Source: Picocystis sp. L7 (lineage: Eukaryota; Chlorophyta; Picocystophyceae; Picocystales; Picocystaceae). Taken from it: a stretch of DNA of 64,000 nucleotides. Position 1 is the first letter of the stretch. Every line of letters begins with the position of its first letter. The notes beneath the pieces were generated by a model, which was not told where the DNA came from, made no database searches, and worked only from the letters and a program-made list of their open reading frames with translations. The translations under genes and the position numbers were made by a program. This document shows positions 1 to 64,000 of the stretch, piece after piece. The stretch spans positions 277,777-341,776 of the forward strand of contig QXJR01000025.1 in NCBI GenBank assembly GCA_020975725.1, given 5' to 3'.

Positions 1-872
1 AAGGAACGGAGACGGATTGAGGAATTGAGGTAAAGAGGATGGAACGGTGAAAAGTAGGGAAGATACCTACATTTGCGAAGACATCGTCTTACATATGGTC
101 AGGTTGTCTCCCACGTGGCCCTCGAGGGTGGAGTGGAGGGGATGGACGACAACGTGGGGTCCGAGGACAATGCTCTTCTCGACCCTCTCGGACGCCATAT
201 GACCACCAATCTTCCTATCCCCTTCTTCGTCGATTTCCTACACGTCCATGATTATGCTCGAGACAACGCCATTTCCGTGGCCTCCGTTGGCACCTGTTTC
301 ATCGAATGAGTCGGCTTGTAGACTTGGCACGTCGCTTGCTCGTGGTTCGGTCTTGTTCGATCGCTCCATGGTTTTCCGCTTGGGTCGGGCCCCGTCGCGT
401 TCCCATGGGTTTGATCCTACGATCTCCGGTGGATCCAGAGGGGGGTCCCTTTGCCACGGTTCGTGGGGGGGCCGTCCCTCGATAAACATCGACAAAGTTT
501 ACGAAAAGGGGGGGGGGTCGAAATTCAGCACCGGGGGGGGTCAAAATTAAGCCACAACCTGGTCCCCCCCCCCCCGCCCCAGGTGACCGTTGGTCATCCG
601 CTCCCCGTCGAGGAATCCCTCTGTTTCTCGTTATCCTCCTCGTCGCCAAACGTCATTCCCCTCCCACGTCATGCACCACGTCCCGTCGAGGACCCGCTCT
701 CACCCTTCCTAGGTTCCTCTGCGACTCACGCTCCGTTTCGTCCTTCGGGAATGACCTTTACGAACCGTTGTGCGACAGATGACGATCATTTCTCCTCGAC
801 TTCGACGACAAGGCGTCGCGCTTGCGGCGCACGAGGAGTGAATTTCAAGGCCTCAGAAGGCGTAGAAGAGAG
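1..872. promoter_or_regulatory. Upstream region of topoisomerase II gene
   Basis: No convincing gene is seen here. Both strands carry overlapping open frames of 80-160 codons, but these are GC-rich shadows with no recognisable domain. The stretch has a CACGTG G-box at 112-117 and long homopolymer runs (G tracts near 507-540, a C tract near 563-575). A second CACGTG lies at 880-885, just inside the coding region. It most likely holds the promoter and 5' UTR of the gene that follows. Confidence 0.5.
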
Positions 873-3800
873 ATGGCGCCACGTGGAAGCGTGCTGGAAG
901 ACGCCACGAACCAGGAGGAGCTGATCCGGACGCCTGGTGGGAGTGCCAAGACCGTGGAAGAGACCTACCAGAAGAAAACGCAACTGGAACACATCCTCCT
1001 GCGACCAGATACCTACATCGGATCGGTGGAAAAGGTGCAGCAGACGCTTTGGGTCTTCGATGGGACGAAAATGGTGCAGAAGGAGGTGGGATACGTCCCG
1101 GGTCTGTACAAGATCTTCGACGAAATCCTCGTGAATGCCGCAGATAACAAGGTGAGGGATTCCAAGATGGACACCCTGCGTGTGGACATAGATCAGGAAA
1201 CCAATACTGTCAAGGTATTCAACAACGGAAATGGTGTTCCTGTCACCGTGCACAAGGAAGAAGGGGTCCACGTTCCGGAGCTGATCTTCGGACATTTGCT
1301 CACCTCCTCGAACTACAACGATCAAGAAAAAAAGGTCACGGGTGGTAGAAATGGATACGGAGCAAAGCTTACGAACATCTTCTCCACTGAGTTCACCATC
1401 GAAACCTGCGATGGACAACGTGGGCTGCAGTACAAGCAGACCTTCCGGAACAACATGGCCTCCAAAGGGGAACCGGCCATCACCAAGTGCAAGAAGACCG
1501 ATAATTGGACATGTGTGACCTTCAAGCCAGACCTCGAGAAGTTCAACATGAATGAACTCGAGGATGACATCGTAGCACTCATGACCAAGAGGGTCTACGA
1601 CGTCGCCGGATGCATTGGTCGAGGATGCAAAGTGTACCTGAACGGTGAGCAGCTGAAAATCAAGAAGTTTTCTGACTACGTGGACTTCTTTTTGAACTCT
1701 CAAGATGTGCCCAAGATCCACGAAAAAGTCAACGATCGCTGGGAGATATGCGTCACTGTGAGTGATGGGCAGTTCCAACAGTGTAGTTTCGTGAACAGCA
1801 TCAACACTCTTCGAGGAGGAACCCACGTGAATCATATCGCAGATCAGGTCAGCGCAAAGATATTGGAGCACATGAAGAAGAAGCATAAGAACACGAAGAT
1901 CAAGCCATTCCAGATCAAGAATCACCTGTGGATCTTCGTGAACAGTCTCATTGAAAATCCTGCATTCGATAGCCAGACCAAGGAAACCCTGACCACCAGG
2001 GCGTCGGCCTTTGGTTCAAAGTGCGATCTCTCGGACGACTTCATGAAAAAAGTCTTCAAGTGCGGTGTCATCGACAACATTCTAGCTTGGGCCACCTTCA
2101 AGGAGTCCAAAGAACTCAAGAAGACGGATGGAAGCAAGCGGAGTCGCCTTGTAGGTATACCCAAGCTCGACGACGCGAACGATGCAGGAACCAGAAACTC
2201 CCAGCATTGTACCCTCATCCTCACGGAAGGAGACTCAGCCAAGGCCCTGGCCATCTCTGGACTTAGTGTTGTAGGGCGTGATCGCTTTGGTGTCTTTCCC
2301 TTGAGGGGGAAGTTGCTCAATGTACGAGATGCCTCGCATCAACAAATCATGTCCAATGCAGAAATCAGCAACATCAAGCAGATCCTGGGATTGCAGCATG
2401 GGAAAGAGTACACGGACACCAAGGCTCTCCGTTATGGTCACCTCATGATCATGACCGACCAGGATCATGATGGTTCACACATCAAAGGTCTGCTGATCAA
2501 TTTTCTGCATGCCCATTTTTCTACGCTGCTGAAAGTTCCCGGATTCTTGGTCGAATTCATCACGCCCATCATTAAAGCGAAGAAGGGGAAACAGACTGTG
2601 ACCTTTTATTCGATGCCCGAGTACCAGAAATGGCTGGAGAGCCTTGGAGAGGATAGAACCAAGGGTTGGTCCATCAAGTACTACAAAGGTCTGGGTACTT
2701 CAACTGCAGCGGAAGCCAAGCAGTATTTCGCCGACATTGAAAATCACAGGAAGGTCTTTTCCTGGGATGGTGAGGAGGCTGGGCAACTCATCGAGATGGC
2801 ATTTAGCAAGAAGAGGGTTGAAGAACGCAAGGAGTGGATGAGAAGGCACAAGCCAGGGACCTTCCTGGACCACAGTGAAAGCAATGTTTCTTACAGCAAT
2901 TTCATCAACCAGGAGTTGATCCTTTTTTCACTGGCAGATCTTCAGCGTTCCATTCCCAGCGTGTGCGATGGAATGAAGACTGGGCAAAGGAAAATTGTCT
3001 ACTGTGCATTTAAGCGAAACCTCAAGTCCGACATCAAAGTTGCCCAGTTGGCTGGCTATGTGTCTGAGCACTCTGCTTATCACCACGGAGAGCAGAGCCT
3101 AACATCAACCATCGTTGGATTAGCGCAGAGTTTCGTTGGCAGTAACAACATCAATCTCCTTTACCCAAGCGGTCAGTTCGGAACCCGCTTGCAGGGTGGC
3201 AAGGACGCTGCAAGTCCTCGTTATATCTTTACACGTCTTGGACCGCTGGCCCGTCTCCTCTTCCCAGAACCAGACGATCAACTTTTAGAGTACTTGTATG
3301 AAGAAGGTCAGCAAATCGAACCAGAGCATTATCTACCGATAATGCCCACAGTTCTGATCAATGGTGCTGAAGGCATCGGGACTGGATGGAGCACCAGCGT
3401 TCCTAACTACAATCCGAGGGATATTGCAGAAAACATCAAATGCCTTCTGGATGGGGAAGACATGTATGAGATGATGCCCTGGTATAAGGGTTTCACAGGT
3501 TCGATCGTCAAGAATCCTGCGAAAAAGAATGGAGAATCTGGATACACAATCAAGGGCCGTGTCACTCAGATCGATGATACCACGTTGGAAATCACCGAAC
3601 TCCCGATACGAAAATGGACTCAAGACTACAAGGAGTTCCTGGAGACTCTGGTAAAGCCAGAAAACAAAAATGAACAACCGTTTATCACAGACTACAAAGA
3701 ATACCATACAGACACCAGTGTGCATTTTATCGTGACCCTCCCGGCAGAGAAGATGCAAGAAGCACTGTCCATCGGCCTGGAAAAGAAGTTCAAGCTCACA

Positions 3801-5144
3801 ACGACCGTAAGCACATCCAATATGCATCTTTTCAACGCTGATGGTTTAATCACCAAGTACGCATCTGCTGAGGAAATTTTGTCTGACTTTTACGGCATGA
3901 GGTTGGAGCTTTATGAAAAGCGCAAGGCTTACCTGCTTGCGAGCATGGAGCAGGATATGTTGAGACTGGATAACAAGGTTCGCTTCATTCTTGCAGTCGT
4001 GTCTGGTAATTTGCTCATCAATAACCGTAAGAAGGCAGACATTGAATCCGAGCTGGAGACACAGGGGTACGATAAGATGCGAAAGCGGGCAAAAGGCAAG
4101 AAGCTGGAGGACAATGACGAGGAGGATTCTTCTGCAAAGTCCCTTCATGCCTCGTATGACTACCTCCTTTCGATGCCTCTCTGGAGTTTGACCATGGAAA
4201 AGGTTTCTGAGCTCTGTGGAGAACGGGACAAGCATGCCGGAGATTTGGAACTCCTGCGAGCAACTAGCCCCAAGGAGATGTGGAACCAAGACCTAGATGC
4301 ATTCCTGACAGAACTTGACCGGCTTGAAGCAGAAGAAGAGACCGATGCCAAGAAGCTCACTTCACAGCGGAACACCGCAAGAAGGCAACAACAGAAGCAG
4401 TCCAAAAAGCAAAAAGGCAAGCAAAAGAAAGCCAATCCCTGGTCTGACGAAGGATCTGATGGTTCGGATGGAGAGGAAGTGATTCCTCCAAGGACCAACA
4501 AGACTCCCCAGGTCGCCAGTGCAGCACCTCGTCAGCGGGTGGCCTACAAGAAGAATGCTGGTACTGTCAGCATGAATATCACCGAAGAGGACACTGCAAC
4601 CGCAGCTACTGTAGTGGAGGAAGAACCTGCGGCCAGGAGAAGAGTTGCCCCTGCTGTTCCCAAACCCATCATGTCAGTCAACTCGGAAAGTGAGGAGGAA
4701 GACAATGATATAGGACTTTCACTCTTGGAAAGGTTGCAGAAGAAACAGAGCAAGGCAAGTGGTAAATCATCGAAATCATCCACCTCGTCCCTTGCAAGCA
4801 AGATGGCAAAAGTGACTGTGAGCAAAGCTGGTAAAAAGCCAGCTGCCCAGACTAAGAGGGGTACATCTAATGGTGTTGAACCTTCATCTCCTGCACCTGG
4901 AATGCCTGCCGAAAAGATCAGGAAGACCCGCACGTCACCTTTCAACAAGAAGAGTGGGCTTTCCAAAGGCTTAGAAGAAAGCTCTGAAGACGAAGAAGTC
5001 GTTTCTCCAGCGCCCAGGCGCCAAGCACCAGCAAGAGCCAGGAAGCCTCGGCAAAAAATCTACGACATCAGTAGTGACGAAGAAGAGGAGGAGGACGATG
5101 ACTTTGACTTGGAGGAGGAGGAGGATAGTGACTTTGAAGTCTAG
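873..5144 (+). CDS. TOP2: DNA topoisomerase II (type IIA, eukaryotic)
   Basis: ATP-dependent nuclear enzyme that passes one DNA duplex through a break in another to resolve supercoils and catenanes. Numbered from an in-frame ATG at 822, the GHKL ATPase has the NAADNK helix and the GGRNGYGAKL loop (174-183). TOPRIM has EGDSA (469-473) and the metal-binding DQDHDG (546-551). The cleavage domain has RYIFT with catalytic Tyr801. The GAEGIGTGWS segment follows. The last ~330 residues are a charged tail with Lys/Ser-rich and Asp/Glu runs, as usual for eukaryotic TOP2. Full length is about 1,423 codons without an intron. I prefer the ATG at 873 (G at -3, G at +4) to 822, since the extra 17 residues are just Arg-rich. 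The 3' neighbour is convergent. Confidence 0.97.
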   Translation: MAPRGSVLEDATNQEELIRTPGGSAKTVEETYQKKTQLEHILLRPDTYIGSVEKVQQTLWVFDGTKMVQKEVGYVPGLYKIFDEILVNAADNKVRDSKMDTLRVDIDQETNTVKVFNNGNGVPVTVHKEEGVHVPELIFGHLLTSSNYNDQEKKVTGGRNGYGAKLTNIFSTEFTIETCDGQRGLQYKQTFRNNMASKGEPAITKCKKTDNWTCVTFKPDLEKFNMNELEDDIVALMTKRVYDVAGCIGRGCKVYLNGEQLKIKKFSDYVDFFLNSQDVPKIHEKVNDRWEICVTVSDGQFQQCSFVNSINTLRGGTHVNHIADQVSAKILEHMKKKHKNTKIKPFQIKNHLWIFVNSLIENPAFDSQTKETLTTRASAFGSKCDLSDDFMKKVFKCGVIDNILAWATFKESKELKKTDGSKRSRLVGIPKLDDANDAGTRNSQHCTLILTEGDSAKALAISGLSVVGRDRFGVFPLRGKLLNVRDASHQQIMSNAEISNIKQILGLQHGKEYTDTKALRYGHLMIMTDQDHDGSHIKGLLINFLHAHFSTLLKVPGFLVEFITPIIKAKKGKQTVTFYSMPEYQKWLESLGEDRTKGWSIKYYKGLGTSTAAEAKQYFADIENHRKVFSWDGEEAGQLIEMAFSKKRVEERKEWMRRHKPGTFLDHSESNVSYSNFINQELILFSLADLQRSIPSVCDGMKTGQRKIVYCAFKRNLKSDIKVAQLAGYVSEHSAYHHGEQSLTSTIVGLAQSFVGSNNINLLYPSGQFGTRLQGGKDAASPRYIFTRLGPLARLLFPEPDDQLLEYLYEEGQQIEPEHYLPIMPTVLINGAEGIGTGWSTSVPNYNPRDIAENIKCLLDGEDMYEMMPWYKGFTGSIVKNPAKKNGESGYTIKGRVTQIDDTTLEITELPIRKWTQDYKEFLETLVKPENKNEQPFITDYKEYHTDTSVHFIVTLPAEKMQEALSIGLEKKFKLTTTVSTSNMHLFNADGLITKYASAEEILSDFYGMRLELYEKRKAYLLASMEQDMLRLDNKVRFILAVVSGNLLINNRKKADIESELETQGYDKMRKRAKGKKLEDNDEEDSSAKSLHASYDYLLSMPLWSLTMEKVSELCGERDKHAGDLELLRATSPKEMWNQDLDAFLTELDRLEAEEETDAKKLTSQRNTARRQQQKQSKKQKGKQKKANPWSDEGSDGSDGEEVIPPRTNKTPQVASAAPRQRVAYKKNAGTVSMNITEEDTATAATVVEEEPAARRRVAPAVPKPIMSVNSESEEEDNDIGLSLLERLQKKQSKASGKSSKSSTSSLASKMAKVTVSKAGKKPAAQTKRGTSNGVEPSSPAPGMPAEKIRKTRTSPFNKKSGLSKGLEESSEDEEVVSPAPRRQAPARARKPRQKIYDISSDEEEEEDDDFDLEEEEDSDFEV

Positions 5145-5512
5145 GAGCCATGCATGTGGACACAGTTGATCAAAGCCATTATAGCACAATAAGCACTAGA
5201 GATGCATAGTAATTGAAGTCACCAATGAGCATCTTTGCAATCCACTTGCCCCAGCAAGGTTGTTCAGCTTTATGTCTTTCTGACCGTAGCGTGCCGACCC
5301 AATGTAGGAAGGATAGACAACTCCAGTGGATCCATGATACACTGTTCAGAGTTCAACTTCGAACCTGCAAAAATCTGTTTTGTCCGTGACTGCAAGGGTG
5401 GATTTCACAAGCCATTGCTTCTTTGTGAGCCAGCCAAAGGAATGGGAAATGAATTGCTGCATTATTCATCGTAATTTCAAGACAAACAGACGAGGATATT
5501 GGTATCATTTAC
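5145..5512. other. Short convergent intergenic region
   Basis: This separates the stop codons of the topoisomerase II gene and the convergent lyase gene. It is AT-richer than the coding DNA and holds the two 3' ends. An AATAAG near 5187 could be a weak poly(A) signal. I see no gene. Confidence 0.5.
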
Positions 5513-6775
5513 TCAGGCATGAAGAAGCTGTGCCTTCACTCCTTTGATCAGAGCTTGAGATGCAGCATCAATCTCCTCAAAGGTAGTATCGCGTCCGGTG
5601 GAAAGTCGAAGGGTTCCCTTCAAATATTCAGATGGCACACCCATGGCAGTCAGCACGGGCGATACTGGAGTGCCATCTCCATGGCATGCGGAACCAGCAG
5701 AAGCCTCGACCTCACTCTCCACCTCTTGAAGGAGCTTCCGAGCATCTATGCCCACCATACCTATGCTGAGGGTGTTGGGAAGACAGTCCGCCTCCACGGC
5801 ATCAATGGGGCTGTGCATACGCAGTCGGACAGCTTCAGGCATACCGTTTTTCAAGTTGAGCCACAGGCGATCCCTTGTGGCACTCATATGGGCCTGGAAG
5901 TGAACACCCTCTTTGTCCGCAGCTTCCGCAACTGCACCAAGCGCCGCAATGAGGACGGTGTTTTCTGTGCCGCTCCGCCTACCATCCTCCTGGCCACCAC
6001 CAATCAACAACGCAGGGAATGGCTCTAAATGAGGCCGAATGTACAGGGCTGCAACACCTTTGGGAGCACCAAACTTGTGCCCAACAATAGTCAGTAAATC
6101 CACTCCAAGTTTTTGAACATCTACAGGAACTTTCCCGCAAGACTGTGCCGCATCACAGTGGATCAGAACGCCAGATTCTTTTGCCACCATTGCGATTTCT
6201 CGGACAGGTTGCAGAGTACCGACCTCGTTATTACTGTGCATCACAGTCACGAGGGCAGTATTGTCCTGAAGAGCTGTCTTGATGCTGTTCGGTGCGATCA
6301 CACCATTTGCATCTGGTGGCACTGCAGTATACGTCAATTCACCCCTCTGTTGATGGTGTTGGAGCCATTTCAACACTGCGTCATGCTCTACTCCACCTGT
6401 AACAATGTGCGGTAGGACGATCCCTCCTTGTCCTCGCCTCATGTTGGTATCGCCATTCTTTCTTTGCCAGAGCTCAAGTGCACCATGAAGTGCGTGGTTG
6501 TCTGCTTCGGTGCCGCAGGAGCAAAATAGTATTTCTCGATCGCTTCTTGCACCCACCAATCGTGCTACACGATTCCGTGCTTGCTCCACGATCTGCCTAG
6601 CAGCTCTGCCTGATGCATGGCTGCTGCTTGGATTTCCATGAATTCCTTCATCAATGAAGGGTCTCATGGCCTCTTTCGCCTCTGGCCACAACTTCGTGGT
6701 TGCATTGTGGTCCAAGTACGCAGGTATACGTGTCATGTTTGCCATACAGGTGCAGGTGCTCTTGTGCCAATCCAA
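5513..6775 (-). CDS. Selenocysteine lyase / NifS-like cysteine desulfurase
   Basis: PLP enzyme of fold type I that removes Se (or S) from selenocysteine or cysteine. Visible signatures: DHNATT near 22-27, GNPSS near 47, a CGTE phosphate-binding segment near 87-90, VEH with His131 stacking on PLP, HCDAAQ near 206-211, VGHKFG with PLP Lys234, GGGQE and RSGTEN near 253-272, and the catalytic-loop Cys364 in SACHGD. The loop (ACHxD...SPVL) resembles eukaryotic selenocysteine lyase more than mitochondrial NFS1. NFS1 would also have a long presequence, which is missing. Length (420 aa) fits the family. Starts at residue 11 or 14 are also possible. Upstream G-boxes lie at 6880 and 6967. Substrate choice (Sec or Cys) is not decided by sequence. 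Confidence 0.85.
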   Translation of the reverse strand: MDWHKSTCTCMANMTRIPAYLDHNATTKLWPEAKEAMRPFIDEGIHGNPSSSHASGRAARQIVEQARNRVARLVGARSDREILFCSCGTEADNHALHGALELWQRKNGDTNMRRGQGGIVLPHIVTGGVEHDAVLKWLQHHQQRGELTYTAVPPDANGVIAPNSIKTALQDNTALVTVMHSNNEVGTLQPVREIAMVAKESGVLIHCDAAQSCGKVPVDVQKLGVDLLTIVGHKFGAPKGVAALYIRPHLEPFPALLIGGGQEDGRRSGTENTVLIAALGAVAEAADKEGVHFQAHMSATRDRLWLNLKNGMPEAVRLRMHSPIDAVEADCLPNTLSIGMVGIDARKLLQEVESEVEASAGSACHGDGTPVSPVLTAMGVPSEYLKGTLRLSTGRDTTFEEIDAASQALIKGVKAQLLHA

Positions 6776-8743
6776 GAAGGTCTAGGTCCAACCGACTGCT
6801 CTCCCGTCCTTTCGGGGCCTGCAGCCTTGCGAACAGGTCCACGTAGGTCCCAAGGGAGGAGATGAGGGACTCCCTCGATCACGTGCTGGTGCTGGTGGAG
6901 GGACGGGTGTTGATCCGGGGCGGGCTTGCACCTGATCGAAACGGAGGGACACCTGGTCGATCCGGACACGTGTTGAATCGTGCAAATGACCGTTGCCCCA
7001 ACCCATCGGTCCGCCTGCGAGAGGGGGGCCGATGAACCCAAGGAATGAACGACCCTTGATTGGAGATCGATTCAATTCCTCGATCAATCGCCTCGGTCTT
7101 CCCTTTCAAGGCACCTAATCTGAACTGGACCGATTCGTTGGATGCCACCTCAAGAGTGGCGGTGATGCCTTGGCTACTTGCCATCGACACGGACGACGCC
7201 AACTTACACGTTCAAAGGTGCATGGCTAGCAGCCGACGATCCACGGTAACCATTGAATTTGCGCAAAGAATGTGTCGTTCGTATCCATGCCTTTCTACAC
7301 CTTGGGAGGAGGAATAGGAGATCTTGGAAGACACTCAGGTCTCCCCGAAACATACCCACGCGCTCTTTTGACGGAAGAGGAGGGTCAAATGTCCGCAAGA
7401 AAACAACACATACCATATTTTCGTAATTATGGAGACACCCATGAAAAAGCTAAGCTGCCGTGGAAGGTACAAATCGAGATCGAAACAATAGGGCATGCAA
7501 GAGATCACAACATTATAGAAGAACACCAAAGCTAACAAACGAGGGGAGTCCCCTATGCTCTTCATTTGAGTGTCGACGGGTCAACAGCTAACTCTGCTGA
7601 ACGTGACTGCCTTCCACTCTCTCAATAGGACGCACGTGTGGATTTCTAAAAGTCGCCACTTGCTTTAGTGGTCTCTGCTCTAGGATACCTTTCCTCTAGC
7701 TCCTGTTGGTAGCGCCAACGTACGTATGACACGTGGTTATGCTTGCTCAATTCAGAACTTTTGTCTCGTCGCGATTGTTCGGGGTATTGTGCCACCGGTG
7801 AAGTCAATCGAGGGTGATAACGACGTTGTTTGACATTCTTATCTTTATCTTTGGGTTGGCTTGTGTTAGTTTTCTCTGAGAACAAAGACCAAAAGCAGCA
7901 AGCAGGGCGCTTGCACAGTAGGCCTCCGCAACGTCTACGTAGATTTCGATGACATGCATTGACAGTAAACGGTTGCATCTTACAAAAAGACTAGCAATTG
8001 GGAGAAACTACACCCATGGATTGTTGCAACTTTCTCCATCCTCGATGAATGCGTTTTTAATGCTTGAAACGTGAAATGCTGCTTGGGTTGCATCGCTATC
8101 TATGACGAATACCGACACCTTGCTAGAACTTGACATTTGCACAAGAGAGTGATGATGCGATTTGCTTCGTCGTGTTCTATTTTTAATTCTTTGGTACATC
8201 TTCAGGACTTGTTCTTTGCGCTGTATTGCCCTACCTAGCGTGTGACTCATTCCACGTAGATGCACCGCAACTTGGCATCAGGATTTCCTACTTGCGACGA
8301 TACACGGCTTACATTGCGATTGCTTGTTCGTGGCACGATGTGAAACGCGTCGAACGCTAGCACTTTCCCACAACTGTGGCATGGGCGGATTTCACACATG
8401 CTTCAAGCAACATTGCCTCGGCTCGTGCGATGCACCCTCGTGTGTTTGCTTTTTTCGGATGTGGGTGTCCTACCCAAAGTCTTTCCTGACGATTCTTATT
8501 TTCCACGAGTGGTTCCTGATTCTCCAAGCAAACGCTCCTTTCCTCGTTGAGAAAGCGAGGGTGCGACTGCTCATTGAGGGTGTATCTGAGGAGGACCTCA
8601 ACCACTCGTATGGGTCCTGAGAGGGAGGATCCAGTCGGGTGCGAGGATCGCGACCAGCTGCACCCTTTCCGTCGCGTCCACGTGGAATGCGCCCCACACC
8701 CGCCTCCTCCAGCACGTTCGCGGTGGGGAATTGACGTGGCACC
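6776..8743. other. Divergent promoter region, no firm gene
   Basis: About 2 kb between two divergent genes. CACGTG motifs at 6880 and 6967 sit 105 and 192 bp upstream of the lyase start. Others are at 7633 and 7732, and one at 8679 lies just upstream of PIEZO. Two minus-strand open frames (7646-7978, 110 codons; 8008-8265, 85 codons) are basic and unrecognised. They could be chance frames or exons of a small gene. The 7.3-8.3 kb part is AT-richer than its flanks. Confidence 0.4.
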
Positions 8744-11700
8744 ATGCCACGTGGCGCGCCGGGTCGATCGCGGCGACGGTGCGATTGTACGCGACGGTCC
8801 GAGAAAGCATGGAGAGCGATGGATTGGTTGGCTCTGTGGTGGTTGGTCCTCCCACATCCTTCGCCCTGGAGATGTGCATACGTTGCTGCCATGATGGCCA
8901 TGAGTCTCACACGTGAAGCAAGCCGTGTCCTGCGTATCCCGGTGGCGGCCATGGCACTGGTGCAGGCCATGGGAGACCTGGCCTGTGCCTGGTGGGCAGA
9001 ACCCAGCCAGGCCAAACAGGAGTGGGAGAATTGGGTGATGGGCACCGCAAGTGGTTGGAACATCACTGCTGGGTTGGATGTCATGGCAGCTGCAGTGCTG
9101 GTGTGGAACGCTTGGTGCGATCCGTCCGCTCCAAGGCGGGAGGAGGACGATCACAGCATCCACCCAGAGGATGCACAATCGGAGGAGAGTATGGCAGCAT
9201 GCGTCACGAAGATGGGGAGTGTGGTGCTTGTCATGCTTGCATGTACTATATCTTCGGCTGAAGCATCTTGGATGCTGGTAATCACACTCGTAGCAGGTAC
9301 AGGAACGCTTCTGTATGCATGCACAGTCGGGAAATGCCACGGCTTGGCCAAGGTGACATTGATAGTGGCGAGCGGGCTAGTCATACTGCGTTATGCGGCG
9401 ACAGCTGGAGAAAAGGTTGGATTTTTTCCTTCTTCGCAAGAAGAGAGGATTGGTCTTCTTCCAGCTTGTCCGTGGGAGCGCACCTTGCTCTTGGTGGGTA
9501 TGCCGGTGTCCTGCTTCCTCTCACGGAAAGAAACTGTGAACTACATGCATGAGGGAACCACACATCTTTCTGCTGCACTGGAGAACTTTGTGCGTAAGGC
9601 ATCAACCGCATGGATTATGCAAGCTAGCATGTCAATCGCGGCATTGTGTGTTTCATGCTGGGGAATGGGCAAGCTTCTTTTCGGACTGCATTTAATCTGC
9701 TCGATTCTGATCGCGCTTGATATGCGTTCCTTTCCAGGAACGGGCATAGCAAGCAGCAGGCCTGCCTTAGTCGCAGCTAGCGCAGTAGCCCTTATGCACT
9801 CACTAACGATGTGCGTGGCTGCATGCGTCCCCGTCCATGTTCAATGGATTGGCAAACACCAGCTCGCTTCCAAGGCCCTCCGGATGCTTGGTCTCCAAAC
9901 TATCTCCACGCGGGAGGACGTTCTCCCTGTTCTAGTTTTGGGTTGTTTGGCATCGATGGCTGGAACGGTCAAAGCTTCTTCCCATAGTCTTGGCCAGCAC
10001 CAGCTCGTGTCAGTCTGGAGGCGCAACCTCTCACTGGTGGTTCTGTTCTGCCTTGGGCTGTTTGCTGCCACAAGCACACCAGGGTACAACATGAAGGGGT
10101 GGATGTATGTGGCTGCTTGTATGCTGTGTATACTCCTGCTTTGCTTTCGAGCTAATCTTGGTTCCAGATCGCACTCACTCACTTCTTCCTCGGACCTTTC
10201 ACAGCCTCTACTGCAGGAAGTAAGTGCATTTGTAGGATTTGAGAATACTGGCTCAGCTGAGCGGCAAATCTCATCCATGACTGCTCGTCCGAATGATTCT
10301 AGCCATTTTGCAACACTTGAAGCAGCTCAACATGCCCGAAGGCAAGCAGATGTGGCCCTTGCACCCTTGCTGTTCTGTTCTATACTTCATCTTCTTGTGC
10401 AGTACGCTGCTCCTTCGTCCACATCATGTGGGCTTTGGAATCCCTCAGATGACGAGGCATGGGAGTGGTATCACAGTCTCGGGTTTCAAGTAGATGAATT
10501 AAGCAAGACGGTTCTTTTGACAACTCTCCTGGTGCCGTTGAGCATTCTGCTCGTACACTCACTGCTGAATCAAGCTTTGCCTGCCAGAAGTTCAAGTTTC
10601 CTTGCAAGTTGTGGTACAGGAAGGGGAAAACAATACATCTGGAAGTGTCTGGTTGCATGCAGTGGTGGTATGGTAGCTTTGGCATCTTTTCTTGATTCAA
10701 TTGCTACGAAAGGCTTGTTGGGCGGTCTATTTCTACTCCTTCTTGGTATGCGTTGGATTGCTCCCTTGAGCCCTTACGTAGCACGCGGTCCTCGTATTCT
10801 GCAAGGCTCTGCTGCTTTCATTTCACTGGTAGGGCTGTATGCCCGTCAAATTCCTTACCTGAAAGGCTGCCTCCGTAAGTGTCTGGTTGCCCTCGATTGC
10901 ATTGGATTCCCAGAGGTAAGTCCAGGCTGGAAAGAGGATGTGCTGAATTTTGGCCCACATCTTTTTCTGATAGTTGCGTTGGCATTCGAAGCATATGCTC
11001 TGGAGTGGGTCCAGCAATACTACCGGCCTCCTGCTGGACGGAATCCACCCTGGGCAATATGCACGGTGTTTGATCATGGCGATAGCAATGTGTCCATGGT
11101 AGAACAATATCCTGTACCAGAGGATGTTACCCACACGCAACTTTTTCACTCGGAACAGCGTAGGCAGCTGCACCTTCAGTACCGAACCATCCATGCCAAT
11201 TTGAAGGTACGGGTCAATTTTTTCTGGGAGTTGTACGGGTTGGGTGCACTCAAATTCTGCCTGCTTATCGGTGCCATGCTCATTGTCAACGTTATTTCTC
11301 TTATCTATCTTGCTCTTCTTGCTACCTTGGTCCTAGCTGGAGAGCAACGCGCAAGCAAGTTTTCTCTGCGTCTTGTTCTTCCTGTTCTTGGCCTTGTATT
11401 TGCTTGGCAGTATGTCCTCTACACACGATGCTACTTGCATTGTGACATTGATTCGTTAGGAAGGGTTGCTTTGACAGGAACAGATGGATTCAGCAAGGAA
11501 TGGCTAGCCATGACTCGACCTGGGGCTCAGTACATATGTGTATACTTCTGTGCTTTCGCATTTTGCTTGCATCAGTGCTTCGTGAAGTTGTGTTGCAAGA
11601 GATTTGGAGTCCGTGCTCCTTCTTTTTCTTCACATGGATGGATGCCTCTCAGTTACCAGTGGAAGGAGCGCTGGACTTGGTTGGATCGACTGCGTTTTAT

Positions 11701-14700
11701 GATTTTTCGTCACAGCGTGGATCTTATGCTGCTGGCAACATTTGCGTTCAGCACTTGTGAGAGGGACGTGATCCATGGCGGTTACTTGGCAATCACCTTC
11801 TGGTTTTTTAGAAGGAGGGAATCACTAAGGCAGCAAAAAAACAGCTTGTACTGGTATCTCAGGGCCTACAACTTTTTCGTAATCTTTGTCGGTCTTGCTT
11901 ATCAAGCACCTCACGGTTTGGTCAACAGACTGTGGTTTGGTGAGGGAAGTGATTGCAACATGCAGCATATCCTTGGGCTATATGGAATGGCAGGGTTTGG
12001 GAGCTGCTTCAGGATATCTGCTCAGGGTATGTGGCCAGATTTCTGTATATTCACGCTTGCATCTCTGCAGGCCTGCCTTTTTTCCCTTCCAACCTATGTT
12101 GACGCCATGCAGTGCTTGCGAGAGGGCAGGATCGCGACTGCGGCAAAAATCAATGAAGCGAGGCAAGAGTGGAAGAGTAGGCAAGTTGCTGCTGCACTAG
12201 AACGGGTTTCAGCTGCAAGGACCCATAGGATGCAGGTTCGCAAGTTAAAGGCTGGGGTGCGTAAGTTTTCTTCCACCCCTGGAGACGGCGAAGGAAGTGA
12301 TTTCCAACTTGCAAGCCTCACAGCAGATCTTCCAAGTAGAAAACGGGCAGAAAAGAAAAGGAAGGTCCCATCCTTTCTCCTCCTGCCTTCCTCTGGGCAT
12401 TCCATGGAGGCCCAAGCAGACGACAGCCTCTCAGGTGAACAAACCGGTCCTCAGACCCTCGCCGAAAGCCCAAGCGCGCTGCGTCGCATCACTGGATGGG
12501 TTTCCAATGCAGCCAGGTCCCTTCTTCAGAACAGGCATGACAATGAGTCCCGGATTTGCAACTTTGTATTTGTGCTTGAGTATCTACACAGTTTTTCGAT
12601 CATTTCTTTGCCGTTTTTACTCGCATCGCTGGGCTATGCTGTGGTTGGAAGTCCCCGGACTAAATTTTGGGTGCTGATGCTGGTATACGCGGAAGTTCTA
12701 CTGCTTGCTCAATACGCGTTTGGCATTCCATGTACCCTGCGCTGTTTTGAATGTGAATCAGGAGGTCCAGATATGGCACTCACCACATGTCTATGCCGAA
12801 AGTTAGATTGGTTAGGTCTGCAAGACCCACAAGGCGAAACATTTTTCCTTTCTGGCAACTGGTCACTTATGATTGTCTATTTGTCCATACTCTTTCACGA
12901 ATACTCTCTTGCAAGGAGGGGCCACGCTTTGCTTGATCCAGGAGCTGAGGACGAGTTTGCAGATGCAGGGGCAGAAAGGGGGGAAGGAGACACGGGAGTG
13001 GAAATTCTGGGTGGGCGAGAGGAAGGCGTGCAAGGATCGCATGCTATCATAGACATGAATGTTGGCTACTTGACTAAGATAGTGGTATTTATGAAGAGAA
13101 TCATGAAACGTACGGAGTTGGACCCGTATTATGTGTACTTCTCTGCTACCATACCCGAAGCTTCTGGGTCGAGCAATGCACAATGCTTTCTCACCGAGTT
13201 TGACTCTTTCTTGACTGCACATGGCTACTCTAAAGAACAGAGATGCATTGAGTCCCTACTCCTGAGAGACCTGCAACAGGAAGGGACGACAAAGTTTTCT
13301 GCTTTGGTTGAGGTAATCCCAAGGCCTTCCTATTTTTACATGCAAGGTTGCAGCTTCTGTCCAGCCTTGGATTTTGCCAGTTCTCTCCAGAGTTTTGCTG
13401 TGGCAAGTTCTAACAGATCGCCAGTAGAGGCAAAAGGTGCATCAACAGGTCAGCTTTTGGTGGGTGAAGTTCAGCAAGTTTCTCGGCCAGCGAGCGATAC
13501 CTATGCACTTTGTTTTCTGTTCGACAGTATCTTTTTTGTATTTGTGACCATTACATACCAACGAGCAATGCACAACACGCAGTCACTTGTTCAAAGCGTG
13601 TACCAACAGCTCTTTCCTTACGACTTTGTGTTTTCTTTGCTAGTGATTTTCTGCCTCATTGTTTTGGAGAGGGCTGCTTACGTGACTCGGTCTCACTTTT
13701 CTAAAACGCTGTTGCACTACTTCAACCTGGCCCTGTTTACCACATTTTGTTTTGTTACTTACTGGGGGTGCGCTCCCTTTCAAAGGAAGTTCGTGGTGAT
13801 AGCGTACGCTTTCAAATGTGCTTCCATGGCTTTCTCTGCCAGGCAACTCCACTGTGGTTACCCAAAGGTCACAGCCAATTACTTCTTCATGCATCGTGTT
13901 GATTACATGACCAGCTATGTGTTTATGGTCTACTACTCAGTTCCGTTCATACATGAGCTTCGCTCCATTTTGGACTGGACATGCACAGAAACCTCCCTCA
14001 AGTTGATCGATTGGATGAAGTTAGAAGATATCCGCATGACATTGTTCAGTGTTAAAGCAGGGCTTCTTTCCCGTCGCAATCGCTGTGTGGGAGACAAGCA
14101 GCCCCTCTACATGAAGTTTTTCAGTGGGGCGGTCCTCTTTTTCATTGTCTGTTTGGTCATTTGGCTTCCATTGATGTTCTATTCTACAGGTAACCCAAGC
14201 CTCCTTCCGAACCCAGTTCAAGACATCAGCATCAATGCCACGTTGTTCTCAGATTCAGGGGAAGCCTTCAACCTCTTTCAAGGTGGAGCCCAGCATTCCA
14301 TACAGTTTTGGGATGGTCTGCAATACAAAGACTCAGCATCTGGCAACACCACAACAAAGTTCCCCTTGGCACTAGCAGAGTATTTACCGGAGCAAGTGCA
14401 GGTGGCTTGCGTTGCGCCGGATGCAGACTTCTTGTGGCTTGCAAGCCCCCCTCTCGTGAAGGGTGTGCTCAATGCATCACACGGTAGTCTGTCCCTTCAT
14501 TTAGGGTGGACTTTCACTAGACAGCGGCCTCCAGACAATCGACTTCTGAGCGTCTCCGTTGCCCATAACCTCTCTGTAGGAGACAAGGAAGACCTCCGCC
14601 AAATGTTGGAGGGCAACGCCTCTGTCTCAATGGAGCTACCGCAAATGTTCGGGGCTTTTTTGCATCTACCAGGGGAGGGAACAGTAGAGCTGGGATTTCT

Positions 14701-15238
14701 GCAGCAAAAACTGCCGTGGATGATCAACTGCACACTTTCTCTTCTTAGAGAAGGATGGAAAGTGTGGTGGCGTATGCCCTGTTCTGTCGGGAACCCTCGT
14801 GAGCTCCCCACAGATCTTCCTAGAGATGCGAATTTGTCCATCAACGGATGTGCCGCAGATGCAGGACCCGTGGCCATCGTTGTCTCTGAGCGTGCACCAG
14901 CTGGTGCCTTGGGAGAAGCAGTCGGTCGTGTCGGAATCATTGGTTTGTATGCCACGTTTGTGCTGGCTGTGGGGAGGTTTTTGAGGCTGGCTGTCTCTGA
15001 CTTGCAGAAACAAATCTTGTTTCAGGACTTACCAGACGTCAGTAGAATAGAGGCCTTGATCCAGGAGATTGATGCAGCCCGTGCAGCTGGCGATTCCGCG
15101 CTCGAAGAGGAACTTTACTGGACTATTGTTCGAATTTATCGAACACCAGCATTATTGTATGAGCTGACCCTACCAACCCAATCGGATCGTAACATCCTCC
15201 CGTGGGCGCTCGGATCACCCAAACTGAAGAGGGATTGA
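8744..15238 (+). CDS. PIEZO: PIEZO-type mechanosensitive cation channel
   Basis: Large trimeric membrane channel opened by membrane tension. The 2,164-codon frame is one uninterrupted exon with dozens of hydrophobic helices, as in PIEZO blades. The diagnostic C-terminal module is clear. Around residues 1735-1800 an ELRSILDW segment leads to WMKLEDI..LF..K and a hydrophobic inner helix ending in IWLPLMF. An extracellular cap follows (about 1815-2050). Then comes the last helix (GIIGLY..VL, ~2060), and the conserved cytosolic end with F.DLP.V.RI and EEELYW..VRIYR. Length is within the family range. Start is uncertain: ATG 8744 has ACC before it but gives an Arg-rich leader overlapping a G-box (8748-8753), while ATG 8819 (residue 26) begins MDWLALWW. 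A CDS start at 8819 is plausible. Confidence 0.95.
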   Translation: MPRGAPGRSRRRCDCTRRSEKAWRAMDWLALWWLVLPHPSPWRCAYVAAMMAMSLTREASRVLRIPVAAMALVQAMGDLACAWWAEPSQAKQEWENWVMGTASGWNITAGLDVMAAAVLVWNAWCDPSAPRREEDDHSIHPEDAQSEESMAACVTKMGSVVLVMLACTISSAEASWMLVITLVAGTGTLLYACTVGKCHGLAKVTLIVASGLVILRYAATAGEKVGFFPSSQEERIGLLPACPWERTLLLVGMPVSCFLSRKETVNYMHEGTTHLSAALENFVRKASTAWIMQASMSIAALCVSCWGMGKLLFGLHLICSILIALDMRSFPGTGIASSRPALVAASAVALMHSLTMCVAACVPVHVQWIGKHQLASKALRMLGLQTISTREDVLPVLVLGCLASMAGTVKASSHSLGQHQLVSVWRRNLSLVVLFCLGLFAATSTPGYNMKGWMYVAACMLCILLLCFRANLGSRSHSLTSSSDLSQPLLQEVSAFVGFENTGSAERQISSMTARPNDSSHFATLEAAQHARRQADVALAPLLFCSILHLLVQYAAPSSTSCGLWNPSDDEAWEWYHSLGFQVDELSKTVLLTTLLVPLSILLVHSLLNQALPARSSSFLASCGTGRGKQYIWKCLVACSGGMVALASFLDSIATKGLLGGLFLLLLGMRWIAPLSPYVARGPRILQGSAAFISLVGLYARQIPYLKGCLRKCLVALDCIGFPEVSPGWKEDVLNFGPHLFLIVALAFEAYALEWVQQYYRPPAGRNPPWAICTVFDHGDSNVSMVEQYPVPEDVTHTQLFHSEQRRQLHLQYRTIHANLKVRVNFFWELYGLGALKFCLLIGAMLIVNVISLIYLALLATLVLAGEQRASKFSLRLVLPVLGLVFAWQYVLYTRCYLHCDIDSLGRVALTGTDGFSKEWLAMTRPGAQYICVYFCAFAFCLHQCFVKLCCKRFGVRAPSFSSHGWMPLSYQWKERWTWLDRLRFMIFRHSVDLMLLATFAFSTCERDVIHGGYLAITFWFFRRRESLRQQKNSLYWYLRAYNFFVIFVGLAYQAPHGLVNRLWFGEGSDCNMQHILGLYGMAGFGSCFRISAQGMWPDFCIFTLASLQACLFSLPTYVDAMQCLREGRIATAAKINEARQEWKSRQVAAALERVSAARTHRMQVRKLKAGVRKFSSTPGDGEGSDFQLASLTADLPSRKRAEKKRKVPSFLLLPSSGHSMEAQADDSLSGEQTGPQTLAESPSALRRITGWVSNAARSLLQNRHDNESRICNFVFVLEYLHSFSIISLPFLLASLGYAVVGSPRTKFWVLMLVYAEVLLLAQYAFGIPCTLRCFECESGGPDMALTTCLCRKLDWLGLQDPQGETFFLSGNWSLMIVYLSILFHEYSLARRGHALLDPGAEDEFADAGAERGEGDTGVEILGGREEGVQGSHAIIDMNVGYLTKIVVFMKRIMKRTELDPYYVYFSATIPEASGSSNAQCFLTEFDSFLTAHGYSKEQRCIESLLLRDLQQEGTTKFSALVEVIPRPSYFYMQGCSFCPALDFASSLQSFAVASSNRSPVEAKGASTGQLLVGEVQQVSRPASDTYALCFLFDSIFFVFVTITYQRAMHNTQSLVQSVYQQLFPYDFVFSLLVIFCLIVLERAAYVTRSHFSKTLLHYFNLALFTTFCFVTYWGCAPFQRKFVVIAYAFKCASMAFSARQLHCGYPKVTANYFFMHRVDYMTSYVFMVYYSVPFIHELRSILDWTCTETSLKLIDWMKLEDIRMTLFSVKAGLLSRRNRCVGDKQPLYMKFFSGAVLFFIVCLVIWLPLMFYSTGNPSLLPNPVQDISINATLFSDSGEAFNLFQGGAQHSIQFWDGLQYKDSASGNTTTKFPLALAEYLPEQVQVACVAPDADFLWLASPPLVKGVLNASHGSLSLHLGWTFTRQRPPDNRLLSVSVAHNLSVGDKEDLRQMLEGNASVSMELPQMFGAFLHLPGEGTVELGFLQQKLPWMINCTLSLLREGWKVWWRMPCSVGNPRELPTDLPRDANLSINGCAADAGPVAIVVSERAPAGALGEAVGRVGIIGLYATFVLAVGRFLRLAVSDLQKQILFQDLPDVSRIEALIQEIDAARAAGDSALEEELYWTIVRIYRTPALLYELTLPTQSDRNILPWALGSPKLKRD

Positions 15239-15282
15239 ATTGTTCTGCCTGCTGGAAGGAACATCATGCCAGGAGTCAAAGA

Positions 15283-15288
15283 AATAAA
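15283..15288 (+). terminator. AATAAA poly(A) signal after PIEZO
   Basis: A canonical AATAAA hexamer 45 bp past the PIEZO stop codon, in AT-richer DNA. It is a reasonable polyadenylation signal. Poly(A) signals are not established for this organism, so this rests on the general eukaryotic motif. Confidence 0.45.
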
Positions 15289-16096
15289 TGTGCACACCAC
15301 CCTTTCTACCAGGGGTCATGACTTGCTAATGGGTGTTTGAGAATCAAAAACATTTTGTAGGAGTGCAAAGTCTCTGTTGAGCTTAATTAAAAACAATGCA
15401 CACTACACTCAGCCATCCTAGAAACCGATGTTTGCCTTAATACTCCTTCTGAGCTTCTCCTTTCAATCCATTGGGAAATATCTAGGATATTCAAATGCTA
15501 GAAATCCTAAAATGCAGAAATGCTGTGTTTCCACGAAAGGCTGCGTGTACTTTTTGTATGTGTACTACCTTGCATCCTAGGAAAAAGCATCATCGCTCCA
15601 AACTTTGGCAAACGACTCCACTAACAGCAGCTTTGTCTGCAATGACATGTAGATATTTCCGCTTCCATTGTAGTTTCTGTCCAACTCCAAGCCACAGCGT
15701 TGGGATTTAAAGACGGCTCTTCGCTCCATGCCCCGCATGCGGCTTCGAGTCCAACCAGTCTTGATGTAGCTGTCGCAAACAATTTTGAGCTGGCGATGGG
15801 GGCATCCAGCTGTCCAGGCCAAGCGCTCTTTACATGCTTCATGGCGGAGTTGGAGCATGTCACTGGGGATTTTGCTGCTGAGAGGAGATCATTCCACTAT
15901 CAGTGACACTTCAGAGCTCAGTAAAAAGGTGCTATCATGGTGGCTGCAAACAAAAAGCGCTAGTCTGCCAATGGGGAGCTTGATAAGTGATTCTGCTTTG
16001 AATTCAAGGAGCACGCACCTCCTGGACAGGTGTCTCTTGGTTTTCCAGTTCGCCTTGTTGAGTATGGCGGCAGCAAAGACGCCGCTCCATAGGTGA

Positions 16097-17432
16097 TCAT
16101 TCCGCTTTGCGAGCCTGCGCAAATTGCTCTGACAGGTGTTTCCAGCCTCCAATTTTTCCACAGATCCCTTCATGGCTGTGCACAGTCTGAAAAGTATGGA
16201 CACCTGGATCAAAGAACACGGACTTGAAGAGTGATTGCTCAAACATCAGAAGATGTGGATATGGCTACGGTTGGATGTCACGGCGGATTTCGGCGGGTAG
16301 AGGTACCAATGGTTGGGCTTTCTCTTCTTGAGGATGAATTTCCCATCCCACGAGCCATCCGCGTACTTGGAGACATCCTTCCTTTTGCTCCAAAGCTCCG
16401 AATTTGTTTTGTCTTCCAAGCCACTTCCAAAAATCTTGGACTCCCTGGCATTTGTTGTTGTCAGGTTCGCCCAAAGGGATGGGGGGTCATTCTCCATGGC
16501 CTCCACCTGATGTTGAAATGCAAGATCGGAGCCCTTTCGACTTTTGCAGCACAGGCTTTGCAAGCTTCGATAGCATTAGCAATGTCTTCCTGTTGGGTAC
16601 CGTTGAGAACTTCCCTCAGCCGTTCCATGGTATTGTCAACTAGCAGCAACTTGTCACCCTGCATTTCAACAGGCTATGCCAATCGATGGCAAATGAGCAC
16701 GCTCATGTGTACCTCAGAGAACGTGCAAAAGGTATTCCACCCGCAGGCATTCCGACATGTCCTTAAAGCATGGTTGCCATCTCTTGCAGCAATGAGCGTT
16801 GAAGCGTATTGAGAGGACCAGTCCACTTCGGCTGATTGTACTATGAAGCTGAAACCTTCCTGACTGTATGCACAGCAGAAATTGCGTGATTTACAGTAAA
16901 CGATTCAACCAGATGCCAGCAGTGCTGATGTGGTAAAATAGACGACACGAATTTGGGAGGATTGCGGTTCATGAGCGTGTACTGTCTTCGTCTGCGTGCG
17001 CTTCAAACGCGCTTGCTATCGTCCATTTCATCCATGGTAGGGACGAGCACGAAAGGCTGCATACTACGAGAGAAAATGCGAACTTCCTATGGTTTGACTT
17101 CTGCACGCCCCAGAAGCAGGACAGCCAAGCTTCATTACTGTCGAGCAAAATTTCTGGTGTTTGCTAGGATTCCAGATAGGCAAGCATTGAAAAAAAGATG
17201 TTGCTATCACGGGATACATTACGAATGCAGGTGATGCGGGTGAGTTCTGGACTTTGGACCTCGCATAACGTAACAGACCTTTTGCATCTCCCAGGAACAA
17301 AACTGCACGTCGCGTGGAGGACGCGGATGTTTGCATAGCGCGTGTTCGTTCAGACTGAGCGCGCCGACCGCACGACAGCATGCATGCACGACCAATGGAT
17401 CTTGTGACTCGGCGCGTGTTGAACGTTGTCAA
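16097..17432 (-). CDS. Hypothetical spliced gene with very short introns (tentative)
   Basis: A possible 362-aa product from eight segments: 17432-17223, 17163-17107, 17086-17009, 16981-16895, 16859-16713, 16658-16542, 16506-16282 and 16264-16097. The gaps begin GT and end AG on the minus strand and are 59, 20, 27, 35, 54, 35 and 17 nt long. Every junction keeps frame (phase 0) and removes stop codons. The pieces read like protein, for example amphipathic helices in segment 6 and a Trp/Tyr-rich stretch in segment 7. I recognise no domain. I chose the boundaries by hand, and GT and AG are frequent, so this may be over-fitted. Other genes in this window are intronless. Alternatives are a frameshifted pseudogene or noncoding DNA. 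Confidence 0.2.
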
Positions 17433-18605
17433 AGGGTGCCTGGCCTGGCTGGCATACCTGTCGCCATGGACGATGGGTCTATGCAGAGAAGAGCAATCAT
17501 TTCATGCTCTCCATGTTGAGTTGTGCTTCCCTGTGCCAATCTATGCAAGTCCATTTCCCGGCCCTACCACGCGTGTGTCCTGGATGGCGTTCATCCCTTC
17601 CTTCACGGTTTCGGCTGCTTGCAGTCTCCGGTTGGACAGAAGCTTGTACTGGACATCTTTTGAGAGCTTGCCACGTTCGTCTGAGAGCAACTTCGTCTCG
17701 ATCATTGTCGGCTGAGAGCGTTACGGTTTCCGCAGACACGGACCGCTGGGACGGACTCTTCTTCTTCCACCGTTGCTTCACGTTCGAGGCCGTCCGCACC
17801 TTTGTGTTCTCGTAGGAAGCGAGGATTGTGGGACACGTGGAGCGACATTCGAACGGTTTGATGGACACGACGTTCCGCAGCACCCTCGAAGACGGCGAGG
17901 ATGCAGGCATCGTCTACTTCACATCGGCATGGGCCTTCCCCTCTCGACCGTACACCACGTGGTACACAACGTCCGGACCGCGCCCCATGCGCCTCGACAA
18001 CGTGTGTGCCGTTCCACCAGGCGTTCGTCCTGGTCCATTTCCTGGACACCATTGCATTGGCGACCCCGTCCCCATCCGCCCCTGCTCGACCGTCCGTACG
18101 GGAGGTTCCTGGGGCGTGGTGTCCACATGGGGGGGGGAGATACGCAGGAGATACGGGATCCCCCCAGAACACGTGTCCTTCGCCCCGGTTCGTGAGGCAT
18201 CGAGGGAGGGGCAATCTCATCCGATACGTGTTAAGGGGGGGCGGACCAATCAGAAGCGAGCATGGGAAGACACAACGCGTCCCCGTCCTCTGCGGCAAAA
18301 GGCGCGGGAGAAGCGAAGGACCAGGGGGGAGTCCAGCCGAGACGTCGATCGGTGGCGCGTGGTGCTGAGGAATTCGTCGGGGCAAGGTGGTGGCGATCCT
18401 TGGGTCCTCTTTTCACCTGCTTTGTGATGTACAGGGAATGTTTCCTGGAAGCTCCTCTGCGACACCGAACCATGGGATGGGGTCCCTCCCTCTCCCCCGG
18501 TTGTCTACAACTACAATTGGCAAAACAACCGTGTAGGATGCCAGGGAAGGAGATCAAGGTTGGAAACGTTCGTGGAATTGAGAGGGGGTTGCGCCACTTC
18601 CAGAA
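17433..18605. promoter_or_regulatory. GC-rich promoter region of bZIP gene 1
   Basis: GC-rich DNA upstream of the first bZIP gene. It carries CACGTG motifs at 17834-17839, 17956-17961 (within the palindrome ACCACGTGGT) and 18170-18175 (within ACACGTGT), and a CCAAT box at 18246-18250. Long open frames on both strands reflect few stop codons in GC-rich DNA. They have no recognisable domain and I do not call them. Confidence 0.5.
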
Positions 18606-19298
18606 TTGAAGAGCCACAAGCCATCGTGCTGCGGTGCCGTGGTGGACATGGCCAGGCCGCACAGTGTAGACCAGAGGCACGCCAGAAGGGTGGAAGAGCT
18701 GTGGCACGAACCCATGGAACCCATATCGCTGGGGATGGAACTGGAAGTGGCACTGTCCGACCTCTGCAGCCTGGAAAATTTGGAAAGGGCGGAAAGAGAA
18801 CAAGCCAGGGCGAAAACACCTCCTGTGGAAAAAGGCTGCTGGTCCAACCAGTCCAGTGATAGAGAAAGCATGGATTCTGCAGGGATCGACCAGTCCAAGC
18901 CAAGCCTGCATGATCTGGTGATGTGGGCGCGAGGGAATCGTACCCCCCTTCCCCGAAAAGAAAGAGCAGAAAGATCTGGAAGGTCCAAGCACAAAGTGCC
19001 CAGGTTGAGCAAAGGCAAAGCGTGCACTGGACAGGAATTGGATTCCTTTGCCCGGCTGGAGGTAGTGGAGGATGCGAAAGTGCGTAAAAATAGGAAACGG
19101 CAGATTTGCAATCACCTGAATGCAAAGCAAGCGCGCGAACGCTACAAGGCAAGACTGGAAGAACTGCAGCAGTCCAACCAGGTCCTCACGGAGGTGAATA
19201 AAGTCCTAAGGCAAGTGGTGAAAAAGCTGCAGAAAAAGGTCTTTGCCGGCAAGCCGGTTTCGTTGGACGAGAGCCACCTTCTACACCCCTCAGAATAG
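18606..19298 (+). CDS. bZIP transcription factor 1
   Basis: A 230-aa nuclear DNA-binding protein expected to act as a dimer. The basic region spans about 157-180 and has the diagnostic N-x7-R spacing (Asn169 to Arg177). The zipper follows in exact heptads with leucines at 187, 194, 201 and 208. The N-terminal 150 residues are charged and low in complexity, with no domain I recognise. They may be the activation or regulatory part. The start could also be Met15 (ATG at 18648). It is the most diverged of three same-strand bZIP genes within 6.3 kb: its basic region reads NHLNAKQAR, where the other two read NRLSAKRAR. Its upstream DNA has three G-boxes, so regulation by a bZIP or bHLH factor is possible. 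Confidence 0.9.
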   Translation: MKSHKPSCCGAVVDMARPHSVDQRHARRVEELWHEPMEPISLGMELEVALSDLCSLENLERAEREQARAKTPPVEKGCWSNQSSDRESMDSAGIDQSKPSLHDLVMWARGNRTPLPRKERAERSGRSKHKVPRLSKGKACTGQELDSFARLEVVEDAKVRKNRKRQICNHLNAKQARERYKARLEELQQSNQVLTEVNKVLRQVVKKLQKKVFAGKPVSLDESHLLHPSE

Positions 19299-21651
19299 GA
19301 CGCTGATTGTACCCAATTGTTTGTCAACAAGTCGATGGTGATCACGGCTCGCGAGCCTGCAGCCGCCTTTCCATATCTCTTGTCAGTAACGAGCACGTGC
19401 TGCAGACGATAAGATGCATAGCCTCAACCCATGCATGAACAACTGTCCGTTGCGTCTAAAACGCTGATTGGCAAAGGGGGGTCCGGCGAAAGATTCGCTA
19501 TGCTTGCATATCGATGTGACCAGGTACCGTCAAGGCATTAGCAATCAACATTCCAGGATTTCCCAATGTCTAATGTAGATGTTTGCACTTTGAAAATGCT
19601 CCAAAGGTACACGGTAGGCGCATTACGTGACTACATTTTCGAAGATGATATCTTGTGCTTGTGTCCTCAGTTCAAGGCATTGTCCTGTTCTGGTATCTCA
19701 GAAAGTTTGTTCCCATAGTCTGGCAAAGTTTGCGCCGCCGCTGTGCGAGTGATGAAGGTGAACAGCTTCACGCGAGCAGATCTAAAGAAACCTGAGCGAT
19801 TAGCGACTGTCTGTTTCATTGAAACGATTGAACATCGAAACGCACATAACCATCGTTGAATCTTTTGCCCCTACCACTTTCTCCTACATATAGTAACCAC
19901 TGATCGCTGTTAGCCTCTGGGTTTTTCTGTGGGTGTGGCGATTGCAACTATTGCTCGTGAGTACTGTAACGAGCGCGCGGCAGCCAGAGCCACAACCCCT
20001 GCATCCACCATGGGAAATAAAAATGGACTACCACAGGCGGCGTTATTTGTAAGATCTACTCCAGTTGCAAGGAAATTTATCACTGTATGCACGTGATGAG
20101 CACAGCATGCGAGCCCATAGTGAAGACAAGCTATACAGACAAATCGTATTTCCAGCCAGCAAAGATTGAACTTTACACGGGTACAATTTCAGGGCTAAAG
20201 AATCAGCAGAGCAACGGCATTGGCAATCCATTCATTTACAGTATGCAAGAACATCGTCAGACGAGATGTAAATGTTGGTGTCTTCCAACTCACTTTTGAT
20301 TCTACGAGTTGCAGATGAATAGCCCACTGCACTTTTACGTGCTTGAGGGCTGGTACAGAATGACAGAATACACGATGCTACATGGCCAGTGCACAACGCC
20401 AAAGCAAGATTGTAAGCTTGCCTACCTTGCAAGGAAGGCACAGCCTCCTATTACTTCGAACCTTCATGCGAACAAAGCGATTGAGGAATCTACATCGTCA
20501 ACAACTACAGCAGTACAGAGGACACAGGAGTTGACGCTTTTGGACACAATCATATATTGTCTCAAAGTAACTTGATTTCAATGAGCGCGTGCAGCCACAG
20601 CTAGGACATCTTACCTGTGACTGTACAAGAAGCCGGAGCCTGGTCTATCGTGCAACCAGACATCACACTTTTGCCCAGCAGACCATAGGAAAAAGCCACT
20701 GTAAATTTGGAATTCAGGCAGGTAAGCATATTATCATTGTGATGATGAATGAGAGCAGAACTCCCCCAAATCGACAATTTTTGCCCGCGTTTTGGACACG
20801 TCGAGAAAAAAGCAACCAAGCATTTGCCAATTGGTCTGATTAGCACAAGCAATCCTGCGTCGATCATGTTACCCTTTGCCATGAAAGTTTGCAGCAAATC
20901 TTGAACTTAGATGCGACAAAACGGAAGAGAAGAGCGCTTTGCCGCCGTTTCCAACCGCGGACGTCGGCAAGAGCACTTTCACTTGGTATGCACCTGCCCG
21001 ATGCAGGTCTAGGGCGTGTTCACGAAGTTGTGTAGAAGTGCATGCCGTTGGGTGGTATCGCAATCCCCTCCACGTGTCACTAGCGTGTGCTATTGCACTC
21101 CGTTTCAAACCATCAATTTGAAAACGAAGTCGGGCAAGGTCCTGCTCGTCGGCGTACGGTCCCCAGTCCCCATTCTTGCCTTCCCGAGTCCTATCGTCGG
21201 ATCGCTCGAGACCCTCGCCCGAAGAGGATCCGGGGCGTGCCCATCGTCTAGTACACACGATGCGCTTCTGGACCTTCCTTCGCGCCCCGTGGACCGTCCG
21301 ATCGGCGAGTCCCTCGGACGCATCGAAAGGACACGTACCCAGCATCTCCCTGCAAGACACGTGCACCGTACGATGCCACCACAGGGACACGTATCCTTCC
21401 GAGGGTGTCCTCGTCGGCAACCGATTCTCACGTGCGCTTGCCCCGGGGGGCTTTCTGGTTCATGGCCCCCGGGAAGGACCACGTGTCTCGCAGAGGAGTG
21501 CCTTTACGCTCCCTCGTCCCGATCCTGGAGGAATGGGAGACAAGATGTGGGGCGAAGTAAAGATGCATTTCCCAGCACGCCACGTAGACTGAAAGATTGC
21601 ACGTGCACGCTCGCGATCCAGCCGCGGCGCAGACGGCTTGTGCGCCCGGCC
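19299..21651. other. Intergenic region and promoter of bZIP gene 2
   Basis: The first ~1.7 kb is AT-richer and shows no gene above chance. From about 21070 the DNA becomes GC-rich and carries a cluster of CACGTG motifs at 21071, 21358, 21429, 21480 and 21600. Two more lie at 19394 and 20090. The clustered part is the probable promoter of the second bZIP gene. The open frame that continues the bZIP reading frame upstream to 21016 is not accepted as coding. Confidence 0.5.
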
Positions 21652-22302
21652 ATGGAAGAGACCTGGGATGGAGCAGACTGCGAGCAGCTGTTCTTGAACC
21701 ACTTGGAACCCGAGTTGTGCGAAGAAATCCTGGGAACAGCGGACCCGCACTTGGGACACCGGAACCATCCTACATGTGCACCAAGTCATGCTCCTGGAGA
21801 CATGGGCCTGCAGACCAACCGAAGGGTGCCGACCACCCTCGTGAACGTACCTGCAAATGCAAGAAGAAGAAACGAACCATGGCTCTTGGAAGATAGCCAC
21901 CAGTCCGACGCAACCACGGACGAATTGCACGTTGCATTTGAGGTGCTGCGAGCGAATGGATACCTCCCTGCTACAGGAGAGAGATCTGCATCTGTGGAGG
22001 TGGAGTTTACAGGTCATCCGTCCGAAGAGGAGCGAAGAGCCATGCACAAGACACTGGGAGAGGAGGCCCCGACACTCCCCGAAGGCAACGAAGATCCCTA
22101 CAAAAATCTACAAGATATTCAAGATCCGGAAGAACGGCGTAAAGCCAAGCGATTGGCTCGCAACCGTTTGAGTGCGAAACGTGCGAGAGAACGTACCAAA
22201 CTCAGACTGCATCAACCTGAGATTGAGAATAGGAAACTTGTTCATGAAAACAATAATCTCACACAGATGGTGACCTACCTCTTTGCAAGATTAAAAACGT
22301 AG
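21652..22302 (+). CDS. bZIP transcription factor 2
   Basis: A 216-aa bZIP protein. The frame is open to 21016, but I start at ATG 21652 (GGCC before, G at +4), because upstream lies promoter-like G-box DNA and the acidic N-terminus here resembles that of bZIP 3. The basic region is about 162-182, with Asn171-x7-Arg179 (NRLSAKRAR). Zipper leucines at 196, 203 and 210 are in heptads. Pro189 lies where the first zipper heptad should run, which would kink the helix and leave a short zipper. A conserved block just before the basic region (EDPY..L..IQD.EER, about 147-162) is shared with bZIP 3, marking them as tandem paralogues. Partner and targets are unknown. Confidence 0.88.
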   Translation: MEETWDGADCEQLFLNHLEPELCEEILGTADPHLGHRNHPTCAPSHAPGDMGLQTNRRVPTTLVNVPANARRRNEPWLLEDSHQSDATTDELHVAFEVLRANGYLPATGERSASVEVEFTGHPSEEERRAMHKTLGEEAPTLPEGNEDPYKNLQDIQDPEERRKAKRLARNRLSAKRARERTKLRLHQPEIENRKLVHENNNLTQMVTYLFARLKT

Positions 22303-24207
22303 GACAACATGCAACGCTCCATGACCTTGATAAAGAACCAGCATTGTAGGAAAGTTGCGATCCCCTTGCCGGTTGGGGCATAGGCAGGCAAAACTAGCCA
22401 CACGTGGATGTCTGCAAGAGGCAGGTGCAATATTCCCCGTTCCGAAAGGCGAGCCATGGCAAGCAATGAATTGTTGCAGAAAGGGCCTTTCTATTCTTCG
22501 ATTCAACGCACAATTTGGTGAACTGCTGAATCAGTATGGCGAAATAGGTTTTAAGGCAGCTGAAGAGTTTTTTATGATAAGGTGGCATATTTCTCTGACA
22601 CTACACACCAAAGGGGTACGCACGGAAAGATGCACAGCAAATGAAACATTTATAGAAAGCCAACTGAAATTGAATCCAAAAACTTCACTAGATCGCCCGC
22701 ATGCATTCAAGCACCCTCGGCTGGACCACAAGCCAACCAATATGACCAGGTTAGACCCAGAGCAATCTACTCGTTGACTCACAATGTACAGCCCTTTCTT
22801 TCGGTAGGTGCATTCAATCCCTCCCAATCGCCCAGGTGTTCAAGGGAAAGAGCTTTGCCACGCACCTAAGCACGGGATACACAGGCACGGCCGAAAGCTT
22901 CCCACTTCTCAATGGCATAACGTTCCTCACTGGAAAATGCCAGATCCAGAGCTTACCACAAGGGCAAAGCTTGTGCACTTCCTGTTTCGCGTGTGATGTT
23001 GGCAGCAACACAAAGCCCCAACGTCTTGCCTGCTTGCACAGGAGACAGTGGGCAGATGCTCCTGCCGGGCAAGACTTGCTGATGTTTATACACCCGCAGC
23101 ATGCCGTGGGATGCCAGCAGCATCTGCTGCACTGAAGGGGCTGCTCCACGCATTTCGATGGGTGGAAGAAAGCCACAGCATGATTCCATCAGTCTGCATA
23201 TCTTTGTTTTCGGTTCCTTTTTCCTGCTTTGGGAGATATCGGGGCCTGACTTTGCCTCTTCTGCAGAGACCAGCTCAACTTCGATCTACCAGATGGGATG
23301 GAAGTGTCACCTGATGGCATGGCACAGCCGGAGCCTGTCGAGTTCCGCTCACACGTGCTCCTGTCCTTGGCCCGTCCATGCAAGAGAGGCATTGTGGTTG
23401 GTGCCTTGTGCCACTGCTTTCCTTTTATCCTGGATGCACCATCTACCCCGTCTCTCGCCAAACCCTTCTTCGTATGGGGGATCGCCCCAGATCGCCCCAG
23501 ATCTTCGAAATCTACTTGCCTGGTCTCGTGGCCGTACGGTGGAGGCCCCTCGGATCGTCCGGCGGGGGCCTGCAGATGACCGTTACGACGGGAAGCCCGG
23601 GGAGGGGTCTCTCGATTGGAACGGGCTCGAGGTGCTACAGCTTATCCAACGTCCGTTCGGGTCCGATTCGCCTTGAAGACGAAGGCGGGAAAACCAAATA
23701 CGGTGGTCGGTCGGGGGAACTGGACCGTACACGCGGCTCGATCCGTACTCGCAGAGGACGGAGCCATCGTAGTCGGAGCAGTCTCCCCCGATCCTCTGCG
23801 GGTCGTGGGTTGGCGTTCGTCCCATCCTCGATGGCGGCTCCTCCCCCCAGCTTGGATCGCTCGTATCTTCCTGGATTCTCTCGGGGATACGCATTCGAAG
23901 ACGTGTCCCTTTCCAGGAAACACGTATCGCCTTCCCATTGGTCGAATTTGGGGCGGTGTCCGATCAGCAGGATCGTCACCACCGCCCATTGGTGGAATGG
24001 GACGCACGTGATCGTTCGTCCCACGTGGGACGGGTCGACCCCGGGTCCCGGTGCGCGTGGCGATTCGCTTTTCGGGGGAACCGACGGTGTCGGTTCGTCT
24101 CTTCAAAGCTTACGTGAGGATCAACAGAGCACCAGAATCGAAAGCAGTTGGTGCTTCGCGAGCACGAGAGCGTCTCGGCTGACACAACGTCGTCTGGAGG
24201 CGCGAAC
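22303..24207. other. Intergenic region and promoter of bZIP gene 3
   Basis: 22303-23400 is AT-richer and has no firm gene. A 191-codon plus frame (23101-23676) and a 120-codon minus frame (22814-23176) are unrecognised and overlap. From about 23600 the DNA is GC-rich. It has CACGTG at 24005-24010 and 24022-24027 (the latter in the 12-bp palindrome TCCCACGTGGGA) and two ATTGG (inverted CCAAT) motifs at about 23938 and 23990. Those lie within 300 bp of the bZIP 3 start. Confidence 0.5.
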
Positions 24208-24900
24208 ATGACCGCAGGCGAACGGCTCGAGGAGCAGCTGTTCGCCGAGATGTTGCGGGAGGCCAGGGCAGTGGAAGGGATGCAGCACTCCGCAGCCCAA
24301 CGCGAAAGGCTCCGCGAGCTCGTCGAAATGGAATGGATGCATGACCCAGACGTGCAACCGTCCGACGGGGAAGACGTGGAGCGAGCCACGAGGCTACCAC
24401 CCTACCATCTGCGATGGGTGCCCAGAGGGCTCCGACAAGAAGCAAGGGACACGGTCCAGGCAGGCACGGAGCACCCAGAACGAAGCAATTGGGAAAGGTC
24501 CAACTACACCAGCCATCCTTACCTCCCGAACCCACCAAGGATGGTGCTGCAGCCCGATGAGAACTGGCCACATGCAGGCACGAAGCAAACCACGGACATG
24601 AGAGGGACGTCCTCGGACAACGAGGAGGATCCATACGCAATCCTTTCCACCATCCAGGATCTGGAGGAACGTCGCAGGGTGAAGCGGCAGATTCGGAATC
24701 GTTTGAGCGCCAAGCGCGCAAGAGATCGCTCCAAGTCGAAGATGGAGGAGCTGCAACAGGAGAATCAAGCACTGAAAGAGGAAAACGCAAGGCTGAGCAC
24801 GCTAGTCGGGAAGCTTCATGGGCAGATGCTCCGCCACAACAGGTCGGCAGTGCCTACCAGCAATGTAGAAGAGAAGCGCAGCAGCGAGTTTCTCATCTAG
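24208..24900 (+). CDS. bZIP transcription factor 3
   Basis: A 230-aa bZIP protein. I start at ATG 24208 (A at -3), as the frame runs a little further upstream without an ATG. The acidic N-terminus is followed by the block EDPY..L..IQD.EER (140-155) shared with bZIP 2. The basic region (about 156-176) has Asn164-x7-Arg172 in NRLSAKRAR. A textbook zipper has leucines 182, 189, 196 and 203, with glutamates and glutamines between that favour a parallel dimer. It could homodimerise or pair with bZIP 1 or 2. The upstream palindromic G-box makes autoregulation or cross-regulation plausible but not shown. Confidence 0.92.
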   Translation: MTAGERLEEQLFAEMLREARAVEGMQHSAAQRERLRELVEMEWMHDPDVQPSDGEDVERATRLPPYHLRWVPRGLRQEARDTVQAGTEHPERSNWERSNYTSHPYLPNPPRMVLQPDENWPHAGTKQTTDMRGTSSDNEEDPYAILSTIQDLEERRRVKRQIRNRLSAKRARDRSKSKMEELQQENQALKEENARLSTLVGKLHGQMLRHNRSAVPTSNVEEKRSSEFLI

Positions 24901-25899
24901 CAATCAGAGTGCTGAGTTGAGCACGTCGGTGGGAAGCCCTTGTTCCTCATGTTTTCCCGATCTTCACATTTTTTACCCTCGTTTTTTTTAAAATGAAGGA
25001 TGACCATTGCTACTGCGGACGTGGTGTTCCCAATTCTGGCTGTAAGTGCAATATTCTTTTGATTAGTCTTCGTCAGCTGCACTAGGATGGATCCATGATG
25101 CCGACCGGTATTTCTCTACGAGGAAAAAGCAACAAGCTGCCATTGACAGACGGGGAGGGGGGGTCTACGTCGAGTAGGAAGATACCGACTGCTGCCTGAA
25201 GCTTCGTTCCTTGGCCTCGCCAAGGGCAAGTTCGCGCCTCATTTGGTCGGCACGTCTCTAATGCAGCAAGGGGAATTGGAATGTCTTCTCGAAACAAAGT
25301 CAGAAAGGTGCAGGAGTACGCTTGACCGGGATTCAACGCCCCTCATACCACCTGGGACGAATTTGCATCCCAGAGAATTGTTTCTGCCTGTCTCACAGGC
25401 CAGAGAAGGATCCTAGCCGCACTTCCCTTTCCCTCTGCACGGGATCCCATGTGTTTGCTCGACATGTCGCATCCATTTCGTCCTTTCCACGGTCTCGGCG
25501 GCAAGTCCTACTTGGTGTTCGGCACCATAGATCCTTGCAGTTTTCGATGGCTTAGGCAAAGGACCGTACCAACATGGAACGTTGTAACGCAGGATGTAAG
25601 TTTCTGGGGAGGACTCGGCCCTAGTTCAAACTGTCCCTGGTGGTGGATCCTGGCTCCACCTGGGGACCGCTTGGGCAGAAGGGTCTACGATTCCGGAACC
25701 CCAACCCAGCCTTGGAAGAAGCAGGCCCCAAAGCCATCCCGAGCTCCCACCAGCCAATCCCATCCCTCCACTGACTCCGAGATGGAGTTCGTTCCGCTTG
25801 TTGATTGGCGCGCTGGCACACTTTTCCTAGATTTCCATTGGCGGATCGGGAAACTCCTGCCCGTCGATTGGTCAGTTTCGGGACGTGCGTCTGGACGCC
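24901..25899. promoter_or_regulatory. Intergenic region with CCAAT-box triplet
   Basis: The first ~500 bp shows nothing clear. Immediately before the CBM48 gene, three ATTGG (CCAAT on the minus strand) pentamers lie at 25804-25808, 25837-25841 and 25867-25871, spaced 33 and 30 bp and ending 29 bp before the start codon. Unlike most neighbours, this promoter has no CACGTG motif. Overlapping open frames on both strands are judged to be shadows. Confidence 0.5.
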
Positions 25900-26643
25900 A
25901 TGCGCGTGGCATGCCGCGCCTCCGCCACTCCGCCATCGCCTCGCGAGCCGGATGGAGACCTTCAGGCGCGCCTTCGACGTCTTCAGGAGGCGCAGAGACG
26001 TTCCCAGGAGCTCCTGCGAGCGGCTCGGGACGCCATCGGCGGAGGAAGCGCGCCTGCAGCGGCGAAACGGACGCGCCGACGCGAAGCAGCGCACACGGAT
26101 GCACGCGCCGCCATGGCCAAGCGGCTCAGCGCGGCCAACGGGTACGCCAGGCACCTGGAACGGAAGCTGAAAGACAAGGAAGACGTGCTGCTGCGGACCA
26201 AACGGAGCACGCGCGCCGGTGCGGCCGAGGTGGCTCGATGCCTGCAGCAAGCCGGCCAAACGCACCGATCGCTGGTCGACGGCGACGTGCGCGAGGCGAT
26301 GGCGAGGTGCGAACGCCTGCAGGAGAGGCTTCGTGTGCTGCAGGAATCGATGGAGGCGCAGGAACAAGAAGTGGACCTGGTGCGTGTGCGACAAGTGCCC
26401 GTGGAATGGCACGGGATGGCCCAAGACGTCTGTGTCATGGGATCCTTCGACAACTGGACGAAAGGGGTACACATGTCGCCTGAATACTCGGGAAGCCACA
26501 ACGTGTTCCGTGGTGAACTGCTGCTCATGCCAGGTAGGTACGAAATCAAGTTCCTCGTGGACGGCGTGTGGCACCTCGCACCTCACTGGCCTGCCACGGT
26601 GCAAGACCCTTTGCTGGGAAACAACATCCTCATCGTGGAGTAG
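25900..26643 (+). CDS. Coiled-coil CBM48 (glycogen/starch-binding) protein, PTST-like
   Basis: A 247-aa protein. The first ~160 residues are Arg/Ala/Glu/Gln-rich and predicted helical coiled coil. The C-terminal ~80 residues are a CBM48/AMPK-type carbohydrate-binding module: WHGMA..VCVMGSFDNWTKG, then LLLMPGRYEIKFLVDG, then NNILIVE. The aromatic Trp in FDNW and the RYEIKF strand are family hallmarks. The layout coiled coil then CBM48 is that of plant PROTEIN TARGETING TO STARCH (PTST) proteins, which carry synthases to starch. I therefore infer a role in storage-glucan metabolism. The N-terminus is basic and may hold a targeting peptide. The start is ATG 25900; the frame runs 15 bp further only through a GTG. 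AMPK-beta is less likely, since its C-terminal interaction domain is missing. Confidence 0.82.
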   Translation: MRVACRASATPPSPREPDGDLQARLRRLQEAQRRSQELLRAARDAIGGGSAPAAAKRTRRREAAHTDARAAMAKRLSAANGYARHLERKLKDKEDVLLRTKRSTRAGAAEVARCLQQAGQTHRSLVDGDVREAMARCERLQERLRVLQESMEAQEQEVDLVRVRQVPVEWHGMAQDVCVMGSFDNWTKGVHMSPEYSGSHNVFRGELLLMPGRYEIKFLVDGVWHLAPHWPATVQDPLLGNNILIVE

Positions 26644-28274
26644 TGCATGGTGGCAGTTCCCAAAAGCGCCAACGATGGCCATCCCAGAGAGAATCGGCAC
26701 TTTGAAAATTCCGGATATCGCACAGAAGCGCACGACAGTTTTGTTTGAATAAGATCGGTGCACCCTCCCGTTCGGGCTGGCTGGTAATACATGATTCCTT
26801 GTGCCGAGATGCGTGGAACTTTGATTCGATGCACAACCCTGAACCTCTGCATACTTATGGTGAACCGCGATTCTGTAGTCCAAAGCGTACAAGCAACCAG
26901 CCCGACGGGTTCCTTCGGTTCTCGCTGGAATTACGGATCGGGCTACGTCCGTCTCACTGGCCTCGCAAATGTGCTCTGTACAGGGAGCAAAGAGAGTGCG
27001 ACATGGTTGTTCACACAACGAAGATGCAAGCACAGACGCATACAATACGTGGTGTAGGATTGCCAGCTGCCAAGATCTCTGCAGAAAGCGCTGATCGTGG
27101 GCCTAGTGAGACCTCAGTCCGTGTGACCAGGTCAATATCGTCCATGCGCAATGGCATCGATGAAGCGTGCACAAGTGAATACTGGCAGAACAATTCTTAG
27201 CAAGCTGCTCGCTTTCATTCGTGTGATGATGTAATCATCGGCAAATCACTTGCCGCGATTTCAGTTCACTTCATAAAATCCTCTTTGCAAGGAGGCAGAG
27301 ATGCTGGACGGGCATCTTCGCAGTTCACCAATGCCTCGTATACAGGGACATTTCCATAGTCAGATCTGTGCTTAAACAACCTTGGCGTTGGCTGTTCAAA
27401 CCAGAAAAGCCAATGGTCACGTGCGCATGGATCTTCCATAGAACCTTGGATCTCTCACGCGCCACAAGCATTGCTACAGTGTGGCCAAGACAAGTCCTAA
27501 GACGGACTATCGGAAAGAATTCGTCTCTCAGGTATGTTGGATGCATCATTCAAGTGCAACTCTTGATGCCTTTACAGCATGCCTCTTGTTGGGAGCACCG
27601 AGGGCACACTGGTTCCCCGACTCTTTCAACACCTGGACGCGTGTGTCGTTGAGTACCTGCACCTACGGGGTGTGTCCTCTTGCCTTCTGTGTCAATTGTT
27701 CAGCTGTCATCTGCAGACATCATAATGATGTTTCCTGCACGAGGCCATGGGCATGGTCTCCACCGGCCATCGATGAGCAATCCATGACACAAAGTCATGC
27801 CAGCAAACTTTTTTCTCATAAAAGTATGGAAGAGGTCCACCATCCCAGCCATTTTTGAATCCTGCACAAGGGTAGTTTCCTATCGGGAAGAGAAGCTGTT
27901 CTTCCTGTCTTCTGCTTTTCAAATTCTACCTTGGGCATCCTGCTTCCGACAACGTGACCAGGCATCACACTCCACCCCCACCTGTCCTTGCCGCCCTGGT
28001 GGTTAACTTCGAGTTCCTTTCTCTCAGGCCCCGACGATGCCATGAGTTAAGTAAGGCGGTTGCGACGGAAGCTCCTATCCAGTTCCTCGGAACGATCCGA
28101 ACCGGTCTCCCCTGCCAATCCCTCACGAACCCGATCCACCGGTCCGGTTTCCTCGGAACGATCCGAACCGATCCCCCCCTGCCAATCGCTCACGAACCAC
28201 CCCCCCGGACCGGGGGGACACGCATCCGAGGGGACACGTGTCCCCGACGGTTGATCGGCTGTAGCAGAGCTCGG
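26644..28274. promoter_or_regulatory. Intergenic region with duplicated promoter block and 16-bp G-box palindrome
   Basis: 26644-27950 has no firm gene; a 151-codon plus frame from 26745 lacks an ATG at its start. A 66-bp direct repeat begins at 28083 and 28149 (each starting TTCCTCGGAACGATCCGAACCG), and each copy has a CCAAT box (28115-28119 and 28182-28186). Just downstream, 28230-28245 is a perfect 16-bp palindrome, GGGGACACGTGTCCCC, centred on a G-box, 30 bp before the ATG at 28275. This is a well-defined promoter for the kinase gene. Confidence 0.6.
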
Positions 28275-28898
28275 ATGCATGCTGCGCGTGCTGCGCTCAT
28301 TCCACGCCTGTCCGTCACACGAAGGCGCTTGCGTGCCGCGATGGCGAGCGGAAAAGACAAGGCAGAAGTGCAGGTGGACGAAAGCCTCGGGCTGGAGCTC
28401 GTGGCCCTGGAAAACGAACGTGGCGTAGGCCTCATCGTCGGCATGGCGCACTTCATCAAAACCGTGGAAGACCTCCAGGAAGCGTTGGCGGGATCCGTGC
28501 CGAACGCACGATTCGGCGTGGGATTCTGCGAAGCGTCTGGAGATCGACTGGTGCGCTGGGATGGGAACGTGAAAGATCTGGCGAAGCTGGCTCGGGATTA
28601 CGCCATGCAGATCAACTGTGGACATGCATTCGTTTGTTGCATTGAAAATTGCTTTCCAGTACATGTGCTCAACGCCATCAAAGCCGTGCCAGAGGTTACC
28701 ACGGTCTACTGTGCTACCAACAATCCCCTCATGATCGTTGTGGCCAATGCCACCAGCAAATTCCACACCGGAAGAGGAATTATGGGTGTCGTGGACGGAC
28801 GGGCATGCGTGGGCGTCGAGGAACAAGAGCAGCAAGGTGGTCGGAGAAAGCTTCTGCAGGACATTGGGTTGAAATTTGGACCCAATTACGAGAAATGA
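28275..28898 (+). CDS. Adenosine-specific kinase (PF04008-type), possible organelle presequence
   Basis: Resembles the archaeal/bacterial adenosine-specific kinase family (formerly DUF355). The core begins about residue 30, with GLIVGMAHFIKTVEDL, then FGVGFCEASG.RLVRWDGN, HAFVCCIENCFPVHVLNAIK..PEV..VYCAT.NP, and RGIMGVVDG near the end. These blocks match the family in order. The prokaryotic proteins are about 160 aa; this one is 207 aa. The extra N-terminus (from ATG 28275 to the inner ATG at 28341) is Arg/Ala-rich, has no acidic residue, and looks like a mitochondrial or plastid targeting peptide. Without it the protein would be 185 aa. The distribution suggests an old transfer from prokaryotes (inference). 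The physiological reaction is poorly known even in prokaryotes. Confidence 0.85.
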   Translation: MHAARAALIPRLSVTRRRLRAAMASGKDKAEVQVDESLGLELVALENERGVGLIVGMAHFIKTVEDLQEALAGSVPNARFGVGFCEASGDRLVRWDGNVKDLAKLARDYAMQINCGHAFVCCIENCFPVHVLNAIKAVPEVTTVYCATNNPLMIVVANATSKFHTGRGIMGVVDGRACVGVEEQEQQGGRRKLLQDIGLKFGPNYEK

Positions 28899-29353
28899 GT
28901 TGATGTTACATGCCTGACGGCAAATGGAATGTTCAGGAACAAGTTCGATTTCTTCACTGGAACTCTACCTATGGACGCATCCATTAGAGCCTTAGAGATC
29001 CGGCTCCGGTAGGACGATCTTCATGGAGTGGATGTATCTTGCCTTTTGTACCCTCAGAGTAAGGGTGAGGGCTCTTTAGCATTGTTACTTGATGGTCTTA
29101 GCCATGCTCTCTGCCATCCTTGACTGCTTAGAGTGTGTGAGAATGTTACCAAGGGTCTCAAGGGATATGGACAACTTGACCTTTTTGTAGGTAAAGATAA
29201 AGATGTCAATTTGAATTTGCCCTCTGTCAAAAAAACCATGGGACTGCAGGCCTTGCCTGCGCTGGAATCTAATAATCTTTCCATTTGGTACGTGACTGAT
29301 CTGTTTTAGGACATCAAACCTTCGTCCAGAAGAACTACCTACTTTGGATCTGT
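28899..29353. other. Convergent intergenic region
   Basis: Holds the 3' ends of the kinase gene and the minus-strand expansin copy A. A 76-codon minus frame (29054-29284) is unrecognised. Nothing else is seen. Confidence 0.45.
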
Positions 29354-31318
29354 CTAAAAGCCAGCGACCACATTTTTGCCAACCAACGAAAGAACAATCC
29401 ACTGCATTACATCCGTGTTCCACTCCAGGAGCTGGTTTGTTCGCTTGGACAGCACCACCTCCCCCAGACCCTCCAACGAATGAGGATACAGGGACTCCGT
29501 GGTGCCAAACACAGGGACGTCCACACGGACCAACTGCCGCTCCATCCATTGCCACTCCGTCCCGTTGTGGGAGGCCACCTTGGAGCCCGTCCAGTCCAAC
29601 AGCGAAGAACCCTCCATCCCCACCAGGGCATAGCGAAGCGACTCGTTCGAGCTGGCAAACACCAACCCAAGCAGGCTCTCTCCCCCCACCTCCAAAGCCT
29701 GGGGCTGTGCAAGCCCTTCTCTGGCATTCGGCAATGGGTTCGGGCGAGCATCTCCCGCCAACCGCCACCCAAGCGCCGAGGAGGAGTACTGGAGGAGCTT
29801 GCCAGAGGACAACTGGGCGTACTCCCCCACGCCGTCCAACTGTAGAAGCACAGCGTCCGCATGGAGAAGACCCTCAAAGTGCACCGCATCACGTCCAAGG
29901 CCGGCCGCATGAGAGGCAGCGCCCGCCGTTTGCATGAGGGTCGCCACTTGATGATGGGTCAGGTCAAATGGATCCCGCAAGGGAGAGCTCTCCCGGGACC
30001 CCACCAACGGTTGTCCATGGGATGGTCTCTGGAGCGGACGTAGCACGTGGTCCACTTCCAGCACTTGGATGGATCCACACTGAATGCGCACGGGGGAAAC
30101 GAGGCGGGCGTACCCGTCCAGGGTCACCTCGGCGGGGCGTTGAGGCAGCTGCAGTTCCGTCTCGTTGGACTGGACCGGGGCGCTCACCCACAGGTGGTGC
30201 CCCGAGGCGGTTTCCAGGATGGATTCCCCCAAAAAGGTACGCACCAGATGCGAAGGGGTCCAGCCACGGATCACCACGTGATAGGAGACCACCTCCTGCG
30301 CGTCTGGGGAGGATGCCCATGCCTCGGGCGTCTGACCCCTGGCGTGGGCGTGTTCTCGGATGGCCTGCGGGGAAGGCACCAGGACCAAGGCCACCCGAGA
30401 CAAAGGCATTGTCTGGGTAAGATTGGTGCGCTCCAGCATGCCGGCAAAGAGATCGTACCCCATGGCGCGGAGACCCATCTCCAGGCTGCAACCCGTGCTT
30501 TGCCAGGAGAAGAAGAGATCGTTGGATTGTCTGCCCGAGTCCAAATCGAAGTTCCTTCCAAAGCCATACACACCTGCCCGCTGGGAGCGGATCACATTGC
30601 CTCGAGAACGAACGCGATTGCCAGTTGTATCAAACAGGCGGAACCGAATGGGCAGGACCAACCTTCCCGTGAGTTCAAAGGTAGCGCCCCACGTCTTTCT
30701 CATGGTCGTCCAACCTCGCTGACCCTTTTTGCCCATTCCAATTCGGACCTTTCGTATCTCTGCACTTCCTGCCACCCTGTACATGCGCAGTCTGATCCAG
30801 TTGTCTCGAAATTGATCGACTTGCACTTGGATGTTTCCGGGCGGGGTGCACTCCACCTGTCGGTACCGCATGTAGAAGTTTCCCACGGAAGCCGGGGCCA
30901 TCTCTTCGAAGGTCAAGGCCTGTAGATCGACGTGATCGTCACGACACTCTGGGCACTTGTCTGTGACCACCACCTGCACCCGGGATCCGGGGTAGCATCG
31001 ATTGTCGTCGCATTCCAATTCCAAGCAGGATCCGCAGCCTTCCACGGGGCCTTGATGCTGGGGGAGTCGCACGGAGATGCCGGCCACTTTCCAATGGGGC
31101 CATTCGTCGGGGTCCAGCCGTCCGTATCCACAGCTGCCTTCCAAGGTTCCAAAGCTGGGTGTTTGTGGATTCATGCCATCGGGTCTACCACCGTAGAAGG
31201 TGGTGTATCCTCTCCTCCATGAGGTGATGGCTTTTTGGGCCACCACGCCACGGCGGTGGTGGTGCAACCACAAGGAGATCCAGAACAGGACCAGGGACAG
31301 GTGGCGTGCACCTTCCAT
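29354..31318 (-). CDS. Expansin-like / fasciclin secreted protein, copy A
   Basis: A 654-aa secreted protein. A signal peptide (about 1-27) is followed by a six-stranded double-psi beta-barrel (about 37-160) with GYTTFYGG, CGYGR, EGCGSC, VVVTDKCPEC and HVDL (His129, Asp131). A CBM63-like polysaccharide-binding domain (about 162-245) has the WGATFEL core. A fasciclin-like domain (about 270-440) has the PS..I.E..., EVVSYHVV and DGYARLV signatures, and an unrecognised C-terminal domain follows. Expansins loosen walls without hydrolysis; fasciclin domains mediate adhesion. It is nearly identical to copy B, except at residues 187-234, where 23 of 48 residues differ, and in the last few residues (ends LVGKNVVAGF). 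Where paralogue C has the usual HFD, this has HVD. Its cassette is basic. Confidence 0.88.
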   Translation of the reverse strand: MEGARHLSLVLFWISLWLHHHRRGVVAQKAITSWRRGYTTFYGGRPDGMNPQTPSFGTLEGSCGYGRLDPDEWPHWKVAGISVRLPQHQGPVEGCGSCLELECDDNRCYPGSRVQVVVTDKCPECRDDHVDLQALTFEEMAPASVGNFYMRYRQVECTPPGNIQVQVDQFRDNWIRLRMYRVAGSAEIRKVRIGMGKKGQRGWTTMRKTWGATFELTGRLVLPIRFRLFDTTGNRVRSRGNVIRSQRAGVYGFGRNFDLDSGRQSNDLFFSWQSTGCSLEMGLRAMGYDLFAGMLERTNLTQTMPLSRVALVLVPSPQAIREHAHARGQTPEAWASSPDAQEVVSYHVVIRGWTPSHLVRTFLGESILETASGHHLWVSAPVQSNETELQLPQRPAEVTLDGYARLVSPVRIQCGSIQVLEVDHVLRPLQRPSHGQPLVGSRESSPLRDPFDLTHHQVATLMQTAGAASHAAGLGRDAVHFEGLLHADAVLLQLDGVGEYAQLSSGKLLQYSSSALGWRLAGDARPNPLPNAREGLAQPQALEVGGESLLGLVFASSNESLRYALVGMEGSSLLDWTGSKVASHNGTEWQWMERQLVRVDVPVFGTTESLYPHSLEGLGEVVLSKRTNQLLEWNTDVMQWIVLSLVGKNVVAGF

Positions 31319-31333
31319 GATCCAAAAACGCGA
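29394..31333. repeat. 1.94-kb duplicated block, copy A
   Basis: This block recurs at 33164-35103 with a constant offset of 3,770 bp and no net indel. By eye the copies are identical apart from the cassette at 30624-30755 and one base at 29476 (Leu or Met codon). The match begins about 15 bp upstream of the start codon and ends about 13 codons before the stop, so flanking DNA is not shared. Confidence 0.9.
30624..30755 (-). other. Divergent cassette of copy A (CBM63-like domain)
   Basis: Aligned by eye to 34394-34525, this 132-bp stretch differs at about 51 positions, while about 1.8 kb around it differs at one. The middle (a GAGTTCAAAG segment and neighbours, encoding WGATFELTG) stays conserved, so the changes fall in two sub-blocks either side of the domain core. 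Confidence 0.88.
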
Positions 31334-33117
31334 GAATGTAGTTTACCTCGTGGGGGGAACGGGGGGAACCTCCAAACCTCCCTTGGGTTTGATTCCCATT
31401 GATCCACTTTCTCCCTGGACGCTCCCTGACTTCTGTCCTCTGGGATCCACTTTGATCCATGTGGACACGCTGGGACTTCTGGGGTAACCGGTCTCGGAAG
31501 ACGTCCTCGGAAATTCCGAACCGTGGGAATGGCCAACCCAACACTAAATCTTCACGTAAATCCCACAGCCATCCATCCCCAACAAGGTGTTAACGTTTGT
31601 AAAGTCGGAGGGAACTCGGGTCGAACGGGGTGGGCTTGGCCTCCGTGGATCGTCCAAGGGAATCGGACAAGGGAGTTCCTTCTCTTTCGGCTTCGAGAAA
31701 AGGATGGGGATAGTCGAGGTCATTGGTGCGACACGGTGGTACCGAATGTCCGGACGGAGCCCCGGTCAAAAGGCACGTTTCAAAAGGAGGTTAAAAAATT
31801 TATGGACCAAGTATAGATGGCCTTTGGTTGGCACAACGCAAAACATGGGACCATAGAAGGCCGGCGACGATTGCCATTCAACAGTGTAGCTCCGCCTATA
31901 GTCGCATTAACTTCACACTCATCGATGATGAGCATTGGCCAATCCCAAGCCCGACTGATAATGTACATCCAAAAAAGAAGATCCTAGACCCCCCAAGGGT
32001 GGATGCCTACGTCACGGTATCGGCGTGTTGTCATCGAATGTTCGGTTATAAACCCACAAGTTGAAGAGTTGATCACTCTACTTGGCCAGCGGGGACTCGA
32101 ATACCGGCTGTGGACACAAGGCTTGCCTCAAAATGCCATGGTTCCAATAGCTATGAACCGAACTCGATGTGACATTTTAAACTTTGATCACGGTTGAATA
32201 CTTGTCAAATGTGCTTGCAAAGCCTTCTCGCCTTCTCGGCCCAATTCCTATGCATATTCAAGATTGGGGTTCCTTTAACTCCAACCTTCGCTTGATATGG
32301 CATGTGGAAGCAATTGTTTGTGTCACTTCGATCCCTTATCCTTGTGCAAATCGACGATTTGAAGTCTTGGACGAGTATCAAAGAGTCACCTCGTATCGTG
32401 GTTGGAGGAAGCCATCTTCAAAGTGCGATAGGACCACTGAGCTAGCCCTTTCAATTTGCGAGCACGCATTTAAATTGTTGCAATGCCGTGCTGATTCTTT
32501 CTATTAATCGCAACCCCAGAAACTTCGGGGCGTAACAAAATGACACGTGTTCATGTGAGAAGTACTTATGGTGAAGAGGGAGGTTTGAGTTGAGGAACTT
32601 GAACTGTTCCATTGTTGGAGCTAGCTTTGAAAGGCCAATGGGGAGGAAAATCTCTTGAAAAATGTCAAACTGACGCAACATGTGAGGACTTTGGAAAACT
32701 CCATTGCAAGCGAGCCTTTCACCATAAGACAAAGATAGATTTTCATGGAGCAAACTAGCCCTTTGTCTCTTACATGTGCACATGGGAAAAAATCATGCAT
32801 TGAAAATTGTTGCGCTTGAATTGTGTTGGAAATAAAAAACCGACAAGCCTTTCAAATATCATTGTGAAATCTTCAAGATCACGATAGTTATGCAAAGGTA
32901 AATGACAATGGATAGTATAAGAGTTCGTGTCCTCCATGAAAACCCGAAGTAAAACATCAAAATTCAATTACGTGCGATTACTGGTCGGTGTTGTGCACAG
33001 GTGTTGCGTAGTACACATACAAAGCTAAGGCGGAATAAAACTCAACATTCTCAGGGCTACCAAGCAAACATCCCAAACTCTACCAAAAACTATATCATAT
33101 CTACCACAAATGAAAGG
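31319..33117. other. Interval between expansin copies with AT-rich island
   Basis: 31319-31790 is GC-rich and would be the promoter of copy A; it has no CACGTG. From about 31800 to 33117 the DNA is clearly AT-richer than anything nearby and carries broken open frames on both strands (for example minus 32451-32783, 110 codons, and 32770-32967, 65 codons). None is recognised. It may be an old insertion or a decayed mobile element. One CACGTG lies at 32544. Confidence 0.4.
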
Positions 33118-35088
33118 TCAATTTCCAAGATCTTCACCAATAGCTTGGGTGGCCGCTGACAGTACAATCCACTGCATTACATCCGTGTTCCACTCCAGGA
33201 GCTGGTTTGTTCGCTTGGACAGCACCACCTCCCCCAGACCCTCCATCGAATGAGGATACAGGGACTCCGTGGTGCCAAACACAGGGACGTCCACACGGAC
33301 CAACTGCCGCTCCATCCATTGCCACTCCGTCCCGTTGTGGGAGGCCACCTTGGAGCCCGTCCAGTCCAACAGCGAAGAACCCTCCATCCCCACCAGGGCA
33401 TAGCGAAGCGACTCGTTCGAGCTGGCAAACACCAACCCAAGCAGGCTCTCTCCCCCCACCTCCAAAGCCTGGGGCTGTGCAAGCCCTTCTCTGGCATTCG
33501 GCAATGGGTTCGGGCGAGCATCTCCCGCCAACCGCCACCCAAGCGCCGAGGAGGAGTACTGGAGGAGCTTGCCAGAGGACAACTGGGCGTACTCCCCCAC
33601 GCCGTCCAACTGTAGAAGCACAGCGTCCGCATGGAGAAGACCCTCAAAGTGCACCGCATCACGTCCAAGGCCGGCCGCATGAGAGGCAGCGCCCGCCGTT
33701 TGCATGAGGGTCGCCACTTGATGATGGGTCAGGTCAAATGGATCCCGCAAGGGAGAGCTCTCCCGGGACCCCACCAACGGTTGTCCATGGGATGGTCTCT
33801 GGAGCGGACGTAGCACGTGGTCCACTTCCAGCACTTGGATGGATCCACACTGAATGCGCACGGGGGAAACGAGGCGGGCGTACCCGTCCAGGGTCACCTC
33901 GGCGGGGCGTTGAGGCAGCTGCAGTTCCGTCTCGTTGGACTGGACCGGGGCGCTCACCCACAGGTGGTGCCCCGAGGCGGTTTCCAGGATGGATTCCCCC
34001 AAAAAGGTACGCACCAGATGCGAAGGGGTCCAGCCACGGATCACCACGTGATAGGAGACCACCTCCTGCGCGTCTGGGGAGGATGCCCATGCCTCGGGCG
34101 TCTGACCCCTGGCGTGGGCGTGTTCTCGGATGGCCTGCGGGGAAGGCACCAGGACCAAGGCCACCCGAGACAAAGGCATTGTCTGGGTAAGATTGGTGCG
34201 CTCCAGCATGCCGGCAAAGAGATCGTACCCCATGGCGCGGAGACCCATCTCCAGGCTGCAACCCGTGCTTTGCCAGGAGAAGAAGAGATCGTTGGATTGT
34301 CTGCCCGAGTCCAAATCGAAGTTCCTTCCAAAGCCATACACACCTGCCCGCTGGGAGCGGATCACATTGCCTCGAGAACGAACGCGATTGCCATCAGAGT
34401 CAGTGATCTCAAGGCGGAGAGGTGGCTCCAGCCTGCCCGTGAGTTCAAAGGTAGCACCCCATGTCTGTCTCATTCTCAGCCACGTTCGATCATTCTCTTC
34501 GCGCACGCCAACTTTAACCTCTTTGATCTCTGCACTTCCTGCCACCCTGTACATGCGCAGTCTGATCCAGTTGTCTCGAAATTGATCGACTTGCACTTGG
34601 ATGTTTCCGGGCGGGGTGCACTCCACCTGTCGGTACCGCATGTAGAAGTTTCCCACGGAAGCCGGGGCCATCTCTTCGAAGGTCAAGGCCTGTAGATCGA
34701 CGTGATCGTCACGACACTCTGGGCACTTGTCTGTGACCACCACCTGCACCCGGGATCCGGGGTAGCATCGATTGTCGTCGCATTCCAATTCCAAGCAGGA
34801 TCCGCAGCCTTCCACGGGGCCTTGATGCTGGGGGAGTCGCACGGAGATGCCGGCCACTTTCCAATGGGGCCATTCGTCGGGGTCCAGCCGTCCGTATCCA
34901 CAGCTGCCTTCCAAGGTTCCAAAGCTGGGTGTTTGTGGATTCATGCCATCGGGTCTACCACCGTAGAAGGTGGTGTATCCTCTCCTCCATGAGGTGATGG
35001 CTTTTTGGGCCACCACGCCACGGCGGTGGTGGTGCAACCACAAGGAGATCCAGAACAGGACCAGGGACAGGTGGCGTGCACCTTCCAT
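33118..35088 (-). CDS. Expansin-like / fasciclin secreted protein, copy B
   Basis: A 656-aa protein with the same order as copy A: signal peptide, double-psi barrel, CBM63-like domain, fasciclin-like domain, C-terminal domain. It is identical to copy A by eye except for one Leu/Met change, the cassette at residues 187-234 and the C-terminus (ends AIGEDLGN). The cassette is acidic here (REEND against GKKGQ in A), and several residues (DR.W.RM, then ITDSDGN) match paralogue C better, so B seems closer to the ancestral form. Its upstream DNA is unrelated to that of copy A and has two G-boxes (35285 and 35360). The two copies may therefore be expressed under different control. Confidence 0.88.
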   Translation of the reverse strand: MEGARHLSLVLFWISLWLHHHRRGVVAQKAITSWRRGYTTFYGGRPDGMNPQTPSFGTLEGSCGYGRLDPDEWPHWKVAGISVRLPQHQGPVEGCGSCLELECDDNRCYPGSRVQVVVTDKCPECRDDHVDLQALTFEEMAPASVGNFYMRYRQVECTPPGNIQVQVDQFRDNWIRLRMYRVAGSAEIKEVKVGVREENDRTWLRMRQTWGATFELTGRLEPPLRLEITDSDGNRVRSRGNVIRSQRAGVYGFGRNFDLDSGRQSNDLFFSWQSTGCSLEMGLRAMGYDLFAGMLERTNLTQTMPLSRVALVLVPSPQAIREHAHARGQTPEAWASSPDAQEVVSYHVVIRGWTPSHLVRTFLGESILETASGHHLWVSAPVQSNETELQLPQRPAEVTLDGYARLVSPVRIQCGSIQVLEVDHVLRPLQRPSHGQPLVGSRESSPLRDPFDLTHHQVATLMQTAGAASHAAGLGRDAVHFEGLLHADAVLLQLDGVGEYAQLSSGKLLQYSSSALGWRLAGDARPNPLPNAREGLAQPQALEVGGESLLGLVFASSNESLRYALVGMEGSSLLDWTGSKVASHNGTEWQWMERQLVRVDVPVFGTTESLYPHSMEGLGEVVLSKRTNQLLEWNTDVMQWIVLSAATQAIGEDLGN

Positions 35089-35103
35089 GATCCAAAAACG
35101 CGA
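33164..35103. repeat. 1.94-kb duplicated block, copy B
   Basis: Partner of 29394-31333. The left limit is at ACAATCCACTGC (33164) and the right limit is in CCAAAAACGCGA just upstream of the start codon. Outside these points the two loci show no similarity. Confidence 0.9.
34394..34525 (-). other. Divergent cassette of copy B (CBM63-like domain)
   Basis: Counterpart of 30624-30755. It encodes the same 48-residue region, with 23 amino-acid differences from copy A and no length change. Confidence 0.88.
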
Positions 35104-36863
35104 AAATCATCTCCATGGATCACGTCCATCCATCCCAAACGTGCCACCATCCTGGTTCCTTGGAAGAGACGAGCTGTAGCGCCTGCAGGCGGCAGGGCGG
35201 ATGGGCACCTCTTCCTCTCGCGAGTGACCGTTGGCGAAGGGGGATGGACAAGGAAGAGAAGGGGGGGGAGAGGGGGGTTCGCGTCACGTGAGCCGCCAAA
35301 CTTCCGTTTTCTTGGACGGTGCGACGATACGTGTCCCTCGAACGGTCCCAGACGGAACCCACGTGACTTAACCTTCCGTAAATCGCGAAGGGCAGGGGCG
35401 ACGAGGGGGAGGTTAACTCGGCTCGGGCGTGGGTGAAATGGGAGGGGACCGGCGGGTCCGAGGCGGGATTGGAAGGAACGAGAGTTGGGAGCGGGAAGGG
35501 ATGGAAACCGTTTGCATGCATGTGCAAGGGCAAGCAGAGCCGTGTTCCGTGCGTGGAAGGGTCGCACGGGAACCACATGGGATCGATGCAGCAGCGAAGT
35601 GGGTGGAGAGGGACGTGTGGACGGTCCAAGACGTGGTCCTGTCCGTCCGTCGGTGCACCGTGGCACTGGAAAAGGCAGGCGACGAAGCGAAGCGGACCGT
35701 GGACGAGGCGTCGCATCGGACACGCTCGCCTGCCGAACGCACGCATGGGAAGAGGAGGCGCGGGCATCGAAAGAGAGCTTCCAGCGCTCTCCTTCGATCC
35801 ACGAGGCACAGACCACCTCCGTTCCCGCCAAAACTCCAGCCATCCAGCACGGTCCGTCTCGCAGGGGGTCTTCCCCGTGTGGGTCGATCGCGGATAAACA
35901 TCGCGTTAACTTCGATGGCCCTGAGAAATTCGCAGTGTATGGCCACGCTTAACTTCGCCCGGTTCGAACTTAACCACGAGTGGGTCGCTGATGGGAGGCG
36001 CGAAGAAGACCGTCCATTCGAATGCTTGAACGTGGGGTCGGGGTGGATCTCCCCCCGGAGCCCTCGGAAGGTCCGAGACCGATCGTCCCCATCGGACGGT
36101 TCGAAGACGATCTCATGTCGAAGGTCCATCGCCACCGTTGTTCGGAGTCGAACCTCGGATAAGACCGAATGCCAGGGGACCCTCCCTCTGGATCCCCAGG
36201 GACGGTCTTTCATGGATCCAATTCGTGAACTTGCTCCTAAACTCCGGATGGTTAACTCTTTCAGAAGAAGAAAAACATGGAAAGGCACCCATGGACCTTT
36301 CATGCATCCCAATTCAATCCTGAAAGGGCCAGGCAGCGGGCGATGATCGTGTTTCCAACATGCACGGATCCTTACATCCCATGCAGATCTCCCGGCAAGT
36401 GAACATGATGCCTGCATCATGCCAGTGACACGGCGGACGGTGACATGCTGGTGCTGTGTTTGTGCCAACGGAAAGGGTGCGATAATACAGGTGCTGCATG
36501 TTCCATCCTGGCAGATTGGGCATGCACCAGTATGGCCAATGCACACCCGGTGCGAGGGAGGTTCGGTAGGCCGCGAAAGGTTTGACGATCAGAGCTCACT
36601 CCCCGGTTCACATTCTCGATGGCTAGTGCGCGCGCAACAGCAAAGACGGTGCATGATCGCAACCCTCAAAGAGCAGGTTGGTGGTGCAGCATGTTCAAAG
36701 ATGGCAGATACTTCAATTTACTCCTCGTAAAATACATTTCAAGGCAAAGCAAAACAAACCTGGATTGCTGCTCCCTGCAAAAATTTGGGACATGCCCTCG
36801 TCGCTAAAAATGCCATTGTCAAGCTTGAAAAACCATCTGTCCGCCACTGCCAGAAAAAGCAGT
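35089..36863. promoter_or_regulatory. GC-rich upstream region of expansin copy B
   Basis: 35089 to ~36150 is GC-rich, with CACGTG at 35285-35290 and 35360-35365, and is the likely promoter of copy B. Very long open frames cover it on both strands (plus 35429-36346, 305 codons; minus 35413-36546, 377 codons). They overlap each other and have no recognisable domain, so I do not call a gene. The Lys/Arg- and Glu-rich middle of the plus frame is the only part that looks protein-like. 36350-36863 is AT-richer 3' DNA of the next gene. Confidence 0.4.
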
Positions 36864-38861
36864 CTAAACCCTCAGCAATCTACGATTGCTTCCACCAAGC
36901 TGAGCGATGCTGGCACTCACGTTCTCAGGTGAACTCGTGGCCAAGGACAAGAGGACCCACGTTTCCGTTGCACTGGACCACTCCAGGATTTCCCTGTTCC
37001 AAGGTGCAACGGCGATCTTAACCTCGCCTTGTACGGGGTACACGTAAAGGTCCTGGAGATCCCCATGCACTTGTATGGTTTGTCGCTCGGGTAGAGGCGT
37101 CAATTCTATCCACTCTTCACCGTCAAGGCGAGCGATGTGAATTGGAACGCTTCCGCCGCCTTCCTTTGTCTCCAATGGAGTGATGGCCACCAAAGCTCCG
37201 TCCAAGGTCTCAAACAAAAGGGCGGGTTCCCTCTGTCCGCTGATGGTGACTTCGCCTAGGAATACAACCGGCGGTGTTTCGGGGCTTGATTCCTCCAGGG
37301 ACTCACGTAGATCATACCACTGCAAGGAGTCTGGAGTGTATCTCAAGATCTTCTCATCGGGCAGAATTGCAAAATCAGAGAAGCCGCCGATCTGGAAGAC
37401 AATCGCATCCTCAAAGAGCTCACCTTGGTAAAGTACTCCTTTACTGCCGAGACCTAGTGCGGTGCATGCCCTCCCTGCAACCAGCGTAAGATCTACAAGC
37501 CCAGAATCACCATCCTGGCCGTTGTTGGAAGGTTCATCTACGACTCTTGTAGTCAGACCGAGTGTGGGTTGCACGTGCCCATCTTGGTCGCTGGGTTGAA
37601 GGAGACTATCCACAGCAATGATGCCTGCTTTGGGACACACCTGCTTGAACGGATCTGTCACAGCTGCAATGCCATCAAACAGGACATCGTCTGCGCTTTC
37701 AGGGAGAGAAGGAGCACTGCCCTCGTTCACCTTACCAGAGATGCGCACAGGCACTCTCGCAAGTGTTTCAAGTACAGTGTCGCCGCTGAAAACCCGTGAA
37801 ATCTTTAGGGAATCGATGTACGTAGTGAGTACGTGATATGAAACAACTTCTCTTGCTTCCTCAGACTGGAGGAATGGTTCCATGTCCAGACCCTTGCTCT
37901 CAACATACTTTTCAATCACATCGTCTGGAACGGCAAGGAGTGTTGCAGCAGATCGCCCGCCAAAATTGTCTGGAAGCTGCACCTCCTTCAACATGTCAGC
38001 AAACAGGGCAAAACCGTTTGCTCGGAGCTCGGCTACCATGTTGCATTCGTTCGGGGCTTGTGCAAAGTCGTCAACAGCAACTGAAGCGTTGTTAAGGACA
38101 CTTGATGTGCTCATAGTCGCGTCAAAGTTTGTGCCAGCATCGAACTCTCCGGTTTTGCGGTCGTATACGCTGCCTTCCGAAACCACTGTGTTGCCACTTG
38201 AATCGGTGACTTTAAAGCTCATTGGAGTGTCGATATATCCATTCAACTCAAATGAGGCCCCCCAGGTTTTCTTCATGCGCACCCAGCTGCGATCGGGTCC
38301 GGCGACTTCGACGGATTCAATCTCTGCATTACCAGCCACGTGATACATCCTCCCTCTCATCCATGTTCCTGTCAGGCCGTCTAGCTGGACTCTCATGCTG
38401 CCTGGTGGGGTGCATTCCACCTGTCTGTATTTCATGTAGAAGTTCCCGGCAGATTCTGGCCCAATTTCTTCAAAGATCAGTGCTTGCAAGTCAAAGTGGC
38501 CCTCTCGACATTCGGGACATTTGTCTGTCACAACGACCATCACGCTTTCCCCGGAGTAGCACCTGTCATCATCGCACATGACCTCGTAGCAAGATCCACA
38601 GCCTTCCACCGTCCTTCCATGGTCGGGTACACGAACGGAGAGGCCCGCCACTGCCCAGTAGGGCCATTCATCACGGTCCAATCTTCCATAGCCACAGCTG
38701 CCTTCTTTCGTCCCGAAGCTGTACGAAGTAGGACTCATCCCGTCCGGTGCACCCCCATAAAAGGTGGTGTATCCATCTTGCCAGTCGGAGATTGCTTTGT
38801 AAGCCTGGGCTGTGGCGGCGGCCCACCCCACCAGGACGGCCAAGAGTCCTTTTCTCGTCAT
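36864..38861 (-). CDS. Expansin-like / fasciclin secreted protein, paralogue C
   Basis: A 665-aa secreted paralogue of copies A and B, much more diverged. Signal peptide about 1-20. The double-psi barrel has GYTTFYGG, CGYGRLD, EGCGSCYE, VVVTDKCPEC and HFDL, so the usual expansin HFD triad is intact here. A CBM63-like domain has DRSWVRMKKTWGASFEL and TDSSGN. A fasciclin-like domain has LLAVPDDVIEKY, REVVSYHVL and FDGIAAV..., and the C-terminal extension matches A and B in layout. It serves as outgroup: its cassette region is more like B than A. Wall loosening plus adhesion is inferred from the families. Upstream DNA has no CACGTG noticed. Confidence 0.88.
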   Translation of the reverse strand: MTRKGLLAVLVGWAAATAQAYKAISDWQDGYTTFYGGAPDGMSPTSYSFGTKEGSCGYGRLDRDEWPYWAVAGLSVRVPDHGRTVEGCGSCYEVMCDDDRCYSGESVMVVVTDKCPECREGHFDLQALIFEEIGPESAGNFYMKYRQVECTPPGSMRVQLDGLTGTWMRGRMYHVAGNAEIESVEVAGPDRSWVRMKKTWGASFELNGYIDTPMSFKVTDSSGNTVVSEGSVYDRKTGEFDAGTNFDATMSTSSVLNNASVAVDDFAQAPNECNMVAELRANGFALFADMLKEVQLPDNFGGRSAATLLAVPDDVIEKYVESKGLDMEPFLQSEEAREVVSYHVLTTYIDSLKISRVFSGDTVLETLARVPVRISGKVNEGSAPSLPESADDVLFDGIAAVTDPFKQVCPKAGIIAVDSLLQPSDQDGHVQPTLGLTTRVVDEPSNNGQDGDSGLVDLTLVAGRACTALGLGSKGVLYQGELFEDAIVFQIGGFSDFAILPDEKILRYTPDSLQWYDLRESLEESSPETPPVVFLGEVTISGQREPALLFETLDGALVAITPLETKEGGGSVPIHIARLDGEEWIELTPLPERQTIQVHGDLQDLYVYPVQGEVKIAVAPWNREILEWSSATETWVLLSLATSSPENVSASIAQLGGSNRRLLRV

Positions 38862-41800
38862 GGATTGGTCCTCTTCACCGTCCGAGTGACGGCTTGGGAT
38901 GCGCCTCCGCTTCCTGCAGTATCCCTTTCGCGTGAATGTGCGCGCGTGTTGTCTGCTGCTCGAGCAATTCTGAGCTCATCAGGATGGGTGGACACAGTGG
39001 AACCCTCTCTTAGAGGTGGGGCTGGAGGAGAATGGGGTGAGTTGGACCGCCCCCTGTCCTTTTCACCAGGGGGAGATTAACTACGAAAGGGAAAACCCAC
39101 CGGGGTGACAGGGGAGAACCGACGGGGGCTGGGGCGAGAGGACGGTTCGAACATTCGAACGGACGCGCTCCTCCGCGGTTTCCCGGGTGGAACGAGAAGA
39201 TCGGGCCTAGAGTCCTGGGGAGGGATCGGACCCCGACTTGCGAAGCGCAGAGGACCGCGTCCCCCTGAGGTGGGGGTTCGTGGAGGCCACGAATTCAAAC
39301 CCTCAAACGGGATCGCCCCCCGGGCCCAGGGGAACGGCATGGCCGTTGCTTGGGCGGAGGCGGGTGCCACATCGCCCCATTCTCCTCTGGGGGCGATGGA
39401 AGTGCTGGCCCATCCATCGCACGAATCCCCCAAACTTTCGGTGAAGGAGACCGGGGACCGCAAAGGACGTTCTCTGCCAGCGTGGCTCGCCCTCGGGAGT
39501 GGCGAACACCAGAACGTGCCCTCTGGATGGCTCACACAAACCACACAGTTGTGGAGGGACAGGACAACGTGCAAGTGCGGCTGCAGCATGATCGAGTGGC
39601 GTTCGATGTGCTGCAGACCGAACATAGCAGAGGTCTGTAGTGTGGAAGGCTTGAAATCCCCGAAAAAAAGGCGGGAAAAAACGGTCCACCCGGACAGGAA
39701 CACGCGAGGACAGCTGGATGACAGCCTGGACACCCGATACTTGGAGTACAGCCGGGCTTGCACTTGGATGGCGAACAACCTGTACCAACACCAGCACATA
39801 AAACGATGAAATCCAGGCCAAGGCACTCCACGCGACCCACCAAACCTTCCGCAAAGAAGCTCGATCTCGTGCAGACGGCACGTTGCAAACACCCTTGAAG
39901 CAACATTGCCGGAATATGCATCTGGCACCTGTGTAGGGAGAGCGGGTACAGACAGTGGACGGGTGCAAGAAAGGATGTCTTCCAGTCTGCTTTGGACGGT
40001 GCAGCAGGCGAATCGTGATTCTGGGTGGTCCAAACGGTAAGTGCGTGCTAGATCGGACATTTTCAAGGGTACATGCAACGAGGCACACCTGAAACGGCAC
40101 CCTTGCAGACACTGTGTGTATTCGATTCCAAGCTTTGAAGATACCTCAGCAGGTCCAGTCTGAAACATCTGATCGAGCAGGTCGTTCCACACGCAGCGCA
40201 CTCAGCATGTGGTCAACTGGTCCCCATCGATCGGTCCAGCCTGAAAACTCCCACGGTTCCCATCGAAATGAATGAATTGTTTTGAGGCATTGCGTTTTTG
40301 ATTGGGAAAATGACACTGATTGTCTAGGGTATGTTGGTGCTCTTCTTTCTTTAAGCCCGGCAAAAAATTGTGTCTGATGGCGCCCAAAAGAAATGTTGCC
40401 CCCTTGCTCCCTCCAGAGTCCAACTTTGAAGCTTTCGAACGGTGCTTTTTCTGCGGCCATGGAAAGGCACTTTCGGTCGTCTAGAACGTTGTTCGGATCA
40501 TCTGAAGCAAGGATTGCATGTCTCCTTGTCAAAATCTTGCAGGAAAATCTAGCTGATTGCATCTGTTTCTCGAGATCTATGCCCAGCAAACCTGTGGATC
40601 TTTCCCGAGCGATGCATGCTTCGAATGGCACCGACCGTCTTGGTCAGCATCAGCAGTAGTTTGAGACAACCCCTTCTTGTTTATTCGCGTGTGACAAGTG
40701 TACTTCCGGAGAGGTTTGTCATCAGTGCGGTACATTGAAAGCAGCAACAAAGCTTGCAAGTTTGCTTGCAAGGTAAAGTGTGGACACGTGCCTGGTACAC
40801 TTCTCCTAGATGCTTGGTGCCATATTCGAAGATGCGACACCTGCCACTGCATGTGAATCCCTCAAGCAGGAATCCAAAGAGAGGGTACTATCAAGTGATT
40901 TCGTTGGCAAGGGATAAGGACATCCACCCCTGTTCCATCCATCGAATCTGAAAAAGTGCGGCTGTTTCACGCATCATGATTGGTATTGCATGGTACTCTC
41001 GGTCAAGCCACCGTGCACATCTCTGTGCCACACTTACGATTGAGTAGTTTGGGGCTTTGGTAGGTACCAAATGATAAGAAGTAGTGCCCAAGACTCCAGT
41101 CCAGAAGCAAGGACACATGCATTGGACTGCACTGTACATGGACAAGGGAAGCTCAACTGTTGTCATTCCCATAGTGTATTTTGGCGAGACCATACTTGCT
41201 CAGTCTGCACCTTTGTGTGGTACTATGTTTGCGATCAATGCCAGTGGGAATACCCAATTTCCTTGGGGCTGCAGGCTTGAATTCCACACATGTTTACACT
41301 CGATTTTGCGAAAGCCAAGACGCAGTTATTTTACTTGCACCCAAACATGCCAGACTTTTGACCCAGATGAACATCTCTCGGAAGAATACAATGGACAAGG
41401 CATTGCCTTCTCTAACTACGGAGCAGCAGCAAATGGGAATGACGCCGTTGCTGTTTGGCACGTTTCCCAGCTCACCCAGTCCTTTAATAAGTTGCAAAGT
41501 GGTACAAAGCCTAAGAGATAGCATTGTTGGTTCCCAGACGAGTCAACCCAGGATAGATAGCATAGCTCGTAGCAAGCATTCTTCTTGTTGGGATACGCAC
41601 CCAGGTACCACGGAGATCCACCTGAGACCTAGTCCATGCCGTCGCTTTGCTCATTACAAATGCAGAGGGTGGACACACAAAACTCCTGGGGACTGGACAA
41701 ATGGATTGCACCGGGATTTCATTGAAGTTCTGCTGAATCTTCTGCTGCACCTGTGAGTAATTCGTAAACTTCGTTGGTGTAGCCTCAATCGCACAGTTGT

Positions 41801-42076
41801 TGTTGTGACACTTCACCTTGATCGTAAAATTTAAGAAAACGGGTGATGCAAGACCGGTCCGATTGCAAGAATACCAGTATATATTAACGCAGAGTCTTCC
41901 ACAGTTTTGCCTGTTGCCCTATGTGGTCGACTCCAGCTTCACAAACAAAATCTTGCGTAGAACGAGAAACGGTCGTTTACGCAATAAAATATCGCATCCA
42001 CGCCAAACAGGTTACAAGGTAGAGAGAGGCATATTCTCTCAATCACAATGTTTCCCAGTATTGTCCAACATCTCCT
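38862..42076. other. 3.2-kb intergenic region, no firm gene
   Basis: 38862-39400 is GC-rich (promoter of paralogue C). 39340-40660 has coding-like pieces on both strands (plus 39105-39809 and 40393-40659; minus 39077-40201 and 40146-40631), and a GTAAGT donor-like site near 40050. A spliced gene is possible but strand and structure are unclear. 41084-41521 (plus, 145 codons, several Cys and Trp) looks protein-like but is unrecognised. The rest is AT-richer and shows nothing. Confidence 0.35.
41084..41521 (+). CDS. Hypothetical 145-aa protein (tentative)
   Basis: An uninterrupted frame with Cys-rich, polar content (eight Cys, several Trp, an NASGN sequon-like site). It has no recognisable domain or signal peptide. 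It overlaps a second plus-strand frame (41181-41756) and minus-strand frames, so it may be chance. It lies in a long gap between two minus-strand genes. Confidence 0.2.
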   Translation: MPKTPVQKQGHMHWTALYMDKGSSTVVIPIVYFGETILAQSAPLCGTMFAINASGNTQFPWGCRLEFHTCLHSILRKPRRSYFTCTQTCQTFDPDEHLSEEYNGQGIAFSNYGAAANGNDAVAVWHVSQLTQSFNKLQSGTKPKR

Positions 42077-42934
42077 TCAAACAAACCTTGGCTCCTCTCC
42101 CGCGCGATTCAGCCTGCGAGTGATCCAGTTCTGGACCGGTCCAATCCGAGCATATACGCCAGGAAAACCATCAGCGCAACCAATGCCCCATGAAGTGATA
42201 CCAATCTGAACATCTCTTCTGGGTCCGATTCTCTTGTCAAAGAGCGGACCACCACTGTCGCCCTGGCAAGCATCCCTGTCCTCCAGACCGCCAGCGCATA
42301 TCATCCTCCTGGTTATAGGGTACCCAAATTCATCATAGATGTTTCTGCACATGCGTTGCCGCACAGGATTGACGCCCACTTCAAGCAGGGTGTTGGAAAT
42401 GGGTCCTCCAGAGAAGATGGCACCCCATCCGATGGCATGCAGAACATCACTGGGGGTGTATCGGCGAGAGAATTCTGTGCTGGCCAGCCGAGGGAAGCGG
42501 TTTCCCTGTACAGAGCCTCTCAATCTCACGAGCATGTAATCTCCATCTTCGGTGCGTGGGTCATAGTTGCGGAACGGAATTTCTCTGCGGATTTGAAAGG
42601 TTTCCGAGTCTCCTTCCTCGTTGAGGAAGTATCTGCCCACGAACACTTGGGTGGCGAATCCTTGGCAGTGGGCAGCACTGAGCACGAAGCTGGGCGAGAT
42701 GAGCGTTCCTCCACAGACCAGTCGACCGTCTGAAGTGACGAGTGTGGCCATGTATGGATATCTACCTGGTTCGGCTGGATCTCCTCCCACAATCTTCCCC
42801 ACTCCTCTGCTTTGCAGCGCACCTTTCCCACCGTCTTGACCGCCATGTCCCAGGGGCAGGTCCACGAACCTGGTGTCGTTGCTGGTGGCATGGACGATCG
42901 CCATCCACCACAGCATCATCGCCAGGCCCCGCAT
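42077..42934 (-). CDS. Secreted trypsin-like serine protease (S1A)
   Basis: A 285-aa preproprotease. Signal peptide about 1-16, a short propeptide, then the activation site K-IVGG (48-51). The catalytic triad is visible: His89 in LSAAHC, Asp132 in DGDYMLVRL, Ser227 in GDSGGP. Asp221, six residues before the serine (DACQGDSGGP), sets trypsin specificity for Lys/Arg. GITSWGIGCA and PGVYARI near the end are typical. The frame stays open upstream to 43516, but that part is Arg-rich promoter DNA with a G-box (43106). The ATG at 42934 gives a proper signal peptide. A defensive or digestive secreted role is inferred. Confidence 0.93.
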   Translation of the reverse strand: MRGLAMMLWWMAIVHATSNDTRFVDLPLGHGGQDGGKGALQSRGVGKIVGGDPAEPGRYPYMATLVTSDGRLVCGGTLISPSFVLSAAHCQGFATQVFVGRYFLNEEGDSETFQIRREIPFRNYDPRTEDGDYMLVRLRGSVQGNRFPRLASTEFSRRYTPSDVLHAIGWGAIFSGGPISNTLLEVGVNPVRQRMCRNIYDEFGYPITRRMICAGGLEDRDACQGDSGGPLFDKRIGPRRDVQIGITSWGIGCADGFPGVYARIGPVQNWITRRLNRAGEEPRFV

Positions 42935-45900
42935 GACGTTCGCTCCACCGTTCTGACAACGAAGTGTACGTGTCCACCGCCACCTCGTTCGCCATCTCCT
43001 CGAGCTCCACGATCCCCCCGAATCCCGAAGGAGACGCATCCGACGTTCCCGAGGCCGCCACGTCGGATGCATCGTTCCCCCCCCCTCGCCCCGCCCCTCG
43101 GGGATCACGTGGGTGGAGGGGCGGGTGTGGGGTTGGGGCGGGGTGTCCCATGGTCGTGGGGCGGTGGGGGAGACACGTCTTCCTCGGATCGAGTTCCACC
43201 AATCGGTGCAGGGGATCGACATGGACGTCCATGGCTCGTCCGACGCGAATGGACGTGTTGGATGAAGATGAACCCAAACCCAACCTCGATCGATCCGTGT
43301 GGATCGTGAAGCTCCCGTTGAGGCGACCCTTCCACCGGTCCTCCTCTGCGGACACCATTCGACCGGAACACCGTGCCATCCAGCTGAACGTGGGACAAAA
43401 AAACAGACGCACATCTTGCACCGACCATGCTCCCATTGATCCAAACGTTCAGGTACGCATCCAAGCGAAGGGATGGACACCGACAAGGAAGGAAAACGTG
43501 TGAAAGAGCGGCGCATTCATTCGATCGGCTTCCTCGAAAGGATCGGACCCTCCGAGGGAAGAGAACCACCACAGGACTGGGGATGCTTGCATCCGTCGTA
43601 CGATCCAATAAAGGAGCTGAAATTTCCAGCGCCGACAGGCCAATCGTAAGCAGGAAAAACCCCAATCCGCCGCTTCCTGCCTCTGTGCAGGACTCGACAA
43701 AACACAACCACGGCACAGGCCATCACGGGATTCTTTGTGTCAAGTAAAGTCAGAGGGTGTGAAGGAAGGATGCAGAAGGAAGGACCCACAGGACCTGCAG
43801 GCATTTCTCCCTCCCTCTGCATCCAATGGACCTCGGTCAGGAGTTTCTTCTAGGAACCAGGAAAATTCAGAGATATCGATATCATGCTACGTCCACTTTC
43901 CTTTCGGCAGGTCTACTTCAGAAGACAAAGCCCAAAGCTCACTGTTTGCCTAGATCACACTGTGACCTCTTCAATCAGAGTGCTCTCTGACTTGACATGA
44001 GTGTGCTTGCCACTGCGTGGGCATGCAAACCAGACTAGTAGAGGCACCAAATATGAAGCAACGAAGCAGACACAGCTGAGAAAGAAACAGAGTCGGTGTT
44101 GGGCAAGGAACATCCAATCATCTCTACAGGTGCTGTCTAGTCTGACCGATGTTTTTTTGAAAGATCCCCAGCTAGCATCAATTCGTCGAAATATTCATCG
44201 GTACATCTTGGAACAGAAACGTTACGGCGCATCCTTCTCGAGCAAAAGGTGGCATATTATCGAACGGCTCTGCTCTCTTTCTTTCAAGAGTCTGTTGGCT
44301 TAAGTAATGATTGCTCGGCAGTGTCTGCCTTTGCCAAGTCCAGTGGATACGTTTGCGGATGAAAAACTCCTCCAACCGCCTCTCATCCTGATTGCCCGCT
44401 GAGCGTTCAGCGTGAACTCAGTCGTACAGGTGTGCATCGCTTGTACCTTGCTAGTTACAAGGAATGCTGCCTTTGCCTGGACGGCGAAGCCCCTAGCAAT
44501 CCAACCTGTTGACCGAGGCTTCCTCCGCCTCTCCCCAAAAGTCTCGATCACGGGCTGTTTGTGTTGCGACACAGCCTCCGTGTCCCAACACAAGCGCACA
44601 ACAAAGTGGAAAGCATGATCGAGTGCACATTGCTCTACGTGTCAAACTAGCCCTGATCTCTCGATGCTTGCCCACCCTTTCAGAACGCGAGTCTCCTTCC
44701 TGCCCAGGTTACAACACGGTTGGGGCCTGATACTTTGTTTCCAGCGCAGCAGAATCGTAAGTCAGTCTACAAATTGGTATGTTAGTTTGAAGCTGTCGGA
44801 TGGTCTCATGTACATGTACTTCCAACCCAGCAAGCAGAAAGTTTGCAGGGTGCCCATTGGAGTTCGCTGTTGTTTTCGAGATTTCCATCCGCAAGGCAGG
44901 TCCACATCCGGTGGCAAGCCAAGAAACCTCGAATGGCAGTGCGCCTATCGGAACTCCGCCTCATGTCTCGGGTGCTGGAACAGCACGTGGCAAGCTAGCA
45001 TGCACGTTGGTGCGACCCACGTCTCTAGGGTATCTTTTCCTCACGTGCAATTGAACCTTGGCACCTTCTTTCGGACGGATCACGTGCGTTTCATCTCGCG
45101 CATTTCTGTGTCGGACGGATCCTCGATGGCTGCCCGGACGGCACACGACCGGTTATGGAGAAGGAAGGTATCCTTCGGTTGCATCCTGGGAAAGACCCTG
45201 TTGGTTCCCGTTGTCCTGTGTCTGTGCCACGTGTGAAGGCACTTCATGGTGGCCTGTGTCCACAGCTACCCGCTGTGCATTGGCATCCGGTCCGGATCCA
45301 CCTCGACGTTGGACGAGATTTCCGTACATCCACGTGGACGGTTCGGGGTCGGTCCGTTCCTGCCACAGGGTCGGTGGTTCCCAGTGGGGGAGGAGAGGGA
45401 CGATTTATGGGACACCCATGGGGTTGGGTACCCGGACCTTGACCGGGATCGAAAGGACAGGAAGTTGGGATGGATGGGGGATCGAACCGGGGCGGATCGA
45501 TGGGGGGCGCGTTTCCCGACCAGGACTGGGGCGATCCGGATGGGGAGGAGGGGGAGAGGTTTCCAGGGTCGTTCCCATGGGATCCCGGTCCTTTATCACC
45601 GGGGGAGATCGTACGTTCGAGAAGGAAGGAGGAAGAAACGAACCCGGATGGATCCCCCCTTCCTGCGATCCACGAAAGATCCGGAGACCTCATCCGACCC
45701 TGGATGAACGGATCCGCCGTAGCAGAACCAGGCTGTCGACTCCCCCTATCTTTGTCCCTTTCGTTCCTCCAAGGGATGTCCCCCCCCCCGTCATCCCCCC
45801 GATTCGCTTCGTTCCTTCCTTCGTCAGCATCCCCCCGATTCGTCAGCATCGACTGAAGCGGAGGAAGCTCCGTCCACCTCGGGGGAATTGGATCCCTTGG

Positions 45901-46063
45901 CCCAGGCTGGGGGGGAAGGGGGACAGACCCCACCACCCTCGCCACTGCCCACATAAACCCTGGCCTCCACCGATCCCAACGTTCATTTCCACACGTGGAA
46001 ACCCACCACACACGCGGGTCGGGAAGCACCAGGGTCGTGTCCGAGGAGTGAAGGACAGGCACC
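42935..46063. promoter_or_regulatory. Divergent intergenic region between trypsin and chitinase
   Basis: 42935-43500 is the GC-rich trypsin upstream region (CACGTG at 43106-43111). 43500-45000 is AT-richer without a clear gene; a 190-codon plus frame (44664-45236) is unrecognised. 45000-46063 is GC-rich and rich in CACGTG: 44984, 45042, 45081, 45228, 45331 and 45992. The last is in ACACGTGG, 67 bp before the chitinase ATG. This is the probable chitinase promoter. Confidence 0.5.
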
Positions 46064-48565
46064 ATGGAGAACAAAGGCGTCCAGGACGTGGACCTCGAAA
46101 ATGCACCCGCGGTGATGAAACAAACCAAAGACATGCGTTCCATACGGTTGGCGGACCTGCCGGAATCCGTGGCCGAAGAGCTCAAGATGCTGGACGTGGA
46201 CGAAAGCGGCACCTTGTCCACCTCGGAGATCGTGGAGAGCGTGCGGATGTACAGGGAATCCAGGAGGCAATACGGGATCGCCATGAAGATCATCATCGCC
46301 CTCTGCATCTTTGCACTGATCCAGATTGCAGCCATCGTGGGAACCGTATGGGCCTTGCTGATCAAGGTCAAGGATACCGACACCAACGACGTCGACGGAC
46401 AGACCACGCTGACCAAGAGTGGGAGCGATGACCTGATCCACACCGGACTGGCTACCAAGATCTACAGCTTGCGATCCGACCTGCCAGATTCTGTGCTGGA
46501 ACAGGCGGATCACATCCGCTTGACTTCCCCCACCGGCAACGATGCCTCCTTCAAGGTGGCCGCTCACTTTCGAATCGGGGAGAAGGAGAGACCCATCTTG
46601 AAGGTCGTCTTGCAAGATGTGGGCATGGTCTCCGTGGACGGTGAAGAACTCTTCTTCAGCACTTCGGTGGGAGACGTTCTGGAAGCTGCCGGATTCACCA
46701 CGAGAGGGGCCAGCGGACCCTCCGGAAGGAGGTTGAGAGCCCTCGCGGAAGACCATGAAACCACCGTCGTTTCCACCGATACAACCAGCACCGCGCCGTC
46801 CGGAGACCTCCCACCCAACAACTTGGTCACCGTGGGAACCCAGATGCTGCCAAGATGCACCGATCAAGTGATGCAAGACACCAAGGCTGCCATGACCCAA
46901 CAGGTCGATGGACGGTGCGAGCTGAATTACCTGTACTTGGCTTGGAGGTTGGACGAACAAATGGACAGGGCAACCCGGGCAACCCACCCCGAGCTGTTCC
47001 AGACCCTGGAGCGAGCAGGATGGCTTCAGTGCAATCCTGACCTCGACATCGACGATTTGCAAGCGCGACCCCTTCCAGAAAACGTGCAGAGGGTGATGCG
47101 TGTGCTACCCCAGTCCAAGTGGCGTACGTTAGTGAAGCATGAACTTGTTTCCTCGGGGGGAGGAAGTGGACCCGGGCCCACCACTGGGGCGGGATCGGAC
47201 AAGGAAACGTACCAGATATTCCTTAACCTGATCGCTAGAGCCCCATCCATTTGCAACGAACAAGGAGCGTACACAAGCAAAGACGAGGCATGCATGCGCG
47301 AACTTGCGAGCATCTTTGCACATGCCACCCAAGAGACAGGCGGATCGTCCAACCCTAAGTGGGAATCGCTCATGACGTACACGCGTGAAATGAACTGCTA
47401 CCCCTTCAAGTGCGACAGTTACAACATTGGAAAGGAGAACTTCGACAACCTCCCTGCAGATGCCATCTTCTACGGTCGAGGTATGAAGCAGCTGACGTAC
47501 GTGTCGAACTACCTCCTGGCAGGCGTGGGGCTGCTGGGCTACGACAACTACAGGACGATCCTCGAGACGCCTGACTTGTTGGCAGATAGCTTCGAGATGA
47601 TCTTGGCCACTGGCCTGGACTTTTACAAGAGGGTGCAGCCTCCCAAACCATCGATGCAGGAGGTCATTTTGGGCTGGTACAAGCCGAATACCCCGAATGT
47701 GATCGCTGGCACCGAGGTCACTGCAGATGGAAGCCTTCTTGACAAATTCATGGCAAGCATATCCATCATCAACGGCGGGATAGAATGCAGCCCAAGAACG
47801 GAGAACGAGTGCCTTTCTCTGACAGACGCCCAAGTTGCAGCCATTGCCGGCGATACGAACATTGACGATAAGCAAGGTTGGAGGGAAGGCCAGTGCCAGT
47901 TTGGGGTCAAGGCCACGAGGAACAGGTTTAAATACTACAAGGGAATTCTGACCGATGTTTTCAATGCCGAACTCACCCCAGTGGAGGATGCCTATGATTC
48001 TGTCTACGAAGGGTACACGGGGAAGATCTGCAACATGCCCAATGGGAACCCGTGGGTGAACCCAGAAATCATTCGAAACCCGACCTTGTACATTTCCACG
48101 TTGCCAAGTGGTTGTGGAGGGACCAAGAAGTGCTGCCTCATATCGTACCAAGTAGAACCTTTCATCTTTGACATAACTGACGATGGTGCTGTATCACTGT
48201 GTCGAGAAGAAGATGTACGGAACCAGTGTGGAAGCCAGCCACCCCCATCGCCAACGCCGTCCCCATCCCCGACGCCGCCCCCATCCCCGACGCCACCCCC
48301 ATCCCCGACGCCACCCCCATCGCCAACGCCACCCCCATCGCCAACGCCACCCCCATCGCCAACGCCACCTCCTCCATCAACTGGATGCTCCCCCTGTGAC
48401 AGACAAGATGAGTATTACTTTGTGCCATGCGGACAATGCACAAGAGAATATCAAGCTTGCCTTCAGACTATACCAGCAGGAAATCCACAAGAATGTCAAC
48501 AAGGTTTGCTCTTTGACCCGACTCTTCAGGGGTGCAACTTTGCTGTGTTAGTGGATGGTTGCTAA
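46064..48565 (+). CDS. Membrane-anchored GH19 chitinase with EF-hand and chitin-binding-like tail
   Basis: An 833-aa type II membrane protein. The cytosolic N-terminus has one EF-hand loop, D44-V-D-E-S-G-T-L-S-T-S-E55, just before a membrane helix (about 76-100). A ~270-residue linker domain is unrecognised. The GH19 chitinase domain (about 385-700) has FAHATQETGG with catalytic Glu424, IFYGRGMKQLTYVSNY and INGGIEC. Then come ~7 PPPSPT units (about 727-768) and a Cys-rich end (about 770-833, CBM14-like spacing, tentative). GH19 enzymes cleave chitin with inversion. The ATG has a strong context (GCACCATGG). The EF-hand suggests calcium control from the cytosolic side (inference). A wall-remodelling or prey/pathogen role is possible. 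Confidence 0.88.
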   Translation: MENKGVQDVDLENAPAVMKQTKDMRSIRLADLPESVAEELKMLDVDESGTLSTSEIVESVRMYRESRRQYGIAMKIIIALCIFALIQIAAIVGTVWALLIKVKDTDTNDVDGQTTLTKSGSDDLIHTGLATKIYSLRSDLPDSVLEQADHIRLTSPTGNDASFKVAAHFRIGEKERPILKVVLQDVGMVSVDGEELFFSTSVGDVLEAAGFTTRGASGPSGRRLRALAEDHETTVVSTDTTSTAPSGDLPPNNLVTVGTQMLPRCTDQVMQDTKAAMTQQVDGRCELNYLYLAWRLDEQMDRATRATHPELFQTLERAGWLQCNPDLDIDDLQARPLPENVQRVMRVLPQSKWRTLVKHELVSSGGGSGPGPTTGAGSDKETYQIFLNLIARAPSICNEQGAYTSKDEACMRELASIFAHATQETGGSSNPKWESLMTYTREMNCYPFKCDSYNIGKENFDNLPADAIFYGRGMKQLTYVSNYLLAGVGLLGYDNYRTILETPDLLADSFEMILATGLDFYKRVQPPKPSMQEVILGWYKPNTPNVIAGTEVTADGSLLDKFMASISIINGGIECSPRTENECLSLTDAQVAAIAGDTNIDDKQGWREGQCQFGVKATRNRFKYYKGILTDVFNAELTPVEDAYDSVYEGYTGKICNMPNGNPWVNPEIIRNPTLYISTLPSGCGGTKKCCLISYQVEPFIFDITDDGAVSLCREEDVRNQCGSQPPPSPTPSPSPTPPPSPTPPPSPTPPPSPTPPPSPTPPPSPTPPPPSTGCSPCDRQDEYYFVPCGQCTREYQACLQTIPAGNPQECQQGLLFDPTLQGCNFAVLVDGC
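48225..48375 (+). repeat. 18-bp repeat coding for Pro-Ser-Pro-Thr linker
   Basis: A tandem array of near-identical 18-bp units (CCATCGCCAACGCCACCC and variants with CCATCCCCGACGCC) inside the chitinase gene. It encodes an extended proline-rich stalk between the catalytic and Cys-rich domains. Such arrays change length easily by slippage. Confidence 0.85.
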
Positions 48566-49516
48566 GCCTCTGTCCTCGCAGTTGATGGTCTACGGCCTCT
48601 CTCCAGGGCAACAACATCAGACCTTCATGTTGCTTCGTTCAGAAGTAGCAGCCTATCAAGTGTACGTGTGGGAATGCGTCTCCTTAGGGAATATTGTTGA
48701 TGCTTCACAAATGATGACGAGACCCTCTCCTTCTGTCCTTTGGAACCTTATGAAGAGGAAGCCTAGGTGCATGCGACGGAATATAGGGTTCACGCTGCCA
48801 GGGTGCGAGGTTGAAGAAAATGTATTAAACTTCCTATAGTTGCCTTTTTTGTGATCTCAGAAATCCGAATCTGTGATCCCATAAAAAACGAGGCCTCAAT
48901 CTGTGTCCTCACTGGTGCATTAACCTTTATGCTATGAGCTTTCTACATACAAAGAGCTGCGCGTATGAGGCCATGGTCGCTGTCGTTGCAAAATGGGATG
49001 TCAACATAGCAAAATGTCGAGGGCACTGGTTGTCACTACCTTTCAAAGCTTTGGCGATCATGTGCTTGACGAACCAATGAAGCAATACGAGTTGTTTTGC
49101 TCTCGCAAGTTCAACCGACCACCAGAAGTACGAAGTCTAAGAGTGTACCGCGCGACCATCGACAGACAATGGGAACATATAGCCCTTGCGAAGTTACGCA
49201 TGTCTCAATTTTTCTAACGTGCTGGTCCAGTCATCCAATGCAAGTCACCCACCCCTTGTGAAGCAATAGCCTGTCTCTACTGAATTGATTGGTCGGCATG
49301 TCAACACGAAGGACAATACCCCTCAAGTAGCCGTGCATACGTAGCGGCACATTCGCAGAAACCTGTCAACACATTTATCTCGGAGGTACCGTGGGGAGAG
49401 CCACCTTGGGGACAACTGACAATTCTTGGGCCAAGGGGGGATATGGCCAGGGCAAATCAAACAGGCTGGCATGAAGGTGAATTACAGGCCCCTCTTCCTT
49501 GCGTGCGCGTTTCATA
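48566..49516. other. Convergent intergenic region
   Basis: 3' ends of the chitinase and DUF506 genes. Plus-strand frames of 94 codons (48555-48839) and 74 codons (48993-49217) are unrecognised. The DNA is AT-richer than the flanking coding regions. Nothing else is seen. Confidence 0.4.
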
Positions 49517-50326
49517 TCAAGTGCTTTTGCCAAACCTGGCCACGCTCGCTTTCGGAGTAGGGGCCCACTTCAAAAGTATGGCATCGCGTTGGCGCCATGG
49601 TGGCACATTCAGGCCGCTTTCCTGCAGAGAAGCCATGGCCCTGTCTGCCAGAAACCTGGCCACCACGAGCAGTTTGTCTATGCGTCCCACAAACTCTGGT
49701 GGGAGCCTGTCCACGACACCCTGGAATGCGCGCGTGGGCCTGGCCACTTGGAACTGCGCCAGGAAGTTGGGATCCACGACTGTTTCTCGGCCGCCTTTCT
49801 TTCGCACCACTACGTAGGTGTGGTACCACGAACGCAGGTGATCTTCCTTGGCCGGTTTCACCTGGATCACTTGGGCCTCGTGGCCTCGCCGTCGCAGTTC
49901 TTGCGCCACGGTTTCGCACGAGATCTGCATTTCATGCATCGATCGGATGCGATTCCTCACTCGTTTCACGTGGACGGCCAGTTCTTCTTCGAACGGTTCG
50001 CTTGGTCTTGCACAGGCGAGCATTCGTTCCAGGCTCGTTCGGGACGGGATCTCTTCTTTCACGCCCGATTGTTCCTTCCACGGCCAGCCGTACTTCCAGA
50101 ACGGGACGGTGCGTTGCATGTGTTTGTCTTGGTTCGCATCCGCGTCTTCGACGGTGGGCAAGCACTCGTCCAAATCGAAGACGCCTCGGCACGCGTCTTC
50201 TCCTGGACGCGTCGTCAGGATCTCGGTCGCCTTTCCGTTCGGCTGATGCTCTTGGCAACAGCAGCAGCCGAAGGGAAAGGCAGCCTGCACGTGTCCACGT
50301 CTCGTCTTTCGGATCGCCACGTCCAT
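49517..50326 (-). CDS. DUF506 (PDDEXK-like) protein
   Basis: A 269-aa protein of the plant/algal DUF506 family. The C-terminal half carries the signature: RRRGHEAQVIQVK, a YHTYVVV strand, VDPNFLAQFQVARPT, LPPEFVGR, and the closing LNVPPWRQRDAILLKW. The family is distantly related to PDDEXK nucleases, but its function is unknown; some plant members respond to stress. The Cys-rich N-terminus (CCCC near 21-24) is variable. The frame is open to 51220, but the upstream part is G-box promoter DNA, so I start at ATG 50326 (G at -3). It shares a 1-kb divergent promoter with the next gene. Confidence 0.85.
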   Translation of the reverse strand: MDVAIRKTRRGHVQAAFPFGCCCCQEHQPNGKATEILTTRPGEDACRGVFDLDECLPTVEDADANQDKHMQRTVPFWKYGWPWKEQSGVKEEIPSRTSLERMLACARPSEPFEEELAVHVKRVRNRIRSMHEMQISCETVAQELRRRGHEAQVIQVKPAKEDHLRSWYHTYVVVRKKGGRETVVDPNFLAQFQVARPTRAFQGVVDRLPPEFVGRIDKLLVVARFLADRAMASLQESGLNVPPWRQRDAILLKWAPTPKASVARFGKST

Positions 50327-51340
50327 CGCGTCCAAGCACGCGCACGTGCGGATCCATCGGTGGTCTGGCAGGGACACGTGGCTTCTTCCCTGTTTGGGGA
50401 TCCGAATCGAAAGGGAACCGGGACCGGGATAGAAGGGGATACGAACCCGATCCAATGCCGATGGATTGGGAGGATGGGGTCCCTTTGGGGTTCCTGATCC
50501 CTGCCTTTCCCGTCTCCTCCCGGGTACGAGGGTGGTTCGAACCCGAAAACGGGTGGGATCGAATCGGGACGTCTCCCTTTCGAACCCGTCGATGGATACG
50601 AGGGTGGACCGAGGAAGGAAGGACGACACACGAGCACGTTTTTTTTTTTTCCCGCCACGAAGACGAACCACCCACACCCGTGGGTTTCGAATCCAGGCGA
50701 TCGGGATCGAGACCCGCAGAGGAGGGAGCGAGGGATGGCACGATTCCTCTGCGGGCGAACACGGCTCCCGGAGGGCGGGAAGATCGCCTCTGCAGGACCT
50801 GTCCGAGAACGGGCGGATCTGCCGGTGTCCATTCCTTCGGAACCCGGAGGGAACGGACGGGTGTCGCGGAGGAAGGGTTCCATCCCGGGGGGGGGGGAGG
50901 TGCAGGGTGGGGGTGGATCCCGCCCCGGGGGAGAAGGGGATTGGGTGGGGCGGTTGTGAGAGGCGTTTGACAACCCACACCCTTCCCTCCTCCCATCCCT
51001 CGACAGACGTCGACCGAAAGGCGACTCGACACGACGCATGCGACGTGCGCAAGGAAGCTTGCGAAGCCGAGGAAAAAGGGAACGAAGAGGGACACGTGGT
51101 GCGATCGCGAAGGGGAGAAGGGGACCTGCCCCACGCATGCCTCCGAATCGAACGGTTCTCGTGCGACCGGGACAGGTCCGAAACGCACCGTCTCCTCCAA
51201 ACACCCAAGAGAAGAAGCAAGGACCCATGTGCACGAGGCGAGAAGAACGCAAGTGACCGCTCCGCTTCCGGTGCTTCTCGGCTGTCGAGGAGCTGCTTCC
51301 TTCGCCAAGCGGTCGCGAGAGTTGGCTGCAGGTCCTAAGG
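50327..51340. promoter_or_regulatory. Bidirectional GC-rich promoter
   Basis: About 1 kb between divergent starts. It carries CACGTG at 50343-50348, 50375-50380 (GACACGTGGC) and 51093-51098 (GACACGTGGT), a T11-type homopolymer near 50640, and a GGGGGGGG run near 50890. Several overlapping frames of 300-570 codons cross it on both strands and are not accepted as genes. Confidence 0.5.
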
Positions 51341-52756
51341 ATGTCCGGTTCCGCGCTCTATGCTCCCCTGCTGCTGGGGATCCTCCTGGTCCTCTTTCTC
51401 CGGAATCTCTCCAACTCCTACCACAGCGGTGTCGCGAAGATCCAACTGTCGGAAACCACATCCGCCCTGCCGATCGGGAGGACCGGAACCGTCCGACAGG
51501 AACAAGCGGACGGGATCGATCGAACCCACGGCCCAGGAGCTCCCGCTGGTTTCATGGCTGGAACATTCGCTCCGGCCAGTCATGGCCTTGGATCACGTTC
51601 AGAATCTGCAAATGAGGTTCGTGACGTAGGTATGAAACCCATTGAAGGTAACGCCCTCGCAAACAGCTCTGAACCCCAACACCTGGAGGAGCGGAAGAGA
51701 TCCTGGTGCGCTTGTGAGGCGTGTATGGAAGCACATGACCCGCTGAGTTACGTCTGTATTGGTGGTAAGGATGGGCTTCAAAGAGTGAAAGAACTCAGCG
51801 GTCGGACGAAGGGATCCTGCAATGCGTGCGAAGATTGTCCTAATTGCGAAAGCTGCTCCGTGGAGGTCACTCCTCTAGGTGCTCATCTGGGTTCCGTACG
51901 CTCTGGGCACAACCACATGCGCCTTGTGAAAATGGTCGATTCTTCTGGTGCTCACTTTTTGGCCAAGGTAACAAACAACCCCCCTTTACACAAGGTCACC
52001 GCAGTAGAACGCGTGGTCAAAAGATGTGGATTCGAAGATATTGTTCCTCGTGAGAGAAAGGGCCCCTTGTTCTCTAAGGTCCGGACTGCTTCAGGAGATA
52101 GACTCCTGACTGCATCGACGGCTATTTTCAGTGAGATGAAGGCTGGAAGGTGGGTCCAGTTGCCGAAACGTAATGAGCAAGTGATGGCAACTTTGAACAA
52201 GACACAGGTTGCACGTGCTGCTTTGTTCACCTTCCTCTTTCAAGCGGGAGATTCTATGCGGAAGAATGTGTTGTACGACCCAGATACTGGTTCTATTTAC
52301 CTCATCGATAATCTGGAGCACGGCTTGTGTGTCGATTGTCGAACTACCCCTGGAAGTATCTTCTACCCTGGGAACTTGAGGTTCTATTTGATTGAAGGAA
52401 GTAGTGCACAAAGTGTATACAATTACCAGCTCTTTGTTGGGAATTCTAGGATTGAGAAGGAGTACTCAAAGCAAGTTCGTTGGTGCTTGAACGATATGGC
52501 GAGTTCGGACTTATCCTCGCTGAGTTCAAAGTATGGAATGCCCAGCACAATTGATGCTGTACGAATCCGGGAGCGAGCAAAATGGATGCTCGAGGGATTT
52601 GAGGTTGCAATCTGGAAGCATTTTTGCAAATACTATGCCGATTCAGATATCTACGCTTACTTTGTCCGACGCATCGATCGGAAATGGAGCAAAGAAAGAG
52701 TGGGGAACATGACCGATATGCTTACCAAAGTGAAAGGCAGGCGATGTAAGCATTGA
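51341..52756 (+). CDS. Type II membrane protein with kinase-like motifs
   Basis: A 471-aa protein. A single hydrophobic helix near the N-terminus (about 7-21) makes it a probable Golgi or ER type II protein. A Cys-rich patch (C123, C125, C128, C139, C160, C163, C166, C169, C172) follows. Further on, HFLAKVT with Lys209, and GDSMRKN...YLIDN with Asp304, Asn309 and Asp323, resemble the ATP-Lys and catalytic D....N / metal-D layout of secretory-pathway atypical kinases (Fam20-like) or CotH-type kinases. I infer phosphorylation of secreted proteins or glycans, but the similarity is at motif level only. A Cys-motif with unknown ligand precedes it. Start ATG 51341; two AATAAA signals follow the gene. 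Confidence 0.6.
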   Translation: MSGSALYAPLLLGILLVLFLRNLSNSYHSGVAKIQLSETTSALPIGRTGTVRQEQADGIDRTHGPGAPAGFMAGTFAPASHGLGSRSESANEVRDVGMKPIEGNALANSSEPQHLEERKRSWCACEACMEAHDPLSYVCIGGKDGLQRVKELSGRTKGSCNACEDCPNCESCSVEVTPLGAHLGSVRSGHNHMRLVKMVDSSGAHFLAKVTNNPPLHKVTAVERVVKRCGFEDIVPRERKGPLFSKVRTASGDRLLTASTAIFSEMKAGRWVQLPKRNEQVMATLNKTQVARAALFTFLFQAGDSMRKNVLYDPDTGSIYLIDNLEHGLCVDCRTTPGSIFYPGNLRFYLIEGSSAQSVYNYQLFVGNSRIEKEYSKQVRWCLNDMASSDLSSLSSKYGMPSTIDAVRIRERAKWMLEGFEVAIWKHFCKYYADSDIYAYFVRRIDRKWSKERVGNMTDMLTKVKGRRCKH

Positions 52757-53528
52757 GTTTAGGCGAATCTCGTTCATTCATCTGCTCGACCATGCTAAGG
52801 TTTTCCTTGGGTACCTTGAGGCTGGTGGTTCCTCGGAGAGCACGGTCCTACCGATCCTCCTATTGTTCCACTCTCGAGTTTTGAGAGGCCAATTGTAGTG
52901 TTGGATACGTTTGAATAAACGAGGTCAATGTGGAATAGACCCGGGTGCTTGACGAATAAATTTTTTTTGCAAGCTCTGACGACACACGTTCGTAGGAGGA
53001 GCTGATAGGGACTATGGGCCCAAGTCCCCCCTATGAGGAGCCTGGATCTTCCTTCTGTCCTGGCTTGCAGGCTTACAGATAGAAGGACTTAGTGTGGTGC
53101 CGTGTACCTCCCCACAACCTTACCAAGCTTCCTTATGACTTGCTAACTTCAGGGACATAGAACCGTACCAGTAGGGCAACTTAGTCCTAAAGTAGATAAG
53201 CAACACTGGACCTGTTCCCCGTCATCAAGGGCCCTCTCCCCCGGACTAGGAGAGGACCTTACTATAGGGTCACCGACAGGATGAGACCCGGGATATCTAC
53301 CGACGTTTACCCCTCGCGTTTGATTGGCCAAGAGCGAGCACCCAATCTGGAAGATACGATCATGTGCTCAAATTGTAACGGCCAACGAGGTCTACCAGGG
53401 TCCCTATGAGACCACGGTCTACGGGACTGGACCCCCGAGAGCCCATGTGGATGAGGGGCAATGATGTCCCTCCTCAAACAACGGCTGTACCGTTCCGGAA
53501 CCGGAGTCGGTCCCCTTGGGGTCGTGAT
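52757..53528. other. Start of subtelomeric DNA
   Basis: No gene seen. After the poly(A) signals the sequence character changes to many CCC/GGG-flanked short segments without long frames, up to the transposon end at 53529. It may contain remains of mobile elements, but I recognise none. Confidence 0.35.
52914..52960 (+). terminator. Paired AATAAA poly(A) signals
   Basis: AATAAA at 52914-52919 and again at 52955-52960, 158 and 199 bp past the stop of the kinase-like gene, the second followed by a T run. Likely polyadenylation region. Confidence 0.45.
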
Positions 53529-53549
53529 AGAGGAATTCGTTTATTCGGG
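53529..53549. repeat. Left terminal inverted repeat of Harbinger element
   Basis: AGAGGAATTCGTTTATTCGGG. The same terminus recurs at 60813 near the decayed second copy, and inverted at 56433-56453. Confidence 0.8.
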
Positions 53550-53832
53550 GGGAAACATCGGGGCTCGAGTGGACGGGTTTCCGCGACAGCGATTGTAAGA
53601 TATTGAGCGCTTAATACTAAAAACAAGGATGTCCTTCAATGCCTCGAACCGCCGATAGCGATCCCTTTCCCACCAGTACACAACCGGTTTCCAATGGCTT
53701 GTCTTACGATTCCGAAACGACCAATTGATGATTACAAGGTGCGAATAGGAAGCAGGGGGGGTGAGCGCGAAGAAGCAAGCGCAAATTCCTAACACCGTGG
53801 CGCAAGAAGGTAAGCAGCCATCCTTGGAAGAG

Positions 53833-54657
53833 ATGGATCTAAACGTGGCCCAAGACATCATGCCTGTTGTGGCATCGAAAAAAGTTGTCGCACGAGGTAT
53901 GTGGACTGGGGAGCATCGAGTTGCTTTGCTTTGCCAATGCTGTGTCGAATCGTGCAACCCGTTTACCAAGCAAGGCAACATTTCCACGATGGGTGCATGG
54001 AACTGCTTGCCATTCGCGCTTAGAGCGGATCCTAACCGTATGTTTGATGGTTTCTCATTACCGATTGACTCGCTGCGTCGCCATGTTGGTACTGCATTGA
54101 CATCGCAGAAGACTAGGAATCAGCAAGCACGGGCTGCCACGGGCCGAGGTGGGACTAGTGTCCACACTGACGAGGAAGAGCTCGTGCAACACCTCCTCGA
54201 ACAACACAAGGCGAGGGAAGCAGAGCGGTCCGCATCGAAGGCTGGCCGAGTAGCAAGGACAACGAAGCTAGACACCGAGGGCTGGGTGCGCCTTTCTTGT
54301 CAAATGGATACGCACAAGAAGAAAAGGCGATCAACTGCATCGTCTCCTAGTACCGGCAGTGCACCTCATGCAAAGAGCGCTGCGGAGTGGAATCGAGCAA
54401 AAACTCGCCTCAACTGCATCTTCCAATCGGCTGTGGAAGAAAGTGTGCGCATGCGAGCCGGAAAAGAGTGGATGAGGTTTTATACCTTGCATGAAGACGC
54501 TCCTACCAAATGGCCCGATCCAGGCTCGCACGAAGGATACATTAAACGTGCGCTACAAGAACATCGTGACTCTATTGCCGTGGAGAAGATCTACGAGAAG
54601 GATGAAAGCGTGGCTACCACATCTCAAATGGAAGACGAAGGCAATGTGGATGTTTGA
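53833..54657 (+). CDS. Harbinger Myb/SANT-like DNA-binding protein
   Basis: Accessory protein of the transposon, thought to bind element ends and recruit the transposase. 274 aa from ATG 53833; the frame is open to 53761 without an ATG. MWTGEHRVALLCQCCVESCNPF (about 22-43), followed by an amphipathic part with W, is the Myb/SANT-like module. ATGRGGTSVHTDEEEL follows, then a basic KKKRR segment (probable nuclear localisation) and a conserved EWMRFYTLHEDAPTKWPDPG end. The same order is seen in the decayed copy at 61163-61993, which confirms that this is the real reading frame. Confidence 0.75.
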   Translation: MDLNVAQDIMPVVASKKVVARGMWTGEHRVALLCQCCVESCNPFTKQGNISTMGAWNCLPFALRADPNRMFDGFSLPIDSLRRHVGTALTSQKTRNQQARAATGRGGTSVHTDEEELVQHLLEQHKAREAERSASKAGRVARTTKLDTEGWVRLSCQMDTHKKKRRSTASSPSTGSAPHAKSAAEWNRAKTRLNCIFQSAVEESVRMRAGKEWMRFYTLHEDAPTKWPDPGSHEGYIKRALQEHRDSIAVEKIYEKDESVATTSQMEDEGNVDV

Positions 54658-54961
54658 CATTTCATTTGCAATACATTTGTTGGCATGAAATATCACCAAC
54701 CTTGCTCATGCACGCTTAATGCATAGTTTGGAATGTTTGATTGTATCATTGATTGTACATTTTGCAAATGTAGCACAGCATGCAAATGCATTACATACAA
54801 AAACCATGACCCGCTTTTATAAAGTACAAACCACACCGTCGATGTCTTCTTCCACCTCTCATTCGAAACTCCTAATTCGATATTTGCTGCCAGTAGAACA
54901 AAACTGCAGGTGTCCACCGATAGTTGCTGCTAGTAGAAAAAAAACTGCAAGTGTATACTGA

Positions 54962-56101
54962 TCATCCATGGAGTTCCCTGACATATTTTCGCTTGTACTC
55001 GCTCATCGTGGGTAGACGCGCTCTAAAGTACTGATTTGCAACACCACCGTACGCGCATGTATGGTAGTTCGTAAGGAGCGCGGCAACGAAATCCTCCTTA
55101 CTTGTAGCGCGAGATCCTGTGGCCTTTCTTGTCACGTCAGTGACGAAAGGCTGGAGTTCGCCTAGCTTCCCGAATATCCACTCCACGCTCTTCCGGTACT
55201 TCGACATCTTTTGTGCGAGGCGACGCTCCTTAGTTGTCGCGTTGTTCCCTTTTGGTGCACGTAGGAGCACATCACTCAAGGGATATGCCGCATCCCCGTA
55301 CAAGCATATTTTCTGCTCGATTCGCTCTCTCATGGCCTCCAATCGAGGGATCAACCCGGGCGCGGCCATCACTGTAGCATCGTTCGCACGCCCTATCGTT
55401 GGTCCATACCAATCGCCAATGAGAAAAATCGGAAGTACCACGCCTTCGTACTTGACCTTGTGTCTTCTTTTCCAACCATTATACATAGCCTCTTGTCCAA
55501 CGATCGGTCTACGGATGTCAAACATTGTCCCGTCAATAAACCCGAAGCAATGTGACAACGGACACCCACATGCATGCGGTGCCTTCGCGAATGAGGGGAG
55601 CTCGTCCTCCCACAATTCGAGCCGCATCGCAACCCTAGCGTGTTGGTACACGTGGTGTAGCACGACGTTGTACATCTCGGAGATGGCAGGTGGCGATCGA
55701 TTGAACACCACGGCATGGTGCACACCCTTTTCGCGTCCCGCAAGCCTACGCAACAAGAGGACGAAGGCTTCCTCGCCGCGAAATTGCCGTGTGCCGCCTC
55801 GCGCCCACAAAAATGCTGGGATTTCCAAGAGCCCCATGAGCTCTCGAAGCTCGTCTCCGCCAAGCCGGCAGCACCCTTGCAAATCGTCTTCGCTGAAGCC
55901 ATCAATCCACCGCGCCTCGTTTGCCACTACAACACGAATATTCCACTATTCCTCGAGCTTTCTCGCCTCGCTTTTGCACGCGTCCAACGCTTCCTCCCCT
56001 AAACCTACCATACCCGCGAGCAATTCCGGCATATCGTCAAACTCAAGCATGACGAATGCTTGAACGAGCTCGATTTCATATATCGCATCTTGCACCCGCA
56101 T
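54962..56101 (-). pseudogene. Harbinger (DDE_Tnp_4) transposase with one nonsense codon
   Basis: The main open part (54962-55927 and a little upstream) is a HARBI1-like nuclease. Numbered from 55927 it shows Asp132 in FIDGT, GRANDATVM (Asp183), Asp211 in YGDAAYPLSD and Glu248 in KSVEWIFG, that is the DDE triad with family spacing. It lacks an ATG near its 5' end. The same frame continues upstream past a single TAG (55946-55948) into a coding-like N-terminal segment starting at ATG 56101 or 56137. The natural reading is a full transposase of about 380 codons broken by one stop. Use of an internal start, readthrough, or a short intron removing the TAG cannot be excluded. Confidence 0.8.
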
Positions 56102-56432
56102 TTGCTTGAGCACCGTCCCTTCTCTTTGCGGCATCAAGTCCCGTGGTGATCGCTTCCCACATTCTTTGCCGCAGTTGCGTCCCTCCGAGGATCTTGGAGT
56201 CCACCTTCATAAGCTCAAGGACGCTCGATTGCTCGGAGCATGCGACAGGATAAGCACATCATATCATGGAATGTGTAGGACAAAAACAGGTCACGTCTTC
56301 AGGACTCGCGGAGGTCGCTCAAATCGATCGTTCTTCTTCAGCCCCAAAAGTGGGTTTTTTGACATATCGGAGTTTCGGAGAATTTTGGGCAACGGACAAA
56401 TCCGTGAATATCGAGGCCTGATGCTTCATTTT

Positions 56433-56453
56433 TCCCGAAAAACGAATTCCTCT
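56433..56453. repeat. Right terminal inverted repeat of Harbinger element
   Basis: TCCCGAAAAACGAATTCCTCT, the reverse complement of the left end apart from one indel and edge changes. Confidence 0.8.
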
Positions 56454-57438
56454 AGTAGAGGAAGGTCACCCTGGATCAGATGGGGTTTCCTGTAAGGGAT
56501 ATCGGGGATTTCGACCGAAAGAGTGTTGACCAAATAGTCTTTCTCAGTGGGTTTTGGGCGAGAGAGATCGATAATTATCACCAGTAATTCTTTACCTAGT
56601 ATTACAGTTCAACTCACGAGCACGCGAGTCACAGACCAGGTTCCAAGTTTGACTGTACGTGTGTTCCAACGGTTCCAGTTGCCATGCTCTTCAGGTCTTC
56701 TCGTAGGCTCACGAGTCCAACACAGCAGCAAGCATCCACACTTCTCGCTACCGGTCCCTTCTGACACTCCACTGGAGTATATCAGGTGGGGGGCAGTGCT
56801 ACAGTCCCATGCACTACAGGCTACCTACCACTGCAGTCTTCTGTGACGGGGTGACCCAGTCCCTTCGATCCCTACCGAGACTCGAAACCACCGGGGGTGG
56901 GAGTATCTTCTCCGAACTGGGGTGACCAGCGTGAACCATCATGATTGCACCGAGGTACAGCCAATGGAATAACACCTAAACCTGGTGATCCCAGACTAGG
57001 GCCAAGGTATGAAGGATTTACCCAACTACCTGTCACAGGTACAACATGGGCGCGCTCTCAAGACACGCGTCTCCACCCTATCTATCCCGTCCCTCGATGT
57101 CATGTTCGAAGCTGGTCACACTATGCTACATTTGCTTGCTGATGGTCTCCCGGCAGGTGTTCCAATATTCGATGAGTATATCTAAGCTGTCAGCATATGC
57201 AAACTCAGACCCAATAATGGTTGCATTGGTCATGAAGCAGTTCCTTATCTGATTGTAGGAGACCCAATGCTATTCCCTTTGACTGGGGTTGCATTCAACA
57301 CAAAATGAAGATAATACTATTACAATTGCAACTCCAACATGGCCAAGCAAAAGCTGAGTATTGGAGGGATGACAGGCCTGTGATAAACAAGGAAAGTGAA
57401 GCACATGTCATTCGAATCCTGCTGTCCCTGCACATTGA
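56454..57438. other. Subtelomeric intergenic DNA
   Basis: No gene seen. The part from about 57180 is AT-rich 3' DNA of the BspA-like gene. 56580-57150 has only short frames with no recognisable content. Confidence 0.4.
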
Positions 57439-58161
57439 TCAATTTGTGGGGCAAGTGCCCCACACGGGCTGTTTTGCTGAGTCGCTGGCGAACTCTGCAT
57501 TCAAGTTAAAAGAGGCTGGTTCATCAGCGATCTTGTCTACACACCAACCGGAAAGGTCTTGGTCGAAGCTCCTTGCACCGTTGAACATGCTACCCATGTC
57601 GGTCACACTGCTGGTGACCCAGCTCCCGATGTCTTGGTCGAACTCCCCGGCACCGTTGAACATGGACCACATGTCGGTCACACTGCTGGTGACCCAGCTC
57701 CCGATGTCTTGGTTGAAGTTGGTGGCACCGTTGAAGATGGACCTCATGTCGGTCACACTGCTGGTGTCCCAGCTCCCGATGTCTTGGTTGAAGCTGCCGG
57801 CAACGTTGAACATGGACCTCATGGTGGTCACCTGGCTGGTGTCCCAGCTCCCGACGTCTTGGTTGAAGGTGCTTACAAGAACGAACAGGGAACTCATGTC
57901 CGTGATCCCGGTCGTGCAGGTCAGTCGTATCTGCTCGTCCGCTGGATCATTATCAATAAGATTGTCCAGCTGGGCCCGGGTCCGTTTGGTGTAGGCATTC
58001 CCATTGACCTCCCCTGAATCGCCCACTTCGGCATCGGGACACAGCACGGTCACGTCGTTGTCGGCCAGAAAAAACACGTTCGGACCATCTCCCGCGAATG
58101 TTTGTTGGAGGCCCGTTCCGACGAGCAGGAGCATGGCGAGGAGGAAGGTGGGCGAGGTCAT
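57439..58161 (-). CDS. BspA-like (DUF285 repeat) secreted surface protein 1
   Basis: A 240-aa protein. A signal peptide (about 1-23, ending FAG) is followed by a ~65-residue unrecognised part shared with its partner, then five 24-residue repeats of the type [20 protein letters not shown]. This is the DUF285/BspA-like repeat family, known from bacterial surface proteins and abundant in some protists and algae. The last repeat passes into a Cys-containing cap (GWCVDKI ... GTCPTN). Likely a secreted or surface binding protein. It is divergent from a paralogue 448 bp away, and a fragment of a third copy lies at 59931. Confidence 0.85.
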
Positions 58162-58609
58162 GGCTGGAGCGGCAGGCCGTGGCGCACCGTTCGGTCGTTC
58201 CCTCCCTCCACGCCTTTGCCCTTCGTCCCAGGGTCGTCCACGACAGTTGTGGCTGTACCCGTACCTCCCGAGGGCGGATAGGAGACTGGGGTGGCGGTGG
58301 GAGCCCCCGTCAGAGGATGGGGCGTCCAGCTTTCATCTCAGCTGGGTGGGGCGCCCCGATTCCGGAAGCTTCCAGAAGCCCCCCGACCCCATCGAAGGAC
58401 ACACGGCCAGGGTCGGGGTGGCACAGGGACAGGGGGGGGCATCTCCACGGATCCCACAGCGACACCCCCTCTCCCTATGAAGAAAAAGTGGCGGTGGGGT
58501 GCTGCCTCCTTCCCCATGTCCACCTTCTCCCCGCCATCCACCTGCTGCCTCGTCGAAGTAGCCCAGGAAGGTTCGGTGTGGTCGCGCGCCACCGCTCCAC
58601 GCACCAGCC
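58162..58609. promoter_or_regulatory. Divergent promoter of BspA-like pair
   Basis: A 448-bp GC-rich region between the two start codons. It lacks CACGTG, unlike most promoters in the left part of the window. Antisense frames running through it are shadows. Confidence 0.45.
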
Positions 58610-59632
58610 ATGGACACGTCTTCCTCTTTCCTGGCCTTGCTCCTGCTTGTCGGAACGGGCCTCCAACAAGCCTTCGCAGGAGAGAACCCGAGCTTGTTTT
58701 TTCGTGCCGACAACGGCGTCACCGTGGTGTGTCCCGACGCCGACGTGGGCGACACCGGCGTGGTGGACGGGGTAACCTACACCAAACGCAACAGAGACGG
58801 CCTGGATACCTTGATCGACAATGATGAAACAGACGAGCAGATTCGGCTGACCTGCACGACCGGGATCACGGACATGAGTTTTTTGTTCTTTTTTAAAGAG
58901 AGTTTTAACCAAGACATCGGCAGCTGGGACACCAGCAGCGTGACCACCATGCTTCAAATGTTTTTGGGTGCCGAGAACTTCAACCAAGACATCGGGAACT
59001 GGAACACCAGCCAGGTGACCCTCATGAACACAATCTTCGGTGCTGCCACCAGCTTCAACCAAGACATCGGGAAATGGGACACCAGCCAGGTGATCGACAT
59101 GTTTAGTATGTTCGAGGACGCCAGCAGCTTCAACCAAGACATCGGGATCTGGGACACCAGCAGCGTGACCAGCATGCTCCGAGTGTTTGCTAATGCCAAC
59201 ACCTTCAACCAAGACATCGGGAACTGGAACACCAGCAGTGTGACCACCATGCAGAGTATGTTCGATGGAGCCAGCAGCTTCAACCAAGACATCGGGATCT
59301 GGGACACCAGCAGCGTGACCGAAATGCTCCAAGTGTTTGCTGATGCCAGCAGCTTCAACCAAAACATCAGCAGGTGGGACACCAGTAGCGTGACCAACAT
59401 GGTTGGTATGTTCGACGGAGCCAGCAGCTTCAACCAAGACATCAGCAGGTGGGACACAAGCCAGGTGTTCAACATGGCGTCCATGTTCAACGATGCCACC
59501 GTCTTCGACCAGAATCTGACCAATTGGGATGTGACTGCTGTGACCAATTGTTTTAATTTTGCTACCAACGCGGGATTTGAAAATCAGACGAATCTGCAAC
59601 CGGGCTTTCCTAATTGTTCAACGGTTCCATGA
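58610..59632 (+). CDS. BspA-like (DUF285 repeat) secreted surface protein 2
   Basis: A 340-aa paralogue of the preceding gene. Signal peptide with nearly the same core ([14 protein letters not shown]), the same ~65-residue domain, then nine DUF285 repeats (FNQDIG.W.TS.VT.M..MF), against five in protein 1. The repeats at about 490-720 bp into the gene alternate between two types ([10 protein letters not shown] and [10 protein letters not shown]), suggesting growth by duplication of repeat pairs. It lacks the Cys cap of protein 1. ATG in CCATGG context. Repeat number and sequence probably change quickly in this subtelomeric setting (inference). Confidence 0.87.
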
Positions 59633-59930
59633 GCACCTTAGAACATTCAGCCGCCGCTTGGGAGAGGAGCATGTGGCCTGCTAGTCTGTGTGGAGAGCAT
59701 GGCCCATGGACCACGTAACCAGCGCTTCGCTTGCTTAGAAACTCTGCGTAATAGAGGTAATCTGTCTTTGTGCTTTCATCATCAGTAGATCTACCTGGGT
59801 ACCAACATCAGTTTTCGACATGGGCGGGAGTAGCTCCTGAAACACGCACAAGAAGTTCGTGCTGATCATGTACACGCGTGCCAGGCACTACCAAGGAGAC
59901 ACCAGGAACATAGAAACCAGCCCAACGAAC

Positions 59931-60089
59931 AACATGAACTTTATTTTCAATGGTGTGGGCAGCCTCGACCAAGACCTCTCAAGATGGTATGTGTCCCAAG
60001 TTTGCACAAATCCATCCTTGTTTCATTCAAGAAGTGCGTTCGACGTTCAAACAGCAAAGCGGCCTCCATGGGGGGATCCATGCGCTTGA
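59931..60089 (+). pseudogene. BspA-like C-terminal fragment
   Basis: A 52-codon remnant beginning MNFIFNGVGSLDQDLSRW and ending PPWGDPCA, which aligns with the last repeat and cap of BspA-like protein 1 ([18 protein letters not shown] ... GTCPTN). No upstream repeats or signal peptide are present. It marks a third, lost member of the family. Confidence 0.7.
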
Positions 60090-61162
60090 TCCGTTTGCTG
60101 TGTGAAAGCAGGAGGGATTTGGCGAGAAGTGCTCAAGCATCCTCCTTTTTGCGGGGTTACCACCTGCCAAGTCCCCGCTTTAAGGAGAGGACGAAGACGC
60201 TACATACAATTGAGCCAGTTTGAGTTGCTGCCTCGCAACGACTCGATCCAAGATAATAAATTTGGATAACATACACACATGTGGAACAGGAGCATGACCC
60301 ATGTGTAGCATAAGGTAGGAACCACCTCCTATGAAGGAGTTTGATGCTGAGAGCCGCCCACAAGCGTGGACAGCTCATAGGATACCATGTCACAGTTGCA
60401 TTGTTTAGTTTTGGAATGGGACGAACCAACTCGAGGGAAGGTGAACTAGTCCCCCGGGAATTGGATTTCCTTTCATAAGGGATACTCGCCGTAAGAATGT
60501 TGAAAGGATCTGTTGTTTAAGCGCAAGGTTAACAGGCAGCGTTGGAGGACCTAGGTCCATCAAGGTCCTTGGGAGTTGGGAGCACGGAGGTGCATGGAGG
60601 AGCAAGGTTGGAAATAGTGTGTCTCGTTCATTCAAGGCGTGGCCCCTTGGGCCCTAATAGCCACCACATTGCCTACGTGGCATTGTGGATAGGGTATTCT
60701 ATCCACAGCCGCTGTCGAACGTGCGGCTTTCCTGGTCGGAAGGGACGACCTGCACGACCACTACCGTCGAGAATCAACTCCATAGAACTTGTCCTGCACT
60801 TAACTTTTCAATAGAGGAATTCGTTATTTGACCTTATTTTGAACTAGCGTACGATTGGGGCATCCCCAATCGTACGCTACATTCACCCCGGTCGCAGGAA
60901 TTCGTTTCACCGGCCGAAAACCAGCGAATGGTGCCCCCGGGAATCCTCGTCATGTAATGTCGAGTTGAGCACGATTAATAGAGAAAAACGATATCGAGCC
61001 TTGAGTCCCGCATCGTCTGGTATGCACCGTTCCCGCCACGTCTATCTAAGGTGGTGTACACGCAACGTTCTATCTCCCCCTGTACTGCCGCGAATAGCAT
61101 CGCGCGTGGAGGATTCTCCCTTCACGCTTTGCGCCTCTTCGATTCGAAATTGCGCCGAGGGG
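60090..61162. other. Subtelomeric DNA with transposon terminus and hairpin
   Basis: No gene. It contains the Harbinger-type terminus AGAGGAATTCGTT at 60813, a related AGGAATTCGTTT at about 60896, and between them a perfect inverted repeat (60845-60879). These are probably the 5' end of the decayed Harbinger copy that follows. Confidence 0.5.
60845..60879. repeat. Perfect 16-bp inverted repeat (hairpin)
   Basis: TAGCGTACGATTGGGG, then a CAT spacer, then CCCCAATCGTACGCTA. The arms match at all 16 positions. It could be a small palindromic insertion or fold as a cruciform. Confidence 0.9.
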
Positions 61163-61993
61163 ATGGCCATGGAGGACGCAAGTGATCCTCTTCAGGAGTT
61201 GGACATCAATGTCGAAACTGCGTGTGCAGTGGCCATCCCGACGAAGAAGAAGTCACGGAACACATGGACGGAGAAGCATCGAATGGCTCTTCTCGCTCAG
61301 TGCTGCGTTGATGAGTGCAACCCGATTGGCAAGCCGGACAACAAGTCCATCAATGCCGCATGGGCATGTCTCATCTACGGACTACGATCGCTCCCTGAGC
61401 GACTGGTCGATGGGATGTCCTTCTCGAAACATTCGGTTAGGCACCACTTGTAGACGATTCTCGAGAAGCAGCAACTGCGTAACAAGGAAGCCCGCGGAGC
61501 CACTGGTCGTGGTGGGAGCCGTGTGCAGACTGACGAAGAAGATTTGGCCCAACGCCTCCTAGACGTGAAGGAAGAGGCGCTCCGTTTGAAGTCGACCGCG
61601 GGGGAAGGAGAAGCAGCAAGGAAAGTGAGACTCGACGCATAAGGACGTGTGCATGTGCACTGCTTGATGCACACCCACGTGAAGAAGAAGCCCCGCTCGA
61701 GGTCGTCGACTTCGAGTGGGAGTCCTTCTTCACGTCCTTCAGGGCCAACTACGGATGAAGAATGCAACGCGCTTCTGCGCTGCATGATGAAGCAAGCGAT
61801 GGAGGAGAAAGTGCGCGAACGAGCGGAGTGACAATGGATGCGCAAGTACGTTCTCCACATACGCGATCCGGAAAATTGGCCACATCCCGGTCCGGAGGAT
61901 GTCTTTGTGGAGCACGCTGTCGAAGACGATCGTGTCCGACTTTCTCGCATAGTTGAAAACCAAGTTGGGCACGCTTCACATTTGGCAATGTAG
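61163..61993 (+). pseudogene. Decayed Harbinger Myb/SANT-like gene
   Basis: A second copy of the transposon DNA-binding protein. One frame of 276 codons aligns from end to end with the gene at 53833-54657 (NTWTEKHRMALLAQCCVDECNP, then GATGRGGSRVQTDEEDL, then WMRKYVLH.RDPENWPHPG). It has three premature stops: TAG 61451-61453, TAA 61640-61642 and TGA 61829-61831. There is no frameshift over the whole length. No transposase is seen beside it. Confidence 0.8.
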
Positions 61994-63268
61994 AACAAGC
62001 CTAGTAGTGAAGATGCCGGTGACGATTGCTTGCTGTCGATGTAATGCATGAACAATTCCTTCTTTGTTTTGCTCAAGTCCCACGGTTGCTAACACGCATG
62101 CGACCGGACCGAGTTTGTCGTTTCGCCGCTTGACGACCGTCTTGTAGATCTAGGTACGTAGGATGGAAGATTGGACGTCATGACCTCGCGCAAGTAGGTG
62201 TGCAATGGATTACGTTACAATGGAAAGGCTCATGTACTTGCCCATCGATTCAGCTTGTCGTGTTTGTACATACACTAAAGGTGGAAAACAAGTGGGAGTG
62301 AAGGTGACAGCAAATGGAGGACCTCAATTACAAGTACAAGGAACCGCAAAGTGCCCTGCCTCTAGGCAAAGACATTGTGCTTGTTATTCTCGTACCTCAA
62401 TAGTATAGGTAATGCAAGCTGCTTCTTGTTGCTGGATGGATGGATGCTTCTTGCTGCAGCTGGATGGCTGGATGGATGCTTCTCGCTACTACTTCTTGCT
62501 ACTGGCTGGCTAGATGCTTCTTGCTGCTGCTGGATGGCTGGATGGATGCTTCTCGCTACTACTTCTTGCTACTGGCTGGCTAGATGCTTCTCGCTGTGTA
62601 AGGGACTCATCGTCCCAGGCCCCCCATCGAGGAGCCTCTTTCTCCCCTTACTGTCCTCAGTCGCCCAGACAAGGGCAGGGGACTCGGATTTGCATGCTTG
62701 AATGGATGGTTGGGGTTGGGGTGTTCCCTTACAGTAGGGATCCCCCCACCTGTACCAGACGGACCGGGGCGAGGTTCCCCCTCACGGGATCCTCGGTTCA
62801 GCACCGATCGGTGCCCCGACCAGGTGGAGGTTTCGACCCCCAGGTCGGCTGCCCTCCACACGATCCGGTGCTCGAAACCGGGGGATCGAATCTACTGGCT
62901 CGATCCGATCGAGGGATCGAACGGCCAGGAGCGCCCCAGCCGGATGCATCGACCAGGTCGCCTGTGCTCCACCATCCGATGGAGCACAGGAGCCGCCAGG
63001 AGATCTTGGCCCTTGGCCGTCTTGGGCGGATAAGCCCTGGCGAGACCATCCCCCTGTGCGAGACCTCTCTAGGACCTCTCACGGGACTTTGTAATCGAAC
63101 CAGAACCTTCCTGACTCCAGCTCTCAAGCGTGCTCCGGTTCTCCACGTGACCACACCAGCCACCTTGCTCCGCCTCACGAAAAGTGCCATTGTCCAAGCT
63201 TACTGCACGGCAAATCGTTGTGCAAGTAACAAGAACCACAACAGAGTGTACGAGTTCCGTCAATCGTG
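61994..63268. other. Subtelomeric DNA upstream of gag
   Basis: No gene called. It contains a minisatellite (62415-62605) and, from about 62690, GC-rich DNA with several short frames on both strands. The part just before the gag ORF may be the 5' LTR or leader of the retrotransposon, but I could not define an LTR, TG..CA ends or a tRNA primer site. Confidence 0.4.
62415..62605. repeat. 70-bp minisatellite
   Basis: Two near-identical 70-bp units begin at 62461 and 62531 (TGGATGGCTGGATGGATGCT...). They are built from shorter GGATGGAT and CTTCTTGCTG motifs that also extend to the left. Typical of subtelomeric tandem repeats. Confidence 0.8.
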
Positions 63269-63940
63269 ATGCCCGAAGCAACCGTGGACGACACCACCTC
63301 AGTGGAAGTCCTCATGGAACGGATAAAAGAGTTGGAAGAGGAGTTGGCCAATGCTCAGCCATCTCCTGAAGACCACAATCCAAAGCATGTCTCCGCTGAA
63401 TTCAGCGACATGTTCGAAGCATTACGCAAATCTGGGGCTGTCAAGGGCATCGACTTGCCCACGCCCACGATCTTTACTGGTGAAGAACTCAAGAAAGACC
63501 CCTACGCCTTGCATAGGTGGTACAAGGAAGTGTCTTGCTGGGTAAAAGCAAGAGTTGGCAAGGAAATACCACAAGCTGCCATGGCGTTGCAAACGCTTGG
63601 CGGTACGGCAAGACTGGCCATGGAGAACAGGGAGTCATCTCATCCCGGACAGTTGAAATCAATCGATGCGATCTTCCAGGCCCTCTTGGACATCTTCCAA
63701 AGATGTGATCCAGGCCCAAGGGCATACGATGAGTTCTTACGAACTCGTATGCGATCTGAAGAAACGGCCGTTGATTTCCTCAACAGGTTGTTGTCCCTTT
63801 CTGTGGTCATCAACAGCAGCAAGGACCCAACAGTCCACCGTATTACCGACGAAGAACTAGCTGCCCGCTTCCGTGCAGGGCTGCCAGGGTGGATGATGCA
63901 ACAGCTTCGCGAAAAGCATCAGTTGGGGTTTAGGGTTTAG
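63269..63940 (+). mobile_element. Retrotransposon gag ORF, truncated by the telomere
   Basis: The ORF begins at ATG 63269 and encodes 223 residues. It has a coiled coil near the N-terminus, then a Ty3/gypsy-type gag (retrotrans_gag) core: PTIFTGEELKKDPYALHRWY, WVKAR, and YDEFLRTRMRSEETAVDFLNRLL, followed by FRAGLPGWM. About 10 residues after QLREKHQL the frame enters telomere repeats and stops in them. Zinc knuckle, protease, reverse transcriptase and integrase are absent. This is the outermost gene remnant of the chromosome. Confidence 0.8.
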
Positions 63941-64000
63941 GGTTTAGGGTTTAGGGTTTAGGGTTTAGGGTTTAGGGTTTAGGGTTTAGGGTTTAGGTTT
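63926..64000. repeat. Telomere, TTTAGGG repeats
   Basis: GGG, then nine perfect TTTAGGG units (63929-63991), then a unit missing one G. Orientation (G-rich strand 5' to 3' outward) is right for a right-hand chromosome end. TTTAGGG is the Arabidopsis-type repeat, found in plants, green algae and some other algae. Confidence 0.97.

Follow-up and report, generated by a model that had tools for sequence, protein, structure and literature searches.

Islands of divergence between paralogues that gene conversion otherwise keeps alike are a known pattern, and the gene pair described here (genes A and B) looks like a further case of it. In the human red and green opsin genes, the available portion of the published account describes neighbouring paralogues that are homogenised by conversion and a divergence peak in exon 5 (PMC3924837). 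A and B resemble them in this arrangement, but the opsin peak lies at functionally different sites, and the A/B island is known from one sequence and has abrupt edges. A second parallel is the intronless pair GOT1p1/GOT1p2 of Tigriopus californicus, for which the available text reports divergent islands in converted sequence with low Ka/Ks, as in A and B (PMC3728101). Conversion in the copepod is backed by several populations, in contrast to the single sequence that is available for A and B, and the same text also discusses a neutral account of its islands, with lower initiation of conversion and its suppression by divergence.

A and B encode expansin-like proteins, and the domain in which they differ, D2, has been studied in the bacterial expansin BsEXLX1. 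According to the part of that work that could be consulted, basic residues of its D2 bind acidic wall polymers, and mutating them lowers total wall binding and raises creep activity (PMC4755413). The isoelectric points of D2 vary among expansins, as stated in the available section of another source (PMC6300095). A search for literature joining expansin, fasciclin, alga and gene conversion returned nothing, and among the matches listed for expansin together with gene conversion, none apparently concerned converted expansin genes.

Layout and domains of the expansin-like genes

The window, i.e. the whole stretch of 64,000 nucleotides that was analysed, carries a eukaryote-like gene set with long uninterrupted ORFs (for example of 1,440 and 2,164 aa), which suggests an intron-poor eukaryote. 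Genes A, B and C (Table 1) most likely belong to an old array in which expansin-like genes lie head to tail, with spacers of ~1.8 kb between A and B and between B and C. Judged by their domain order, DPBB_1 followed by Expansin_C, all three are predicted two-domain expansins. In A, a hydrophobic leader recognised by eye is followed by DPBB_1 (residues 93–152, 32.7 bits, Pfam cut-off 28.8) and Expansin_C (residues 163–243, 33.5 bits, cut-off 24.6), and B and C likewise exceed the cut-offs for both domains. A fasciclin-like match at residues 290–428 of A stays below threshold, and the fasciclin domain scores under the Pfam cut-off of 22 bits in all three proteins (19.4 in A and B, 18.4 in C), so the fasciclin label that a sequence-only reading of this DNA had attached to A and B is not upheld.

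Table 1. Features of the expansin-like array, in coordinates of the window
Feature	Position	Strand	Description
Gene A	29354..31318	-	654 aa; profile matches and ORF
Gene B	33118..35088	-	656 aa; architecture as in A
Paralogue C	36864..38861	-	665 aa; architecture as in A; 39% identity to A
Identical unit, copy A	29394..31333	-	1,940 bp, from 15 bp upstream of ATG to codon 642
Identical unit, copy B	33164..35103	-	Ungapped comparison with A
Divergent island, A	30624..30755	-	aa 188–232, inside Expansin_C (D2); 51 of 132 bases unlike B
Divergent island, B	34394..34525	-	Ungapped comparison with A
Identical 20-bp patch	30666..30685	-	Divides the island in two
A 3' tail	29354..29393	-	Third base of V642, then L-S-L-V-G-K...; first codons resemble the B and C tails
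B 3' tail	33118..33163	-	L-S-A-A-T-Q..., like L-S-L-A-T-S of C

The nearest solved structures by sequence are Phl p 1, EXPB1, cotton GhEXLA1 and bacterial EXLX1, which share the DPBB and Expansin_C domains with A, B and C. Unlike those expansins, the proteins of the array have a long C-terminal region with the sub-threshold fasciclin match, and two of the three, A and B, are identical outside the D2 island except for one Leu/Met difference and their tails. The H-x-D motif of D1 (H129/D131 in A) and residues W174 and W210 of D2 are invariant across A, B and C; we take both to be conserved expansin residues, with the tryptophan pair presumably serving in binding. By a hand count in the alignment, W174 and W210 of A fall opposite EXPB1 chain positions 160 and 194. 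For D2 by itself, an AlphaFold model built from the three sequences has medium confidence (mean pLDDT 67.5) and contains seven strands. In a Foldseek search with this model, Phl p 3 and Phl p 2 occupy ranks 1–4, Phl p 1 rank 6, BsEXLX1 rank 16 and EXPB1 rank 21; sulfite oxidases, among others, fill the ranks between them, and no match reaches an E value of 0.001. The model of both domains together is poor (mean pLDDT 41.8); in the fold search with it, ranks 1–3 and 5 went to Phl p 2, Phl p 1 and EXPB1, as weak matches, none at an E value of 0.001 or better.

Relatives were also sought beyond the array. C is the sole further match to the island at E <0.1 within the window, with protein identities of 43% (A) and 49% (B). 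A search of genome contigs with the three-protein alignment gave 41 pattern matches, none of which was confirmed as a relative. One hit obtained with a fragment of C was discarded as an unrelated bacterial ORF with a common DKCPECRE stretch. Viral contigs contained no relative, including by an exact 31-base pattern, and none was found among phage sequences. The plasmid scan returned 33 records with bacterial EXLX1-type proteins, which are distant expansins, with 27–34% identity among the 20 matches listed.

Several other features of the window were recorded. Neighbouring ORFs at 21016–22302 and 24148–24900 share a motif (EDPYKNLQDIQDPEERRK / EDPYAILSTIQDLEERRR) and are perhaps another old tandem pair; the bZIP profile scores above the Pfam cut-off in the second and below it in the first. 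The ORF at 27954–28898 encodes an adenosine-specific-kinase family protein (Pfam Adenosine_kin, 1.8e-56), a mainly prokaryotic family, in this eukaryote-like setting. A 2,164-aa ORF at 8744–15238 has many hydrophobic stretches and appears Piezo-like by eye, and a GH19 chitinase, at 46064–48565, has a linker of proline-rich repeats and carries CBM_14, a chitin-binding domain, at its C-terminus. Repetitive elements comprise a DDE_Tnp_4 transposase ORF (54962–55927) adjoined by a 40-bp tandem repeat (54878–54954) and two mutually inverted arrays of a 75-bp repeat (57556–57900 and 58901–59511), the second within a DUF285 ORF. Some ten perfect copies of TTTAGGG (63926–63997) lie at the right-hand end of the window, and an ORF that is gag-like by eye (63266–63940) extends into them; this may be the end of a chromosome, together with a retroelement, or else an array in an internal position.

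A sharply bounded block of divergence in D2

The two copies are nearly identical outside one sharply divergent block. The ungapped alignment of the 1,940-bp unit contains 52 differences, 51 of them within the island; the only one in the remaining 1,808 bp, at 29476, is the Leu/Met difference. Such clustering would arise by chance with a probability of ~3e-55. The limits of the unit are exact at 29394 and 31333, and the edges of the island are abrupt. The unit stops 40 bp (A) or 46 bp (B) short of the end of the CDS and is thus nearly coextensive with it. Within the island, 33 codons and 23 residues are changed across codons 188–232, with no change in length. The earlier reading, made by eye, had proposed a shared ~1.94 kb, about 51 changes in 132 bp against one in ~1.8 kb, and 23 altered residues at constant length; all of these counts were reproduced by the alignment, in which the differences are clustered rather than evenly spread.

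The mode of divergence within the island was assessed with NG86 counts. Between A and B, pS is 0.53 and pN is 0.33 (dS 0.91, dN 0.43), giving dN/dS of ~0.47. This value offers no support for positive selection on the island or for the selection for diversity that had been proposed for it, and it is compatible with an island that selection maintains as well as with one that it does not. The description of the changes as mostly amino-acid changing holds for the raw counts (33.2 non-synonymous, 17.8 synonymous) but not per site, since the synonymous rate exceeds the non-synonymous rate (Fisher p = 0.042, calculated on rounded counts). The divergence therefore looks like purifying-type change over a long time, and like the product of neither positive selection nor hypermutation. 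The dS values between A and C and between B and C are at or near saturation, above that between A and B, and the A and B islands share three codons that are missing from C, so the two cassettes are sisters relative to C. The earlier suggestions that C resembles B and that A is the changed copy lost their support when polarity was assigned by C: among the 48 sites that differ between A and B and have a base in C, 19 match B, 11 match A and 18 match neither (19 versus 11, p = 0.20, not significant), and the changed copy is not inferable from this comparison.

The 20-bp patch that interrupts the island differs from its surroundings in codon choice. A and B agree at all six of its degenerate codons, compared with 3 of 13 degenerate same-residue codons in the remaining island (P ~1.5e-4, a post-hoc contrast). 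Protein conservation alone leaves the shared synonymous choices without explanation, and the patch may be a tiny converted segment; such micro-conversion would fit patchy heteroduplex repair or repeated exchange.

The base composition of the island does not support a foreign origin. GC3 is 0.58 in the A island and 0.53 in the B island, compared with 0.71 in the remaining gene; it is also low immediately beside the island (0.56 and 0.60) and in the corresponding stretch of C (0.57). A foreign composition is thus not supported, although the value of B is near the minimum of the gene (2 of 522 windows of 45 codons are as low; for A, 26 of 520), and a signature of GC-biased conversion was set aside because the neighbours are low as well.

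Sequence beyond the unit was used as a guide to the age of the copies. Past the 3' edge, V-L-S is encoded in A and B by different codons (GTT/GTA, CTT/CTG, TCG/TCA) and is followed by LVG in A, AAT in B and LAT in C. With random peptides of the window as the null, the resemblance to the tail of C over 2–10 residues has P values of 0.0006 to 0.04 for A, where the signal fades with length (P = 0.04 at 10 residues), and of 0.00007 to 0.013 for B, and peptides from 12 ORFs of the window gave similar values. Compared directly, the A and B tails are less alike than either is to that of C (P 0.02 to 0.03 at six residues). Both tails, over a few codons, look native, which makes A and B seem older than such high identity would suggest. 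The upstream flanks lend this no support: those of A and B score 45.5, and unrelated stretches of the window reach up to 51.0 (A) and 55.5 (B). Residual upstream homology between A and B had initially seemed significant, as 0 of 30 mononucleotide shuffles reached the score and dinucleotide shuffles of the 700-bp flanks gave weak significance (3 of 100), but it was dropped because it did not stand out against nine other stretches of the window, taken on both strands. The upstream score of B against C (57.5) is slightly over the best control for B (55.5).

Origin of the island

We consider it probable that A and B are old tandem duplicates that were recently homogenised by gene conversion and that the cassette is an unconverted island. 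Interlocus conversion, probably of the ordinary kind, would have recently overwritten nearly the whole CDS of A or B with that of the other copy, starting 15 bp upstream of the ATG and reaching codon 642, and would have spared the tails. The 132-bp stretch of D2 would have escaped through a patchy tract, through two tracts, or because its conversion was rejected or selected against, and would thereby retain ordinary paralogue divergence (dS ~0.9, dN ~0.43). We infer the conversion itself, its direction and the number of events from a single sequence. The near-coincidence of the unit with the CDS, the sharp edges, the excess of pS over pN, the neighbour-like GC3 and the sister relationship of the cassettes all agree with this model, the edges suiting a recent event more than they would a gradient under long-term selection, and the internal patch suggests patchy exchange. 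On the other side, a long conversion between templates of ~61% identity would be mechanistically demanding unless it was continuous, two sharp edges require a patchy tract or two tracts, GC3 of the B island is lower than in nearly all windows of the gene, and the tails contribute a handful of codons while the upstream flanks are silent. The choice that had been put forward earlier, between a foreign cassette swapped in and conversion of its surroundings, thus leans to the second option, which fits the native-looking tails better; GC3 like that of the neighbours lends the first little support.

A somewhat unlikely alternative is that homogenisation, or a recent duplication, of A and B was followed by the replacement of one cassette through a conversion tract of ~132 bp from a third, unseen paralogue of the A/B type. 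One short tract would account for the sharp edges and the short length, the cassette spans a complete D2 segment that is homologous and in frame, and the low GC3 of the B island could be read in the same way, but an extra donor is required where the window offers only C, and the island matches its immediate neighbours in GC3. That the 1,940-bp unit was recently duplicated as a segment and its cassette altered afterwards is distinctly improbable. The single difference outside the island, the abrupt ends of the unit and flanks without homology above that of unrelated stretches would be expected, but a dS of 0.91 is too high for ordinary mutation since such a duplication, both breakpoints would have to fall near the ends of the CDS by chance, and one copy should carry unrelated sequence past the 3' edge, whereas both tails in fact resemble native C-termini and V-L-S recurs with different codons. 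A chimera of copies or haplotypes in the assembly is very improbable: near-identical repeats are error-prone, but the window has no N, the ORFs of A and B are both open, polishing is an unlikely source of two coherent, in-frame cassettes with purifying-type divergence, and if A and B had been swapped, the effect would be limited to which cassette occupies which locus. Targeted hypermutation, similar to that of diversity-generating retroelements, would restrict change to one segment predicted to bind ligand, as seen here, and is nevertheless hardly credible, given that the synonymous rate exceeds the non-synonymous rate, that transitions (25) and transversions (26) are balanced, and that the adenine-biased substitution of retroelement targets is absent from the island (changed bases of B: A 15/36, C 16/30, G 12/41, T 8/28).

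Charge of D2 and wall binding

The net charge of the island is +9 in A and −1 in both B and C, and the corresponding values for the whole D2 are +14 (A), +4 (B) and −3 (C); the aromatic core of D2 is kept between A and B. The turn from a basic to an acidic loop that had been described earlier is therefore real for the island but does not extend to the whole D2, which remains net basic in B. Given this change in charge and the binding of acidic polymers by basic D2 residues in BsEXLX1, a difference in binding between A and B is plausible, and by analogy the two may differ in wall target. More tentatively, the island may have been retained because the strongly basic D2 of A and the weaker one of B favour different wall polymers, with A favouring acidic ones. 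The broader idea of modular specificity, in which conversion unifies the proteins and the D2 charge module is held distinct, for acidic versus neutral polymers, by selection or by exchange with further, unseen cassettes, is unlikely.

If the island is not selected, the pair clearly exemplifies patchy gene conversion and cautions against equating peaks of divergence with positive selection. If it is under selection, A and B represent a natural domain swap, in two proteins that differ by 23 residues of the island, a single Leu/Met and roughly the final dozen residues, and the pair could be used to test whether the charge of expansin D2 sets the wall target.
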